Below, one piece after another: positions 1 to 64,000 of a DNA stretch of 64,000 nucleotides. Numbering within the stretch: the first letter of the stretch is position 1; every line of letters starts with the position of its first letter. This stretch comes from Sorghum bicolor (Eukaryota; Streptophyta; Magnoliopsida; Poales; Poaceae), in assembly GCF_000003195.3 (NCBI RefSeq), contig NC_012878.2, forward strand, positions 18,266,641 to 18,330,640. The letters run 5' to 3'. The position numbers were made by a program, and so were the translations under genes. The notes under the pieces were generated by a model. It was not told the DNA's origin and searched no databases. It saw nothing but the letters and a program-made list of their open reading frames with translations.

Positions 1-1387
1 TACTCCTTGTTATTCCTACTCATTCAACTACCTTGTCCTATGTAGATAGGCACGGAGTCTGTGCTTAGCTTGCTTAGTTCGGTAGAAGTCGGGTGATTCC
101 CTGTCACCTGCGAGACATAGGTGGATACCTGCTTGTTTAAGCATTGGTTGCTCGGAGAAAAGCATAACCAAGTGTGGAATGAATTTGGAGACCGGGCAGG
201 GTCTTATGGTGGGTTGACCATGGTGCCCCTGCCTGTGTCGATTAAGGACCGATCGTTGACGGCCCTCTTGTCATGTTGAACGCATGCCCCACACTTAGCT
301 GGAAGGATAAGTCGTTCCGACCGCGAAGCCTGAACACTATCCGGGCCGGGAATCGAGCCGCCATGCGCTGTATTGGTGGTGGTTGAGGAGAACGACGAGG
401 GCGCGGCGCGCAACCTTGGTATACCTTGGATACCTCGGTCGCCGGAACGGTCCTCGGGTACTGGCGGTGCCTGCCGAACCCGCGAATTGGTCCTGGATAG
501 TGTAATACGGTGATCTGTAGCTCACTTGATCAGTGAGTGTGGTTTGTGTGGGGAATACCTCGCCAGCTGGTTAGAAATCGTTTCGAATCGCCATCGCTCC
601 TGGATAGTGAGCACTTGACATGAGCTTCGTCCTCGTAGTAAGGACTATGGAACACTCGGGTTATAATGATGAATGGTTTAAGAAATGCTATGATGAGGTA
701 CTATCATAGTCTCATACTTGCTTGTAATAGCACAGGAGCGAACCTAGATAATAGGTAATGATACTTTCAACTTGAGCAGATTAAAAGAAGAAAAGATTTA
801 TGTAGGTTAGGGTAATAAAACCTTGCGGTCTTTGTAAAATGGTTGTCAGCTACCCCACTAAATAGTCTTCATGATCCTTGATGAGTCTTTATTTTAAGTT
901 TATGGCGGGTAAGTCTAGCTGAGTACCTTCTCGTACTCAGGGTTCTATTCCCATGTTGTTTTGCAGATGGTCACATGTACTATGGTTATTGCATCCTCTG
1001 TCTGTACCCAGCTATGGGTGATGACTAGACCAAGGGCGATGGTCACTCTGTCTCTTCCTTTGCTTTTGTGGGAATGACCAAACTATGGCACGGTATCAGA
1101 CTTATCGTGTGTGTTGTAATTTCGAACTATGAAGCTTCCGCTACTTGAAGAACTTGGTTTGTAATAACTTAAGTACTCCGATGTGTTTCATGAATGTTGA
1201 AATCTGAATGTACTTATGGATGGCGGCCGCTAAACTTATTACGATCTTGGCTGTATGCGATGTGTGGTTTGAAATCCTTCGAGATTTCACGGACTACCGG
1301 GATTATATGGGCTTAAGCGTGATGGTTCGACTATGCAAATGGTCACTATTAGGCTTAATCTCTTATAATTTGGTCGGTTCTGTTACA
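1..1387. mobile_element. Partial LTR of a gypsy-type retrotransposon (element A)
   Basis: No credible coding region lies here; the short open frames have no recognisable protein features. The stretch has the texture of a long grass gypsy LTR and ends in TGTTACA at 1381-1387, the same terminal motif seen on the LTRs of element B. Directly after it, at 1388, sequence homologous to the interior of B's other LTR begins. The simplest reading is that element A inserted inside B's left LTR and that A's other end lies left of the window. Family and orientation are not certain. Confidence 0.6.
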
Positions 1388-2036
1388 GTTGTGATGCGGA
1401 TCTCGGCGGCGGCTTTGGCGAAATTCGACGCAGCGGCTGCGGCTCGGGATGAGTTAGGCGATTGCGGGGCTTCGGGCAGTATATAAAGGGCCAGAGGCCG
1501 ACAGGGTAGGGACTGCTCGCCCGAAACACGCGTGCGGTTGCGGTTCGGCTCGTGTCCGGCTCGGACACGAGGTGGAAGACAGGACCGACAGGTGGGGCCC
1601 GCTTGGCAGTGGCACGGGGTGCGGGTCCGCCTTGTCAGCGGCTGCTGCGAGAAGGGAGGAGGCGCGCGGTGCTGGCTGGGCCGTGCTGGCGCTTGGGCCG
1701 CGGCGAGAAAGAAAGGGGAAGGGGGAAAGCAGGCCGCGGGGGGAGGAAAGAAGTGGGCCGAGCCCGAGACAAGGAGGGGAAGAGGAAATCTTTTCCTTTT
1801 TATTTTTCCAGCTTTTACTCAAACCTTTTGAAAAGAAATTGTAAATCCAATTTGAATTGAAAGAACTCCACTCAACCAAAATATATGCAGCAGCATGAAT
1901 GCACATACATGTGTCTAGACCTTATAGTGGATTTTATTTCAATAAAATTTATTTTCCTACTATTTCTTAGTGCCCACATCAAATAATTAAATCAATTAGC
2001 CTATTTGGAAAAAAGTGAAATTTTTAGGGTGTTACA
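1388..2036 (-). repeat. 3' LTR of element B, truncated by element A
   Basis: This 649-bp stretch matches 10419-11058 almost base for base, with about 15 substitutions and one indel of roughly 10 bp near 1625. It ends in TGTTACA next to the purine tract at 2037. The outer 2.2 kb of the LTR is missing from the window because element A abuts at 1388. It carries a plus-strand TATATAAAG at 1480-1488 and a perfect hairpin at 1549-1571, both also present in the other LTR. Confidence 0.9.
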
Positions 2037-2054
2037 ATTCTACCCCCCTTAAAA
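2037..2054 (-). other. Polypurine tract of element B
   Basis: On the minus strand this reads AAGGGGGGTAGAATT directly before the 3' LTR start TGTAACACCC. It is the expected plus-strand DNA priming site for reverse transcription. The same context (GAGATTCATTTTAAGGGGGG) precedes the 3' LTR of element C, showing that B and C are related. Confidence 0.85.
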
Positions 2055-2088
2055 TGAATCTCGTCCTCAAGATTCGGTTGGTGCTAAC

Positions 2089-3084
2089 TCAAACAACTGA
2101 GGGTATGATTTTCTTAAATCTTCTTCTCTTTCCCAGGTAGCCTCTTCCTCGAGTATATCTATTCCACTGCACTCTACACATTCTGATGACCCGACTCCTA
2201 GTGACTCTTTCTGCTGTTTCCAAAATTCGAACTGGATAATCTTCATAAGTAAGATCCTCTTTAAAAGTTAATTCCTCTATCGATATCTGGTCTTCTGGCA
2301 CCCGCAAGCATTTCTTAAGCTGTGACACGTGGAAGACATCATGCACTCCCTTTAAACATTCAGGCAATTCCAACTGGTATGCTACTTCACCTCGTCTATC
2401 CAACACTTTGAAAGGCCCAATATACCTTGGTGCTAACTTCCATTTCATGTTAAACCTTCTCACACTTTGCATAGGAGACACCTTCAAATACACATAGTCT
2501 CCTATTTCAAAAGCCAACTCTCTTCTTCGTGTATCAGCATAACTCTTTTGTCGGGACTGTGCTGCCCTCAAGTTCTCTCTAATTATTCTCACTTGCTGTT
2601 CTGCATCCCGTAACACATCTGGTCCAAACACCTGTGTTTCTCCCGCTCGATTCCAAAACAACGGGGTTCTACACTTCCGTCCATACAAGGCTTCAAATGG
2701 TGCCATCTGGAGACTTTTCTGGTAGCTGTTGTTGTATGAAAACTCTGCATATGGCAAACTCTTATCCCAACTCGTTCCATACTGCAAAGCACATGCCCTC
2801 AGCATATATTCCAAGATTTGGTTAGTCCTCTCAGTCTGCCCATCGGTCTGAGGATGGTATGCTGTACTAAAATTCAGCTTTGTCCCCAGAGACTCATGCA
2901 CTTTTTGCCAAAAGTGAGACGTAAACTGGGTACCTCGATCAGAAACTATCTTTTTGGGGACCCCATGTAAGCACACTATTCTTTCCATGTACAACTCAGC
3001 CAATTTTGGTCCACTATATTTGGTCTTGACCGGGATAAAATGAGCGACCTTAGTCAACCGATCTACTATTACCCATAGAGTCAT
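2089..3084 (-). CDS. Integrase catalytic core and C-terminal/chromodomain region of element B (frameshifted)
   Basis: The 331-codon frame holds the middle and end of a gypsy integrase: the second catalytic Asp in SDRGTQFTS, the catalytic Glu region [11 protein letters not shown], then a C-terminal domain with FHVSQLKKC followed by a chromodomain-like stretch ([26 protein letters not shown]). The last ~25 residues shift frame: the neighbouring frame near 2130-2150 carries the expected acidic, Trp-containing chromodomain end. The frame starts just after a break at about 3070, where it should continue from the RT/RNase H frame. Chromodomains tether chromovirus integrases to modified histones. 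In its present state this cannot be a working protein. Confidence 0.85.
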
Positions 3085-4558
3085 AACCTTTCTGAGTGCG
3101 GGGTAATCCCACTATGAAGTCCATACCAACTTCCTCCCACTTCCACTCAGGGATCTTCATTGGTTGCAACAATCCTGCCGGTCTCTGATGTTCTGCTTTG
3201 ACTCGTTGGCAAGTATCACATAAAGCGACATACTCAGCAACATCTCTCTTTAAGCCATACCACCAATACTTTTCTTTTAGGTCCAGGTACATCTTAGTGC
3301 TGCCTAGGTGTATAGAATAAGCGGACTCGTGTGCTTCTCGCAGAATTGCCTCTCTAATAGACCGATCCTCAGGCACACATAGCGTTTTTCCAAACCATAG
3401 CGTCCCATTATCATCCATCCGGAATCCTGGTGCCTTTCCGATCACTATGTTTTCAGCTATCTCCTTCAGCTTTTCATCCTGCAACTGATCCTTTCGTATT
3501 TCTTGCTCCAAGGTAGGTTCTATTACTAACTCAACTGCATTAATAACAAAACCCAGGTTCAAATGTGAAATTTCAGCACACAACTCTTCAGCCATAGAGG
3601 CTATTTGCACCTCGTTGGCATAGCTCTTCCTGCTTAGGGCGTCGGCAACCACATTTGCTTTCCCAGGGTGGTAGTGTACCTCCAAATCATAGTCCTTGAT
3701 CAGCTCTAACCACCGACGTTGCCTCAAATTCAGATCTGACTGTGTGAATATATACTTCAAACTCTTATGGTCCGTGTATATGTCACTCTTATGACCGATA
3801 AGATAGTGCCTCCAGATTTTCAAGGCATGAACCACTACAGCTAACTCCAAGTCATGAGTAGGATAATTCAACTCATGCTTCCTCAACTGTTGGGATGCAT
3901 ATGCCACTACTCTTCCTTCTTGCATAAGAACACACCCAAGTCCTAGACGGGATGCATCACAATATATGGAGAAACTCTTGCTTAGATCTGGCAGTACTAA
4001 CACTGGGGCTGTAGTCAACCTCTTCTTCAACTCCTCGAAATTTTCTTGACACTTATCAGACCACACAAACTTGGCGTTTTTCTCAAGCAGGGCTATCATC
4101 GGTTTGGCAAGCTTAGAGAATCCCTCAATAAACCTTCGGTAATAACCAACCAATCCCAAGAAACAGCGGATTCCACTCACATCTGTAGGTGGTTTCCAAT
4201 CGAGCACATCCTTCACCTTGCCTGGATCCACCGCTATTCCTCCATTAGAGACAACATGGCCCAGAAAGGAAACTTCTTTCAACCAAAACTTGCACTTACT
4301 TCGTTTAGAATATAACTTGTGTTCCCGAAGTTTCTGCAAGACTAACCTCAAATGCTCAGCATGCTCTCGCTCAATCTTGGAGAATACCAATTTGTCATCA
4401 ATAAACACCACCACAAACTTATCAAGAAATTCCATGAACACCTTATTCATCAGATACATAAAGTAGGCAGGAGCATAGGTCAGACCGAAAGACATCACTG
4501 TGTACTCATACAAACCATACCGGGTCGTGAAATGCTGTCTTTGGTATATCAGTGGCAC
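3050..4558 (-). CDS. Reverse transcriptase palm/thumb, RNase H and integrase N-terminus of element B
   Basis: The frame opens inside RT ([15 protein letters not shown]), carries the catalytic box as [12 protein letters not shown], then the connection ([19 protein letters not shown]), RNase H with [20 protein letters not shown] and [17 protein letters not shown], and the integrase zinc-binding HHCC region ([15 protein letters not shown] through [11 protein letters not shown]). It ends at the first catalytic Asp region of integrase ([10 protein letters not shown]). It copies element RNA to cDNA and degrades the RNA strand. The RT N-terminus is in another frame upstream and the rest of integrase in another frame downstream, so this is part of a broken pol. 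Confidence 0.92.
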
Positions 4559-5194
4559 GAATCTTCAGCTGATGGTACCCAAAGCGAAGATCAATCTTGG
4601 AAAACACATAAGCACCTCTCAACTAATCAAACAAATCATCAATTCTAGGCAATGAATATTTATTCTTGATTGTGACCTCACTGAGTGACCGGTAATCTAC
4701 ACACATCCTCTGTGTGCCATCTTTCTTGTCGACAAAAATCACTGGTGCTTCCCAAGGTGAAGAGCTAGGACAAATGAAACCTTTTCCCTGCAACTCCTTT
4801 ATTTGTTTCTTAAGTTCTTCTTATTCTTTAACCCCCATTCTATATGGACATTTAGCTATAGGTGCAGTGCCAGGTAATAATTCAATAATAAACTCAATGT
4901 CACGGTCGGGTGGTATACGTGGCAAATCATCGGGGAACACGTCTGGGAACTCATCAACAACCAAGCCCTCCTGATTGACACTGTTATCAAGCTGGTTGAC
5001 TGTAGCTGTCGGCTGAGGCTGAACTGCAACTTCCACACAGATCCTGTCCCCTTTTGGTGTTGTTAGGGCAACTGCCTTTCCTTTACACTAAATTGAAGCA
5101 TCTTGTTGTTTCATCCAATCCATTCCCAGAATCACATCTATACCAGATGCTCGCAACACAATCAGGCTTATCTTGAACTCTACCCCCCTTAGGT
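4559..5194 (-). pseudogene. Protease C-terminus and RT N-terminus of element B, degenerate
   Basis: Minus-strand translations give, in order, a retropepsin end (GIDVILGMDWMKQQDASI), the protease-RT linker (EFPDVFPDDLPRIPPDRDIE, PYRMGVKE) and RT fingers ([38 protein letters not shown]). These pieces are separated by stops near 5088, 4821 and 4625 and change frame before 4558. They link the zinc knuckle/protease frame upstream with the RT frame downstream and show that pol was once complete. Confidence 0.8.
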
Positions 5195-5578
5195 TTAAAG
5201 TAAGTGGGAGGCAACTATAAGCAGCTTGCATACTTCCCCCGGTGAATTTACTAATATGGGATTCTTCATGGCACATAAGGGTAAGCTATGTATTCTAACA
5301 AATGCTTGTGATATGAAAGTATGCGAAGCTCCAGAATAAAAAAGAATAGATGTGGGGATAGAGTTGACTTCGAACATACCGAGCATAACTTCCGGTTCCT
5401 GCTGTGCTGTCTCAGAGGACATATGGTTCACCCTTCCAGTATTGGGAGCTGACTTCTGGTGGCTATTTTGCTTCTGGGGGGTCTGCTGATTTTGCTTTTT
5501 AGGGCAGTGATATGACAGGTGACCCTTTTTACCACAGCGGAAACACTTGTTGGGGGTGTTAGGGGCACTAGTCTTCAT
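5195..5578 (-). CDS. Gag zinc knuckle and protease N-terminus of element B
   Basis: Near the start the frame has a CCHC zinc knuckle, CFRCGKKGHLSYHC, the nucleic-acid-binding motif of gypsy Gag nucleocapsids. About 60 residues later comes the retropepsin active-site region, read here as LFYSGASHTFIS. Family members have Asp where this copy has Tyr, so the catalytic residue is lost. The frame differs from gag upstream (5619-6476), implying a frameshift between 5578 and 5619. Confidence 0.85.
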   Translation of the reverse strand: MKTSAPNTPNKCFRCGKKGHLSYHCPKKQNQQTPQKQNSHQKSAPNTGRVNHMSSETAQQEPEVMLGMFEVNSIPTSILFYSGASHTFISQAFVRIHSLPLCAMKNPILVNSPGEVCKLLIVASHLL

Positions 5579-5618
5579 TGGGGTGTTGCTGGGCGTACCC
5601 TGGCGTGATGTCTGCTGA

Positions 5619-6476
5619 TTACCCTGCTGCTGATTCTGCTGATACTGCGGGCGCTGCTGGAACTGATTGCGCTGGGGGTACTGACCACGATTCCCACTGT
5701 GAAGGTGGTCCCTGGTACCTTTGCTGCGAGCCTTGCTGCTGGTTGGTGCGAGGACGAGTATTGCTTCCAGAGGCCTGTCCCTGCATCCTCTTCCTTTTAG
5801 CGTCCATCTCCTTACGCTTGTTATCCACTACGATAGCACGGTTCACAAGCGTCTGGTAATTGGGGTATTCATTGGACATCAGTTGGAGTTGGAGCCCATC
5901 GTACAATCCCTTCAGAAAGAGGCGTTGTTTATCAGCATCATTAGCCACCTCATTGGGAGCATAGCGCGACAACTGAGCGAACTTGTCCCTGTACTCTGGA
6001 ACTGTCATAGATCCCTGCTTCAAATTCCGGAACTCCTCTGCCTTCAATTCTATTAACCCTTCTGGTATGTGGTAGGACCTAAAGTTCTCCTTGAACTCCA
6101 GCCATGTGATAGCAGGTGCATTGGGAGGTCGTCCATACTCAAACGACTCCCACCATGTCTGAGCTTCTCCCTGAAGTTGTCCAGATGCGAACAACACCTT
6201 CTGCCTATCATCACAATGCGCTATGTTGAGTTGCTTCTCCACTGCTCGAAGCCAGTCATCTACCTCTAGTGGATCAGTAGCATGTGTGAACACAGAGGGA
6301 TGACCTTTCAAGAATTCACCCCGCTTATCACGCGGTGGTGCCCCTCCGATTGGATGATTCTGTTGGTTGTTCACTAGGGCTTCCATAAGCTGCGTCTGGA
6401 CTGCTAGTAACTGCTCGATGGTGGCGGGTGGGTTGAGTGGCACACCCCTTCCATGTCCTCTACCTGTTGGCGGCAT
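5619..6476 (-). CDS. Gag capsid protein of element B
   Basis: The 285-codon frame begins at an ATG followed by a Gly/Arg-rich start and contains the retrotransposon Gag (capsid) domain at about residues 60-190, with PLEVDDWLRAVEKQL, QGEAQTWWESF and YRDKFAQLSRYAP. The end is basic and Gln-rich. It forms the virus-like particle. It ends 40 bp before the zinc-knuckle frame, in a different frame, so the nucleocapsid part has been split off by a frameshift. The gene lies about 0.7 kb downstream of the extra ORF at 7156-8025. Confidence 0.9.
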   Translation of the reverse strand: MPPTGRGHGRGVPLNPPATIEQLLAVQTQLMEALVNNQQNHPIGGAPPRDKRGEFLKGHPSVFTHATDPLEVDDWLRAVEKQLNIAHCDDRQKVLFASGQLQGEAQTWWESFEYGRPPNAPAITWLEFKENFRSYHIPEGLIELKAEEFRNLKQGSMTVPEYRDKFAQLSRYAPNEVANDADKQRLFLKGLYDGLQLQLMSNEYPNYQTLVNRAIVVDNKRKEMDAKRKRMQGQASGSNTRPRTNQQQGSQQRYQGPPSQWESWSVPPAQSVPAAPAVSAESAAG

Positions 6477-7155
6477 CTGTCATAACATTGAAACCTTAGA
6501 ATCTCCCAAAATATAGACTTTCAAGTTCAAGTTTTAAATTCTGAAAACTTTCTGAGTGAGTCCAGTGCCAGCAGTTCAGTAAAACGATCATAACTTGAGA
6601 TATGGAAGTCCAACAGAGGCGAAACTTTGATGGTTGGAAAGATTAAGAAATTGTCTACAACTTTTATTTAGAGCACAAATTCAGATCTGGACATTAAATA
6701 AGCCATAAACTGTCTCCAAACGAAACTGTTCCAGAACTCAAACTGCACAGGAACCTCTGTTTTCAACATTCATATCTCTCGGCTCAGATCAGATAAAAAG
6801 GTGATTCCAGTGGCATTGGAAAGATGCTTAAGTCTAGTTATTCCCATAAAATTGTCATAATTTTTGGTCGAACTGATTTTTCTCGGTAAAATTATTAAGA
6901 CAGATAGGTTTAAAGAAACAAAACAGGAAAGACAGATTTGCCAACCTAACTATTTGTTCATTAAACCTTAATCCTTAATAACCAAAACTATGGAACTTGT
7001 AGACATGCCTACAATGTCCCAGCACTCATTACAAAGATCCAACTCACTCATAAACATAATAACAAGCAACTAAGCATGACAAAAGCACACCACACTAACT
7101 TGACTCGACTCACTTGCGCTTCTAGCGGCTTATTACAAACTAGGGACTTCCAACA
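6477..7155 (-). other. Non-coding spacer between extra ORF and gag in element B
   Basis: This AT-rich 0.68-kb stretch has no open frame of note on either strand. It separates the upstream ORF from gag and presumably serves as leader for gag translation. I see no clear intron boundary or promoter. Confidence 0.5.
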
Positions 7156-8025
7156 CTATGGACGTGGTTCATAGTCATGCTTCCCATAGATCTTGGGCTG
7201 TCCTTCCCTCTCACGATGATCGTCAATCATCTTGTAGCACCTCTTGAGAGCCTTTCCCTGTGCTATCACCATGTCTTGCAATTTCAGATGCTTTTCCACC
7301 ATCTCGTGAGCAAAGTACACCATCACTCGGGAGACTGGGTCCAAATCTGTTGGCTCCAGCATTCCCCATCCTTGTTTCGGGTCCAGGCGGGGTAGATAAC
7401 GGTGTATGTCCCACCGCATGTTATCGAAATGTTGCTCACGGAGGAACAAACATGCTGTGAAAGCTGCTTCCTCCATGCTCTCTTCCATAGAAGCTCTATG
7501 TCCATCATGACGGTAGCCCCTGTCCTTCAAGTATGCATCTTTCTCCACATCCTTGGGAAAAATCAGCACCTTGGACTTCCAGTAAGTGTTCTCCAGGGGA
7601 TGCGTGTACTCAATGCATGAATACTCCACTACTGCATCCCGGTCAGAGAAGTAATTCTCCAACATTCCCACCAGCCGGTGATGCGACGGAGCGTTGCACG
7701 AAGCCTTGTGGTACACCTTTCTAGTCCACCCTATGGGAGGGGACTCATCATCTTCAGCAGGTCCATCTTGTGGCGGTGATGGGGGTTGACCTCCTCTGGG
7801 AGCACCTTCTTCTTCATCATCAGAAATGAGTATGACCTCCTGGGGCTCCTCCTGTGGTTCAGACTCCACTTGCGATAGCTCTGGCTCAGATGCTTGATCT
7901 GAAGGTGGTGGGGTCTCCTCATGTTCCGATGAACTCTCCTCTTGTGGCTCCATAGGCTCGTATTGGTAACGAGGTGGGTGGTACCCTCCAGTAGAGATAC
8001 GAGTGGTCATGTTGGCACGAACCAT
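7156..8025 (-). CDS. Extra ORF upstream of gag in element B (ORF0-like), unknown function
   Basis: An intact 289-codon frame begins with ATG about 180 bp inside the PBS. Residues 20-100 are very acidic and Pro/Glu-rich, including EVILISDDEEE, which resembles a SUMO-interacting-type acidic stretch (inference). The C-terminal two thirds look globular (GWTRKVYHKASCNAPSHHRLVGM, CLFLREQHFDNMRWDIHRYLPRLDP) and end in a charged tail. No Gag, protease or polymerase motif is visible. Extra ORFs ahead of gag have been described in some grass gypsy elements, for example the rice RIRE3/RIRE8 group (from memory), but I cannot confirm homology. It is the least damaged ORF of B although gag-pol is broken. 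Confidence 0.75.
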   Translation of the reverse strand: MVRANMTTRISTGGYHPPRYQYEPMEPQEESSSEHEETPPPSDQASEPELSQVESEPQEEPQEVILISDDEEEGAPRGGQPPSPPQDGPAEDDESPPIGWTRKVYHKASCNAPSHHRLVGMLENYFSDRDAVVEYSCIEYTHPLENTYWKSKVLIFPKDVEKDAYLKDRGYRHDGHRASMEESMEEAAFTACLFLREQHFDNMRWDIHRYLPRLDPKQGWGMLEPTDLDPVSRVMVYFAHEMVEKHLKLQDMVIAQGKALKRCYKMIDDHREREGQPKIYGKHDYEPRP

Positions 8026-8202
8026 CTATAGAATAGACCGGAGAGAAGTTAGATTAGAATCAATAATTTCATAATAGAGTGAGATGGTAGAAGCATAAAA
8101 GTTTTAGCAAATATCAAGAGCAAGATGGTAAGCATGAATATAGAGAAGAAAAGACAACTAAAACGACCATTTCTATCTAGGCTTGCGTCCTACAGTCAAC
8201 AC

Positions 8203-8215
8203 GGCTCTGATACCA
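8203..8215 (-). other. Primer-binding site of element B (initiator-Met tRNA)
   Basis: On the minus strand the sequence is TGGTATCAGAGCC, three bases inside the 5' LTR end (…GTGTGACA). This is the classic plant PBS complementary to the 3' end of initiator-Met tRNA, where minus-strand DNA synthesis starts. It fixes the element's orientation as minus. Confidence 0.92.
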
Positions 8216-10510
8216 ATTTGTCACACCCAATTTTAAGGATAAAATTGAATGCAAAACCTTATGTGTGCCCAGAGATCAATCACACATAAGCCGACAAATT
8301 ATAGGGAGTATCATCACAAGTGTTTATTACATAACGATATAACTCAGAGTCTTTCCATAAATATAGCGGAAAATAAAAGATAACTCTCGCATGGAAGCTC
8401 CAACACACAGGCACGTCAACTGGTTGACCACAAGTCTAGAAATCCTCAGGGAAGTACTGATAGTAGTCATTACCCATGCCATCTGTTACCCATCCGGGAT
8501 TTTTATCCAAATAAAGAAAATAAACAAGTGTAAGTACACCTCGTACTTAACAAGTATAATAGGGGGTTCATGAGGCTCAAAGGTTAGACACTTGTTCAAC
8601 TGCATGTAGCTTTTAGTTGTCACAATTTTAGCATATGAGTAGCGTCAAGTTGTCAAGTCCCGAAGTAAACTCATGATCAGGTAAAGTGAATAAAGAATAG
8701 CATAAACAACATATTAACAATAATAACATTTAATGAATTGCCATTAGTGTTCATTTATTTTGTATTGGTCCAAGGCCACTCGTGACCGTGAGCACGGCTG
8801 ATAAATCAGTTTTACACTCTACAGAGGTTGTACAATTTCACCGTGAGTCGTGATTTACCCTTTCGCCCGACGTGATCAGCCCCTTAGCCCACTCCCAAGG
8901 AAGACCGGCAGGGTTCACTATGAAGCCTTTTAAAGGTTTGTCTAACAAGTTAGGGCCGCTAGGTTTCGTTAGTCAGTCCGTGTGACTCACCCGCAGGAAT
9001 CCACGGTCTGCTATCCCCCACTTGCGCCACAAGGGTAACCACTAACAAGCTATAAAAGGTCCTCATACTGAGCTAAAGCCAGAGCCATGTAGCCCTCACA
9101 GTTGTACTGTATGTCCCGGATGGTCAGATACAGATAAGTCCTTATGGAGAGAAACTAGAGCACCATAAGATAGCCCAATGCTCCAGCACTCTTTTCCCAA
9201 CGTTGCTAAAAAGTCATCTTTTAATGTTTATTGCATAATCCTTTAATCAATTTACAAGATCATGGTTTAGTGGAGCACTAGCATAAGTTACCCAATGTAT
9301 AACCATAGGTGACAAGGTATAAGATCAATACTAGGAAATCCTTATCAAGGAGACACATGCAATATGAATTAAGTGATTAACGTTATTAGGAAACAAGGAT
9401 GATCCCATGCTATACTTGCCTTGATCACACTGGTCCTGCTGATCCTGCTCGTAGAAGTACTCTTGTTCACCCACGAACTGCTCACCGTTTAATCGTAATC
9501 ACCACATTAACAGCAATCATCCAGAGACAATCATACAAAGCAATCAAGCCTATTATTAGAACAGTACACCAACAGTAATAAATAAAGATAAAAAGTTTAT
9601 AAAACGAATCTACATCGCTCTACGATCACACAGACGTAAAGTTCACAAAAATCGGAGTTATAACGAAGAAGTTATGACTTTCCTAAGATTTCCTTTGATA
9701 AAATAATTAATTAAATAGGATCACGAAAATAAAAAGTTTCGAATTTGTAAAGCAGTGAGACTATCATGTAGATCTTGTGATTACGAATCTAACGCAAGTT
9801 GAACGGATCAAAACGGAGTTAAAACGGATATTTTATGAGCAAAATAGATTCAATGGCAAAACTGTAAATCTGAGAAACTGTTTTTGAACTGTGTGGTGGA
9901 AAAATACGTTTTCAGACTTGGAAGGCGTAAACGGAGAAAGCGTAAACGGACCGTGGGTTTATACTTTAAAAACCTCGGGGGTTTTTCTGCAAAACGAACA
10001 GCCGAAGGGGTATCCTTCGCTGACAGCTGTTGGATCTCGATTCTCAGGCCGAGATTAGATTGGGGTGGGGGAGGGGAGCTGGCCGGCCGGAGATGGACAG
10101 AACGCGGCGGCTCCATGGTCGACGTCGGCCGGAGTTGGCCATGCCGGGGCTAGAAAGCGGTAGAGAATAGACCGAGTACATCGGGACGCTTAGAAGCTTG
10201 TCGCGAACTCACCTGAGGCAAGAATCGGAGCAAGGAGTGGGCGGCTACAGCTTGCGGCGATGATCGGTGGACGGCGAACCTGGAGAGAAGTTCGGCGATC
10301 GTTAGCGTTGAGCACGGTGCATAAAATCGAAATAAGAGAGTTCCGGCGACTTCGCAAGGCGATTCCGAAGCTCGGCAATCTGCTCACGATGCTCGGGACG
10401 CGCTGCAACGACGGATTGGTTGTGATGCGGATCTCGGCGGCGGCTTTGGTGAAATTCGACGCGGCGGCTGCGGCTCGGGATGACTTAGGCGATTGAGGGG
10501 CTTCGGGCAG

Positions 10511-10519
10511 TATATAAAG
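10511..10519 (+). promoter_or_regulatory. Antisense TATA box in B's LTR (also at 1480-1488)
   Basis: TATATAAAG followed by GGCC lies on the plus strand, opposite to the direction of element B, and is conserved in both LTR copies. It would drive transcription outward from the LTR toward 11058 and the flank. The surrounding CG-rich stretch is among the least diverged parts of the LTR. Promoter activity is inferred from the motif only. Confidence 0.45.
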
Positions 10520-10579
10520 GGCCAGAGGCCGACGGGGTAGGGACTGCTCGCGCGAAACACGCGCGCGGTTGCGGTTCGG

Positions 10580-10602
10580 CTCGTGTCCGGCTCGGACACG
10601 AG
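10580..10602. repeat. Perfect 10-bp inverted repeat in B's LTR (also at 1549-1571)
   Basis: The arms CTCGTGTCCG and CGGACACGAG are exact reverse complements around a 3-base loop (GCT). The hairpin lies about 60 bp downstream of the antisense TATA box and is identical in both LTRs. A protein-binding palindrome or RNA hairpin are both possible. Confidence 0.6.
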
Positions 10603-11058
10603 GTGGAAGACAGGAGCGACAGGTGGGGCCCGCTTGGCAGTGGCACGGGGTGCGGGTAAGCGGCTACTGCGAGAAGGGAGGAGGCGCACGGCGCTGGCTG
10701 GGCCGTGCTGGCGCTTGGGCCGCGGCGAGAAAGAAAGGGGAAGGGGGAAAGCAGGCCGCGGGGGGAGGAAAGAAGTGGGCCGAGCCCGAGACAAGGAGGG
10801 GAAGAGGAAATCTTTTCCTTTTTATTTTTCCAGCTTTTACTCAAACCTTTTGAAAAGAATTTGTAAAACCAATTTGAATTGAAAGAACTCCACTCAACCA
10901 AAATATATGCAGCAGCATGAATGCACATACATGTGTCTAGACCTTATAGTGGATTTTATTTCAATAAAATTTATTTTCCTACTATTTCTCAGTGTCCACA
11001 TCAAATAATTAAATCAATTAGCCTATTTGGAAAAAAGTGAAATTTTTAGGGTGTTACA

Positions 11059-11405
11059 TCACGTCCTGTTAGGATGTAAGGTAGGAAATATTGTGCCAGG
11101 GTAAAGCATCCTCTATTGTGTCTCTTTTTCTTAGGTGCTCCCCTTAGAACAATAGTTACACAGCTTACCACAGTTTAGAGGAACACTGACGAAGGAATTC
11201 ACTCTATATCGCTTATATCTCACTATCTTGTCTTGCAGCTCAGGGGTAAAGTATAGATTTGGCTTAGTCAGATACATGTTTTCTCCTAGTGGATAAATAA
11301 ATAATGGTACTCTAAATTATCTCCCGGGTACAGTGCTCACCGATATTTGTACGATTGCGGATTACTTTTCTGTGTGCCTATCTAATATATATCAATAGTG
11401 GAGTT
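11059..11405 (+). mobile_element. Degenerate LTR fragment (target of element B)
   Basis: The fragment resembles, in weakened form, the reverse complement of 57180-57667: both share the order 'GATTTGG/C…TTAGTCAGAT', 'TTTCTCC', 'GGGT…GTGCTCACCGATAT' and 'TTGCGGAT'. It is therefore an old LTR end of the same broad family as G, with looser resemblance to D's LTR. Element B sits at its left edge. No coding potential. Confidence 0.45.
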
Positions 11406-11701
11406 TGTTGGAATATGATCCGAATTATAAAGTGAGTACTATATGGATACATGGCTCACGGTTCGGGTTATGTTTATTAGTAGATTTGTTTCTTATTTGA
11501 CTACAGTCAGTCCGTCCTATAAATACATCTACAAGCCGTATGGGAAGAGTTGAGAGAGATAACTCATTATTCCTTGCGTTTTGTAAACACTCATTATATA
11601 ATGAAGAACGCTAATTGGTGCCTGTGGTTTTTTCTCGCAAGGGTTTTCCATGTAAAAATTTGTGTCTCATGTTCGATCTATTATTACATTATTTCATAAC
11701 A
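11406..11701 (+). mobile_element. Candidate solo LTR, Copia-like
   Basis: The ~296-bp segment starts TGTTGGAATATG and ends TTTCATAACA, with CTATAAATACATC as a TATA box (around 11518) and a run reading TTTGTAAACACTCATTATATAATGAAG before the end, all typical of short plant Copia LTRs. No internal region follows. The flanks (GAGTT left, GTGTG right) do not form a clean 5-bp duplication, so the call is tentative. Confidence 0.45.
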
Positions 11702-12516
11702 GTGTGGAAGGGCGGTGATGTTGATCGCTAAGTGCCGTGTTGGTTGTTGACTTGTTGCCTCACTGTTGAGCATCAATAGACAAATGGAGGCAGTTGTGCC
11801 GAGGGCGCTCGTGAGGATTGGAAGTTGCTAGGGCTTGGGAGGACCGGAGTCCTCCGATCAAACACACTACACTTGCCGTGGCGACTAAGTGCCGACATTC
11901 AATGTGAGAATTGAGAATGTAGTATGATTTTTGCATCCCGTATTGAGACTTGAGAGTGTGCTTTTAATGGCAGAGATAGTGTGTCGAATGATGTTTTGGA
12001 CGTTCGGGGTAAAGTTCCTCCATCATCTGTTCAGTACAAAGAATTGGCATGTGTTAGATGATTTTCCGAACCCATACAAGGGACGAGACATGGAGTCCTC
12101 AGAGTGGTTTGCATTTTGCAATTTGTTCATTTCTTTATAGTATAATAATAGGAGTAGATGGATATATACGTAACATTAGTATAAGATATCGTTTATAACT
12201 TTGTATATTTGTGAGCACACTATATGGATATCATTTACTACTGAATATTTGGCAATCTCACTCTGCCAAATGGGTCGTACCCATTTTTTAAACCCAAATT
12301 AATGTCAGCGTTTATTTACCACAAACCATTTCCTCATCTGATCGCAAATCATATCGTGCTGGGTTTCTATAAGCCCACATAAAAACATAATCCACCTAGA
12401 TATAAGATATCAGAGGATCTGATCGAATCTGGCGTATTTTGTCCCTCTTCATTCATTTTATTTATTTCACCGACTCGCACTCTTGCATCTCCTTCCATTG
12501 TTTGTTGTGACTTCCT

Positions 12517-12518
<2 letters not shown>
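11702..12518. other. Intergenic DNA with no recognised feature
   Basis: No convincing ORF, LTR end or transposon terminus is visible. The DNA becomes AT-rich toward 12100-12400. It precedes the GA tract and the candidate host ORF, so promoter elements may lie here; a TATA-like TTCTATAAGCC near 12365 is the only candidate I note. Confidence 0.5.

Positions 12519-12566
<48 letters not shown>
12519..12566. repeat. (GA)24 microsatellite
   Basis: Uninterrupted GA dinucleotide repeats run for 48 bp and stop one codon before the ATG at 12567. GA/CT tracts are common in plant 5' leaders and bind GAGA-type (BBR/BPC) factors. Reading the tract as coding would give an artefactual Glu-Arg repeat. Confidence 0.97.
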
Positions 12567-12569
<3 letters not shown>

Positions 12570-13358
12570 CAGAGGTCTCTCTGGAGACACACCTTTTCGT
12601 CCCCTGCCTGTGTCCACGCAATCGAAAGTTCCGACGATGGCTCTCGCCGCTCCACCATGCCATCAACAAACAACGAAGAGCCAGAGCCACGCAAGAAGAT
12701 GAACAAGAAGGTAATGAAGTTACTTACCCTGCCCTTGAAGCACAGTCGACAGCGCATCCCCCTAGTGTTGAGATCGTTCTCTTGGGGTGCCACTACTGCC
12801 AAGAAGGACGATCCCAGCCAAAACAAAAAGAAAAATGATGGAGTCGTCTGTGACCGTGAGCGTGTGGACAGCGATGCGGATACGTTCGTGTCCGCCAACA
12901 GCTCCGAGCTGCGCTCCTTCTCCACGGGCGTCGACGTCGACGACTTTGAGCCCCCGTCGTTTCGGCTCAGCCCGCCACCGCCCATCTTCCCAACCGGCAG
13001 TATTGAACGCCCTCCCCCTGCCTCTCCCATGAAGATCGTCCGGAAGCTTCCATTCGGGTACGTTATTGGCCGTCAGTTGGATACCCCAGTGCCATCACCG
13101 CCGCCGTCTGCTGTGACAGCGCTGTCAAGAAAATTCAAGACGGCGATGCTATTGATGGCTTGGCGGCACCTCCGGTCGAGATCGCGGATGGTCAAGAAGA
13201 ATGTTGGCCGTGCTTTCAAACAAGTATGTCAGCGAGGCAGGCGTGAACGTGTAGAAGAAACCCATGGTTGTGGCAATGACGATGAAGATGTGTTCTGGAA
13301 GAAGGACGTGAAGGGACTTCGCTGCAGGCGGGTGCAGGACGACGACGTTCCATACTGA
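12567..13358 (+). CDS. Candidate host gene, unknown protein (263 aa)
   Basis: The ORF begins at the ATG directly after the GA tract (MQRSLWRHTF) and runs 264 codons to TGA. I chose this start because the upstream in-frame extension would only encode the microsatellite. The product is basic and low in complexity: a Lys-rich stretch (about 30-50), a Pro-rich middle (PSFRLSPPPPIFPTGS, SPMKIVRKLPFGY) and an Arg/Lys-rich segment that could act as a nuclear signal (MAWRHLRSRSRMVKKNVGRAFKQV), ending FWKKDVKGLRCRRVQDDD. I recognise no family. It has no transposon motif and lies in the only non-repeat part of the window, so a host gene, possibly partial or lineage-specific, is the best reading. Confidence 0.5.
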
Positions 13359-14127
13359 ATGGACGGGGACGTGTGGGTCTCGGGCGCTTCTATCAATTGG
13401 GGTTTTCACCGTTCACGTTAACCCACATGATTTCTAGGGGTGTGGATGAAAAATAGAAATTAGGACACCAGGATGTATGAAAAAAGAAAACTTGCTACAT
13501 GCTTATCTGGTATATGTGTTAATTCATGATGTTCCAGAACAAGTTTCTAGAATTTTTCATTCCAGTTTGTATGTTATTTCGCAGTTGGCACTACTATTCT
13601 CTAACTCGATTTGTGTCAAAGAAACATATAAAATGCGATCGTCTATGCCAGTAGGCAGTAGTCACTGCTAAAAAAAATTCCAGAGAGGATCAAGATTGAT
13701 TCCAGCGACGGTTTTGAAACATCTCGAAGTAAGCATTTGTAGAAATAATGTATTTCTAGACAATGTCATGCAACTAACCCTGGAAATGAATTTCTAAGGG
13801 AGCAAGGGCAGATCATGTCTTCATGAATCTAGTAATTGCGTTCAATCTGATTGCATGTAGGTTGGCGAAATTGTAGGTACCATCTGGCTTCACTGCTAAC
13901 TTAGCATCTACAGTGTACTATGAGTGTAATTTGGTATGGGTTTTAGAATATCTGCATTGAGCATTGATTAAGTGTCATAATTTTAAGATGATTTCAGGTA
14001 ACACTCTTGTATAACCAACACTAGTACAAGTAAATTGTTAATTTTGCGATTTATTATTTGTATTCGAGTCATATCAAATTTTTGTTCTTGCCTCACTATA
14101 AAACAATTGTAAACTTTAATTATCCTT
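13359..14127. other. Intergenic DNA downstream of the candidate host ORF
   Basis: AT-rich sequence without recognised genes or element ends. A CACTAGTACA at about 14019 resembles a CACTA terminus but lacks adjacent subterminal repeats. It may contain the 3' UTR of the ORF ending at 13358. Confidence 0.4.
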
Positions 14128-14429
14128 CACTAGTACACAGATGCTCTAAGCTGGACGGGGGCAAAAACTTTGCACAGGCGGTTTTAGTTATAATGCGCAT
14201 CTGTTGTAAAATTGTACGGCAAGAATTAAAAACCGCCTGTGTAAATAGGTCTATACAGGCGGTTCACATAAGAAAACTGTCTGTGTTAATGTTCCATTTA
14301 CACAGGCGGTTCTGTTATGTGAACTTCCTGTGTTAATCGATTGACACAGGCGGTTGTAAATAGAGCATTAACATAGGCGGTTTTCTTATGTGAACAGTAT
14401 GTGTTAATTGATTTACAGAGGCAATTTCT
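14128..14429 (+). mobile_element. Terminus of a CACTA transposon (element K) with subterminal repeats
   Basis: The end begins CACTAGTACACAG at 14128. From 14170 the motif ACAGGCGGTT recurs at least five times forward (some copies with one change) and once reversed (AACCGCCTGT), interleaved with CTGTGTTAAT-like units. Dense subterminal repeats in both orientations are the hallmark of En/Spm-type elements, where the TNPA-like protein binds. The array is cut at 14430 by element C. K resumes at 55036 after C's target duplication (TTTCT at 14425-14429 and 55031-55035), where TNP2-like sequence follows. Confidence 0.75.
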
Positions 14430-17172
14430 TGTAACACCCAAAATCAGATTTTTAATTAATAGTATTTCATTTGATTTAATTAAGCATTTTTGGTGGGCAT
14501 TTAATCTAGTAAATAAATATTTTTGTTAAAATTAAAATTTATCATAAGTTTAGAAACATGGTTGTGCATTCATGCTGGAATTTATTTATTTATTTACTTG
14601 CTTGTTTGTTTATTCTCTATGTATTTTGTCTATCTCCAAAAAGGATTTAAAATCTCTTTTCAAAAAGACTTTAGAAAACAAAGTAGAAAATAGAAAAAAA
14701 AGAAAAAAAAAGACAAACCCACCCACGCAACTTGGTTTCCCCCTCCCTCCTTTCCTCTCACTGCCACTCTAGGCCCGCACGTCAGCGTCACCAGCTCCCT
14801 TCTTCTTCCTGGAACGTGACCAAGCAGGTTTCCCCACCGTATGGGAAAGAGCCAATCCCGTTTTCCATGCGATTTGATTTTTCCCGAGCCTGTTTTAGCC
14901 TTGGCCTTTCCTCACTGCGTCTCTATTTCCATCTACAAGCGTCCAGAGGCAATCAACCTGCTCCACGACGCCGTTTTGGAACTCAGTGAACACAAGAGCA
15001 AGCCGCCGCCGCCATCACCGAGTTTCATTGCTCTCTGGTTGTTGTAAGCCCCATGCCGAGCATTGTGATGCCCTTACGGAGCCGCCAGACCTGTTCCTAC
15101 ATTGTCTAGTGCTTCCAGTGTCTCTCTAATCGACGCCGAAATGGGCTGCCCGCGGTTTGCGTCGTGCATCTCTCCCGAGGCCTTCCCGAGCTTCGATAAC
15201 TCCCCAGGTGAGTTCGCGAGGGTCCTCTCTTTCTTCCGGAACTTTTCACGTCGAAAACCGAGCTTCCTAGTGTTTTCTTCATGAACTCCGGCGAGTACCA
15301 CCAGATCGAGATTCAACGGCTCACAATAGAACATACCCCTTCATTCATGTTTTTGCTAAAGAGCCCCTGGAAGATTTAAAGTTCAACCCGCGGTCCAAAG
15401 CGCCCTATACGCCTTTCAGATTTGGAAACGTAACTCAGTTCGGTTTGGTTCAAAAATACGTTTTCCGGTATTTACAAAATTGCCACTGAGTTTGTTTTAC
15501 TCATAAAATATTTATTTTAACTCCGTTTGGACCCATTCAAATTGCGCTAGGTTCATAATCTTGAGCTCTACATGTTAGTAAAATTGTTTACTCAGTTTGA
15601 AACTTTATCATTTTGTGACTATAATTAATTACTTTTCTAGATAAAATCTTAGAAAATTCATATCTTCTACATTTTAATTCCGATTTTCGTGAACTTTACG
15701 TTTGTGTGATCGTAGTGCCGCGTAGAATATTTTGATAAACTTTTATATTTGTTTTACCACTGTTTGGCGTATTGTTCTAATTATAGCTTGTTTGCTTCGT
15801 GTATGATTGTCTACATTGGACTGTGTGTTGTTGATTGATGATTGGGGTTAGACAGTGAGCCATACGTTGGTGATCAAGATCAAGTCTTCGAAGACCAGCA
15901 GGCTCAGGAGAGCTTTGATCAAGGCAAGTATAATTGGAGATTATCCTTGTTACCTATACACAATTAATACAATATATATCATATGCATGTCTCCACCTTG
16001 ATGACCTTAGCAAAATCATAGATGATTGTTATCCGGAATTCCTTGTTACTTATTTTAGATATGCAATTGGGTAGTTCTTGCTAGTGCTTGATTATAATCT
16101 ATGATCTTGTAACATGAATGTTTGGATATACAATAAACAATAAAATAAGCTTTCTGGCAACTTGAACATAAATGGTGGAAAGAACTCTAGCTTTTGCTAG
16201 ATTGATCTTGACCCTCCATAAGGACTTATCACTTGGCAAAAGTTGGGATAACTCGTATAACTATGTGGGCTATATGGCTCTGGCTTTAGCTCAGTATGAA
16301 GACCTTTTCTAGCTTGTTAGCGGTTACCCGATAGGGCGGAGGGGCTGAACCAGCACGGGTATAGTGCGAGCCCCTGTCCCTATGTGTATAGGCTCCGCGT
16401 CATTGTGCCATTCGGAAGGGGGGTATCTATATCTGCTCGCGAAGGAAACCTTGCGGCCCTAACATGTTAGACGAACTTTTGAAAGGCTTCATAATGATCC
16501 CTGCCGACCTCCCAAGGAAGGGGGTTAAGAGACTAGCTACCTCGGGCGAAAGGGTAAATCATGACTCATGGGTAAAGTTGTACAACCTCTGCAGAGTGTT
16601 AAATCTGGTATACTAGCCGTGCCCACGGATACGAGCGTCCCGGAAAACTGACGTAATATATGGACACTGATAAACGTGAATAATAATAATAAATGATGGT
16701 TTATTATGTTTTTTATATGTGTTATTCTTAATTCTTGTATACATTGATCATGTGGTTATGGGATTTAATATGCTACCTTGATATTTGCTATCCAGTGACT
16801 AAATATGCTATCTACATATAAAAGCTGAATGCAGTCAAACCAGTGTCAGCTAATTGAGCCTCATGAACCCCTGGTTATACTTGTTGAGTACGATATGTGC
16901 TCACTCTTGCAATTTTCCCCACTCCTCAGGAGAAGTTTTGGGCTTGTGATCAACCAGTCAGTTGGATCCTGTGGAGAGAAGTTAATACCCGAAGTTTGGA
17001 GTTGTCGATCTGCTGTTTGCTTTTAATGGTTATTTCTTTTATGCTAAGGACGTTATATAATTGATGCATTGTCTTTTGATATTACCCCTTATTTGTAGCT
17101 ATATGTGAGATTTGACTTCTAAAACTCACATATGGTGCATATCTGGTTTTGTCCTTAAAATCGGGTATTACA
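14430..17172 (+). repeat. 5' LTR of element C
   Basis: 2743 bp, from TGTAACACCC to GGGTATTACA. It aligns with 52165-55030 end to end but lacks about 20 bp near 14727, about 14 bp near 15145 and about 90 bp near 15289 that the 3' LTR keeps. A TATA box TATAAAAG lies at 16817-16824, so U3 is about 2.4 kb and transcription would start about 320 bp before the LTR end. Confidence 0.9.
16817..16824 (+). promoter_or_regulatory. TATA box in C's LTR (also at 54675-54682)
   Basis: TATAAAAG in sense orientation, in the last 360 bp of the LTR and identical in both copies, is the likely core promoter of element C. Confidence 0.55.
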
Positions 17173-17175
17173 AAG

Positions 17176-17187
17176 TGGTATCAAAGC
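17176..17187 (+). other. Primer-binding site of element C
   Basis: TGGTATCAAAGC, three bases after the 5' LTR, matches the initiator-Met tRNA-type PBS with one change from the usual TGGTATCAGAGC. The nearby GGACGCAAGCCTAG is also found, reversed, beside B's PBS (GGCTTGCGTCC around 8181), confirming the relation of B and C. Confidence 0.85.
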
Positions 17188-18354
17188 AATGCTGGCTGTA
17201 GGACGCAAGCCTAGTTAGAAATTGTCTGTCTTAAGGTGTTAAAATTGTTATAACACCCTTGCTCTATAAACCTTGGTTTTCTTCTATATACTACATCTCT
17301 ACCCTTGCTATTTGTCTCTACCTTGTTGCTTATTTTAAAAATTCTTGTTCTCATCTTCACTCCTTGTTTTGGTAAGCTTGTAGAATCTTCTCTTACCACC
17401 TGCTTACGTAGTTGAAAGAGAACCTTAAGATCTTTGCCCTTAATATGAAGAAGAACGATAATAGCGAAAGTTGAGTTTTTGTGCCTTGTGAACCTATAAT
17501 GCTTAATTGGTTTGTTATTATGTTTATGCTTGATTTGGGTCTTTGTAATGATTGCAATGATCTTGTGGAATTACTTCACAATTTCATTTAGTTTGTAGGC
17601 CTAAGGCATAAGGAGTAATGAAATAAGTAGTTGGGTTTGGGTATCTCCTGTTTCTATCCGTTGCTGATTTCTGGAGCAGTCTGCCATAATGCTGGTGTAT
17701 CTCAAGTTCTGATCATACAAAGTTTATCAAATTTTCTGGGAACAATTAGACTTCAAGATCTTTCTCTGACAGCAAAAATCACCCTCATATCTGTTATGGT
17801 TTGGAAGTTACAAAAATCACAAGAAGATACAAATGTGCTGTCAGGAATCTAGACCAGTTTTGGTTTCCTACTGTTTTAGACAAATATAGCTATAGAATTT
17901 AGAAAAGTGTTCTACAGAAAAGTTGTAGACAATTTTCTAAGATTTCCAACAGTATAAGCTGGAACTTATTTGGATAAGTATAACGTGAGATATGATATTT
18001 ACACTTGGAGGTTTCTCTTTTGTAATACAGTCGGGACAGTTTTTGGTATGTACTATGTTCAGACAAATTAACTTCCGAATCTGGGAAAAAGGTGTATATG
18101 AAAGTTGTAAAGGATTTCCTAAGCATTTCAAAAATGTAAGCATCATCTCTAGATGAGTTAAGTAGCTCGAGATATAACTTCTGGAAGTTACTGTACCTTT
18201 GCTGAGACATTGTCAGGATGGATAATATGTTTGGCTATGTTACCTAAGTTTAAAGACAGAACCTAAGGAGGTCTTCTACATGAAAGTTGTTGGTAATTGC
18301 ATAAGTTTTATAACGGTATAAGCTACAACTCTATTGGATTCACAGAATAAGAGT
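17188..18354 (+). other. Leader of element C, no coding
   Basis: AT-rich leader between PBS and the insertion point of E. No ORF with retrotransposon motifs is visible on either strand. The last five bases (AGAGT, 18350-18354) are duplicated at 38462-38466 around element E. Confidence 0.6.
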
Positions 18355-19418
18355 TGTTGGTGTTTTCCCCCGGGGGGGTCACACCAACGAGTAAAACTTG
18401 TATGCGTGCTCCCTTTTCCAGATGGTGATGCAAAAAGACACAAAGATTTATCCTGGTTCGGGCAAGAGAAAGCCCTACATCCAGCGGAGGGGGGGAGTGT
18501 TTGTATTATTCTGCACCTAAGTGCTTGTACAGGGGTGAATACAAGCGTGGTATGGAAGGAGATGGAGTGAGTTTGCTCTACTACGTACGGCTTATGTGTT
18601 GTGTTGTATCGCCTCTCTCTGTATCCGCTCCCAGGCCTCCCCTTTTATAGTTCTAAGAAGAGACCTAGGGTACATGTATAGGTGTCAGAGTAGGGGTCAA
18701 TAGATGTATGGCGCACTGACGTACTCGAGGCCTCCGTACCGGCGTGGTTTCGAGCCATCTTGTCCTGGTAGCTTGACGATGACTACGCGTGCCCCGGTAT
18801 CCCGCTCTGCGCACCGTCCTGGGCCGGTTTATCTGTTGTATGTTTGTACGTCGCGGCAGCATCTGCGTCGGAGTGGTTGAGGTGGTGTCACTCGTCGCCC
18901 AACTCTTCTCCAAGAAGGAAATGTGGCTGCTCGAGGGTCTGGTGCCGTATAATGCCTTGCCAGCCAGAGCGCTGACCTTAGGCGTCTCGAGGGGGGTCTT
19001 GATTAGACGTTCCGACCCACTCCCTCCGTCCTGCCACGTTCTGGCTTGTTTGGTGGGGAAGGCAGCAAAAAGAATGACATGATGGGTGCCTGCTCCCTAT
19101 CACGCTTCCCGTGACTGGCGAGTTAGGTGAGAACGCGACAGGCGCATTAAATGCCTTGGTTCCCGTGCCCGCGTCAGGCGGCGGACGGTGTCCTTGCGCT
19201 CGACGCCTTCCGATTTGTTCGAGCCTGTTTCCGTGTTCGACGGTAGCCGGCGCTCGAGCCCTGACCGATTCGCAGGACGCTCGTTCCGTGTTCGAGACTA
19301 TGGCCGTCGAGGACCGTACGTATGACTGGGTAGAGCGTCGTGTTGGAGGCCTCGACTTGCGTACGAGTATTCTCGTCATGCACGTCTGTTAGGGTACCCC
19401 TTACTGATATCCTCGACA
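18355..19418 (-). repeat. 3' LTR of element E
   Basis: 1064 bp. On the minus strand it runs from TGTCGAGGATATC to AAAACACCAACA. A minus-strand TATAAAA lies at 18643-18649. Near its end is a C/G palindrome (CCCCCGGGGGGG around 18370). TCGAG/CTCGA occurs about 15 times. The other LTR lacks about 76 bp present here near 18765-18840, bounded by a short ATCT microhomology. Confidence 0.9.
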
Positions 19419-19435
19419 GTAGACCCCGAGTCTCC
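19419..19435 (-). other. Polypurine tract of element E
   Basis: GGAGACTCGGGGTCTAC on the minus strand abuts the 3' LTR start TGTCGAGG. A similar tract, CCTCGGGGGCTAG, occurs at 22958-22970 right after pol, so the antisense gene lies between two such sites. Confidence 0.6.
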
Positions 19436-20145
19436 ATTTGAGCACTGGCGCTCGAGTGGAGGCTATATTTTGTGGTCGAGTTTCCATGGGGGCGCGCGAC
19501 CGTCCCCGCAGGGGTAGCCCCCGAGTCCTTGGAGGAGTTTTTGACTCGTTCCAGGGCTATAATGCCTAATTCGTTGAAAAGCTCTCGATATCCATCGTGG
19601 AAGGCTCTGATTGATTCGCTTTATACGGGGGGGCTCAACGTACTCCCGGTGGAGCGAGCGTCGTTTACCCTAGATTGAGCTCCTAATGGGTAGTCCAAGT
19701 GAGAACCTGTGCCCCGTTTGAGGAGGTCAGCTCCAGCCCAGAGGCGTTCTCATAAAGCGGGGTCGGCGTGGTCGGGGTGACTGGCCTCGTTCGATAGAGT
19801 CCAGCGGCTCGATGCCTCCCTTCGAGGGGACTCCTCATGACCATATCAACCCTGCCTCAGACATCCCCAGCGAGTTCTCGAGGCGGGCCTCGATTTTCGA
19901 CCACTCGCTGGGCATCCTTGACTCTGGTACTCGAGATCGGCTGTCGAACCCATTCGGTGGGCCAGCCTACAATCTCTCGAGATTTTTGGTGCCACGAGTG
20001 CGTACCTTAGCTTACAAGGGAAGGAAGAGGCCGTGGCGGTTTGCCTTTCTGCCCGTTGGGCGCGTCTTTTCAGGCGGGAGCCGTCGCGACACTGTACCGG
20101 CGCAGAATTTGTAGCGTCCTGTCTTTGCTTTTGTGTGTTTTATAG
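19436..20145 (+). other. Upstream region of E's antisense gene
   Basis: GC-rich DNA rich in TCGAG/CTCGA. A 100-codon plus-strand frame (19812-20114) has no recognised domain, and I cannot tell whether it is an earlier exon. No clear TATA box is visible. A 3' splice site (TTTTGTGTGTTTTATAG) ends at 20145. Confidence 0.4.
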
Positions 20146-22583
20146 GCTCCTCCGACTCTCGACCGCCGACTGGTGCCAAGAGCGCTCCGCCCCGTCCCCT
20201 GGTGGGTGAGTCCATCCCACCGTCGCCGCAGCGGGTTGAGGCGCCTCACCCCCAAGAGCAGGAGGGAGCCCCCAAGCCTCCCCGATCTGGGGTCGAGGGG
20301 GATCCTATCACTATAAGTGATGGGTCCGGCGGCGACCGGTCTTCGAAGGATGCCTGTCCTATGGACAAGGAGGTCCAGACCTCTCTCGTCGCGAAGCGGA
20401 CCCCCTGGCCTGCCGGGCTTCGCTCCGTCGAGGAGCACAGGAAGAAGGAAGAAGAGGAGTGTGAGCAGGAGACGCGGCAACAGCCGCAGGAGGAGCAGCG
20501 GCTGCGGTAGAAAGAGGGAGAGGAGGGGCAGCCGCCAGTAGGTCCCCAGCTCGAGGAGCGGCTGGAGCAGGACCGCCAACAGGAGCTCCAGGAGCAGCAG
20601 CAGCAGAGGGGCCAGCAGTTAGAGGAACTGCTCGAGCCTCCCTCTCACAATCCACCCCAACCAGTGCCACCAGCGTCGCAAGAGCCTGGAAATAGGGAGC
20701 AGAGCCTGCCAGTTTATGGTCCTCCGACCCCGGCGTGGCTCCGTCCAGGGGCGCCTGCTTCGATCCCAGCAGAGTCGGGGCGGGCGGACGGCGTGGTGGC
20801 GCTCGCCTCTATGATGCGCACCCCGGTCGACCCTCAGTCCGAGATCAAGGGTACGATCTACGGCATGGACGGATTGCTCCGGGATTCCTTCGAGAGCGTC
20901 GGTCGTGGAAGGACCACATTCCTGCTGAGGAGGACGAGGCCGGAACGTCAGGCGGCAGTGGTGGCAGCGAGACCGGGACCTGGAGGACGGTGGACGACGA
21001 CGGGCGGTTCGCCTCCCTCGTCGACCTGTTCCTGTGCCACGGGGGGTCGCTCGAGACTGTCGAGGAGCTCATCCAAGGCGTCAAGGCGCGCGCCGACCAG
21101 GAGATGGAGAACTGGTGCCCCGACCGGATCCGCATCCGAGCTTCTACCGATGTGTCTGAACCTAACATTTTCTTAGACGTCCGGAAGGAGGCCGAAAAGT
21201 GGGAGCACATCGAGGAGCTTCGCCTCTGGATGAAGCATACAGTGGGGCTCCTGTCCGACATTGTTAACAACGGGCTCGGACCGGCCTACTTTGTAAGTGT
21301 TTTTCGGGCTTTAATCCTTATAGGACATTTGGTTTTGTGTTCTAACTACCCAATTGCTGGCTCGCAGGACCTGAAAGAGACCTCCCACATCAAATTGAGC
21401 TTCATCCACGCCACGAGAGGCGGCTGGGAGCAACTCCCCATTCTCAAGGACAAACTCCTGGAGTCGCAGGAGAAGCTCCTCAAGGCCTACAAGGAGCTTT
21501 TGGCGCTTGAGGAGGAGAAGAAGGAGAGGGAGGCTGCTCTGGCTGAGGCTCGAGAGGCCTCAAAGAAAACGGTGGAAGAGGCTACGCTTCTGAGGGAGCG
21601 GACCACGATGCTCGAGGAAACCGCGTCTAAGGCCCGGGACGAGGCCTCGTCTTACAAGAATGCGGCTGCTGACCTGGACAAGGAGAAGGGCCTCCTCAAG
21701 ACTGAACTTGCCTCCGCCCGAGAAACCTTCCAAAGGATGAAGGTGGAGTGCGTAAATGGTGAGATCGGCCGGAGCGCCGCAGATGAGGCCAAGAAGAAGG
21801 CCCTAGAAGATCTCGAGGCTGAGCGGACTCGATCTTGCGGCTTCTCTGACGACGTCAACCGTCTGAAGGGAGAGCTGCTGGAGAAAAATGGAGCCATCGC
21901 GCAGGCTGGCAAGGTGATCGAGGATCTGTGCGTCGCCAACACCGAGCTGGTGCGCTCCAACAAAGAGATTCAGAGGGCCAATACTAACTTGGTTGGCGTG
22001 AATACGGCTCTGGAGGAGAGCATTCGTGGTACGTTTCTACTATCGAGTTTCTTCTCTGAGGTGTGCTTTGCATTATCTAATTTCTCTGTGTTGGTCCTTG
22101 CAGGGCTTAAAGATGAGTTGCTGGCCGCCCAAGTCGAGGCCCGTTCCACCAAAGGTCAGCTCGAGGGGGAGGTCGCTTTGAACGGTCGGCTACAGACCAC
22201 AATAAGCGACCTCTCAGCCTCCTGGGAGCTCGAGCCTGTTGACGAGTGGAGGCAGGAGGCTCGAGGTGACGCACTAGTCGATCAGCTGTGCTTCCTAGGC
22301 GCAATGCTGAGGGATCGAGTGCAGGACGCTCTTCATGTCGGAGTGAAGCGGGCGATGGCGGTAGTCTGCTCAGGCTTTTTCTTACGACATGGAGGTGGTG
22401 TCCCACGGCTTCGTCACCGACATCTCCAAGACTGATGCGGAGAATGAGGAGAGGCTCCACGCCTTGATCGACGACGTGGAGGTCCTTGGGGAAAGGTTGG
22501 CCAAGCTGTTCGAGCCTGAGGTGCTTCCTCCCGAGACTAGCTCGGGTGCGGACAAGGGTGGTGAGGGCCGAGATGCATACTGA
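20146..22583 (+). pseudogene. Spliced antisense gene of element E: coiled-coil protein of Tat-type elements
   Basis: Three exons are proposed: 20146-21292, 21368-22028 and 22104-22583, separated by two 75-bp introns with clean borders (GTAAGT…TCGCAG and GTACGT…TTGCAG), phases consistent. The first part is Pro/Glu/Gln-rich, the middle globular (FASLVDLFLCHGGSLETVEE, RKEAEKWEHIEELRLWM), then about 250 residues of coiled coil (LLALEEEKKEREAALAEA, ARDEASSYKNAAADLDKEKG), ending VTDISKTDAENEERLHALID and LPPETSS. Defects: TAG at 20508, a frameshift near 20900-20960 and one in a T-run near 22375. Antisense extra ORFs are known from Tat elements such as Grande and RIRE2. Function is unknown; no polymerase or Gag motif is present. 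Confidence 0.75.
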
Positions 22584-23130
22584 GGCCTGCGAGCCAGCTC
22601 CAGGTGCTAAGGCCCCTTGTACTTTACATGCTAATCTATTTTAAGTAATACTGTTTCTTTGAGTGGTTTGTAAGATTTCTGAATGTTTATCTGTCTTTCC
22701 ACTTGAGGCTCCTTTGTTTCCTTTTGCACCTATGTTTGTATTCCTCGTTTGGTCTTTTGTTTAAGGCGATCTCGTTCGCCTCAAGGGTGAGGAAACGAGT
22801 AGAGTTTCCGTAGCCCGGGGGCGTAGGAGTTTTCAGGCTCGTTGACTCTCGGCCCTCAAGGGGCTCGAGGTGCCTGTACTACTCGACCGTACGAGGTTTA
22901 CTAAGTAGGGACGAAAGAATTGCTTGGTTTTTTCGGTCCTTGGGGGGGATCCCCCTGCTAGCCCCCGAGGGGGTATCGATTATGATGTGTCATAGTTGGT
23001 ACTCTCTTCTAACGTCGAGATTTTGACCCGTGAAGAAGTAAATTACTCGAGGGAAAGATCTTATTCATTCATGCATTTGTTCATAAGGCCTTGGTACAGA
23101 ATGTACATGGAAACATAATGCTTTCAAATT
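22584..23130. other. Spacer between antisense gene and integrase end of E, with internal PPT-like tract
   Basis: Convergent 3' ends meet here: the antisense gene stops at 22583 and integrase stops at 23131. At 22958-22970 the minus strand reads CCTCGGGGGCTAG, resembling the true purine tract at 19419-19435. No other coding is visible. Confidence 0.5.
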
Positions 23131-23655
23131 CTAGGGGTAGAATCGACGTAGCTGTTCGATGTTCCATGCGTTGGTGAAGATTGCCCCCTTTTCATCCACA
23201 AGCTTGTACATCCCTGGCTTCAGGACCTCGGCCACCACGTATGGGCCCTCCCAGGGCGGAGTCAGTTTGTGGCGTCCTTGGTTGCTTTGCCGCTGTCGTA
23301 GGACAAGATCGCCCACGTTCAGATCTCTCTGGCGCACATGCTTATCGTGGTAGTGTCGACGCTTCTGCAGGTATCTGGCGGAGTTGAGGAGGGCCATGTC
23401 TCGAGCTTCCTCGAGTTGGTCGACCGCATTATCTCGAGTCTCTTTATTTGATTGCTCGTTGTATGCTTTGAGTCGACGGGAGCCATACTCGAGGTCCATC
23501 GGGAGCACGGCCTCAGAGCCATAGACCATGAAGAATGGGGTGTATTTTGTGGCCCTGCTTGGCATCGTCCTTAAGCTCCATAGGACCGAAGAAAGCTCCT
23601 CAACCCATTTCTTGCCGAATTTCTTCAAGCGGTTGTAGATCCTCGGTTTGAGCCC
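23131..23655 (-). CDS. Integrase C-terminal region of element E
   Basis: The frame continues from the integrase core after a TAG at 23656. It contains KWVEELSSVLWSLRTMPSRA, the conserved TPFFMVYGSEAVLPMDLEYG, a coil with QLEEARDMALLNSARYLQKR and the GPY-type module (DLVLRQRQSNQGRHKLTPPW, GPYVVAEVLKPGMYKL), ending NIEQLRRFYP. This domain binds DNA during integration. There is no chromodomain, as expected for Tat. Confidence 0.88.
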   Translation of the reverse strand, partial: GLKPRIYNRLKKFGKKWVEELSSVLWSLRTMPSRATKYTPFFMVYGSEAVLPMDLEYGSRRLKAYNEQSNKETRDNAVDQLEEARDMALLNSARYLQKRRHYHDKHVRQRDLNVGDLVLRQRQSNQGRHKLTPPWEGPYVVAEVLKPGMYKLVDEKGAIFTNAWNIEQLRRFYP

Positions 23656-24228
23656 CTACAAAATCATGTCGTTGGCATGCTCGACCTGGCCGTTAGTTCG
23701 AGGGTGGGCCACTACAGACCAGTTTACACGGATGTGATGCCGATTGTAAAATTCCAAGAACTTTTTGCCGGTGAACTGAGTGCCGTTGTCGGTGATGATG
23801 ACATTGGGAATCCCAAACCGGTGGATGATGTCGGTGAAGAAAAGAACGGCTTGCTCGGAGCGGATGTTTGTGATGGGTCGAGCCTCGATCCATTTGGAGA
23901 ATTTGTCGATGGCCACCAACAAATGGGTGTACCCCCCTGCTGCCTTCTGTAGAGGTCCTACTAAGTCGAGCCCCCACACCGCAAACGGCCAAGTGATGGG
24001 GATCATCTGGAGAGCGTGGGCGGGCAGATGTGTCTGCTTGGCGTAGAATTGGCACCCATGGCACGAGCGCACGAGCTCGATGGCGTCAGCTACGGCCGTT
24101 GGCCAGTAGAAGCCTTGTTGGAAAGCGTTCCCTACGATGGTCCGCGGAGCAGCATGGTGGCCACAAGCCCTCAAGTGCAGATCCTCGAGGAGTTTTCGGG
24201 CTTCCTCTATGGTGATGCAACACTGCAA
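23656..24228 (-). CDS. Integrase zinc-binding and catalytic core of element E
   Basis: HHCC region: HLRACGHHAAPRTIVGNAF and CHGCQFYAKQTH. Catalytic core: WGLDLVGPL with the first Asp, then ITDNGTQFTGKKF with the second Asp and HPRTNGQVEHANDMIL, where the Glu follows GQV. It inserts element cDNA into chromosomes. It is in the same frame as the rest of E's pol, bounded by a TGA near 24257 and a TAG at 23656. Confidence 0.9.
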   Translation of the reverse strand: MQCCITIEEARKLLEDLHLRACGHHAAPRTIVGNAFQQGFYWPTAVADAIELVRSCHGCQFYAKQTHLPAHALQMIPITWPFAVWGLDLVGPLQKAAGGYTHLLVAIDKFSKWIEARPITNIRSEQAVLFFTDIIHRFGIPNVIITDNGTQFTGKKFLEFYNRHHIRVNWSVVAHPRTNGQVEHANDMIL

Positions 24229-25349
24229 GATCCCTGTCGGGCTTCGTCAGTATAGCTCGTTGCCTTCGCCGTAGATTACATATGATTTGGCCCGTCGAGC
24301 GATACGGCGGGCCTCGGATCGGTCTTCAGGTAGCTCGCAGCGAATTAGGCAGTTGAGGAACGGCGTGCGCCAGTCGAACGGTCGACTGGGCCACTGTTCC
24401 ACCTCCATTGCCTTGGCTGCTACTAGCAGCGCTTCGATGGTGTCGGTTTGCTGGGTGGGGGTGGCTTTGACATCAGCCCCCGAGCCTAAATCGATAGATG
24501 GATCTCAAAGATCTCTCGAGAATGCGTCGGGTGGGACCGTGCCTCGAGTCGACGCGATCTTTGCGAGTTCGTCGGCTGCATCGTTGTGGCGACGGGCGAT
24601 GTCGACAAGCTCGAGGCCGTGGAACTTATCCTGGAGTCGACGGACCTCCTTGCAGTACGCCTCCATTTTTGGGTCGTGGCAGTTCAAGGCCTTCATCACT
24701 TGGTCGATGACGAGCTGGGAGTCGCCTCGAACGTCGAGGCGCCGGACTCCTAGCTCGATAGCGATCTTCAGACCGTTGACAAGGGCCTCGTACTCCACGA
24801 TGATGTTGGATGCGGCAAAATGTATCCTGATGACATACCTCATATGAACGCCCAGGGGTGAGATGAATAGCAGGCCCGCCCTAGCTCCCGTCTTCATGAG
24901 AGACCCGTTGAAATACATCGTCCACACCTCTGCCTGAACTTGAGCTGGGGGGAGCTGCGAGTCTGTCCATTCCGCGACGAAATTTACCAGGGCTTGTGAC
25001 TTGATGGCCTTGCGGGGCGCATAAGTGAGGGTCTCACTCATGAGCTCGACCGACCACTTAGCGATTCTTCCTATGGCCTCCCGACTCTGGATGATCTCAC
25101 CCAAGGGGAAGGATGAGACCACCATGATAGGGTGGCCGAGGAAGTAATGTTGCAGCTTGCGTCGAGTGAGGATCACGGCGTAGATTAGCTTTTGGATCTA
25201 CGGGTACCGTGCCTTGGTCTCCGAGAGCACCTCGCTGACGAAATAGACTGGCCTCTGGACTGGCAGCGCATGCCCCCCCTCCTGCCTCTCGACCACCACC
25301 ACCGCACTGATGACCTGGGTCGTCGACGCAACGTACAGAAGCAGAGGTT
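24229..25349 (-). CDS. Dual RNase H region of element E pol (cut by D)
   Basis: The first RNase H-like domain begins right of D and continues here (VYFVSEVLSETKARYP, stop, KLIYAVILTRRKLQHYFLGH, FPLGEIIQSREAIGRIAKWS). The second, archaeal-type RNase H typical of Tat follows: VWTMYFNGSLMKTGARAGLL, IVEYEALVNGLKIAIELGVR, RGDSQLVIDQVM and HNDAADELAK. The first catalytic Asp is Asn here (YFNGS), whereas element F keeps YFDGS. Stops occur near 25197 (TAG), 24505 (TGA; CGA in F) and 24257. The domain removes RNA from hybrids during reverse transcription. Confidence 0.85.
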
Positions 25350-26690
25350 TGTTGATGGTCCTTAAGTATCAAATTTAACTATCAAATAAACAAAGAAAAG
25401 GATCCAAATGAAATCAACATCTAGACTTAGGGTTTTATCTGACAGAATTCCATGAGTTTTGGTGTTTGTCTATTTCTGCAGGGGGTTATCAGGAAATAAG
25501 GAAGAAAGGCCCACACGTCGGGATTACATAGAGATATCAACGTGCCGCGCAATTATCTTACATCTAGAAGACTCCAGAAGCCACGAGACCGAAGCGGAGG
25601 CGAAACGGGGCCAGAGACAGGGCGCCCGCCCTGTCCTACTGGGCGCTCGCCCACCTCCTGTGGCCAATCACGCTCAATCTCGCGGATTATGCTCCACCGA
25701 CCTAAAGGATCAAGAATAACCGTTCAATCAATGTCGGTTTGATCCGACGGCCCAGGTTCACTTGAGGGGACTATAAAACCAGACCCCGTGGCCCCTGGAG
25801 GAGGTACCCCTTGATCATTATTCATTATTCATAGACAGAGCAAAAGCTAGGGTTTAGAGATGAGAGCTCTCCTCTCTTCTCTAAACTAGAGTAGATCTAG
25901 ATAGTAGCGAGATGGAGAGCGAAGGAGGATTAGAGGAGAGGTCGGCCTGTCGGTTCTTCCTCCGGTTGTACTTCGCCATGATCAAGCTCTAATCAAGCTT
26001 GCTCATGGGATGACTCTGGTAATCTACTTCTAATTCATTATGCAATTACTAATCATGTATGTTCTGGTTCACAACTCTTTTGAGTACTTCTAATCTATAG
26101 GACCCTATAGGTTAGAGTTGTAGTATAGGTGTAAGCGTGGTGCTTAGACCTAGATTACTTGTGGATATCCCCTGACTAGCTGGATCGTGTGGTAGGCCGC
26201 GTAAGTGACAGTTACGTTGGTCCCCTGTAGTCCACCTCTCGTTAGCAGGACGGGTAGGGTTTATCGGCCTATGGATAAGCATCCTTTGTGGTGTACTCTT
26301 ATCACGTGGTTCGTCCCAGACATAGACATACCCCTTTGAAGTAGAGAAACCATAGTTATCCTCTCTATTCTGCTACCGTCGTTCATATACTAGAATTGCT
26401 CTACTCTCTATTCCCATATTATCACTCACTGTTATCTTACCTTTAATATTGTTCTTATTCGATTCTACCATCTTTCCTATTCACACCTATTTACTTATCT
26501 TGGTTAAGTTAGAGCATAGATCAGTTCTCCCGTTTCCCTGTGGATACGATAAAACCTTTAACCGGGTAAAAGCTTCAACGGTATCCGTGCGCTTGCGGAT
26601 TATCTGTGTGCGTATAAATACCATAGTACACTCTAGTGCCACGCTGGGGATGACAACCTAGTATTCAAGTGGTGTTAGCAAGTGTCAACA
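25350..26690 (+). repeat. 5' LTR of element D
   Basis: Starts TGTTGATGGTCC, ends GTGTCAACA. TATA box TATAAAA at 25772-25778. The U5-side text (GTGTAAGCGTGGTGCTTAG, CCCCTGACTAGCTGGA, GCATCCTTTGTGGTGT) resembles the reverse complement of fragment G. Confidence 0.95.
25772..25778 (+). promoter_or_regulatory. TATA box in D's LTR (also at 32325-32331)
   Basis: TATAAAA in the context GGGGACTATAAAACCAGACC, sense orientation, unchanged in both LTRs; the likely core promoter of D. Confidence 0.6.
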
Positions 26691-26698
26691 AGCATTTT

Positions 26699-26716
26699 TG
26701 GCGCCGTTGCCGGGGA
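26699..26716 (+). other. Primer-binding site of element D (Asp tRNA)
   Basis: TGGCGCCGTTGCCGGGGA, 8 bp after the LTR, is complementary to the 3' end of plant Asp tRNA (CCCCGGCAACGGCGCCA). Confidence 0.88.
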
Positions 26717-26851
26717 AACGGTTGCGGAGTTGACTACGAACTAGCTTAATCATTTTCTAAAAAAAAATAATAAAAAAAATATTTTCCTTTTATCCTTTGC
26801 CTCATCTCTGCTATTCCTTCTTCTTATCTAATCCTTGATCTCTGGTCTATT

Positions 26852-28213
26852 ATGAATTCAAACATGTCTATCTATGAATTTTATAGACCTATGGGCACAC
26901 ATCTCGAACCACCAAAATCTTCAAAGCCTATCATAGCATCTAGTTTTGAGATAGACCCCGAATACATAGAATTTATTCAAAAACAACCTTTCTCTAGAGA
27001 AGGTGAGGAAAACCCATACACACACCTAAGAGAGTTCTATCGAGTCTGTGACCTCCTTCGCATAGAAGGCATGTCCGATGAGACCCTTAAATGGAAGCTC
27101 TTTCCGTTCTCTTTAACGGGAAAAGCTAGACATTGGTATAAACTCAAAGTAGGGAGTGTTCATGGAGATTGGAAGGAGTTATATAGTAGTTTTCTTTCTA
27201 AATATTTTCCAATCTCCAAAGTGGTGGAACTTCGGCATGAGATTCTTTCTTTTAGACAACTGGAAGAAAAATCTCTTGGCAAATCATGGGACCGCTTTAT
27301 TAACCTTACTCTCACTAGCCCAAAACTTTCTATTCCAGAAGAAGTTCTTCTAATTCACTATTTTGACTGCCTTAGTAAGGAAGATAAGCAAACCCTTCAT
27401 GCGGCCTCTGGAGGATCTTTCCACCACCTATCCGCTAGTGAAGCTTGGAATTTGATTGATTTAATGAGCGGAAAGTCTCCTAGCTTTTATATCCCTGAGA
27501 AAGAGAAAGAACCAGTTCCTAGACAAGAAGAAGAAGTTTCGATAGCCAGATCACAACCACTTCAATCCCAAACTTTAGCTATCGATCCTAAACCATCAAT
27601 ACCCCAAAATTCTCCAAGGGAGGAAGGAATTCCGACCTTAAATCTTTCAGAGGCTGATGGTTTAGACTTCTGGTTCCATAAGAGACCTTCAAGTAGGGAT
27701 AATTCAAATCCTCGCAATAATGGTTCTCTTAGAGAATGTCCTGGTTCCTGTTATGAAGAAGTCGAAGATGACATATCAAGTAAAGGAGAGCTAAGCCATT
27801 TTGAAAATTCTAGCACCTCCCCTTTCCTGATCACAAGTTCTAAATGGCTAGAATGTGTAGAATGGATGGATAAGGAAGAAGCCTTAATGGACTCTGACTT
27901 TGGCTCAATTTCAAATGGTGAGTTCTTGACTCCCTTTGAAGATGAGATTCATCCAACTATAGAAGAGGACATAGGTGAGACCAATCCAGGAGAAACTCCG
28001 AACATTCAGATTAGAGACGAAGATAACATTAATGAGCATGGAATTCATTTCATAGACACTTCATGCTCATATGCAACATCTTCCCAATCTATTGGTCTCT
28101 CCAACATTACCACATTTGAGATCTCCAACCCCCTCTTCCTTTCTATTTATAAAAACTTTAAAAGGGCGGTTGTCGATGCATATGTCTATAATAAATATTG
28201 CAGATCTCGTTGA
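26852..28213 (+). CDS. Gag of element D
   Basis: An intact 453-codon ORF with the capsid domain at about residues 55-210: HLREFYRVCDLLRIEGMSDE, FPFSLTGKARHWYKL, DWKELYSSFLSKYFP and LSASEAWNLIDLMSG. The second half is acidic, Ser/Glu-rich and lacks a CCHC zinc knuckle. Starting at ATG 26852 leaves a 135-bp leader after the PBS. Being fully open in an element without pol suggests selection for particle assembly in trans, or simply recent insertion. It resembles gag-only grass elements of Athila-like type; the exact family is not certain. Confidence 0.88.
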   Translation: MNSNMSIYEFYRPMGTHLEPPKSSKPIIASSFEIDPEYIEFIQKQPFSREGEENPYTHLREFYRVCDLLRIEGMSDETLKWKLFPFSLTGKARHWYKLKVGSVHGDWKELYSSFLSKYFPISKVVELRHEILSFRQLEEKSLGKSWDRFINLTLTSPKLSIPEEVLLIHYFDCLSKEDKQTLHAASGGSFHHLSASEAWNLIDLMSGKSPSFYIPEKEKEPVPRQEEEVSIARSQPLQSQTLAIDPKPSIPQNSPREEGIPTLNLSEADGLDFWFHKRPSSRDNSNPRNNGSLRECPGSCYEEVEDDISSKGELSHFENSSTSPFLITSSKWLECVEWMDKEEALMDSDFGSISNGEFLTPFEDEIHPTIEEDIGETNPGETPNIQIRDEDNINEHGIHFIDTSCSYATSSQSIGLSNITTFEISNPLFLSIYKNFKRAVVDAYVYNKYCRSR

Positions 28214-31200
28214 GTTGATCTAGATATAGGTTGGCGTCGGAGGGGAAACCACTTCGCCAACATAAACTGATGGTTTCCCAAGGACAAGCTTAGTGTCTTA
28301 AAATAAGCATTGATCATATCGTAACATGAGCCTTTAATTATTTGCAACATTACCTTGTGTATTGAGCATATAAGGATAATTGTAAAAAAATAAAAATATA
28401 TATTCCTTCGGGTATTCTTGTCACTAACCTTTCTAAGATTGGAGCAAGAAGATCGGATGAATGACAAGCACAAGGTATGTCCAACCAATCATCATACAAC
28501 ATTGAATTAAATTCATCCAAACTTGAATTTTGCAAAATTCAAGCTTGGGGGAGTACTTTACATAAAAACATCCTTTGCCATGTTGCTATGTTGGTTGTCC
28601 CTACCTTTGAGACATGCTTAATTTGTTAAATACTAATCACACTACTTCATCTCCACTTGAGTAGATCTCTATAAATGCTGTCATGCTACCTTTGTCTATT
28701 TACTAGCAAGTGTTGGTTTGGAAGTACTCGCCATACTTCCATTGGCTTTTAAATTAAGCATGGTGCTTAGGTTAAGCAGCGTTCCTTAATCTGATTAGAC
28801 ATGGAGTCTAGTTCGGTTATTGAACTAAAAACTGCTTGTGTAGACATTGGTATATTTTTGTCGGACTAACCCCTGCAGAAAAACTTTCAATATCGATTTG
28901 GGAAGTCCTGAGATAAACTCACATCAGAGACGAAGAGAGTGACACATGAAGTTTAACAATTTGCACAAGAAGGACATAGCTCATTCATCATAGAGAGATG
29001 ATCTATGGAGGGTGCCACAAACACGATGCACAACCGCTAAGAAAGGAAAGCTTCCACAAGGTGATACTGTACCATCACTCTTCAAGCAAGGTAACATCTT
29101 AAGTTACTTGTCTATCACTTTTATAAGCTTCTCATTGGTTCTGGCGTTCATATAAATAAAAGAGACAAACGTGTATGATTTACAACTCTAGATTAACCAA
29201 CCCAACTGATTCAACATGTTTAGTCCTTTAATCCTTGTTCTTAGTACTACCTCCATGATCCCACACTCCTAATCATATGAGCTACAATGTTACACATTTA
29301 ATCATTGAGAGATATAAAGAAAAAGACATATACATATATAGATTATCTTTCCATAAGGTTGAGCGATCTGATCTGACAAATGTTATAAGTGCTACACTCA
29401 TGAACTTATCATCCATCAACTTTGTCTTGCTCACTATGCTTAAGGTTAGGGAAGAACAAATACACTTTTGGTTCTGTTGGTGTTTTCCACCAACAGGGCC
29501 CATGCACTTGATCTTTGCCTTGTCTCTATGAGCAGGTACACTACGAGCACAAACACACTGAGCAAGATACTGCTAACACCGCACTTCGAACTGCTGGGCA
29601 AACGAAGAACATGGGTAACACCGTATTAAAAGGTGCAGACGTCAAGGTCCGCACCTGAATCAAATGACGCACCTGAAGAATGAACACGACGAGAAGTCTT
29701 GTCAAGAAGATTTAAAACATTGAACCCTCGCCGAAAGGTAAGATTGGTAGTTATCCATATTTTTCCTTTTTGCATTCCCTTTTCCCTTTAATTATTTACT
29801 TGCCTTAAATAGATTATTAGTTAATCATGCTATCTTGAAAAGAACATAAAAATGTTAAAAAAAAATACTAAGCCCCATGTGAGTATACGAGTGGCATAAA
29901 ACCCATAAGTACCTTCACAGTGGTGGCATAAAAATAAAATAAATATTTCTTTTTTACTTTATAAAATAAAAATATAAAAACAGGGAGTAATATTTATTGA
30001 GGAAGCTCAACGTGATGAAGGCTAGATATTTATGCTAACACTTAATTAGTTCCACAAGCTTTGTTGTCTATTTGAGCTCCACAGAATTTAAGAATCAAGA
30101 AGACTAGCAGACGGAGGACATTCTAATCGCTGTCAGAATGCTGCTGACTTTCAAATACACCTCTGCCACCTGCTAGCTCCATTAAGAGAAATTACGTCAA
30201 AATTCAGCTTGGGGGAGAGCACCCCCATTTATCTCGCTAAGTATTTCTACCTATCCTTATATTATATTAGAATATTAAAATACATAAACTATGAAAAACC
30301 AAATAAAGATTTTGTGCTTATATATATATCTTTTGCTTAGTGTGTTTAATAAATTAATAAAGTGGCTATGCTAATCTGAATCTTAATAATAAAACTCTAG
30401 CATGGATATGATGAATAGTTGCTCTGCCTAATTTGCAAATTTGAAGTTCTCTCTTAAGTTTAGACATAACTGTTATAATTTAAATCTTGCTCTAGACCTA
30501 AACTTGTGGGATGAAAACTTGATCTGAAGTCTAAGTTGTTAACGGATACGATATGGGAAGGTTGAGCTGCTCTTTATCTGTTCCTAGAGATGCTAGAATT
30601 CTGGAGAATTTTATCTTTGAAAAATCTTTAAAATATTGCATGATGAGTTCCTGTATGATGAAAGTTTAAATTCCTACCACAGCCATATATACATGCTTGC
30701 TAGACTTTGAGCCACACATTTATTATTTACTGCTTATGAGCATTGAGTGTGGTCAAGCTGTGTAGACCCTTAGGAGCTTGTCATGTGGTTAAATCAAGAT
30801 TCACTTGCACGTTCACTCATATATGCTACTTCTACTCCGGAAGTACCATCCACATATATCCATCCATTTCCATCTCCAGTTTCACCCAAAATCATTCTAC
30901 TCCTATTCCGGGAGAGAATAGCCAAAAACATTTTCCTATCCCTGTTATTCCCTGTGAAATAAATGCTCCAGTTATTTTGGTTACTACCACTTGCTACATT
31001 ATTTCAGGAGATGAGTGCTCTGAAAAAAAAGAAAAGAGAAGAAAAGAAAAAAAATAATAATAAACGAGGAAATAAAAAGGGGCAAGTGCCCGGAACCTCG
31101 AAAGAAAGAAAAAGAGTGAGACGAGAGGTAAAAATGGACAAGTGTCCGACAGTAGAATTAGGGGTACAGGATACCCATCTGAGAGAAAAGAAAAAGAAGA

Positions 31201-31902
31201 GCATCTCATTCTCCTCATAAAATTTCAAAAAGCAAGGAAGGTATGTATCCCCTCAAAATAGCAAAAGTAGAATTAGACTTTCACCATTGTTATCACCATC
31301 ATCACCATACACTATTCATTCGCCACACATGCACATCTTGATTTGGCTTATTGATTTGTTTCTTTGGATCCATGGTTTGACTATACAATAAATGTCTTGT
31401 AAGTATGTATATTTTATCTCCCACCTATGAGCTCCAGATATTAAAGCCTTATTAGAGTAGGGTGAGAGAGAAGGCAATGTCACTATGCCTTATACCACAA
31501 ATACCACATATTTTGAGAGAAGGCATATACCATCACTGCCTTGGTAAGGATCTAGAAATACCACAAAAGAGAGATATGAGAGAGTCATACAAAGGAATCT
31601 CTGAGTTTTATTTGAAAATCTACAAAAACTCCAGAGCTATAGCTGATCAAGAATAAGAGACATGGCACTTGACGGGACTGTTCTATCTTTTAACCACTCC
31701 AGACAGAAGTAACGGTTACAAGTCCCATGGTGAAAGGTAAAGTAAGTAAGTTTTAAGTCTTGACAGTTTACTCTAACTCAGAGATGAGACCTCATTTAAA
31801 AGCATATGTACCGTCAATTTTTAAATATATTGCAACAACTTATGATCCATAGCTGAGTTTATCCTTGCTCAGGGACGAGCAAGAGGTAAGCTTGGGGGAG
31901 TT
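28214..31902 (+). other. Long non-coding 3' region of element D with three purine tracts
   Basis: No pol motif in any frame over 3.7 kb. The tract AGCTTGGGGGAG occurs three times: 28542-28553 (330 bp after the gag stop), 30206-30217 and 31889-31900, the last being the true PPT beside the 3' LTR. A purine-rich run lies at about 31021-31200. The text around the first two copies looks like former 3' ends, as if segments had been added between an ancestral PPT and the LTR. Confidence 0.65.
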
Positions 31903-33243
31903 TGTTGATGGTCCTTAAGTATCAAATTTAACTATCAAATAAACAAAGAAAAGGATCCAAATGAAATCAACATCTAGACTTAGGGTTTTATCTGACAGAA
32001 TTCCACGAGTTTTGGTGTTTGTCTATTTCTGCAGGGGGTTATCAGGAAATAAGGAAGAAAGGCCCACACGTCGGGATTACATAGAGATATCAACGTGCCG
32101 CGCAATTATCTTACATCTAGAAGACTCCAGAAGCCACGAGACCGAAGCGGAGGCGAAACGGGGCCAGAGACAGGGCGCCCGCCCTGTCCTACTGGGCGCC
32201 CGCCCATCTCCTGTGGCCAATCACGCTCAATCTCGCTGATTATGCTCCACCGACCTAAAGGATCAAGAATAGCCGTTCAATCAATGTCGGTTTGATCCGA
32301 CGGCCCAGGTTCACTTGAGGGGACTATAAAACCAGACCCCCTGGCCCCTGGAGGAGGCACCCCTTGATCATTATTCATTATTCATAGACAGAGCAAAAGC
32401 TAGGGTTTAGAGATGAGAGCTCTCCTCTCTTCTCTAAACTAGAGTAGATCTAGATAGTAGCGAGATGGAGAGCGAAGGAGGATTAGAGGAGAGGCTGGCC
32501 TGTCGGTTCTTCCTCCGGTTGTACTTCGCCATGATCAAGCTCTAATCAAGCTTGCTCATGGGATGACTCTGCTAATCTACTTCTAATTCATTATGCAATT
32601 ACTAATCATGTATGTTCTGGTTCACAACTCTTTTGAGTACTTCTAATCTATAGGACCCTATAGGTTAGAGTTGTAGTATAGGTGTAAGCGTGGTGCTTAG
32701 ACCTAGATTACTTGTGGATATCCCCTGACTAGCTGGATCGTGTGGTAGGCCGCGTAGGAGACAGTTACGTTGGTCCCCTGTAGTCCACCTCTCGTTAGCA
32801 GGACGGGTAGGGTTTATCGGCCTATGGATAAGCATCCTTTGTGGTGTACTCTTATCACATGGTTCGTCCCAGACATAGACATACCCCTTTGAAGTAGAGA
32901 AACCATAGTTATCCTCTCTATTCTGCTACCATCGTCCATATACTAGAATTGCTCTACTCTCTATTCCCATATTATCACTCACTGTTATCTTACCTTTAAT
33001 ATTGTTCTTATTCGATTCTACCATCTTTCCTATTCACACCTATTTACTTATCTTGGTTAATTTTGAGCGTAGATCAGTTCTCCCGTTTCCCTGTGGATAC
33101 GATAAAACCTTTAACCGGGTAAAAGCTTCAACGGTATCCGTGCGCTTGCGGATTATCTGTGTGCGTATAAATACCATAGTACACTCTAGTGCCACGCTGG
33201 GGATGACAACCTAGTATTCAAGTGGTGTTAGCAAGTGTCAACA
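31903..33243 (+). repeat. 3' LTR of element D
   Basis: Same length as the 5' LTR (1341 bp) with about 18 substitutions and no indel. It is preceded by the tract AAGCTTGGGGGAGTT and followed by E's pol sequence (GGTTCTGCGGGTTGGGG). Confidence 0.95.
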
Positions 33244-34251
33244 TGGTTCTGCGGGTTGGGGTGGCACCAGGACCGGGGCAGAGGTCAGTGTTTTCTTCAA
33301 ATTATCGAGGGCTTCCTCGGCTTCGGGGGTCCAAGAGAAACGCTCGGCTTTTTTCAAGAGCCGATACTGTGGCAATGCCTTTTCTCCCAACCTCGAGATA
33401 AAACGACTCAGTGCCACCAAACATCCTGTGACCTTTTGCACTCCCTTGACGTCTCGGATCGGCCCCATTCTTGTGATTGCCAAGACTTTCTCGGGGTTGG
33501 CCTCGATGCCGCGTTGGGAGACTATGTATCCTAGGAGCATGCCTCGGGGGACACCAAACACGCACTTCTCGGGATTGAGCTTGATCTTGTTTGCGCGTAA
33601 GCAACTGAAAGCGATCTCGAGGTCCTGAATCAGGTCTCCCTGTTGCTTTGACTTGACGATGATGTCGTCGACGTAGGCCTCGATCGTCGACCCTATTTGT
33701 TTACCAAACACATGGAGCATGCAGCGCTGGTATGTGGCTCCCGCGTTTCGAAGCCTGAACGGCATGGTTACATAGCAATACATTCCAAAAGGCATGATGA
33801 AAGATGTCGTGAGCTGGTCGGACTCTTTCATTTTTATTTGATGGTAACCAGAATATGCATCAAGGAAAGAAAGGGTTTCACATCCCGCAGTAGAATCAAC
33901 AATTTGATCGATACGTGGTAATGGAAAAGGAACTTTCGGACATGCTTTATTTAAACTCGTATAATCGACACACATCCTCATTTTCCCATTCTTTTTCTTA
34001 ACTAGTACAGGATTTGCTAACCAGTCGGGATGGTGAACCTCCTTGATGAATCCAGCCGTCAAAAGCTTGTGGATTTCCTCGCCAATGATCTTGCATTTCT
34101 CTTCGTCGAAGCGTCGCAGCCGCTGCTTCACTGGCTTGCAACCGGCTCGAAATTCCAAGGAGTGCTCGGCGACTTCCCTCGGTATGCCTGGCATGTCCGA
34201 AGGACTCCATGCAAACATGTCAGCGTTTGCACGGAGAAAGTCGACGAGCAC
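33244..34251 (-). CDS. Reverse transcriptase and start of RNase H of element E
   Basis: Uninterrupted RT: DMFAWSPSDMPGIPREVAEH, VLVKKKNGKMRMCVDYTSLN, FLDAYSGYHQIKMKESDQ, FGMYCYVTMPF, the catalytic box AYVDDIIVKSK, then VFGVPRGMLLGYIVSQRGIE and FSWTPEAEEALDNLKK. It ends at PPQPAEP, where D cuts into the first RNase H domain. The frame is opened by a shared TAG (34258-34260) seven bases upstream; translation would need readthrough or a start at the GTG. Confidence 0.93.
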
Positions 34252-34257
34252 GACTTC

Positions 34258-35016
34258 CTATTTGGGGTCGAGGTCGGCACTGATCGTCAGCACCTTGCCA
34301 TCGGAATTGTCGGCATCGAGCGGGATCTTCTTTGTCCCTTTTGCCAGTTCGAAGCTGCTCGCGTGACGTTTGGGCTCTGGGGCTTCTGCAGCCAGGGCCT
34401 CGAGCTTTGAGGCGAGCTCGGTGGGGTTCTCGACAGCTTCCCCATACTCGACGCATTCGATGTCGCACTCGTACATGTGCTTGTAGGAAGAGCTGACGGT
34501 GATGACCCCCTTTGGCCCGGGCATCTTTAGCTTCAGGTAGGAGTAGTTGGGGATAGCCATGATTTTGGCGTCACCCGGGCGTCTGATGATGGCGTGGTAC
34601 GTGCCTCGGAATCCCACCACCTCAAAGGTGAGGGTCTCCTTTCTGAAATTGGCCGCCGTGCCAAAGCAGACCGGTACATCGATTTGACCTACCGATAACG
34701 CCTTCTTCCCAGGTACGACGCCATGGAAGCCACCGGCCCTTGGTTGGAGCTGCGCCCTGTTGATGCCAAGGAGGTCGAGGGTCTCGAGGTAGATGATGTT
34801 TAGGCTGCTGCCGCCGTCCATCAACACCTTTGTGAGCCAGGTGTTGACGATGATGGGGTCGACGACGAGCAGGTAGACGCCAGGGGCGACTACCTTGTCG
34901 GGATGGTCGTCTCGATCGAAGGTGATGGGGGTGCTCGACCAGCTGAGGTACTGGGGCACTGCCATCCTTGCCGCAAAGACTTCACGGCGTTCCCTCTTGC
35001 GTTGCCTTGCGGTCAG
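34258..35016 (-). CDS. Protease region of element E
   Basis: The frame holds the retropepsin domain: VLMDGGSSLNIIYLETLDLL (active-site DGG where element F has DSG), CFGTAANFRKETLTFEVVGF, the flap/end region YHAIIRRPGDAKIMAIPNYS and a long linker to RT (EYGEAVENPTELASKLEALA). It matures Gag-Pol. It ends with AAATAGGAAG, an in-frame TAG that element F shares at 61955-61957. Confidence 0.85.
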   Translation of the reverse strand: MTARQRKRERREVFAARMAVPQYLSWSSTPITFDRDDHPDKVVAPGVYLLVVDPIIVNTWLTKVLMDGGSSLNIIYLETLDLLGINRAQLQPRAGGFHGVVPGKKALSVGQIDVPVCFGTAANFRKETLTFEVVGFRGTYHAIIRRPGDAKIMAIPNYSYLKLKMPGPKGVITVSSSYKHMYECDIECVEYGEAVENPTELASKLEALAAEAPEPKRHASSFELAKGTKKIPLDADNSDGKVLTISADLDPK

Positions 35017-35622
35017 CTACATCGAGGGACCACCGTAGATCATGTAGCAGTCGTGGACGGCAGGGAAACCGTCGTCGTCTTTGCCGCCCCCCTTGTCGCC
35101 GCTCTTTTCTTTCTTTGGGTCGTCACACGCATCCTTCTTGAACCCCAGGCCATTGAAGTGCTTTTTCAGCATACGGCAGTCCTCGAGCATGTGGTTTGCC
35201 CCTCCCTTATGGTAAGGGCAGGGCTCCTTTAGCATCTTGTCGAAGATGGCCCCCACTGGGGGTCCTCAAGGCCTTTTGCACTTCATGGCAGCGACGAGAT
35301 CGTCGTCGAGGTCCTCCCACTAGAACGGTTGTGTTTTCTTCTTCTTTTTGTTCTTCTTGGGTCCTCGACTGGGGCCCTCATCATCATCGGCGGATGGCTT
35401 GCCTTTCCTTCCTTCACAGTTGAAGAAGGCGCCGACCGCTTCTTCCCCTACAGCGTAGTTTGCCACTACGTCCATCAGCTCGTCGACGGTCTGAGGGCGA
35501 TTCCGGCCTAATTCCCACACCAAGTCATGACTGGTGGTTCCAGAGACAAAGGCTAGGATGACGTCGTGGTCGGGGATGTGTGGCAGCTCGGTGTGCTGCT
35601 TCGAGAAGCGTCGAGCATACTC
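35017..35622 (-). CDS. Gag C-terminus with zinc-knuckle-like motif of element E
   Basis: In frame with gag upstream. It includes EYARRFSKQHTELPHIPDHD, DVVANYAVGEEAVGAFF, a basic tract (GPKKNKKKKKTQPF) and a Cys/His motif CPYHKGGANHMLEDC of Tat Gags. Stops at 35623 (TGA), 35320 (TAG), near 35266 (TGA) and 35017 (TAG) interrupt it. Element F has CGA, CAG, CGA and CAG at these positions, so all four are explained by C-to-T changes. Confidence 0.82.
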
Positions 35623-37416
35623 TCAGAGGGTTTCTCCCAACTTCTGCTTGCATTTGCTGAGGTCCCACGAGTTGTCGGGTCGTATGTAGGTTCCTTTGAA
35701 GTTACCCTCGAACACCCTGACCAAATCGACCCAATCGTAGATCTGGTTGGCCGGGAGCTCCTCGAGCCATCTGCGGGCAGTGTCGGAGAGGAAGAGTGGC
35801 AGCTGTCTGATGATGGCTTGATCATCCCCTCGAGCGCCTCGTAGCTGATAGGCTAGCCTGAAATCTGCCAGCCACAGCTCTGGCTTGGTCTCGCCGTTGT
35901 ATTTTGCAATGCTGGTCGGGGGTCGGAACAGGCTGGGCAGCGGCGTGCTGTGGATTGCCCTGCTGAACACCCGCGGGCCCGGTGGTTCTGGGGCTATCCG
36001 GTCCTCATCGCTGTCGTATCTCCCACCGCGGTGGGCACTGTAACAACGCTCTTCTGCGTCCCCGTAGAGACGGCGACGATTCTCGTCAATGTCGCGTCGT
36101 GCGTCGTGTCGTTGTTGGTTGTCGATGGGGACGACGAGCGTGGTCTTTTCCCCTCGAGGGGGCGGCTGCTGATGGACCGACACCTCCTTTTCGTCGTGGG
36201 CTGGCTCATCACGCTTTTCTGTGGCCGCTCCTCGACGTCGAGAGGCCGAGCTCTCGGCCTGCTGAACTGCCGCCACCTGGAGCAGAGTCTGCACCTCGTC
36301 TCGGATGTGCCGTGCTTGAGAATTCGAGGGCTCGGGCATGTTACGCAACAGCATCGTTGCTGCCACAACGTTCTGTCCTGCTCGAGGGAAGCGGCTAACA
36401 GGTTGTTCTGGTTCCCCATCCCCGACGATCTGTCGACGTACCTCTCGAACCCTTCTGCGGACACTTCCGCCAGGCGGGTATGGCAGGTCCTGCTCAAGGA
36501 TTTGCTCGAGCAAGACGAGGCGCTCATGATCTTTGTCAAGTTTCGTCTTGAGCTCCCATAGCTGCGCAAGTTGCGCGGCTCTGTCTTCTTGTGGAGGTGG
36601 GTCGACCTGTTCGTTGTTCCCAGGTGACCTGGGGTCTTCCCTCGCTGCAGGGGCTCGACCGCCTGCAACAGCGTATTGCGTCTCGTCGGTAGTTTCTACT
36701 GCCCCATCGATATGGAAGCACTCCCTAGTAGGGTCGCAGCTGTCGGACTCAGAGCCGGAGTCCGGCTCGGCAGCGTAGAAGCATCCGCGTCCTTCCTCCA
36801 GCAGCCGCTGCCTGAGGGAGGTAATCGTGTACCGTCCAGGGCCTAGGCGGTGGAGGCCTCGTACCTGCGAGAAGTCTGGCAGCTCGGACGTTTGTGGCCG
36901 TGCTCCATTGTCGCGTGGGAGGACCATTGGTCTTTCCACGTACGTCTGGGCGTTTGGACATATCGTCCTGGCGAGCGATGCTGCGGCGTTGTCCAGCCCG
37001 AATGGCAGCGCTCTTCTCCTGGCGAACAACCCGTGTGGAAGTAGCGTAGCGGTGGGGAAGAGCGCGCGGGGCGCGTCACCTCCTGTCGTCGTGTGATCCT
37101 CGTGGCGTCGAGCCGTCATACCCACGGTTTTGGCGCACGGGGCTGTCGGCTCCTGTGCCACCTCCTACCTGGCACGAACTGTTGGTCGTGTCGAGGCAGA
37201 AGGGCGATGGTGGTGCTGTCCACGCCTCTTCTTGGGTGGGGAGGCGTGATGGAGAGGACGTCTCGGGGCCCTCAACTGTGTTGGCGCAACGCGGGCTCCT
37301 CCCGGTCCTTTGATCGAGAGCAGGATCATGTCATAGCCGGAGCCAGTAGACATGAACTCGAGACTCCCAAACCAAATCACCGTGGAGCGCGGGATCGGCG
37401 AAGTGAGAGTGGCCAT
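35623..37416 (-). CDS. Gag of element E
   Basis: The ATG at 37416 (MATLTSPIPRSTVIWFGSLE) lies 36 bp inside the PBS. One TAG at 37165-37167 interrupts the frame. The central part is charged and helical (LAQLWELKTKLDKDHERLVL); the capsid domain lies at the end: IAKYNGETKPELWLADFRLA, RQLPLFLSDTARRWLEELPA and YDWVDLVRVFEGNFKGTY. It forms the particle. F carries the same gene with different lesions. Confidence 0.88.
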
Positions 37417-37452
37417 CTGGAAAGGAATGGGAAATCGGTGAAAAACACGTAG

Positions 37453-37473
37453 TACCCCTACCTGGCACGCCAA
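37453..37473 (-). other. Primer-binding site of element E
   Basis: The minus strand reads TTGGCGTGCCAGGTAGGGG next to the 5' LTR end. F has the same site with GCGCC (58735-58752). The sequence is typical of RIRE2-like Tat elements; I do not name the tRNA. Confidence 0.75.
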
Positions 37474-37474
37474 C

Positions 37475-38461
37475 TATCGGTGTTTTCCCCCCGGGGGGTC
37501 ACACCAACGAGTAAAACATGTATGCGTGCTCCCTTTTCTAGATGGTGATGCAAAAAGACACAAAGATTTATCCTGGCTCGGGCAAGAGGAAGCCCTACGT
37601 CCAGTGGGGGGGAGTGTTTGTATTATTCTGCACCTAAGTGCTTGTACAGGGGTGAATACAACTGTGGTATGGAAGGAGATGGAGTGAGTTTGCTCTACTA
37701 CGTATGGCTTATGTGTTGCGTTGTATCGCCTCTCCCTGTATCCGCTCCTAGGCCTCCCCTTTTATAGTTCCATGGAGAGACCTGGGGTACATGTATAGGC
37801 GTCAGAGTAGGGGTCGATAGAGGTATGGCGCGCTGACCTACTCGAGGCGTCCGTACCGGCGTGGTTTCAAGGCATCTGTTGTATCTTTGTACGTCGCGGC
37901 AGCATCTGTGTCAGAGTGGTTGAGGTGCTGTCACTCATCGCCCAACTCTTCTCCAGGAAGGAAATGTTCCTGCTCGAGGGTCTGGTGCCGCATAATGACT
38001 TGCTAGCCAGAGCGCTGACCTTAGGCGTCTCGAGGGGGGTCTTGATTAGACATTCCGAGCCACTCCCTGTGTCTTGCCACGTTCTGGCTTGTTTGGTGGG
38101 GAAGGCTGCAAAAAGAATGACGGGATGGGTGCCTGCTCCCTATCACGCTTCCCGTGACTGGTGAGTTAGGTGAGAACGCGACAGGCGCATTAAATGCCCT
38201 GGTTCCCGTGCCCGCGTCAGGCGGCAGACGACATCCTTGCGCTCGACGCCTTCTGATTCGCTCGAGCCTATTTCCGTGTTCGACGGTAGCCCGTGCTCGA
38301 GCCCTGATCGATTCACAGGACGCTCGTTCCGTGTTCGAGACTATGGCCGTCGAGGACCGTACGTATGACTGGGTAGAGCATCGTGTTGGAGGCCTCGACT
38401 TGCGTACGAGTATTCTCGTCATGCACATCAGTTAGGGTACCCCTTACTGATATCCTCGACA
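37475..38461 (-). repeat. 5' LTR of element E
   Basis: 987 bp, with the same ends as 18355-19418 except that the terminal TGTTGG is TATCGG here. It carries TATAAAA on the minus strand (37760-37766), a perfect C6G6 palindrome near 37485 and an internal deletion of about 76 bp near 37870. Confidence 0.9.
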
Positions 38462-38466
38462 AGAGT

Positions 38467-39270
38467 TATGTCTATTTTACTACGCTGGTGTTTTTTATAT
38501 CATGAGAAAGTTTCAGGATATTTGTTCTTCTCATACACATAAGTGCCATGGGATGTCAAAAGTTCTCAATGTTAGTCAACTTGTCAGGAAAACATGCAAG
38601 CTACCTTCCTTGTATTCTCTAGTTGACCCTTTTAAGGGGGGTAGCCTAGTTAAAGGAGTCACAAGGAGAATGATTGGTAAAAGCTAGATCATCTATAAGT
38701 ACAGCAATTGCTTGGTGAAGTTGGTTTTTGGATTCAAGGTATCATCCCATTAAGAGAATATTAACGGAGATATATGTCATTACTGATACTCATGGATTGA
38801 GAGTGGTGTATGAGGATCAGATGACACCAAAGTTTACGAAGTTAAAAGTGGGATGTGAGAGTGAAGCAACTTAATTGTGATAAAGGTGCTAATAGATGGA
38901 ACTTAGTGATGGGACCAACCTTGGATTAAGAGACTCGGTACAAGCGAATGTAAAAGACTATGATGTGTAGCGTATAAAAAGGATAGGAGAACTAGTCCCT
39001 AATCTCCCCCAATCAACCTCATCTTAATGGGGGTAGTACCTTGATATCACGGGATGATACATTTTAAAACTATCTTGAAGCGATAATTGTCGTCTGAGAT
39101 ATCCTATGATTATGATCATCTACCCTGCCACGTTACTGACATTGGTCACTCGATGACAGAGAGTGTAGTGTCCCATGGATTAGGAGCCCAATATGACGCC
39201 TCTCATGGATATGTGGGAAGATTATGATCATCTTGCCTTTGAAGAAAGATGTTATGAGTATGACAAAGCT
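38467..39270 (+). other. Internal segment of element C between E and H
   Basis: Non-coding AT-rich DNA; no frame longer than about 60 codons and no motif. It ends in GAGTG (39271-39275), duplicated at 51592-51596 around H. Confidence 0.55.
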
Positions 39271-39275
39271 GAGTG

Positions 39276-39963
39276 TGTTGACACCATTTTTGGGCACGTG
39301 TCTAGGATGGCATGATAGGGTGGCAGTACGATGCGGGTTGCTGATGAGGATGGTTGCCGATGAGGGAGAGGTTGAATATGACTAAGTCCACAGGCAGTAA
39401 TATGGTGCCGATGGCTGGATAAAAAGGTCTGCCGATGACTATGGCAAGGGGATTGCCGATGATGCGAAGGAGGAGTCCGGAAGCTGCCGGTTGTCATGTG
39501 GAGGAGTTTCGGTTTGTCACGAAGGTTAGTTTTATTATTTCCTTAGTTATTTGCATCGTTTTGTATACGGATTCCGTGTAATTTGGAATTCGAATTCTAA
39601 TCGTGTCTGGTTGTAGCTCTTTGAGCAGGGTATAAATATAAACCCTAGGACCTTGTGATAATCAATCAAGAAATCAATCAAACACACGTTTTTACTCATA
39701 TTCCAGCATCTACTTTTCGACAACTTCGTCATACTTTTTTCTTTTTATTACGAGTTCTTAGGAATTCGTCGACTTAAGCTCGGCGTGTTCTCGAGTTCCG
39801 CGTGAGTACCTCTTAGCCGTGACATCCGGGCGCATCGCTGCTGTCAGGACTAAAGTATTCGAGTTATCACCTTTGCCGATAGCAAGGTCAAATCGGCTGG
39901 CACGCCTTAACGTTTGAATCGGGTATTAGCCCTTTGTGTTTGCAGATCAGTTTTGCATCAACA
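39276..39963 (+). repeat. 5' LTR of element H
   Basis: From TGTTGACACC to GCATCAACA. TATA box TATAAATATA at 39631-39640. Contains six GCCGAT/ATCGGC sites, four of them clustered at 39356-39460. Confidence 0.95.
39631..39640 (+). promoter_or_regulatory. TATA box in H's LTR (also at 51259-51268)
   Basis: TATAAATATA preceded by GAGCAGGG, sense orientation, 324 bp before the LTR end; the likely core promoter for the H genomic RNA. Confidence 0.65.
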
Positions 39964-39970
39964 CATCTTT

Positions 39971-39988
39971 TGGCACGCCCAGTGGGAC
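39971..39988 (+). other. Primer-binding site of element H
   Basis: TGGCACGCCCAGTGGGAC starts 7 bp after the LTR. The TGG start fits a tRNA CCA end; the tRNA is not identified. Confidence 0.7.
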
Positions 39989-40009
39989 CGATTCAAGATC
40001 AAGATCAAC

Positions 40010-43000
40010 ATGTCGATCTCTGACCTCGATCAAGAGAACGTCATCCCCGTGACGGAGGCCAACCTCAAGGATGAGCAAAAGCAAGCTATTGCCCAAGCCA
40101 TGGAAGAGTTCCAGCAGCAATGCCTGAGGTCTTTCAGCATAAACAGGAGCGGCGAAGTAGTCCAGAAAGATGCACTGCCGGCACCACGGCAGGTCACCTT
40201 TGACGCCAATCCTGGCAAGCTTCAAGATATGGTTGACAATGCCATCAATCGAGCGTTGATTAACCAAGCTGGTGTACTATCTAATACGGTTTTCAACGCC
40301 GTGGCAAGAACTTTCAAGGAAGGACAAATCCCGCCGGATTATGTGGGGCCCTCCCATCATCAGCCAACGGCACCAGAGGTCACGGCTCCATCGGCTGCCT
40401 TGACGAATGCAAGTGCACAGTCTGCCGTCCCTCCAAGTACATTGGGGACTACTGGTGCACTATCTATGCCGATGGCAACCAACCCACAAATTTCAGTTGG
40501 GCAGCATAAACTGACAACAGATATGTTGGCATCGGCAATGTCAGGGTTAACTCTTCCTCCCAACTGGTGGGGTTATGGTATGCCTCCAGAGTTGACGCCG
40601 GGAACATCACAAATAACTGACATGAGGGGCAAAACTCCTATGACATCGGCACCTCCCAATGCGCCGGTGAACCAGAGTCCTCGGTATACCACAACTACTA
40701 CTGCAAGGCCTCACACTGGGAATCCTCAAGATTCAATGTTTCAGATGCCCAACGCATCGGCAGAGTCAATGCTGATGCAACAGAGGCCTATGGCCCAGTC
40801 GGGGTATGTCAATTCAACGACGGTACCCAATTACCAATCATCGGCAGCACCTATGCCGATGAACGCTAATAATGGATGGCTTGGACAGCAAGCCTTTCCA
40901 CAATCGCCCGAGCAGGGTTATCAGACTACAGGGTTCCAGCAAGGGCAGGTCTATCCCGGGTTCCAAGGTCAGGGGATTCCCAACCAGCCAATAAATTTTG
41001 GACAGCAACTCGGAGGACAGCCAATCAGTGGACAGCAGTTTGGTAGTCCGCAGATTGGAGGACAGGTGACCAATACAATGTTCCATGCAGGTCACGTCCC
41101 GAACAGACACGTGGAGGTTCGCCACCAAGTGCCAGATCCGCAGCCGCCTCATCGGCAAGATGCCGATGCGTATTGGGCCGATAAGATTGCTGAAGTAATG
41201 AGGGAACAATTTGGGATAAAACCCAAAGTCAACACTTATTCTTATCGGACGCCGTATCCTCCAGCGTATGATTTGATCCCGCTTCCACATCGGTACAAGG
41301 TACCGGATTTTACAAAGTTTTCCGGACAGGACGACACGTCAACCATGGAGCATGTCAACAGGTTCATTATTCAATGTGGAGAGGCTGGTAACAGGGACGA
41401 ATTGAGGGTTCGTCTATTTTCATCATCATTGTCTGGATCGGCCTTTACTTGGTTCATATCATTACCTCCCAACTCAGTAATTACTTGGGCCGATCTAGAG
41501 AAGCAATTCCACAAATACTTCTTCTCGAGGGTTCATGAGAAGAAGATCACCGACTTGGTCAAGTTGAGGCAACGTAATGATGAGTCGGTTGAGGGATTTG
41601 TGCAGAGGATACGAGAGGTCAAGAATAAATGCTATAGCCTGGTTCTGGATGATCGGCAGCTAGCCGATTTGGCGTTCCAGGGTTTGTTGCCACATATCAG
41701 GGATAAGTATGCCTCTCAGGAGTTCGAAAGTTTAAGTCATTTAGTGCAGAGGATATCTGATCAAGACATCAAGCCTTTCGAGCCTAAGAGGGCATGGAAT
41801 AAGAAAGTGTCATTTGTTGATGAAGCAACAAGCTCAGATTCCGATGAGGAACCAGTAATCGGTTTGGCAGAGTGGGTAAAAAACAAGAAGCCGATGTCTT
41901 GTCCTTTTGGGCAGAAGGAACCAGAGAAGTTTACCTTTGACACCGCCAAGGCCGATAGGATATTTGACTTTCTACTTCAGGAAGGTCAAATCAAACTGTC
42001 ACCTAACCATGTGATCCCATCGGCAGAAGAGTTGAAGAGGATGAGATATTGCAAGTGGCATAATGCAACTTCACATGACACCAACGAGTGCAAAGTATTT
42101 AGACAGCAGCTGCAATCGGCTATAGAGTCCGGGAGAATCAAGTTTGACAGTTCCAAAGCCCAGAAGCCGATGAAGATAGACCAACATCCTTTCCCGACAA
42201 ACATGTTGGATGCTAAGGGGAAGGCTAAGGTCTTAACGTCGGAGACAGCTGAGAAGAGTGCATCGGTAGATCCTCAGCATCAAGTTACTACTGCTGATGC
42301 AAGAAGTAAGGGCTTGGTCCAGGAAGGAACTAGCTCAGGAAGGCTTCCTCGATCTGGCATCGTCATAACTCATAGGAGGCCTCGAGAAAAATGGTGTCAA
42401 CGGGAAGATCGGTATCGACACCAGCAGGAAGATTATCAACGGGAAGAAGAAAGACGCCGACAGGAGTGGAATCGGCACAGGGATCATTGGAATTGCCCAT
42501 TCTTCATCCATTGTTGGGAGGAAAATATCAAGCTTCCTACTGTCAGAGACTGCCCTGAATGCAACGGTTATGATCGGTACGATAGGAACGATCGGCGTTA
42601 TCATGATGACGAACGGCGAGCTAATGGGCCGATCAGAGGAAGGGTGTCAGTTCATGACCGGCTGGGGGGCAGATTTAGTGGGCACCATAGACTTAGTGAC
42701 CGTGTCCAGTATTTTCCCAGGAACCAAGAGGAGCTCAAAGGAATGGCTGATGCGCGGGTTCCCGATGAATTCATATTTTGCAGGGATGCTAACACGCATC
42801 GCATGGAGTCAAGAGAGAACCGACACCCGACGGCAAGGCAAAGGCCACTTCCTCCATGGTGTCCTCGAGGATTAACCAAGACTCAGAAAAGGAGATTGCA
42901 ACGAGAAAGGCAAGAGGAGCTAAACAAGGGAGAGAAATCTGGAAGTCGGCAGCCGTCAGACACTAAGAGGGAAGGTCCATCGGCAGGCGTCAACATGGTC

Positions 43001-43657
43001 TTCATGTTGCCGATGGAGTTTCTTGCACCAGCCAGTGACGATGAGTTGGAATTTTCTGATCAGATAGCTCAGTTGGCTCTGGATCCGATGACGGCTATCT
43101 TTGAGAAACCTGCCGATAACGAGAGGCAGCATCTTAAAGCTTTGTTCCTCAAAGGAAGGGTTGATGGGCAGCCAATGACCAAGATCCTAGTTGATGGTGG
43201 AGCTGCTATTAATATTATGCCGTATGCAGTATATCGGAAGCTTGGGAAAGGGGATCAAGATTTGACCAAGACCGATATGATGCTCAAAGACTTTGAAGGA
43301 AACGTGTCTCCAGTCAAGGGGGCGATATGTGCAGAGTTGACCATCGGCAGCAAAACCTTGCCGACAACTTTTTTCGTGATCAGCGGAAAAGGTGCCTACA
43401 ATTTATTATTGGGGAGAGATTGGATTCATGCCAATTGTTGTGTCCCATCTACAATGCATCATTGCTTGGTTCAGTGGGTAGGTGACAAGATTGAGATCGT
43501 CCCAGGAGATTCTTCTTATGTTATCGCATCGGCAGAAGCGGATACTTACGAAAGGACCAGGTGCATTTCAGGAGAAGTTTGGGAGAAAGATTTTCTCAAA
43601 GTTGCCGATTATGAGATTCCACCGATCCAAGCAGTCAGTTCTGACGACGGTTTTTAA
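40010..43657 (+). CDS. Gag-protease polyprotein of element H
   Basis: An open 1215-residue frame. I chose ATG 40010 (MSISDLDQENVIPV), 21 bp after the PBS; the upstream extension lies in LTR and PBS. Residues 1-420 are Pro/Gln/Met-rich; the capsid domain is at about 430-570 (FTKFSGQDDTSTMEHVNRFI, GSAFTWFISLPPNSVITWAD, KLRQRNDESVEGFVQRIREV). A Cys/His motif CKWHNATSHDTNEC is near 685, a basic Arg-rich stretch at 790-850, and retropepsin at about 1060-1165 (LVDGGAAINIMPYAVYRK, LLLGRDWIHANCC). The stop overlaps the pol start (TAATG). Confidence 0.92.
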   Translation: MSISDLDQENVIPVTEANLKDEQKQAIAQAMEEFQQQCLRSFSINRSGEVVQKDALPAPRQVTFDANPGKLQDMVDNAINRALINQAGVLSNTVFNAVARTFKEGQIPPDYVGPSHHQPTAPEVTAPSAALTNASAQSAVPPSTLGTTGALSMPMATNPQISVGQHKLTTDMLASAMSGLTLPPNWWGYGMPPELTPGTSQITDMRGKTPMTSAPPNAPVNQSPRYTTTTTARPHTGNPQDSMFQMPNASAESMLMQQRPMAQSGYVNSTTVPNYQSSAAPMPMNANNGWLGQQAFPQSPEQGYQTTGFQQGQVYPGFQGQGIPNQPINFGQQLGGQPISGQQFGSPQIGGQVTNTMFHAGHVPNRHVEVRHQVPDPQPPHRQDADAYWADKIAEVMREQFGIKPKVNTYSYRTPYPPAYDLIPLPHRYKVPDFTKFSGQDDTSTMEHVNRFIIQCGEAGNRDELRVRLFSSSLSGSAFTWFISLPPNSVITWADLEKQFHKYFFSRVHEKKITDLVKLRQRNDESVEGFVQRIREVKNKCYSLVLDDRQLADLAFQGLLPHIRDKYASQEFESLSHLVQRISDQDIKPFEPKRAWNKKVSFVDEATSSDSDEEPVIGLAEWVKNKKPMSCPFGQKEPEKFTFDTAKADRIFDFLLQEGQIKLSPNHVIPSAEELKRMRYCKWHNATSHDTNECKVFRQQLQSAIESGRIKFDSSKAQKPMKIDQHPFPTNMLDAKGKAKVLTSETAEKSASVDPQHQVTTADARSKGLVQEGTSSGRLPRSGIVITHRRPREKWCQREDRYRHQQEDYQREEERRRQEWNRHRDHWNCPFFIHCWEENIKLPTVRDCPECNGYDRYDRNDRRYHDDERRANGPIRGRVSVHDRLGGRFSGHHRLSDRVQYFPRNQEELKGMADARVPDEFIFCRDANTHRMESRENRHPTARQRPLPPWCPRGLTKTQKRRLQRERQEELNKGEKSGSRQPSDTKREGPSAGVNMVFMLPMEFLAPASDDELEFSDQIAQLALDPMTAIFEKPADNERQHLKALFLKGRVDGQPMTKILVDGGAAINIMPYAVYRKLGKGDQDLTKTDMMLKDFEGNVSPVKGAICAELTIGSKTLPTTFFVISGKGAYNLLLGRDWIHANCCVPSTMHHCLVQWVGDKIEIVPGDSSYVIASAEADTYERTRCISGEVWEKDFLKVADYEIPPIQAVSSDDGF

Positions 43658-45768
43658 TGGATAGATTCGCCGATGATGGAAAATTAGGCCAGGGATTCAC
43701 ATCGGCCGATGATTTGGTAGAAGTAGATATAGGTAGTGGTGATAAGCCTAGACCTACTTTTATTAGTGCTAAATTAGATCCTGAGTGTAAGCGACAATTG
43801 ACTAGTTTGTTAAAGGAATATAAAGATTGCTTTGCTTGGGATTATACAGAGATGCCTGGTTTAGACCGATCAATTGTTGAACATCGGTTACCCATCAAGT
43901 CTGGATTTCGGCCACATCAGCAACCAGCCCGCCGATGTAATCCTAACATTCTACCTGATATTAAGGCCGAAATCACTAAACTTATTGAAGCTAAGTTTAT
44001 TCGGCAGTGTCGGTATGCCGAATGGATTTCCAATGTTGTTCCGGTTTACAAGAAGAACGGGAAGCTTCAGGTGTGCATTGATTTCAGGAATCTCAATAAA
44101 GCTACACCGATGGATGGATACCCAATGCCTGTCGCCGATCTACTGGTTGATGCTGCAGCTGGCCATCGGGTCATCAGCTTCATGGATGGTAATGCAGGTT
44201 ACAATCAAATATTCATGGCAGAGGAGGATATTCCAAAAACCGCATTCAGGTGTCCTGGTCATGTTGGACTATTTGAATGGATAGTCATGACTTTTGGGTT
44301 AAAGAATGTTGGTGCTACTTATCAAAGGGCTATGAATTTTATATTTCATGAGTTCATCGGCAAGATCGTAGAGATTTATATTGATGATGTGGTGGTTAAG
44401 TCTGGAGATTTCTCAAAGCATCTGGCCGATTTACGAAAAGTGTTGGAGTGCACAAGGAAGCATGGATTGAAGATGAATCCCAACAAGTGTGCATTTGGCG
44501 TATCGGCAAGGAAGTTTTTTGGTTTCATGGTACATCAGAGGGGTATTGAAATTAGTCGAAGATCTATTGATGCCATCAATAAAATAGTGGCCCCTACCAA
44601 TAAAACCGAGCTCCAATCCTTGATCGGCAAGGTGAATTTTATCAGAAGATTTATATCGAATTTATCTGGGAGGATTCGTGCCTTCAGTCCTCTTCTTAAA
44701 TTGAAAGCCGATCAAGAGTTTGTTTGGGGAGAAGAACAGCAGTTGGCTCTGGATGAAATCAAGAAGTATCTAATAAATCCTCCAGTTTTAGTTCCACCTC
44801 AACAAGGGAAGCCCTTCAAATTGTATTTATCTACCGATGGATCGGTTATCGGTTCAGCTTTAGTTCAAGAATTTGAAGGGAAAGAGAGGGTAATTTATTA
44901 TTTGAGTAGGAGGTTGATTGATGCTGAAACCAGGTATTCGGCCATTGAGAAACTGTGCTTATGCCTATATTTTTCATGTATCAAGCTGAGACATTACCTG
45001 TTGTCGGCCGAATGTGCTATTGTTTGCAAAGATGACGTGGTCCGATACATGCTATCTATGCCGATTATGAGTGGTAGGATCGGTAAATGGATTTTAGCGC
45101 TGTCGGAGTTCGATTTGCGTTACGAATCGGCTAAGGCAGTCAAAGGGCAGGTTATGGCCGATTTTGTGACTCAGCATTGCGGTCTAGTGGAAACCTTGGA
45201 AATTGCACCCTGGACGCTCTTCTTTGATGGATCTACCTATGACCGGGGGGCAGGAATCGGCATTGTATTAGTTTCTCCTAAGGGGAGGAAGTATGAGTTT
45301 TCCTTGCCGATTGTTGCTACATCAACAAATAATCAGGCTGAGTATCAAGCTCTGATCAAGGGATTGGAGTTGTTAAGAGAAGTTCGTGCTGATGCTGTTG
45401 AAATATTCGGTGATTCTATGTTGTTTATAAATCAATTGGCCGGAAGCTATGAATGCCGAAGTGAAGTTCTCATAACCTATTTCGAGAGAAGTATGCAACT
45501 GTTAAAAGAATTCAAGGACTTCCGATTGGAGCATGTTCCCCGATTGCATAATGAAGACGCTAATCGGTTAGCCCAGCATGCCTCGGGATATCAGCCAATG
45601 ATTAATGCGACATCGGCAGTCAGGGCCGGTGATTGGAGGAAAGAAATTATTGATTATCTAAAAGATCCATCCAAAAAAGTTGAAAGACGGGTTCGATTTC
45701 AGGCAACCAAGTATGTGCTCCTTGAAAATGAATTGTATTATCGAACTGTCGACGGAATTCTTCTCTGA
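43657..45768 (+). CDS. Pol of element H: RT, RNase H and second (archaeal-type) RNase H
   Basis: Starts at an ATG overlapping the gag-pro stop, in a different frame. RT: CFAWDYTEMPGLDRSIVEHR, VPVYKKNGKLQVCIDFRNLN, GNAGYNQIFMAEEDIPKTAF, catalytic box IYIDDVVVKSG. First RNase H-like domain: LYLSTDGSVIGSALVQEFEG to MADFVTQHC. Second RNase H: WTLFFDGSTYDRGAGIGIVL, NNQAEYQALIKGLELL, FGDSMLFINQL and HNEDANRLAQHAS, with Asp, Glu and Asp residues intact. An in-frame TGA at 45766-45768 separates it from integrase. Confidence 0.93.
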   Translation: MDRFADDGKLGQGFTSADDLVEVDIGSGDKPRPTFISAKLDPECKRQLTSLLKEYKDCFAWDYTEMPGLDRSIVEHRLPIKSGFRPHQQPARRCNPNILPDIKAEITKLIEAKFIRQCRYAEWISNVVPVYKKNGKLQVCIDFRNLNKATPMDGYPMPVADLLVDAAAGHRVISFMDGNAGYNQIFMAEEDIPKTAFRCPGHVGLFEWIVMTFGLKNVGATYQRAMNFIFHEFIGKIVEIYIDDVVVKSGDFSKHLADLRKVLECTRKHGLKMNPNKCAFGVSARKFFGFMVHQRGIEISRRSIDAINKIVAPTNKTELQSLIGKVNFIRRFISNLSGRIRAFSPLLKLKADQEFVWGEEQQLALDEIKKYLINPPVLVPPQQGKPFKLYLSTDGSVIGSALVQEFEGKERVIYYLSRRLIDAETRYSAIEKLCLCLYFSCIKLRHYLLSAECAIVCKDDVVRYMLSMPIMSGRIGKWILALSEFDLRYESAKAVKGQVMADFVTQHCGLVETLEIAPWTLFFDGSTYDRGAGIGIVLVSPKGRKYEFSLPIVATSTNNQAEYQALIKGLELLREVRADAVEIFGDSMLFINQLAGSYECRSEVLITYFERSMQLLKEFKDFRLEHVPRLHNEDANRLAQHASGYQPMINATSAVRAGDWRKEIIDYLKDPSKKVERRVRFQATKYVLLENELYYRTVDGILL

Positions 45769-46852
45769 TGCTTGGGTGATGATGAAGCCAGAAGTTTGAT
45801 GGGGGAAATCCATGAAGGATTGTGTGGAGCGCATCAGTCAGCTTTTAAGATGAAGTGGATGATTCGAAGGAATGGATATTTTTGGCCAACCATACTTGAA
45901 GATTGTTTTAGATATTTCAAGGGATGTCAAGGTTGTCAAAAGTTCGGTAATATCCAGAGAGCACCCGCATCGGCTATGAATCCTATAATAAAGCCTTGGC
46001 CGTTCCGGGGATGGGCCATCGATCTGATCGGCCAGATTTATCCACCATCTAGCAAAGGGCATAAGTTCATTCTAGTTGCCACTGACTATTTCACTAAGTG
46101 GGTCGAAGCTATTCCTTTGAAGAAAGTCACATCGGCCAATATGATTGATTTTGTGAAGGAGCATATTATTTACCAATTTGGGATTCCCCAAACGATTACT
46201 ACCGATCAGGGCACCATGTTCACGTCGGGGGAGTTCGATGAATTCGCAATCGGTATGGGAATTAAAGTGTTGAATTCTTCTCCTTACTATGCTCAAGCCA
46301 ATGGGCAGGCCGAAGCGTCTAACAAAGGAATTATCAAGCTTATTAAACGAAAGATTGAAGAAAATCCTAGGCGGTGGCATACATTGTTAAATGAAGCGCT
46401 ATGGTCTTATCGGATGGCTTGTCATGGATCAACCAAGGTGTCACCCTATCAATTGGTGTATGGACATGATGCAGTGTTGCCTTGGGAGATTAAGGCTGGA
46501 TCTAGGCGATTATCTTTTCAAGATCAATTGGCTGCCGATGATTATGCCACTTTGATGACCGATGAGTTAGATGATTTAGCAGGGCATCGGTTAAAGGCTT
46601 TAATGAGTATAGAAGAAAATAAGAAGAGAGTTTGCCGATGGGGATTTAGTATGGAAGCTGATTTTGCCAGTCGGGACTAAAAGTTCGAAGTTTGGGAAGT
46701 GGTCTCCTAATTGGGAAGGTCCTTATCGGATAAGGCACTCGGCTCCTGGTAATGCCTATATTCTAGAAACTCTCGAAGGAGTTGAATTTCCCAGAGCATT
46801 AAATGGCAAATATTTAAAGAAGTACTACCCCAGCATATGGGTCGATGCATAA
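45769..46852 (+). CDS. Integrase of element H (frame continues after TGA; tail deleted and shifted)
   Basis: In frame with RT after the TGA: zinc-binding region HEGLCGAHQSAFKMKW and GCQGCQKFGN; catalytic core AIDLIGQI, TTDQGTMFTSGEFDEFA and NGQAEASNKGIIKLI, then SPYQLVYGHDAVLPWEIKAG. At about 46635 a deletion of roughly a dozen codons changes frame: the C-terminal GPY-type module continues in the next frame (LPVGTKSSKFGKWSPNWEGP, YILETLEGVEFPRALNGKYL) to TAA at 46852. With the stop and the deletion this copy is unlikely to integrate autonomously. Confidence 0.9.
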
Positions 46853-46894
46853 AAGTTTAAGTGCCGATAACACTCCTATCGGCTGGATTTAAAT

Positions 46895-46908
46895 GTTTGG
46901 GGGCAGAC
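46895..46908 (+). other. Internal PPT-like tract after pol of H
   Basis: GTTTGGGGGCAGAC lies 43 bp after the pol stop. It resembles the LTR-adjacent tract GAAACTGGGGGGCATG (50888-50903). The antisense gene occupies the interval between the two. Confidence 0.5.
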
Positions 46909-46997
46909 TTAATGTTTCAAAAGATGCCGATAACAGTCTTATCGGCTAGACTAAAAGCTAAAAGCGGGAAAACAAAGGTGTGTTGCCGATGAAAGCT

Positions 46998-49900
46998 TCA
47001 AATGTTCAGCAGCGCTTGGATTGCCGATATGGTGCGCAGCCGGATCTGATTGGCTGTCTCTATCTCTTTGATATCATCTTCGGCAGAACCTTCTATCGGC
47101 TTCAGCTTCCTCTTCAGCTGCAGCGCTTTGCGACCGTGGACGTTTCGTTCTTGTTCAAGGTGCTTGATGGTCTCCGGCAGTTGACTCTCTTCTTGCTGGG
47201 CTTGGGACAGAGCATCCTCTACTTGCTTGAGTTCGGCCAGTAGAGCTTCTCTTTTTGCCGACAGATCAGATACTTTCTGCTTCAGTGCATCACCTGAGGA
47301 CTTTAAGGTGCCGATGTTCTTATGTTTCTCATCGGCTAAGAGTTTTTCTTTCATCATCTCCTCAGAAAGCTGAATTTGAGCGGCTCTATCGGCAAGGCGT
47401 CGAGTGGCTCTCTGGTACTGTAGCTGGCGGCTTTCTAGGTGTGCAGCATGGAAGAGGGTTTCTTCAGCATCGGCAGGAATTTGGCCTCTAAGGGTTTTGA
47501 ACAGGGCCTTGGCTGGGTCAGAATCGTTGACCAGTTGAGCTGTGTCTTGATGAAGTATGGCCGATAGCTCCTCCAGCTTAGCCCTGGTTTCTGCCGATAC
47601 AGTCCCAATTGCCCGAGAGGAGCTTGCTTCCTCACCTTCTTCTTCGAAGATATCAATGGCGAAGGAGAATAAGCTATCGGGAGAATCTTGTTCCTGAAAA
47701 TGAGAATGAAATAAGTCATTTTTATGGTCAAAGCTTCGGCAGACGATGCTGGTGGAAAAATTGGATGACTTACTTGTTTCAAGGCAATTTCTTGCCTTTG
47801 ACTCAAAGATACCGATGGAGCTACAGGTTGATCGGCAAATGTTGTCGATGGAACGATATCGCCTGAAAGAAGACAGGAAGGGTTATGAGACTAAATGAGA
47901 ATAAGTTTATCGGCGGAAGTATTGTTGAGATATGTTACCCGGAGGAGGAACAACAGTTGTCTGAATCGGGGAAACCGCCGATGATATAACTGGACCTGCC
48001 GGGCCAGTTGTTTGTTCACCCACGTCAGCTGATGTACCTTCTGTTTGAAGTTCTTCCTGCTGGGGTTCTTCCATCTGTGGTGCTTCCTGCATTGGTTGGG
48101 GAGATGGTGCTTGCTGTTTCTGGACTTCTGGAGAAGAGGGGGAAGATTCCACCAGGATTGGAGACACCGGAGGAGGAGGGGGAGTTGCCACTTTCTGGCG
48201 CTTTGTTCCATCCTTAGCACCTTGGGTGCCCTTCCTCTTTGGCTGGCTAGACTGGGGGGCATCGGTACCTTGGCGTTTGGCTTTTGCCGATGCACCAGTT
48301 TGCTGCAACAACAAAAAGGAGTTTATGAGCACAGATAGCCGATACAAAGATAGTCAGCATAAATGAAAAGGGGTTTCACAAATTGCCTTGAAAGCTTGCG
48401 CCAGAGTGGAAGCAGTTACCGTTGGCGATGTCTGAGTTTTCCTGGTGGTAACTTTCTTGAGGCACGCACCCCGATGCATGATGGAAGCCAGAGTGGGAGC
48501 ATTGTGGCCGATTGAGGAGATCGGGCCTGAGGGGAACAAGTCGATCGGCTTGCCACTCCTGCTAACCGATGGGGGGGTGTTGTCAACCTGCAAAAGGAAT
48601 AGGAGGGTAAGTTACCGATGGAAATAGTATTGGAAAATGAGACATCGGTTTAAAATACTTACAGTGTCATCAGGGACTTCGTATTCAGGGTCGATCATGC
48701 CGCGGTATGAGAGGGCCGATCTGCAGAATAGATTCTCTTTCCATTCTGCCCACCATAGCTTGTATGCCTGAGTGATAAAGGCAGCTGGAACCCATTCTGA
48801 CAGATCTACATCTGTATCGGCATTTGGTGGTAGCTAGGCTACTCGAGTCCACTCGAGAAGGTTGGTGATGGGTTCTCTGGGCTTTATCACATCGGCATAA
48901 GGAAGTGCAATCGGCAACTGGCCGAAAGCTAGCTGGCGAGCTAATGCCGATGGATTGTAAAATTCATAGGTTTGGGGAGAGGTTTTCGTGCTACCGAAGA
49001 AATTCACTAGTATGGCTCTGGGAGTCACAATTGCCATCATCACCTCATTATCCCTGTCAAGAGCTTCATCAAATGGATTGAAGGTTAGAGGGAGCATGCT
49101 GTCTGGGTCATCATAGGCCAACCATGGTCGTTCATCTCTGGCCAATCCCTCATACAGAGTCTCGAAGAATCGGCCGATCTGATCCGGATTGTTCCCTGAA
49201 CCGGGTAAGACTATAACGGCTTCGCCAAAGTTCAAGGGGGCACGCGTTGCCGATTCCTCTTCACCCAACACATGATTTTCGGCTATATCTCTTGGGAAGT
49301 GCTGTGAGAACAAGTTGAAATCAAGGCGCTTATGCAGGTGCAGATTGAGCCACATATTAATAAACCACCAGGGGCCTCCCAAGTTACCGATGGATTGGCC
49401 AAGCAAGAGTTTCTGGGCTACCTGATGAAGAAGGTGGTAAACAGCGCTGAGCAAATATCGGCCGAGAGGAAATTGGCCACCGCTAGCCAGTCTTTCTGCT
49501 GCCGATAAATAGACAGAAGTCGGTCCTGCCGATCGACCACAGAATACAAACTTGTCCAGCCACATGTTCAGAAAGGTGGTTTGCTCCTTTATGGTGACAG
49601 GCCCTCTCCAGCGGTACTTCTGGATGTACCCTGACCAACCGCCGATAGCGCGAGTCTCCACTTTGGCACTGGGGGCAGTATCAAAAAAGTGGGTGCTATC
49701 GGCAGAAGATACATCTAGCCCAGTGAGCATGGCTACATCGGCAAGGGTAGGAGAAGCAGGGCCGTGGCCAAAAACAAAAGCATTGAGGGTATTTGACCAA
49801 AAATAAGACGCAGCTATCAACAGCGACTCGTTCTTGTGCATATCGGCAATGGATAGCCTGATACATTGGGCTAGCTTCCTTTCACCCCACTGGACTTCAT

Positions 49901-50264
49901 TCGAATTACTGACTCTCAAGAACCAGTCTTTCCACCCTACAGTAGGGCTGGGCCAAGAGCGAAAGGTGTCTTTCCACAGATCTAAAGAAAAGTTTTCGGC
50001 TCTAAAGGGAATCCTGTTGGTTTCTGCATTAATAAGGTCGGTTGGATCTGGATTCCCTAGAGGGCCGAGGCACTGATGGTGTGGTTGATCGGTAGGGATG
50101 ACAATTTTGTTGGACAACTCCTAGTGTTTTGGGGAATAAAAATACAAAGAAAAAGGAAAAGGAAGATATTCAGTAAGATGAATCGCAGATGAACAGAAAT
50201 GCGAGAAAAGGTACAGGAGATGAGATGGAAGTCTGACCTCAGGGACGACGAAGCCAATGGCCAT
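46998..50264 (-). CDS. Antisense spliced gene of element H: plant-mobile-domain-like protein with coiled coil
   Basis: Model (minus): 50264-50238, 50120-48663, 48587-48387, 48302-47939, 47862-47774 and 47693-46998; 945 codons, phases agreeing at every junction, introns of 75-117 bp. Most donors/acceptors are canonical (GTAAGT, TTTTGCAG, CTTTCAG); intron 3 is GC-AG and the first donor (GTCAGA) is weak. Exon 2 resembles the plant mobile domain (aminotransferase-like) family: FRSWPSPTVGWKDWFLRVSN, LADVAMLTGLDVSS, NLGGPWWFINMWLNLHLHKR. Exon 4 is basic and Pro-rich (QPKRKGTQGAKDGTKRQKVA, nuclear-signal-like). Exon 6 is a coiled coil (KREALLAELKQVEDALSQAQ). One TAG at 48834-48836 breaks the frame. 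PMD proteins are plant nuclear factors; the role here is unknown. Confidence 0.78.
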
Positions 50265-50414
50265 CTTGTCGTGAAGAGGACGTTGGAGGGCACCGGAGTT
50301 GATGAAGAGGAATGCTTGTCGGAGATCTTGAGGGTTGTAAATGGCGCCGCTGCTAGAAAAGCAAAGTTGGATAGTAGAATGGTGTAATGGGGGAGGAGTA
50401 CCCAAGAAGGAACT

Positions 50415-50421
50415 ATTTATA
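50415..50421 (-). promoter_or_regulatory. TATA box of H's antisense gene
   Basis: The minus strand reads CCTATAAATAGTTCC, a canonical plant TATA box about 150 bp upstream of the proposed ATG at 50264. Expected start is near 50388, so the in-frame ATG at 50405 would lie outside the transcript. It lies in the ~480 bp between the gene and the 3' LTR (50422-50903), which holds several GCCGAT/ATCGGC sites (50600-50720) and no other gene. Confidence 0.6.
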
Positions 50422-50887
50422 GGACAAGATGGGCAAGGGCAAGTCCGACTTATCTCTTTGCCGCATCCGAGAAGCCCGAGGGTACTCAGGTGGATATGGT
50501 AACTGGTCGCACGGTAATCCAGGGATTGTGCAGGTGATTTGACGGGAAGCGGTCATTATCTAAAGATATTTTACTGTGCGAGATCTCCTGGTCGGTCCAT
50601 CGGCGATATTCTATAACGGTCATCTTGCCGATGGGCGGATAGAGGAGAGGTAACCGTTTTTGCGAGTATCCTGGTCAGAGCATCGGCAGATCTTTGTAAC
50701 GGTATTGTTGCCGATGTACGACCAAGAAAGATGCCCGTTTAGGAAGTTGGGGATTTCGAGGAATCTGCGGAGGATTAGGATCAGAGTTGTCCAGATTGAG
50801 GTTGTTGGTTACCAGATTAGGAGCATTAATTGTGGAGAAGGCATCATTACTGCACAGAATTTCGGAGCATTAATAGTTTTATACTCC

Positions 50888-50903
50888 GAAACTGGGGGGC
50901 ATG
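50888..50903 (+). other. Polypurine tract of element H
   Basis: GAAACTGGGGGGCATG immediately precedes the 3' LTR start TGTTGACACC. Confidence 0.8.
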
Positions 50904-51591
50904 TGTTGACACCATTTTTGGGCACGTGTCTAGGATGGCATGATAGGGTGGCAGTACGATGCGGGTTGCTGATGAGGATGGTTGCCGATGAGGGAGAGGT
51001 TGAATATGACTAAGTCCACAGGCAGTAATATGGTGCCGATGGCTGGATAAAAAGGTCTGCCGATGACTATGGCAAGGGGATTGCCGATGATGCGAAGGAG
51101 GAGTCCGGAAACTGCCGGTTGTCATGTGGAGGAGTTTCGGTTTGTCACGAAGGATAGTTTTATTATTTCCTTAGTTATTTGCATCGTTTTGTATACGGAT
51201 TCCGTGTAATTTGGAATTCGAATTCTAATCGTGTCTGGTTGTAGCTCTTTGAGCAGGGTATAAATATAAACCCTAGGACCTTGTGATAATCAATCAAGAA
51301 ATCAATCAAACACACGTTTTTACTCATATTCCAGCATCTACTTTTCGACAACTTCGTCATACTTTTTTCTTTTTATTACGAGTTCTTAGGAATTCGTCGA
51401 CTTAAGCTCGGCGTGTTCTCGAGTTCCGCGTGAGTACCTCTTAGCCGTGACATCCGGGCGCATCGCTGCTGTCAGGACTAAAGTATTCGAGTTATCACCT
51501 TTACCGATAGCAAGGTCAAATCGGGTGGCACGCCTTAACGTTTGAATCGGGTATTAGCCCTTTGTGTTTGCAGATCAGTTTTGCATCAACA
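50904..51591 (+). repeat. 3' LTR of element H
   Basis: 688 bp, same length as the 5' LTR with about four substitutions; followed by the target duplicate GAGTG. Confidence 0.95.
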
Positions 51592-51596
51592 GAGTG

Positions 51597-52164
51597 TTAT
51601 CAAAATAACAATACAGAGGAGCAAGTTGACATTGAATCAACTCAGAATCCACAACAATGGAAGCGTAAAAGGAAAGCTCGTCAGAAGCCTCCTCTCGGAA
51701 GTAAAGTACAGCGAAATTATATCAATGGAAAACTTTACTGTAAACCTCATTGTGCTAGAGTCACTCAATATTCCTTTGGTTCTTGGCAATGGATGGTTAT
51801 GTGCACACAAAGGAGTGATCTCTGCTACCCAGTGGAAAATTTTCTTAACCGCACCATCAGGGAAAAGAATTGAGTATCAAGGCGGTCCACTCCTACCTGA
51901 GGAGGCAAATCCATGCTAAGCTATCATGTCCTTGAGTTGTAAGTCAAAAGGTTGGTAGTCAAGATGAACCTTGATCAAATACGAATAATAGACATTTTGT
52001 GGAAGTTTTGTTCACAAGTTGTGATCCCGAGACATGAGTGTTTACATTGGAATACAAGTTGTGAAGTCGAAATAGTTATCAAGATCTTGTTCTTGTTTCT
52101 CTTTTGGAATCCGTGTCTCTTTCGAATCTCGAGGACGAGATTCATTTTAAGGGGGGTAGAGTTT
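51597..52164 (+). pseudogene. Last internal part of element C: protease remnant and PPT
   Basis: One frame reads NFTVNLIVLESLNIPLVLGN, then LCAHKGVISATQWKIFLTAP and SGKRIEY, the conserved end of a gypsy retropepsin (family consensus ILGMDWL…HKGVI…LT.P.G) with a Gly-Asn where Met-Asp is usual. No RT follows: 250 bp later comes the purine tract TTTTAAGGGGGGTAGAGT (52147-52164) and the 3' LTR. RT, RNase H and integrase have been deleted from C. Confidence 0.75.
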
Positions 52165-55030
52165 GTAACACCCAAAATAAGATTTTTAATTAATAGTATT
52201 TCATTTGATTTAGTTAAGCATTTTTGGTGGGCATTTAATCTAGTAAATAAATATTTTTGTCAAAATTAAAATTTATCATAAGTTTAGAAACATGGTTGTG
52301 CATTCATGCTGGAATTTATTTATTTATTTTCTTGCTTGTTTGTTTATTCTCTATGTATTTTGTTTATCTCTAAAAAGGATTTAAAATCTCTTTTCAAAAA
52401 GACTTTAGAAAACAAAGAAGAAAATAGAAAAAAAAGAAAAAAAGAAAAGACAAACCCACCCTCGCAACCTAGGCCGAAGCCAGCCCACCTGGTTTCCCCC
52501 TCCCTCCTTTCCTCTCACTGCCACTCTGGGCCCGCACGTCAGCGTCACCAGCTCCCTTCTTCTTCCTGGAACGTGACCAAGCAGGTTTCCCCACCGTATG
52601 GGACCGAGCCAATCCCGTTTTCCACGGGATTTGATTTTTCCTGAGCCTGTTTTAGCCTTGGCCTTTCCTCACCGCGTCTCTATTTCCATCTACAAGCGTC
52701 CAGAGGTAATCAACCTGCTCCCCGACGCCGTTTTGGAACTCGGTGAACACAAGAGCAAACCGGCGCCGCCATCACCGAGTTTCATTGCACTCTGGTTGTT
52801 GTAAGCCCCATGCCGAGCTTTGTGATGCCCTTGCGGAGCCGCCAGACCTATTCCAACATTGTCTAGTGCTTCTAGTGTCTCTCTAATCGACGCCGAAATC
52901 TGTACAAGAAGGGCCGCCCGCGGTTTGCGTCGAGCATCTCTCCCGAGGCCTTCCCGAGCTTCGATAACCCCCCAGGTGAGTTCGCGAGGGTCCTCTCTTG
53001 CTTCCGGAACTTTTCCCGTCGAAAACCGAGCTTCCTAGTGTTTTCTTCATGAACTCCGACAAGTTTCTCATGTTTCCGGCAATGGAGCCACCGTCTGGCT
53101 CCTGGGTGCCGCCGGCTGAAATCACCCCATCCCCTGGATGTGTTCTGGACCATCAGATCGAGATTCAACGGCTCACAATAGAACATACCCCTTTATTCAC
53201 GTTTTTGCTAAAGAGCCCCTGGAAGATTTAAAGTTCAACCCGCGGTCCAAAGCGCCCTTACGAAATACGCCTTTCAGATTTGGAAACGTAACTCAGTTTG
53301 GTTTGGTTCAAAAATACGCTTTCTGGTATTTACAAAATTACCACTGAGTTTGTTTTACTCATAAAATATTTATTTTAACTCCGTTTTGACCCATTCAAAT
53401 TGCGCTAGGTTCATAATCATGAGCTCTACATGTTAGTAAAATTGTTTACTCAGTTTAAAACTTTATAATTTCGTGACTTTAAGTAATTACTTTTCTAGAT
53501 AAAATCTTAGAAAATTCATATCTTCTACATTTTAATTCCGATTTTCGTGAACTTTACGTTTGTGTGATCGTAGCGCCGCGTAGAATATTTTGATAAACTT
53601 TTATATTTGTTTTACCACTGTTTGGTGTATTGTTCTAATTATAGCTTGTTTGCTTCGTGTGTGATTGTCTACATTGGACTGTGTGTTGTTGATTGATGAT
53701 TGGGATTAGACGGTGAGCCGTACGTTGGTGATCAAGATCAAGTCTTTGAAGACCAGCAGGCTCAGGAGAGCTTTGATCAAGGCCAGTGTAATTGGGGATT
53801 ATCCTTGTTACCTATACACAATTAATACAATATATATCATATGCATGTCTCCACCTTGATGACCTTAGCAAAATCATAGATGATTGTTATCCTGAATTCC
53901 TTGTTACCTATTTTAGATATGCAATTAGGTAGTTCTTGCTAGTGCTTGATTATAATCCATGAACTTGTAACATGAATGTTTGATATACAATAAACAATAA
54001 AATAAGCTTTCTGGCAACTTGAACATAAATGGTGGAAAGAACTCTAGCTTTTGCTAGATTGATCTTGACCCTCCATAAGGACTTATCCCTTGGCAAAAGC
54101 TGGGACAACTCATACAACCATGAGGGCTATATGGCTCTAGCTTTAGCTCAGTTTGAAGACCTTTTCTAGCTTGTTAGCGGTTACCCGAAAGGGCAGAGGG
54201 GCTGAACCGACACGGGTATAGTGCGAGCCCCTGTCCCTATGTGTATAGGCTGCGCGTCATTGTGCCATTCGGAAGGGGGGGTATCTATATCTGCTCGCGA
54301 AGGAAACCTTGCGGCCCTAACATGTTAGACGAACTTTTGAAAGGCTTCATAGTGATCCCTGCCGACCTCCCAAGGAAGGGGGTTAAGAGACTACCTACCT
54401 CGGGTGAAAGGGTAAATCATGACTCATGGGTAAAGTTGTACAACCTCTGCAGAGTGTTAAATCTGGTATACTAGCCATGCCCACGGATACGGGCGACCCG
54501 GAAAACTGACGGAATAGATGAACACTGATGAACATGAATAATGATAATAAATGATGGTTTATTATGTTGTTTATATGTGTTATTCTTAATTCTTGTATAC
54601 ATTGATCATGTGGTTATGGGATTTAATATGCTACCTTGATATTTGCTATCCAATGACTAAATATGCTATCTACATATAAAAGCTAAATGCAGTCAAACCA
54701 GTGTCAGCTAATTGAGCCTCATGAACCCCTGGTTATACTTGTTGAGTACGATATGTGCTCACTCTTGCAATTTTCCCCACACCTCAGGAGAAGTTTTGGG
54801 CTTGTGATCAACCAGTCAGTTGGATCCTGTGGAGAGAAGTTAATACCCAAAGTTTAGAGTTGTCGATCCGCTATTTGCTTTTAAAGGTTATTTCTTTTAT
54901 GCTAAGGGCATTATATAATTTATGCATTGTCTTTTGATATTAACCCTTATTTGTAGCTATATGAGAGATTTGACTTTTAAAACTCACATATGGTGCATAT
55001 CTGGTTTTGTCCTTAAAATCGGGTATTACA
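52165..55030 (+). repeat. 3' LTR of element C
   Basis: 2866 bp, TGTAACACCC to GGGTATTACA, followed by TTTCT (55031-55035). It retains three short segments missing from the 5' LTR, including about 90 bp around 53050-53150. TATA box at 54675-54682. Confidence 0.92.
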
Positions 55031-55062
55031 TTTCTTAAGAAAAACGCTTGTGCTATTCTTTC

Positions 55063-55070
55063 TATAAATA
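55063..55070 (+). promoter_or_regulatory. TATA box of the CACTA element
   Basis: TATAAATA preceded by TTCTTTC and followed by CCCCCACAACCCCC, directly after the subterminal repeat array (as reconstituted without C). This is the usual place of the single promoter in En/Spm elements. Confidence 0.5.
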
Positions 55071-55908
55071 CCCCCACAACCCCCTTCTTCTTCGTCGTGC
55101 GAAACTGTAGCTCGCAGCCACCTTCCATTGATGCACATCTTGGAGGTCCAGTTCTTCCAAAATACAAGGGGAAGTTTTGATCTTCATTTCTTTGAAGGAG
55201 GTGGCTAAGAAAGGTTAGTTGATGCCTCTAATGCCTCTTTTTGTGCCCTCTTGCTCAATTTGAGCTACTTTTTGAATCTAGGGTTTCATCATGAGAGAGA
55301 GAGAGTAGAATAGCTAGGTATGGACTATATTTGCTCAAATGAGGTTGCTTGAGATGGTTAGATGATGTTTCTCCTCTCTCTATTTTTCTATGTTTTCTTC
55401 TCTAATTAGTGAATCCAAGAAATATATATGTAGTGGTTTCCATGAATGGTGTTTCCATGCTTGGGAAGAGAGAGAAAAATAAGTTTTCTTTTTACTCTTC
55501 TAAATTATATTGTTTAGGATGTTATTTTTTATGTAAATTTGATTTAATTATGCAATATGCATTTTTCATGTATGAGGTTGCTTAAGATGATGCCTCTCCT
55601 CTGACCATTTTCATGTTTCCTTCTCAAATTTATTTTAGTGAATCAAGGTATATATTTAGTTGGTTCCATCAATGGTGTTTTTCTACCTTGTCAATTTGAT
55701 TTAGTTTTTAGGTGTTCTTTTTTGAATTACTACTTCAAATTTTGTTTTTATTTTTAATATTAGCTCCGAGGTCTACAAATTGGATAGATATACAAGTTGG
55801 AGGTTTTCATCTTCACAAGTTGTTGTTTGAAAGGTTAGATGACAATATTCCTAAACTACTTGTTTTGCATTGAGATCAATTAGTTTACTAATTTTTGCAC
55901 AGCTCATG

Positions 55909-57179
55909 ATGGAGCGGTCTTTCTAGATGTATAACTTATCAAGACTAGATCCATCATACATATCCGAGGTCCATAGGTCTGTTGATGCTGCTAAGAACCA
56001 TGCTTTGAGAACAAAGACGAAGCACATATATTATCCACGCATCGACGGCAGAAATATTATCATTTATGAAGATATTGAAGCAATCATTTCTCATCTGGTC
56101 TGCCAAAGATTTATGAAGGATTGCTTGAATTGGACAAAGCATGGAGAGGGTAGCTCGGCACCTTATACAATTGGGGACCCTACGAATATTGACGCCGATG
56201 GTCCAGGCATGCCTGATGAAGGATTTCAGTTTTTCCATGACACACACCAAAGTGAACATGTTATGCCAGATGTTACTGCTGGTGGTTATGCTATGAGAAA
56301 TGATGATTACAGAACTCATGTCTTACCAAATGATACAGCTGCAGAAGATTTTGAATTCTTAGAGGCAATGTTACATCGTCATACTAAACCATCAATGTTA
56401 TTAATGAAAGGGATGAAGACCTTGAAGAAGTCAGCTGAAGAGCCTCTGTATGATGAGTCCAAGGGTTGTACTAAAGAGTTCACGATGCTGAGATCTGTGC
56501 TAAAACTATTGATGGCAAAAGCCAGGTATGGCCTGTCTAATGTTGGATTCCATATGGTCTTAAGTATTATCGGAGACATGCTTCCAAAGGAGAACAAATT
56601 GCCTGCTAACACATACCATGCAAAGAAGCTGATTAGTCCGCTCACTATAGGTGTCGAGAAGATCCATGCGTGTAGGAATCATTGTATCCTATATCGTGGT
56701 GATGAATAGAAGGACTTGGATAGGTGTCCAAAGTGTGGTGCAAGACGGTATAAGAGAAATAAAGACTATCGATAGGAGGATTGTGCTGCCTCCATGTGTA
56801 AAGCAGGGAAGAAGTTAAAGAAAACCCAAAAGAAGACCCAGCAGAGTTCAAAACCCACCAACAAAGATAAAGAAGAGGTTTATTATTATGCGCAGAAACA
56901 AGATTCCTGCTTTAGTGACGTGGTACCTTCCAGTGGTAGATCGACTGAGGAGTTTGTTTCCAAACCCTGACGATGCAAAACTTATCAGTTGACATGCTTC
57001 AGATCAGCACAAAAATGATGGCAAGCTTCGCCATCCAGTCGATGGAAACCAGTGGCAAGATTTTAATGAGAACCATCAAGACTTTGCCAACGAACCAAGA
57101 AACGTTAGGTTCGCACTGAGTACCGACGGAATGAATCCATTTGATGAGAGGAGCAGCAAGCACAGTGTTGATATTTGGT
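55909..57179 (+). pseudogene. TNP2-type CACTA transposase, broken
   Basis: Starts at ATG 55909 (MERSF, then TAG, MYNLSRLDPSYISEV), reads 260 codons open from 55927 to 56709 (FEFLEAMLHRHTKPSM, ARYGLSNVGFHMVLSIIGDM, GVEKIHACRNHCILYRGDE), then continues past TAG with DLDRCPKCGARRYK, a zinc-ribbon-like part, a second stop at about 56774 and, after more damage, DGKLRHPVDG, EPRNVRFALSTDGMNPFDE and SSKHSV. These are conserved blocks of the En/Spm TNP2 transposase family (transposase_21 type), which cuts the element at its CACTA ends. The DDE core beyond DGMNPF is cut off by G at about 57179. Non-functional. Confidence 0.88.
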
Positions 57180-57667
57180 AATGCCATCAGGAATGATCCG
57201 CAAGCGCACGTATATCGGTGAGCACTTCACCCGTGAGGTTATCCAGAGTATCGTATTTATATTTTTACAACTGGGAGAAAGCGTGCATCTGACTAACCAA
57301 ATCTATTGCTACTACCCTTTAGGCTAAAAAGAATGTTTCTCGATGTGAGCGATGTATAGAGAAAACTACAACCGTAGTCTCCTTCTAACCTTGGTAAGGA
57401 TGATCTACTGTTCTATTGGGGATGCTTATGGAATCTAGACACCACAAAGGATGTTCGACCCGCACCTATAAACCCTACTTGTCTTGCTAACGAGATGTGG
57501 GATGCAAAGGTAACTCGGAAATGTCACATTCCTCGCTACTACCACGGTCCAGCTAGTCAGGGGGTATCTTTGAGTACCCTAGCCCAAGCACCACGTTTAC
57601 GCTAGCAAATGATTACTCTAAACTCAACCGGAAGAGATTAACGTAAACTCATAATCCAAAGAACAAT
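57180..57667 (-). mobile_element. LTR fragment G, truncating the CACTA transposase
   Basis: Its reverse complement has the R/U5-like text of grass gypsy LTRs: CGTAAACGTGGTGCTTGGGC, CCCCTGACTAGCTGGACC, GTAGGGTTTATAGGTGCGG, CATCCTTTGTGGTGT and CACCGATATACGTGCGCTTG. It shares the order with D's LTR and with the fragment at 11059-11405. It ends at 57667, where element F begins; F probably inserted in G, whose remainder would lie beyond the window. Confidence 0.65.
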
Positions 57668-58732
57668 TGTCGAGGATATCAGTAAGGGGTACCCAAACTG
57701 ATGTCCATGTCAGGATTATCCATACACAATTCGAGGCCTCCTGCTCAACGCCCTGCCCAGTCACGTGTACGGCCATCGACAACTGCAGCCTCGAAGACGG
57801 AAAGGGCGTCGAGTGAATCGATCAGGGCTCGAGCGTCGGCTTCCGTCAAATGCGGAAATAGGCCCACGCGAATCGGAAGGCGTCAAGCGCAAGGACGCCG
57901 CCCGCCGCCTAACGCAGGCGCGGGAGCCAGGGCATTTAATGCGCCTGTCGCGTTCTCACCTAACACGCCAGTCACGGGAAGCGTGATAGGGAACAGGCAC
58001 CCGTCCCGTCATTCTTTTTGCAGCCTTCCCCACCAAATAATCCAGAGCGTGTCTGGACGCAGAAAGCAGGGTTGGAACGTCTAATCGAGGCCCCCTCGAG
58101 ACGTCCAAAGTCAGCGCTTCGGCTAGCCAGGCGTAACACGGCGTCCGACCCTCGACTAGACGCGTTTTCCTTCCTGGGGAAGGGTTGGGCGTCGAATGAC
58201 AACACCACAACTGCTCTGACGTAACCGCCGCCACGATGTACATGCGTGCAACAGATAAATCAGTCCAAGACGGCACGCAGAGCAGGATACAGGAGCACGC
58301 GTAATCATCATCAAGCTACCAGGATGGGACGGCTCGAGACCACGCCGGTACGGAGCCCTCGAGTAGGTCAGCGTGCCATACCTCTATCGACCCCTACTCT
58401 GACGCCTATACTTGTACCCTAGGCTTCTCCTTGGAACTATAAATGGGGAGGTCCAGGAAGAGATACAGGACACGCGATACACCACGACACAACACCACTC
58501 TCACGTAGTAGAGCAAGCTCGCTCCATCTCCATCCATACCCCGCTTGTATTCACCCCTGTACAAGCACTTAGGTGCAAAATAATACAAACTCTCCCTCCC
58601 CCGCAGGACGTAGGGCCTTCTCTTGCCCGAACCAGGATAAATCTTTGTGTCTTTTTGCATCACCATCTCGAAACGGGAGCACGCATACAAATTCACTAGT
58701 TGGTGTGACCCCCCGGGGGGAAAACACCGACC
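57668..58732 (+). repeat. 5' LTR of element F
   Basis: 1065 bp, TGTCGAGGATATC to AAAACACCGACC, homologous to both LTRs of E. TATA box TATAAAT at 58438-58444 and a perfect C6G6 palindrome near 58709-58720. Rich in TCGAG/CTCGA. Confidence 0.9.
58438..58444 (+). promoter_or_regulatory. TATA box in F's LTR
   Basis: GGAACTATAAATGGGGAGG, sense orientation; E's LTRs have TATAAAA at the same place. About 290 bp of R/U5 follow. Confidence 0.6.
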
Positions 58733-58734
58733 GT

Positions 58735-58752
58735 TGGCGCGCCAGGTAGGGG
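58735..58752 (+). other. Primer-binding site of element F
   Basis: TGGCGCGCCAGGTAGGGG, 2-3 bases after the LTR; matches E's PBS with one change. Confidence 0.78.
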
Positions 58753-58791
58753 TCCTGCGTGTTTTTTCACCGATTTCCCATTCCTTTCTAG

Positions 58792-60541
58792 ATGGCCACT
58801 GTCACCTCGCCGATCCCGCGCTCCATGATGATTTGGTTTGGGAGTCTTGAGTTCATGTCTACTGGCTCCGGCTATGACATGATCTTGTTGTCGATCAAAG
58901 GACGGGAGGAGCCCGCGTTGCACCAGCACGGTTGAGGGCCCCGAGACGTCCTTGCCACCACGCCTCCCCACCCAAGAAGAGGCGTGGACAGCACCACGGA
59001 CGCCCTTCTGCCTCATCTCGACCGGCAGTTCGTGCCAGGTAGGAGGTGACGCAGGAGTCGAAAGCCCCACACGCCGGAACCGTGGGCATGACGGCTCAGT
59101 GCCATGAGGATCACACGACGACAGGAGACGACACGCCCCGCGCGCTCTCCCCCACCGCTAGGTTACTTCCACATGGGTTGTTCGCCCTAAGAAGAGCGTT
59201 GTCGTTCGGTTTGGACAATGCCGCGGCGTCGCTCGCCAGGGCGATATGTCCACATGCCAGACGTACGTGGAGAGACCAATGGTCCTCCCATGTGACCAGG
59301 AAGCACAGCCATAGACGCCCGAGCTACCAGACTTCTCGCAGGTACGAGTCCTCCACCGCCTAGGCCCTGGGCGGTACACGATTACCTACCTCAGGCAGCG
59401 GCTACTGGAGGAAGGACGCGGATGTTTGTACGCCGCCGAGCTGGACTCCGACTCGGAATCGGACAGCTATGACCCTACTAGGGAGTGTTTCCATGTCAAC
59501 GGAGCGGTGGAAACCACCGATGAGACACAAGATGCCGTTGCGGGCGGACGAGCCCCTACAGCAAGGGAAGACCCCAGGACGCCTGGGAATGACGGACAGG
59601 TCGACCCACCACTGCAAGAAGACAGAGCCGCGCAACTCGCGCAGCTGCGAGAGCTCAAGACAAAACTTGATGAAGATCGTGAGCGCCTCATCCTGCTCGA
59701 GCAGATCCTTGAGCCGGACCTGCCTTACCCACCTGGCGGAAGCGTCCGCAGAAGGGCACGAGAGGTGCATCGACAGATTGTCGGGGACGGGGAGCCAGAA
59801 CAACCCGTCAGCCGTTTCCCTCGAGCGGGCCAGAATGTCGTGGCGGCGACGATGTTGCTGCGTAATATGCCTGAGCCATCGAATTCCCAAGCACGACGCA
59901 TTCGAGACGAGGTGCAGACTCTGCGCCAGGTAGCAGCAGTTCAGCAGGCCGAAAGCTCGGCCTCTCGACGTCGAGGAGCAGCCACGGAAAAGCGCGATGA
60001 GCCAGCCCACAACGAAAAGGAGGTGTCGGTCCATCAGCAGCCACCCCCTCGAGGGAAAAAGACCACGCTAGTCCTCCCCGTCGACAACCAACGTCGAAAC
60101 GACGCGCGACGCGACATCGACGAGAATCGACGCCGTCGGTATGGGGACGCAGAGGAGCGCGGTTATAGCGCCCATTGCGGCGGGAGGTACGATAGCGATG
60201 AGGTCCGGATGGCCCCAGAGCCACCAGGCCCGCGGGTGTTCAGGCGGGCAATCCACAGCACGCCGCTGCCCAGCCCATTTCGACCCCCGACCAGCATCGC
60301 AAAGTACAATGGCGAGACCAAGCCAGAGCTGTGGCTGGCAAATTTCAGGCTGGCCTGTCAGCTAGGAGGCACTCGAGGGGATGATCGAGCCGTCATCAGA
60401 CAGCTGCCGCTCTTCCTCTCCGACACCGCCCGTAGATGGCTCAAGGAGCTCCCGGCCAACCAGATTTACGATTGGGCCGATTTGGTCAGGGTGTTCGAGG
60501 GCAACTTCAAGGGGACCTACATACGACCCGGCAACTCGTGA
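58792..60541 (+). pseudogene. Gag of element F, broken
   Basis: ATG 58792 gives MATVTSPIPRSMMIWFGSLE, homologous to E's Gag start, but the frame is lost early and by 59250 has shifted. The long open part (59426-60541) contains the helical region (LRELKTKLDEDRERLILLEQ) and the capsid domain (IAKYNGETKPELWLANFRLA, RQLPLFLSDTARRWLKELPA, DLVRVFEGNFKGTYIRP). A TGA at 60539 replaces the TGG found in E. Confidence 0.85.
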
Positions 60542-61432
60542 GACCTCAGCAAATGCAAGCAGAAGTCGGGAGAAACCCTCCGAGAGTATGCTCGACGCTT
60601 CTCGAAGCAGCTAACCGAGCTGCCGCATATCCCCAACCATGACGTCATCCTGGCCTTTGTCTCTGGTATCACCAGTCGAGACTTGGTGCGGGAATTGGCC
60701 CGGAACCACCCTCAGACCGTCGACAAGCTGATGGACGTAGTGGCAAACTACGCGGCAGGGGAAGAAGCGGTCGGCGCCTTCTTCAGCTATGAATGAAGGA
60801 AAGGCAAGCCGCCCGCAGATGACGACGAGGGTCCCAGTCGAGGGCCCAAGAAGAACAAAAAGAAGAAGGAAACGCGGCTGTTCCAGCGGGAAGACCTCGA
60901 CGACGATCTCGTCGCTGCCATGGAATGCAAAAGGCCACGAGGCCGTCCAAAGGGGGGCATCTTCGACAAGATGCTAAAGGAGCCATGCCCTTACCATAAG
61001 GGAGGAGCGAACCATAAGCTGGAGGACTGTCGTATGCTGAAAAAGCATTTCGACGGTCTGGGGTTCAAGAAGGACGCGCGCGATGACCCAAAGAAGGAGA
61101 AGAGTGGCCACAAGGAGGACAACAAAGACGATGACGGTTTCCCAGCCGTCCACGACTGCTACATGATCTATGGCGGACCCTCGACGCAGTTGACCGCAAG
61201 GCAGCGCAAGAGGGAACGCCGTGAGGTTCTCACGGCAAGAATGGCGGTGCCCCAGTACCTCAGCTGGTCGAGCACCCCCATCACCTTCGATCGAGAGGAC
61301 CACCCCGACAAGGTGGTCCCCCCTGGCGTCTATCCGCTCGTCGTCGACCCCATCATCGTCAACACCCGGCTCTCAAAGGTGCTGATGGACAGCGGCAGTA
61401 GCCTCAATATCATGACGTCGTCAACACCCTAA
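60542..61432 (+). CDS. Gag C-terminus and protease start of element F
   Basis: In frame with gag: REYARRFSKQLTELPHIPNH, VANYAAGEEAVGAFFSYE, one TGA near 60794, KKNKKKKETRLFQREDLDDD, the Cys/His motif CPYHKGGANHKLEDC and the start of retropepsin, VLMDSGSSLNI, with the active-site Asp-Ser-Gly intact. A small local rearrangement near 61410-61435 introduces a stop within the protease. Confidence 0.82.
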
Positions 61433-61957
61433 ACCCTCGACCTCCTAGGCATCAACAGGGCACAGCTCCAGCCGAGCGCTGGTGGCTTCCATGCCGTCGT
61501 ACAAGGAAGGAAGGCGTTGCCGGTAGGTCGAATCGACCTACCGGTTTGCTTTGGCACGATGGCTAACTTTAGAAAGGAGACCCTCACCTTTGAGGTAGTG
61601 GGATTCCAAGGTACATACCACGCCATCATCGGGCGCCCGGGTTATGCCAAATTCATGGCCATCCCCATCTACACCTACCTGAAGCTGAAGATGCCCGGTC
61701 CCAAGGGCGTCATCACCGTCAGCTCCTCCTTCGAGCACTCATACAAGTGCGACGTCGAATGCGTCAAGTATGGAGAAGCGATCGAGAGTTCCACCGAGCT
61801 CGCCTCGAAGCTCGAGGCCCTGGCTGCAGAGCCTCCAGAGCCTAAGCGCCACACGGGCAGCTTCGAGCCGGCAGAAGGAACAAAGAAGATCCCGCTCGAC
61901 CCTAACAACTCCGACGGCAAGGTGCTGACGATCAGCGCCAACCTCGACCCCAAATAG
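61433..61957 (+). CDS. Protease C-terminus and linker of element F
   Basis: LGINRAQLQPSAGGFHAVVQ, CFGTMANFRKETLTFEVVGF, YHAIIGRPGYAKFMAIPIYT, then the linker to RT. It ends AAATAGGAAG; the same TAG occurs in E (34258-34260), with RT continuing in frame on the other side. Confidence 0.82.
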   Translation, partial: TLDLLGINRAQLQPSAGGFHAVVQGRKALPVGRIDLPVCFGTMANFRKETLTFEVVGFQGTYHAIIGRPGYAKFMAIPIYTYLKLKMPGPKGVITVSSSFEHSYKCDVECVKYGEAIESSTELASKLEALAAEPPEPKRHTGSFEPAEGTKKIPLDPNNSDGKVLTISANLDPK

Positions 61958-63060
61958 GAAGTTGTGCTCGTCGACTTCCTCCGTGCAAACGCTAACATGT
62001 TTGCATGGAGTCCCTCAGACATGCCGGGCATACCGAGGGAAGTCGCCGAGCACTCCTTGGAAATTCAAGCCAGTTCCAAGCCAGTGAAGCAATGGCTGCA
62101 CCGCTTCGACGAGGAGAAGCGCACGATCATTGGCGAGGAGGTCCACAAACTTCTGACGGTCGGATTCATCAAGGAGGTTCACCATCCCGACTGGTTAGCA
62201 AACCCTGTATTAGTTAAGAAAAAGAATGGGAAAATGAGGATGTTTGTCGATTATACAAGTTTAAATAAAGCATGTTCGAAAGTTCCTTTTCCATTACCAC
62301 GTATCGATCAAATTGTTGATTCTACTATGGGATGTGAAACCCTTTCTTTCCTTGATGCATATTCTGGTTACCATCAAATAAAAATGAAAGAGTCCGACCA
62401 CCTCGCGACATCTTTCATTACGCCTTTTGGGATGTATTGTTACGTAACCATGCCATTCGGGCTTCGAAGTGCGGGAGCTACATATCAGCGCTGCATGCTC
62501 CACGTGTTTGGCAAGCACATAGGGTCGCCGGTCGAAGCCTATGTCGATGACATCGTCGTCAAGTCAAAGTGACGGGGAGACCTGATCCAGGACCTCGAGA
62601 TCGCTTTCAGCAGCCTACGCGCCAACCAGATCATGCTCAACCCCAAGAAGTGCGTTTTCAGCGTACCTCGAGGCATGCTCCTGGGTTACATCGTTTCCCA
62701 GCGTGGCATCGAGGCCAACCTCGAGAAAGTCTCGGCCATCACAAGAATGGGGCCAATCCGAGACGTCAAGGGCGTGCAAAGAGTCACGGGATGCTTAGCG
62801 GCGCTGAGTCGTTTTATCTCGAGGTTGGGAGCGAAGGCGTTGCCACTATATCGACTTCTGAAGAAAGTCAAGCATTTCTCTTGGACCCCAGAGGCCGAGG
62901 AAGCCCTCGACAACTTGAAGAAAATGCTAACCTCTGCACCAGTCCTAGTCCCGCCTCAACCCGCAGAACCTCTGCTTCTATACGTCGCCTCGACGACCCA
63001 GGTCGTCAGTGCAGTGTAGTGGTCGAGAGGCAGGAGGAGGGGCATGCGCTGCCAATCTAG
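61958..63060 (+). CDS. Reverse transcriptase and RNase H start of element F
   Basis: DMPGIPREVAEHSLEIQASS, VKKKNGKMRMFVDYTSLNKA, DAYSGYHQIKMKESDHLATS, catalytic AYVDDIVVKSK followed by TGA at 62570-62572 (E has CAA), then NPKKCVFSVPRGMLLGYIVS and FSWTPEAEEALDNLKKMLTS. The region 62960-62975 is the uninterrupted version of D's insertion site in E. A frame change occurs near 63010. Confidence 0.9.
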
Positions 63061-63098
63061 AGGCTGGTCTATTTCATCAGTGAGGTGCTCTCAGAGAC

Positions 63099-64000
63099 CA
63101 GAAGCTAATCTACCCCGTAATCCTCGCCCGACGCAAGCTGCAGCACCACTTCCTCGGCCACCCTATCATGGTGGTCTCGTCTTTCCCCTTGGGCGAGATC
63201 ATCCAAAGCCGGGAGGTCACGGGAAGAATCGCCAAGTGGTCGGTCGAGCTCATGAGTGAGACACTCACTTATGCGCCCCGTAAAGCTATCAAGTCACAAG
63301 CCCTGGTGGATTTCGTCGTGGAATGGACAGACTCCCAACTCCCCCTGGCTCACGTTCAGTCGGAACTGTGGACGATGTATTTCGACGGGTCTCTCATGAA
63401 GACGGGAGCTGGGGCGGGCTTGCTGTTCATCTCGCCCCTGGGCGTTCATATGAGGTATGTCATCAGGATTCATTTTGCCGCATCCAACAATGTCGCAGAA
63501 TACGAGGCCCTTGTCAATGGCCTGAAGATTGCCATCGAGCTTGGAGTTCGACGCCTCGACGTTCGAGGCGATTCCCAGCTCGTCATCGACAAAGTGATGA
63601 AAGCCTCGAACTGCCACGACCCGAAAATGGAGGCGTACTGCAAGGAGGTCCGTCGACTTGAGGACAAGTTCCAAGGCCTCGAAGTCATCCATGTCGCCCG
63701 ATGCTACAACGAGGCGGCCGACGAACTCGCTAAGATCGCATCGACTCGAGGCACGGTCCCACCCGATGCGTTCTCGAGAGATCTACACGAGCCGTCCGTC
63801 GACTTGGGCTCGGGGGCTGGTGTTGAAGCCACTCCTGCCCAGCAGACCGACACCATCGAAGCTCTACTAATGGCAGCTGAGGTAATGGAGGTGGAACAGC
63901 GGCCCGGTCGACCATTTGACTGGCGCACGCCATTCCTCGACTACCTAATCCGCTGCGAACTACTAGAAGATCGATCCGAGGCTCGCCGTATTGCTCGACG
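63099..64000 (+). CDS. RNase H region of element F, open to the window end
   Basis: After a small deletion at about 63100 (about 20 bp relative to E) the frame KLIYPVILARRKLQHHFLGH opens and stays open to 64000: FPLGEIIQSREVTGRIAKWS, then the second RNase H with LWTMYFDGSLMKTGAGAGLL (catalytic Asp kept, unlike E), NNVAEYEALVNGLKIAIEL, RGDSQLVIDKVM and YNEAADELAKIAS, and the linker toward integrase (PFDWRTPFLDYLIRCELLED). No stop was found in the last 900 bp. Confidence 0.85.

Follow-up and report, generated by a model that had tools for sequence, protein, structure and literature searches.

A dispersed hexamer and an antisense plant mobile domain gene in a sorghum Tat-clade retrotransposon: a possible self-recognition system

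The window analysed here, 64,000 nucleotides of Sorghum bicolor (contig NC_012878.2, positions 18,266,641 to 18,330,640), contains an LTR retrotransposon, hereafter H, two copies of a second family and two LTR elements that served as controls (Table 1). The LTRs of H are 688 bp each and 99.42% identical, with two of their four differences falling within GCCGAT/ATCGGC sites. In a Pfam scan, the additional RNase H of H (PF13456) follows PF17917 and precedes PF17921/PF00665, the position between RNase H and integrase by which Tat/Ogre elements are recognised in the available text of PMC6317226, and the extra plant mobile domain (PMD) frame, antisense and located between pol and the 3′ LTR, is an Ogre-type feature. 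Two RNase H domains with the integrase behind them, together with the PMD, therefore place H, by its domain features, in the Tat clade, probably closest to Ogre. The PMD frame matches PF10536 with 63.8 bits (curated cut-off 34.9), and, as read by eye, the antisense gene appears to continue across short introns to a last exon (47693–46998) with the look of a coiled coil.

Table 1. Features of the window, numbered from its first base; sites are GCCGAT/ATCGGC.
Feature	Positions	Strand	Basis and remarks
Control Ty3/gypsy element	1388..11058	-	without comparable dispersed word
Second family, Tat by additional RNase H, split by nested element	18359..38462	-	LTR pairs, integrase and RNase H domains, RT-like frame
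Antisense frame of second family, coiled-coil rich	20696..22435	+	
Control LTR element, gag frame only, LTRs 98.7% identical	25347..33243	+	without comparable dispersed word
Target site duplication GAGTG (5 bp), left of H	39271..39275	.	
Element H, Ty3/gypsy (Tat clade) LTR retrotransposon	39276..51591	+	LTR pair, TG...CA ends, target duplication
5′ LTR of H	39276..39963	+	6 sites
Gag-protease frame (gag-pro)	40010..43657	+	PF03732, PF13975; 28 sites
RT, RNase H, additional RNase H frame (RT-RH)	43657..45768	+	PF00078, PF17919/PF17917, PF13456; 16 sites
Integrase frame (INT)	45772..46680	+	PF17921, PF00665; 5 sites
Stretch between pol and PMD frame	46681..48833	.	22 sites, 10.2 per kb
Further antisense exons/introns: charged/proline-rich linker and last exon	46998..48833	-	by eye
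Antisense PMD frame, candidate reader	48834..50117	-	PF10536; 13 sites
Upstream region of antisense gene	50118..50903	.	4 sites
3′ LTR of H	50904..51591	+	4 sites
Target site duplication GAGTG (5 bp), right of H	51592..51596	.	
Second copy of second family, inverted, cut by window end	57667..64000	+	RT domain

The hexamer GCCGAT and its complement ATCGGC together occur 98 times in H (53 and 45 sites, respectively), against 5.3 expected from dinucleotide content (z 40), in agreement with an earlier hand count of about 100 copies with about 6 expected. The enrichment persists in the dinucleotide-matched control that had been set beforehand: 300 dinucleotide-preserving shuffles of H gave a mean of 5.3 sites and a maximum of 11, and the highest z reached by any 6-mer in them was 5.9. 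The word is often extended at one end, as had been noticed, with TGCCGATG the best extended form (35 vs 0.4 expected); among one-letter variants only ACCGAT is strongly raised (28 vs 4.7), and GCCGAA is raised 2.7-fold. The original observation had the word vanish outside H, where it is strongly rarer but not absent (12 sites in the remaining 51.7 kb, 0.23 per kb), and assigned six sites to each LTR, which is correct for the 5′ LTR but not for the 3′ LTR. No site lies in the 46-bp leader; all other regions of H have densities of 5.1–10.2 per kb, with sites on both strands, in several reading frames and in coding and non-coding DNA alike, as had been seen at the outset. Their spacing (mean 121, sd 126) matches random placement, with no helical phasing or regular spacing found along H, and 64% of 147-bp windows of H contain at least one site. 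A tandem-repeat search of H returned two short arrays, neither made of GCCGAT; with no arrays of the word in H, tandem repeats are excluded as the origin of the sites.

The distribution bears on two further explanations. Because sense or antisense transcription presumably covers the DNA that holds the sites, the word might act in RNA, during packaging, splicing, modification or export. An RNA signal would favour one orientation, and the near-equal orientations, 53 vs 45 overall and GCCGAT/ATCGGC counts of 13/15 in gag-pro, 9/7 in RT-RH and 2/3 in INT, make this very improbable. Alternatively, the word could be a compositional, codon or mutational artefact, or the product of a chance spread in one ancestor that now decays neutrally. 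Synonymous-codon shuffles of the H frames (1,000 each) gave means of 5.8 sites for gag-pro (maximum 13), 3.6 for RT-RH (maximum 10), 2.6 for the PMD frame (maximum 7) and 0.9 for INT (maximum 5); when the next base was also held, the respective means were 8.3, 5.4, 4.0 and 2.0 and the maxima 15, 11, 9 and 6. The artefact reading can point to the roughly 1–6 sites per frame that synonymous shuffles alone produce, since the codon choice that the shuffles retain already contributes to the enrichment. Against it stand the 98 sites of H compared with a shuffle maximum of 11, the enrichment of LTRs and spacers as well, and the z of 40, compared with best 6-mers below 8, simple repeats included, in the stretches with the two control elements. 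The claim that codon use cannot explain the word thus stands for gag-pro, RT-RH and PMD, whose counts are unexplained by shuffles, but not for the short INT frame alone, which does not go beyond its own.

The word is a property of the family. Twenty further copies of H, 10-kb stretches hand-picked from 98 scored PMD matches in the genome, all carry 7.9–9.0 sites per kb of H-like DNA, compared with 7 sites in the 19.5 kb of their non-H flanks. Ten older relatives, 4.4-kb loci cut out from 10 of the 68 matches to query P0106 (86–91% identity), all belonged to the H family and hold 35–42 sites per locus, and GCCGAT is the top 6-mer in all 30 loci. Searches for relatives of pol in viral contigs, and of the PMD in viral and genome contigs, yielded no DNA from other species.

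In the older relatives, 303 of 359 motif sites are kept (0.84), compared with 2,430 of 4,921 (0.49) for 302 control hexamers with one CpG; loss at the neutral rate, named in advance as the outcome that would tell against the idea, is not what was found. The 56 losses and 80 gains passed mostly through single changes, chiefly ACCGAT, indicating that sites come and go by substitution. With H as the reference, which somewhat favours sites although the effect looks too large for that alone, third codon positions of the PMD frame differ in 7 of 250 comparisons inside sites vs 648 of 4,020 outside (p 5 × 10−11, a nominal value because the comparisons share history), fourfold positions at 5 of 160 vs 343 of 1,870 and fourfold CpG at 2 of 100 vs 67 of 180; the same holds for the 3′ LTR (5/228 vs 748/6,023), upstream DNA (9/240 vs 1,056/7,606) and exon/intron DNA (37/900 vs 1,595/15,632). 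Among 21 young copies (H included; 85 sites, controls chosen by the same 60% rule), private variants are near the control rate (61 in sites vs 71.6, with 10% of resamples as low), whereas shared variants are depleted (16 vs 40.6 ± 6.1, with 0 of 5,000 resamples as low), suggesting that mutated copies arise but leave fewer descendants. As counter-evidence, GCCGAT lies outside the 12 lowest of 95 words when shared variants are ranked per word. GCCGAT sites are kept by selection at the DNA level, in coding DNA included. Composition, codon use and neutral decay are excluded by the shuffles, the retention and the conserved fourfold bases, and we give the artefact reading practically no credence.

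The second family has a word of its own. CTCGA/TCGAG occurs 155 times in the larger window copy (39.7 expected; strands 81/74) and 70 times in the truncated one (21.0 expected; strands 35/35), dispersed along the element, with GTCGA as a weaker form, and it is the top 5-mer in all three further copies, at 2.7–3.5 times expectation. CTCGA reaches z 10.6–14.2, compared with 6.2 and 4.8 for the best 5-mers of the stretches with the two control elements. Summed over nine coding pieces, 88 sites compare with 43.9 ± 6.1 in 1,000 synonymous shuffles (maximum 67). Taken one by one, none of the pieces surpasses the maximum of its own shuffles, and the word is absent from the 612-base RT piece. Retention between the two window copies is 0.71 vs 0.46 for 102 pooled control words, a comparison in which two control words with at least 8 sites score higher and the LTR enters twice, through two alignments. 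Compared with H, this family shows a weaker signal, and decay is a likely reason, because copies of the antisense frame (75 matches scored) are at most 87% identical to that of the window and mostly contain stops. A Pfam scan of the pieces of this frame gave no domain over the cut-off, the scanned pieces of this old and broken copy had no match to Transposase_28 (PF04195), and no precomputed Pfam domains were found among 43 listed relatives. In a separate locus of the second family (L040), all 7 GCCGAT copies lie within an H-like LTR fragment, 81–84% identical to H, which retains them in about 0.8 kb. The expectation that a different antisense gene goes with a different motif was borne out, in one family.

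This bears on whether GCCGAT is read by a DNA-binding protein of the host, an activator or chromatin factor that the element recruits through its accumulated sites, in which case the antisense gene would be a bystander. DRE-type AP2 sites are RCCGAC, which GCCGAT resembles, and ACCGAC is mildly raised in H (7 vs 2.9, 2.4-fold); GCCGAC (5 vs 3.2) and GCCGCC (2 vs 3.6) are essentially unraised, and neither the DRE nor the GCC-box is the word. GCCGAT is also rare in other elements and flanks, and another word in a family with another antisense gene is not predicted by a common host reader. We regard a host reader as quite unlikely.

The more immediate candidate reader is the PMD protein. Its predicted model matches VANC21 with DNA (PDB 9lnj) over 300–311 residues, the sole close solved fold found, such that structure prediction and fold match together point to a VANC-type DNA-binding fold. 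Foldseek alone with the first model gave no useful match, and searches of PDB chains by phmmer and, twice, by profile found no sequence similarity to the 9lnj chain. The predicted VANC21-like fold supports, at the level of a model, the original proposal that the antisense product may be a sequence-specific reader of the word. A genome scan for PF10536 returned, among the matches listed, long single matches resembling host genes and several multi-copy sets, from two of which one 4-kb piece each was read. In one (L043), Mutator-type transposase and SWIM domains adjoin the PMD (Pfam); in the other (L042), the neighbouring frame is similar by eye, without a Pfam match. These MULE-like loci have 1 and 0 copies of GCCGAT, respectively. 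L042 instead holds an array of TGAAAAGCCTA units reminiscent of VANDAL targets, which we record as a lead only.

VANC21 and VANC6 of the Arabidopsis VANDAL (Mutator-like) transposons are the closest known system (PMC5735166, PMC10398659, in the text available; PDB 9lnj). As there, the putative reader of H is encoded by the element itself, a short family-specific motif is repeated inside the element, as in all 30 H-family loci above, related families use different motifs and, in the model, the fold is shared. In contrast, H is a grass LTR retrotransposon with gag, protease, RT, RNase H, integrase and LTRs rather than a MULE, its PMD has no detectable sequence similarity to the 9lnj chain, and VANDAL motifs lie in non-coding tandem repeats, whereas that of H recurs in its LTRs and throughout its coding and non-coding DNA. 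The Gypsy-encoded PMD-A and host MAIN/MAIL1 are also PMD proteins, sharing PF10536 with the PMD of H and, for PMD-A, the Gypsy setting; the accessible portions of PMC5418596, PMC7156037 and PMC9899485 describe a common promoter motif of MAIN/MAIL1-dependent genes, the DOWN motif, unlike GCCGAT in the one promoter given (CATGCAGTTT), leave PMD function open, and state that chromatin contact of the MAIN/MAIL1 complex is not known. That Gypsy elements can carry antisense or extra PMD genes is already known from what is available of PMC5418596, PMC6317226 and PMC9289625, and the Tat elements Grande (gene23), RIRE2 and Retand are known to have additional antisense ORFs (PMC7264820, PMC6317226). PMC6317226 reports the PMD for 57% of Ogre elements and Transposase_28 for 23% of Retand elements. 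For the Grande, RIRE2 and Retand ORFs, these sources as available report neither an established function nor a dispersed DNA word; the PMD is termed a domain of unknown function and Tat antisense genes are without a settled role (PMC8616336, PMC7264820, in part). A counter-silencing role had been guessed for MULEs (PMC5418596) and for TEs (PMC8616336), again in the available text. In a literature search that lay largely outside subscription journals, we found no report of plant LTR elements with a dispersed word or with anti-silencing, no report of a VANC fold for the PMD and no paper behind PDB 9lnj, and the accessible text of literature naming both PMD and VANC draws no structural link between them.

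We think it probable that GCCGAT serves the antisense PMD protein encoded by H as its recognition word, most likely in anti-silencing, on the model of VANC and VANDAL. The antisense gene, as annotated, would encode a PMD protein that, judging from fold and selection, may read GCCGAT, best as TGCCGATG, on either strand of double-stranded DNA. With about one site per 120 bp, roughly one per nucleosome, family-wide and seldom elsewhere, we propose that the protein could find its own copies and mark little else. By analogy with VANC, bound PMD would remove or keep off silencing, allowing the family to be transcribed and to spread, and sites gained and lost by single substitutions would be held at 8–9 per kb by selection during propagation. 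The PMD might instead read the word for another end: limitation of the family by silencing or copy-number control, chromatin compaction, or a role in directing how element DNA enters the nucleus or integrates. Such outcomes share all support for the PMD as reader. The depletion of inherited site-breaking variants implies that site loss hurts propagation, which is more in keeping with a benefit to the element than with self-limitation; an anti-silencing protein is also the source of the one close solved fold found. We consider these other ends unlikely.

Beyond anti-silencing by the PMD of H, we tentatively raise, at somewhat less than even confidence, the possibility that the PMD in general is a VANC-type DNA-reading domain, that in Tat retrotransposons of flowering plants antisense-encoded readers, and private words spread over the full length of the element and its coding DNA, serve as anti-silencing addresses, with families holding different words and each lifting silencing from itself alone, and that MAIN/MAIL proteins are domesticated or sister readers now engaged in gene control and silencing. 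H may be a self-recognition system of word and antisense reader, and the presence, in a word-saturated element, of a PMD whose predicted fold resembles that of VANC21 raises a concrete question: does the PMD bind GCCGAT? If so, sequence-specific self-recognition would extend beyond Arabidopsis MULEs to a widespread group of plant retrotransposons, plain word counts could expose each family's address, whatever the genome, selection on DNA words would override synonymous freedom over 12 kb, and a DNA-binding role would be suggested for MAIN/MAIL1.

Among the matches listed, the PMD (plant mobile domain, PF10536) frame of the Ty3/gypsy element H has 428 codons, compared with 502 in most other copies, and the window copy may not be intact. 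When most other copies are aligned to H, the alignment breaks close to the end of the integrase frame, so the window copy seems to differ there by an insertion or deletion. The 5′ and 3′ LTRs of H differ at four positions in all, two of which lie inside GCCGAT sites. H-like DNA adjoins three further copies of H (L020, L025 and L014) and one copy of the second Tat family (L040); some copies are therefore nested within, or neighbour, older ones.

Coordinates of features in H and in two other PMD-bearing loci
Feature	Position	Strand
H, LTR–LTR differences	39483, 39526, 39875, 39897, with their 3′ LTR partners	
H, alignment break	about 46624–46632 (7349–7357 in H coordinates)	
H, PMD frame	48834–50117	−
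L043, tandem repeat	248–328	
L042, repeat array	158–349	

In L043, a PMD-bearing locus with Mutator transposase domains, GGAGTAC is the top 7-mer owing to a tandem repeat, and CCTGCA is dispersed along the locus (14 sites). The PMD-bearing MULE-like locus L042 holds an array of units of ~20 bp, starting TGAAAAGCCTA, and 8 of its 10 copies of TGAAAAG fall within 159–349. The arrangement of this array resembles that described for the targets of VANC, the anti-silencing proteins of Arabidopsis VANDAL transposons.
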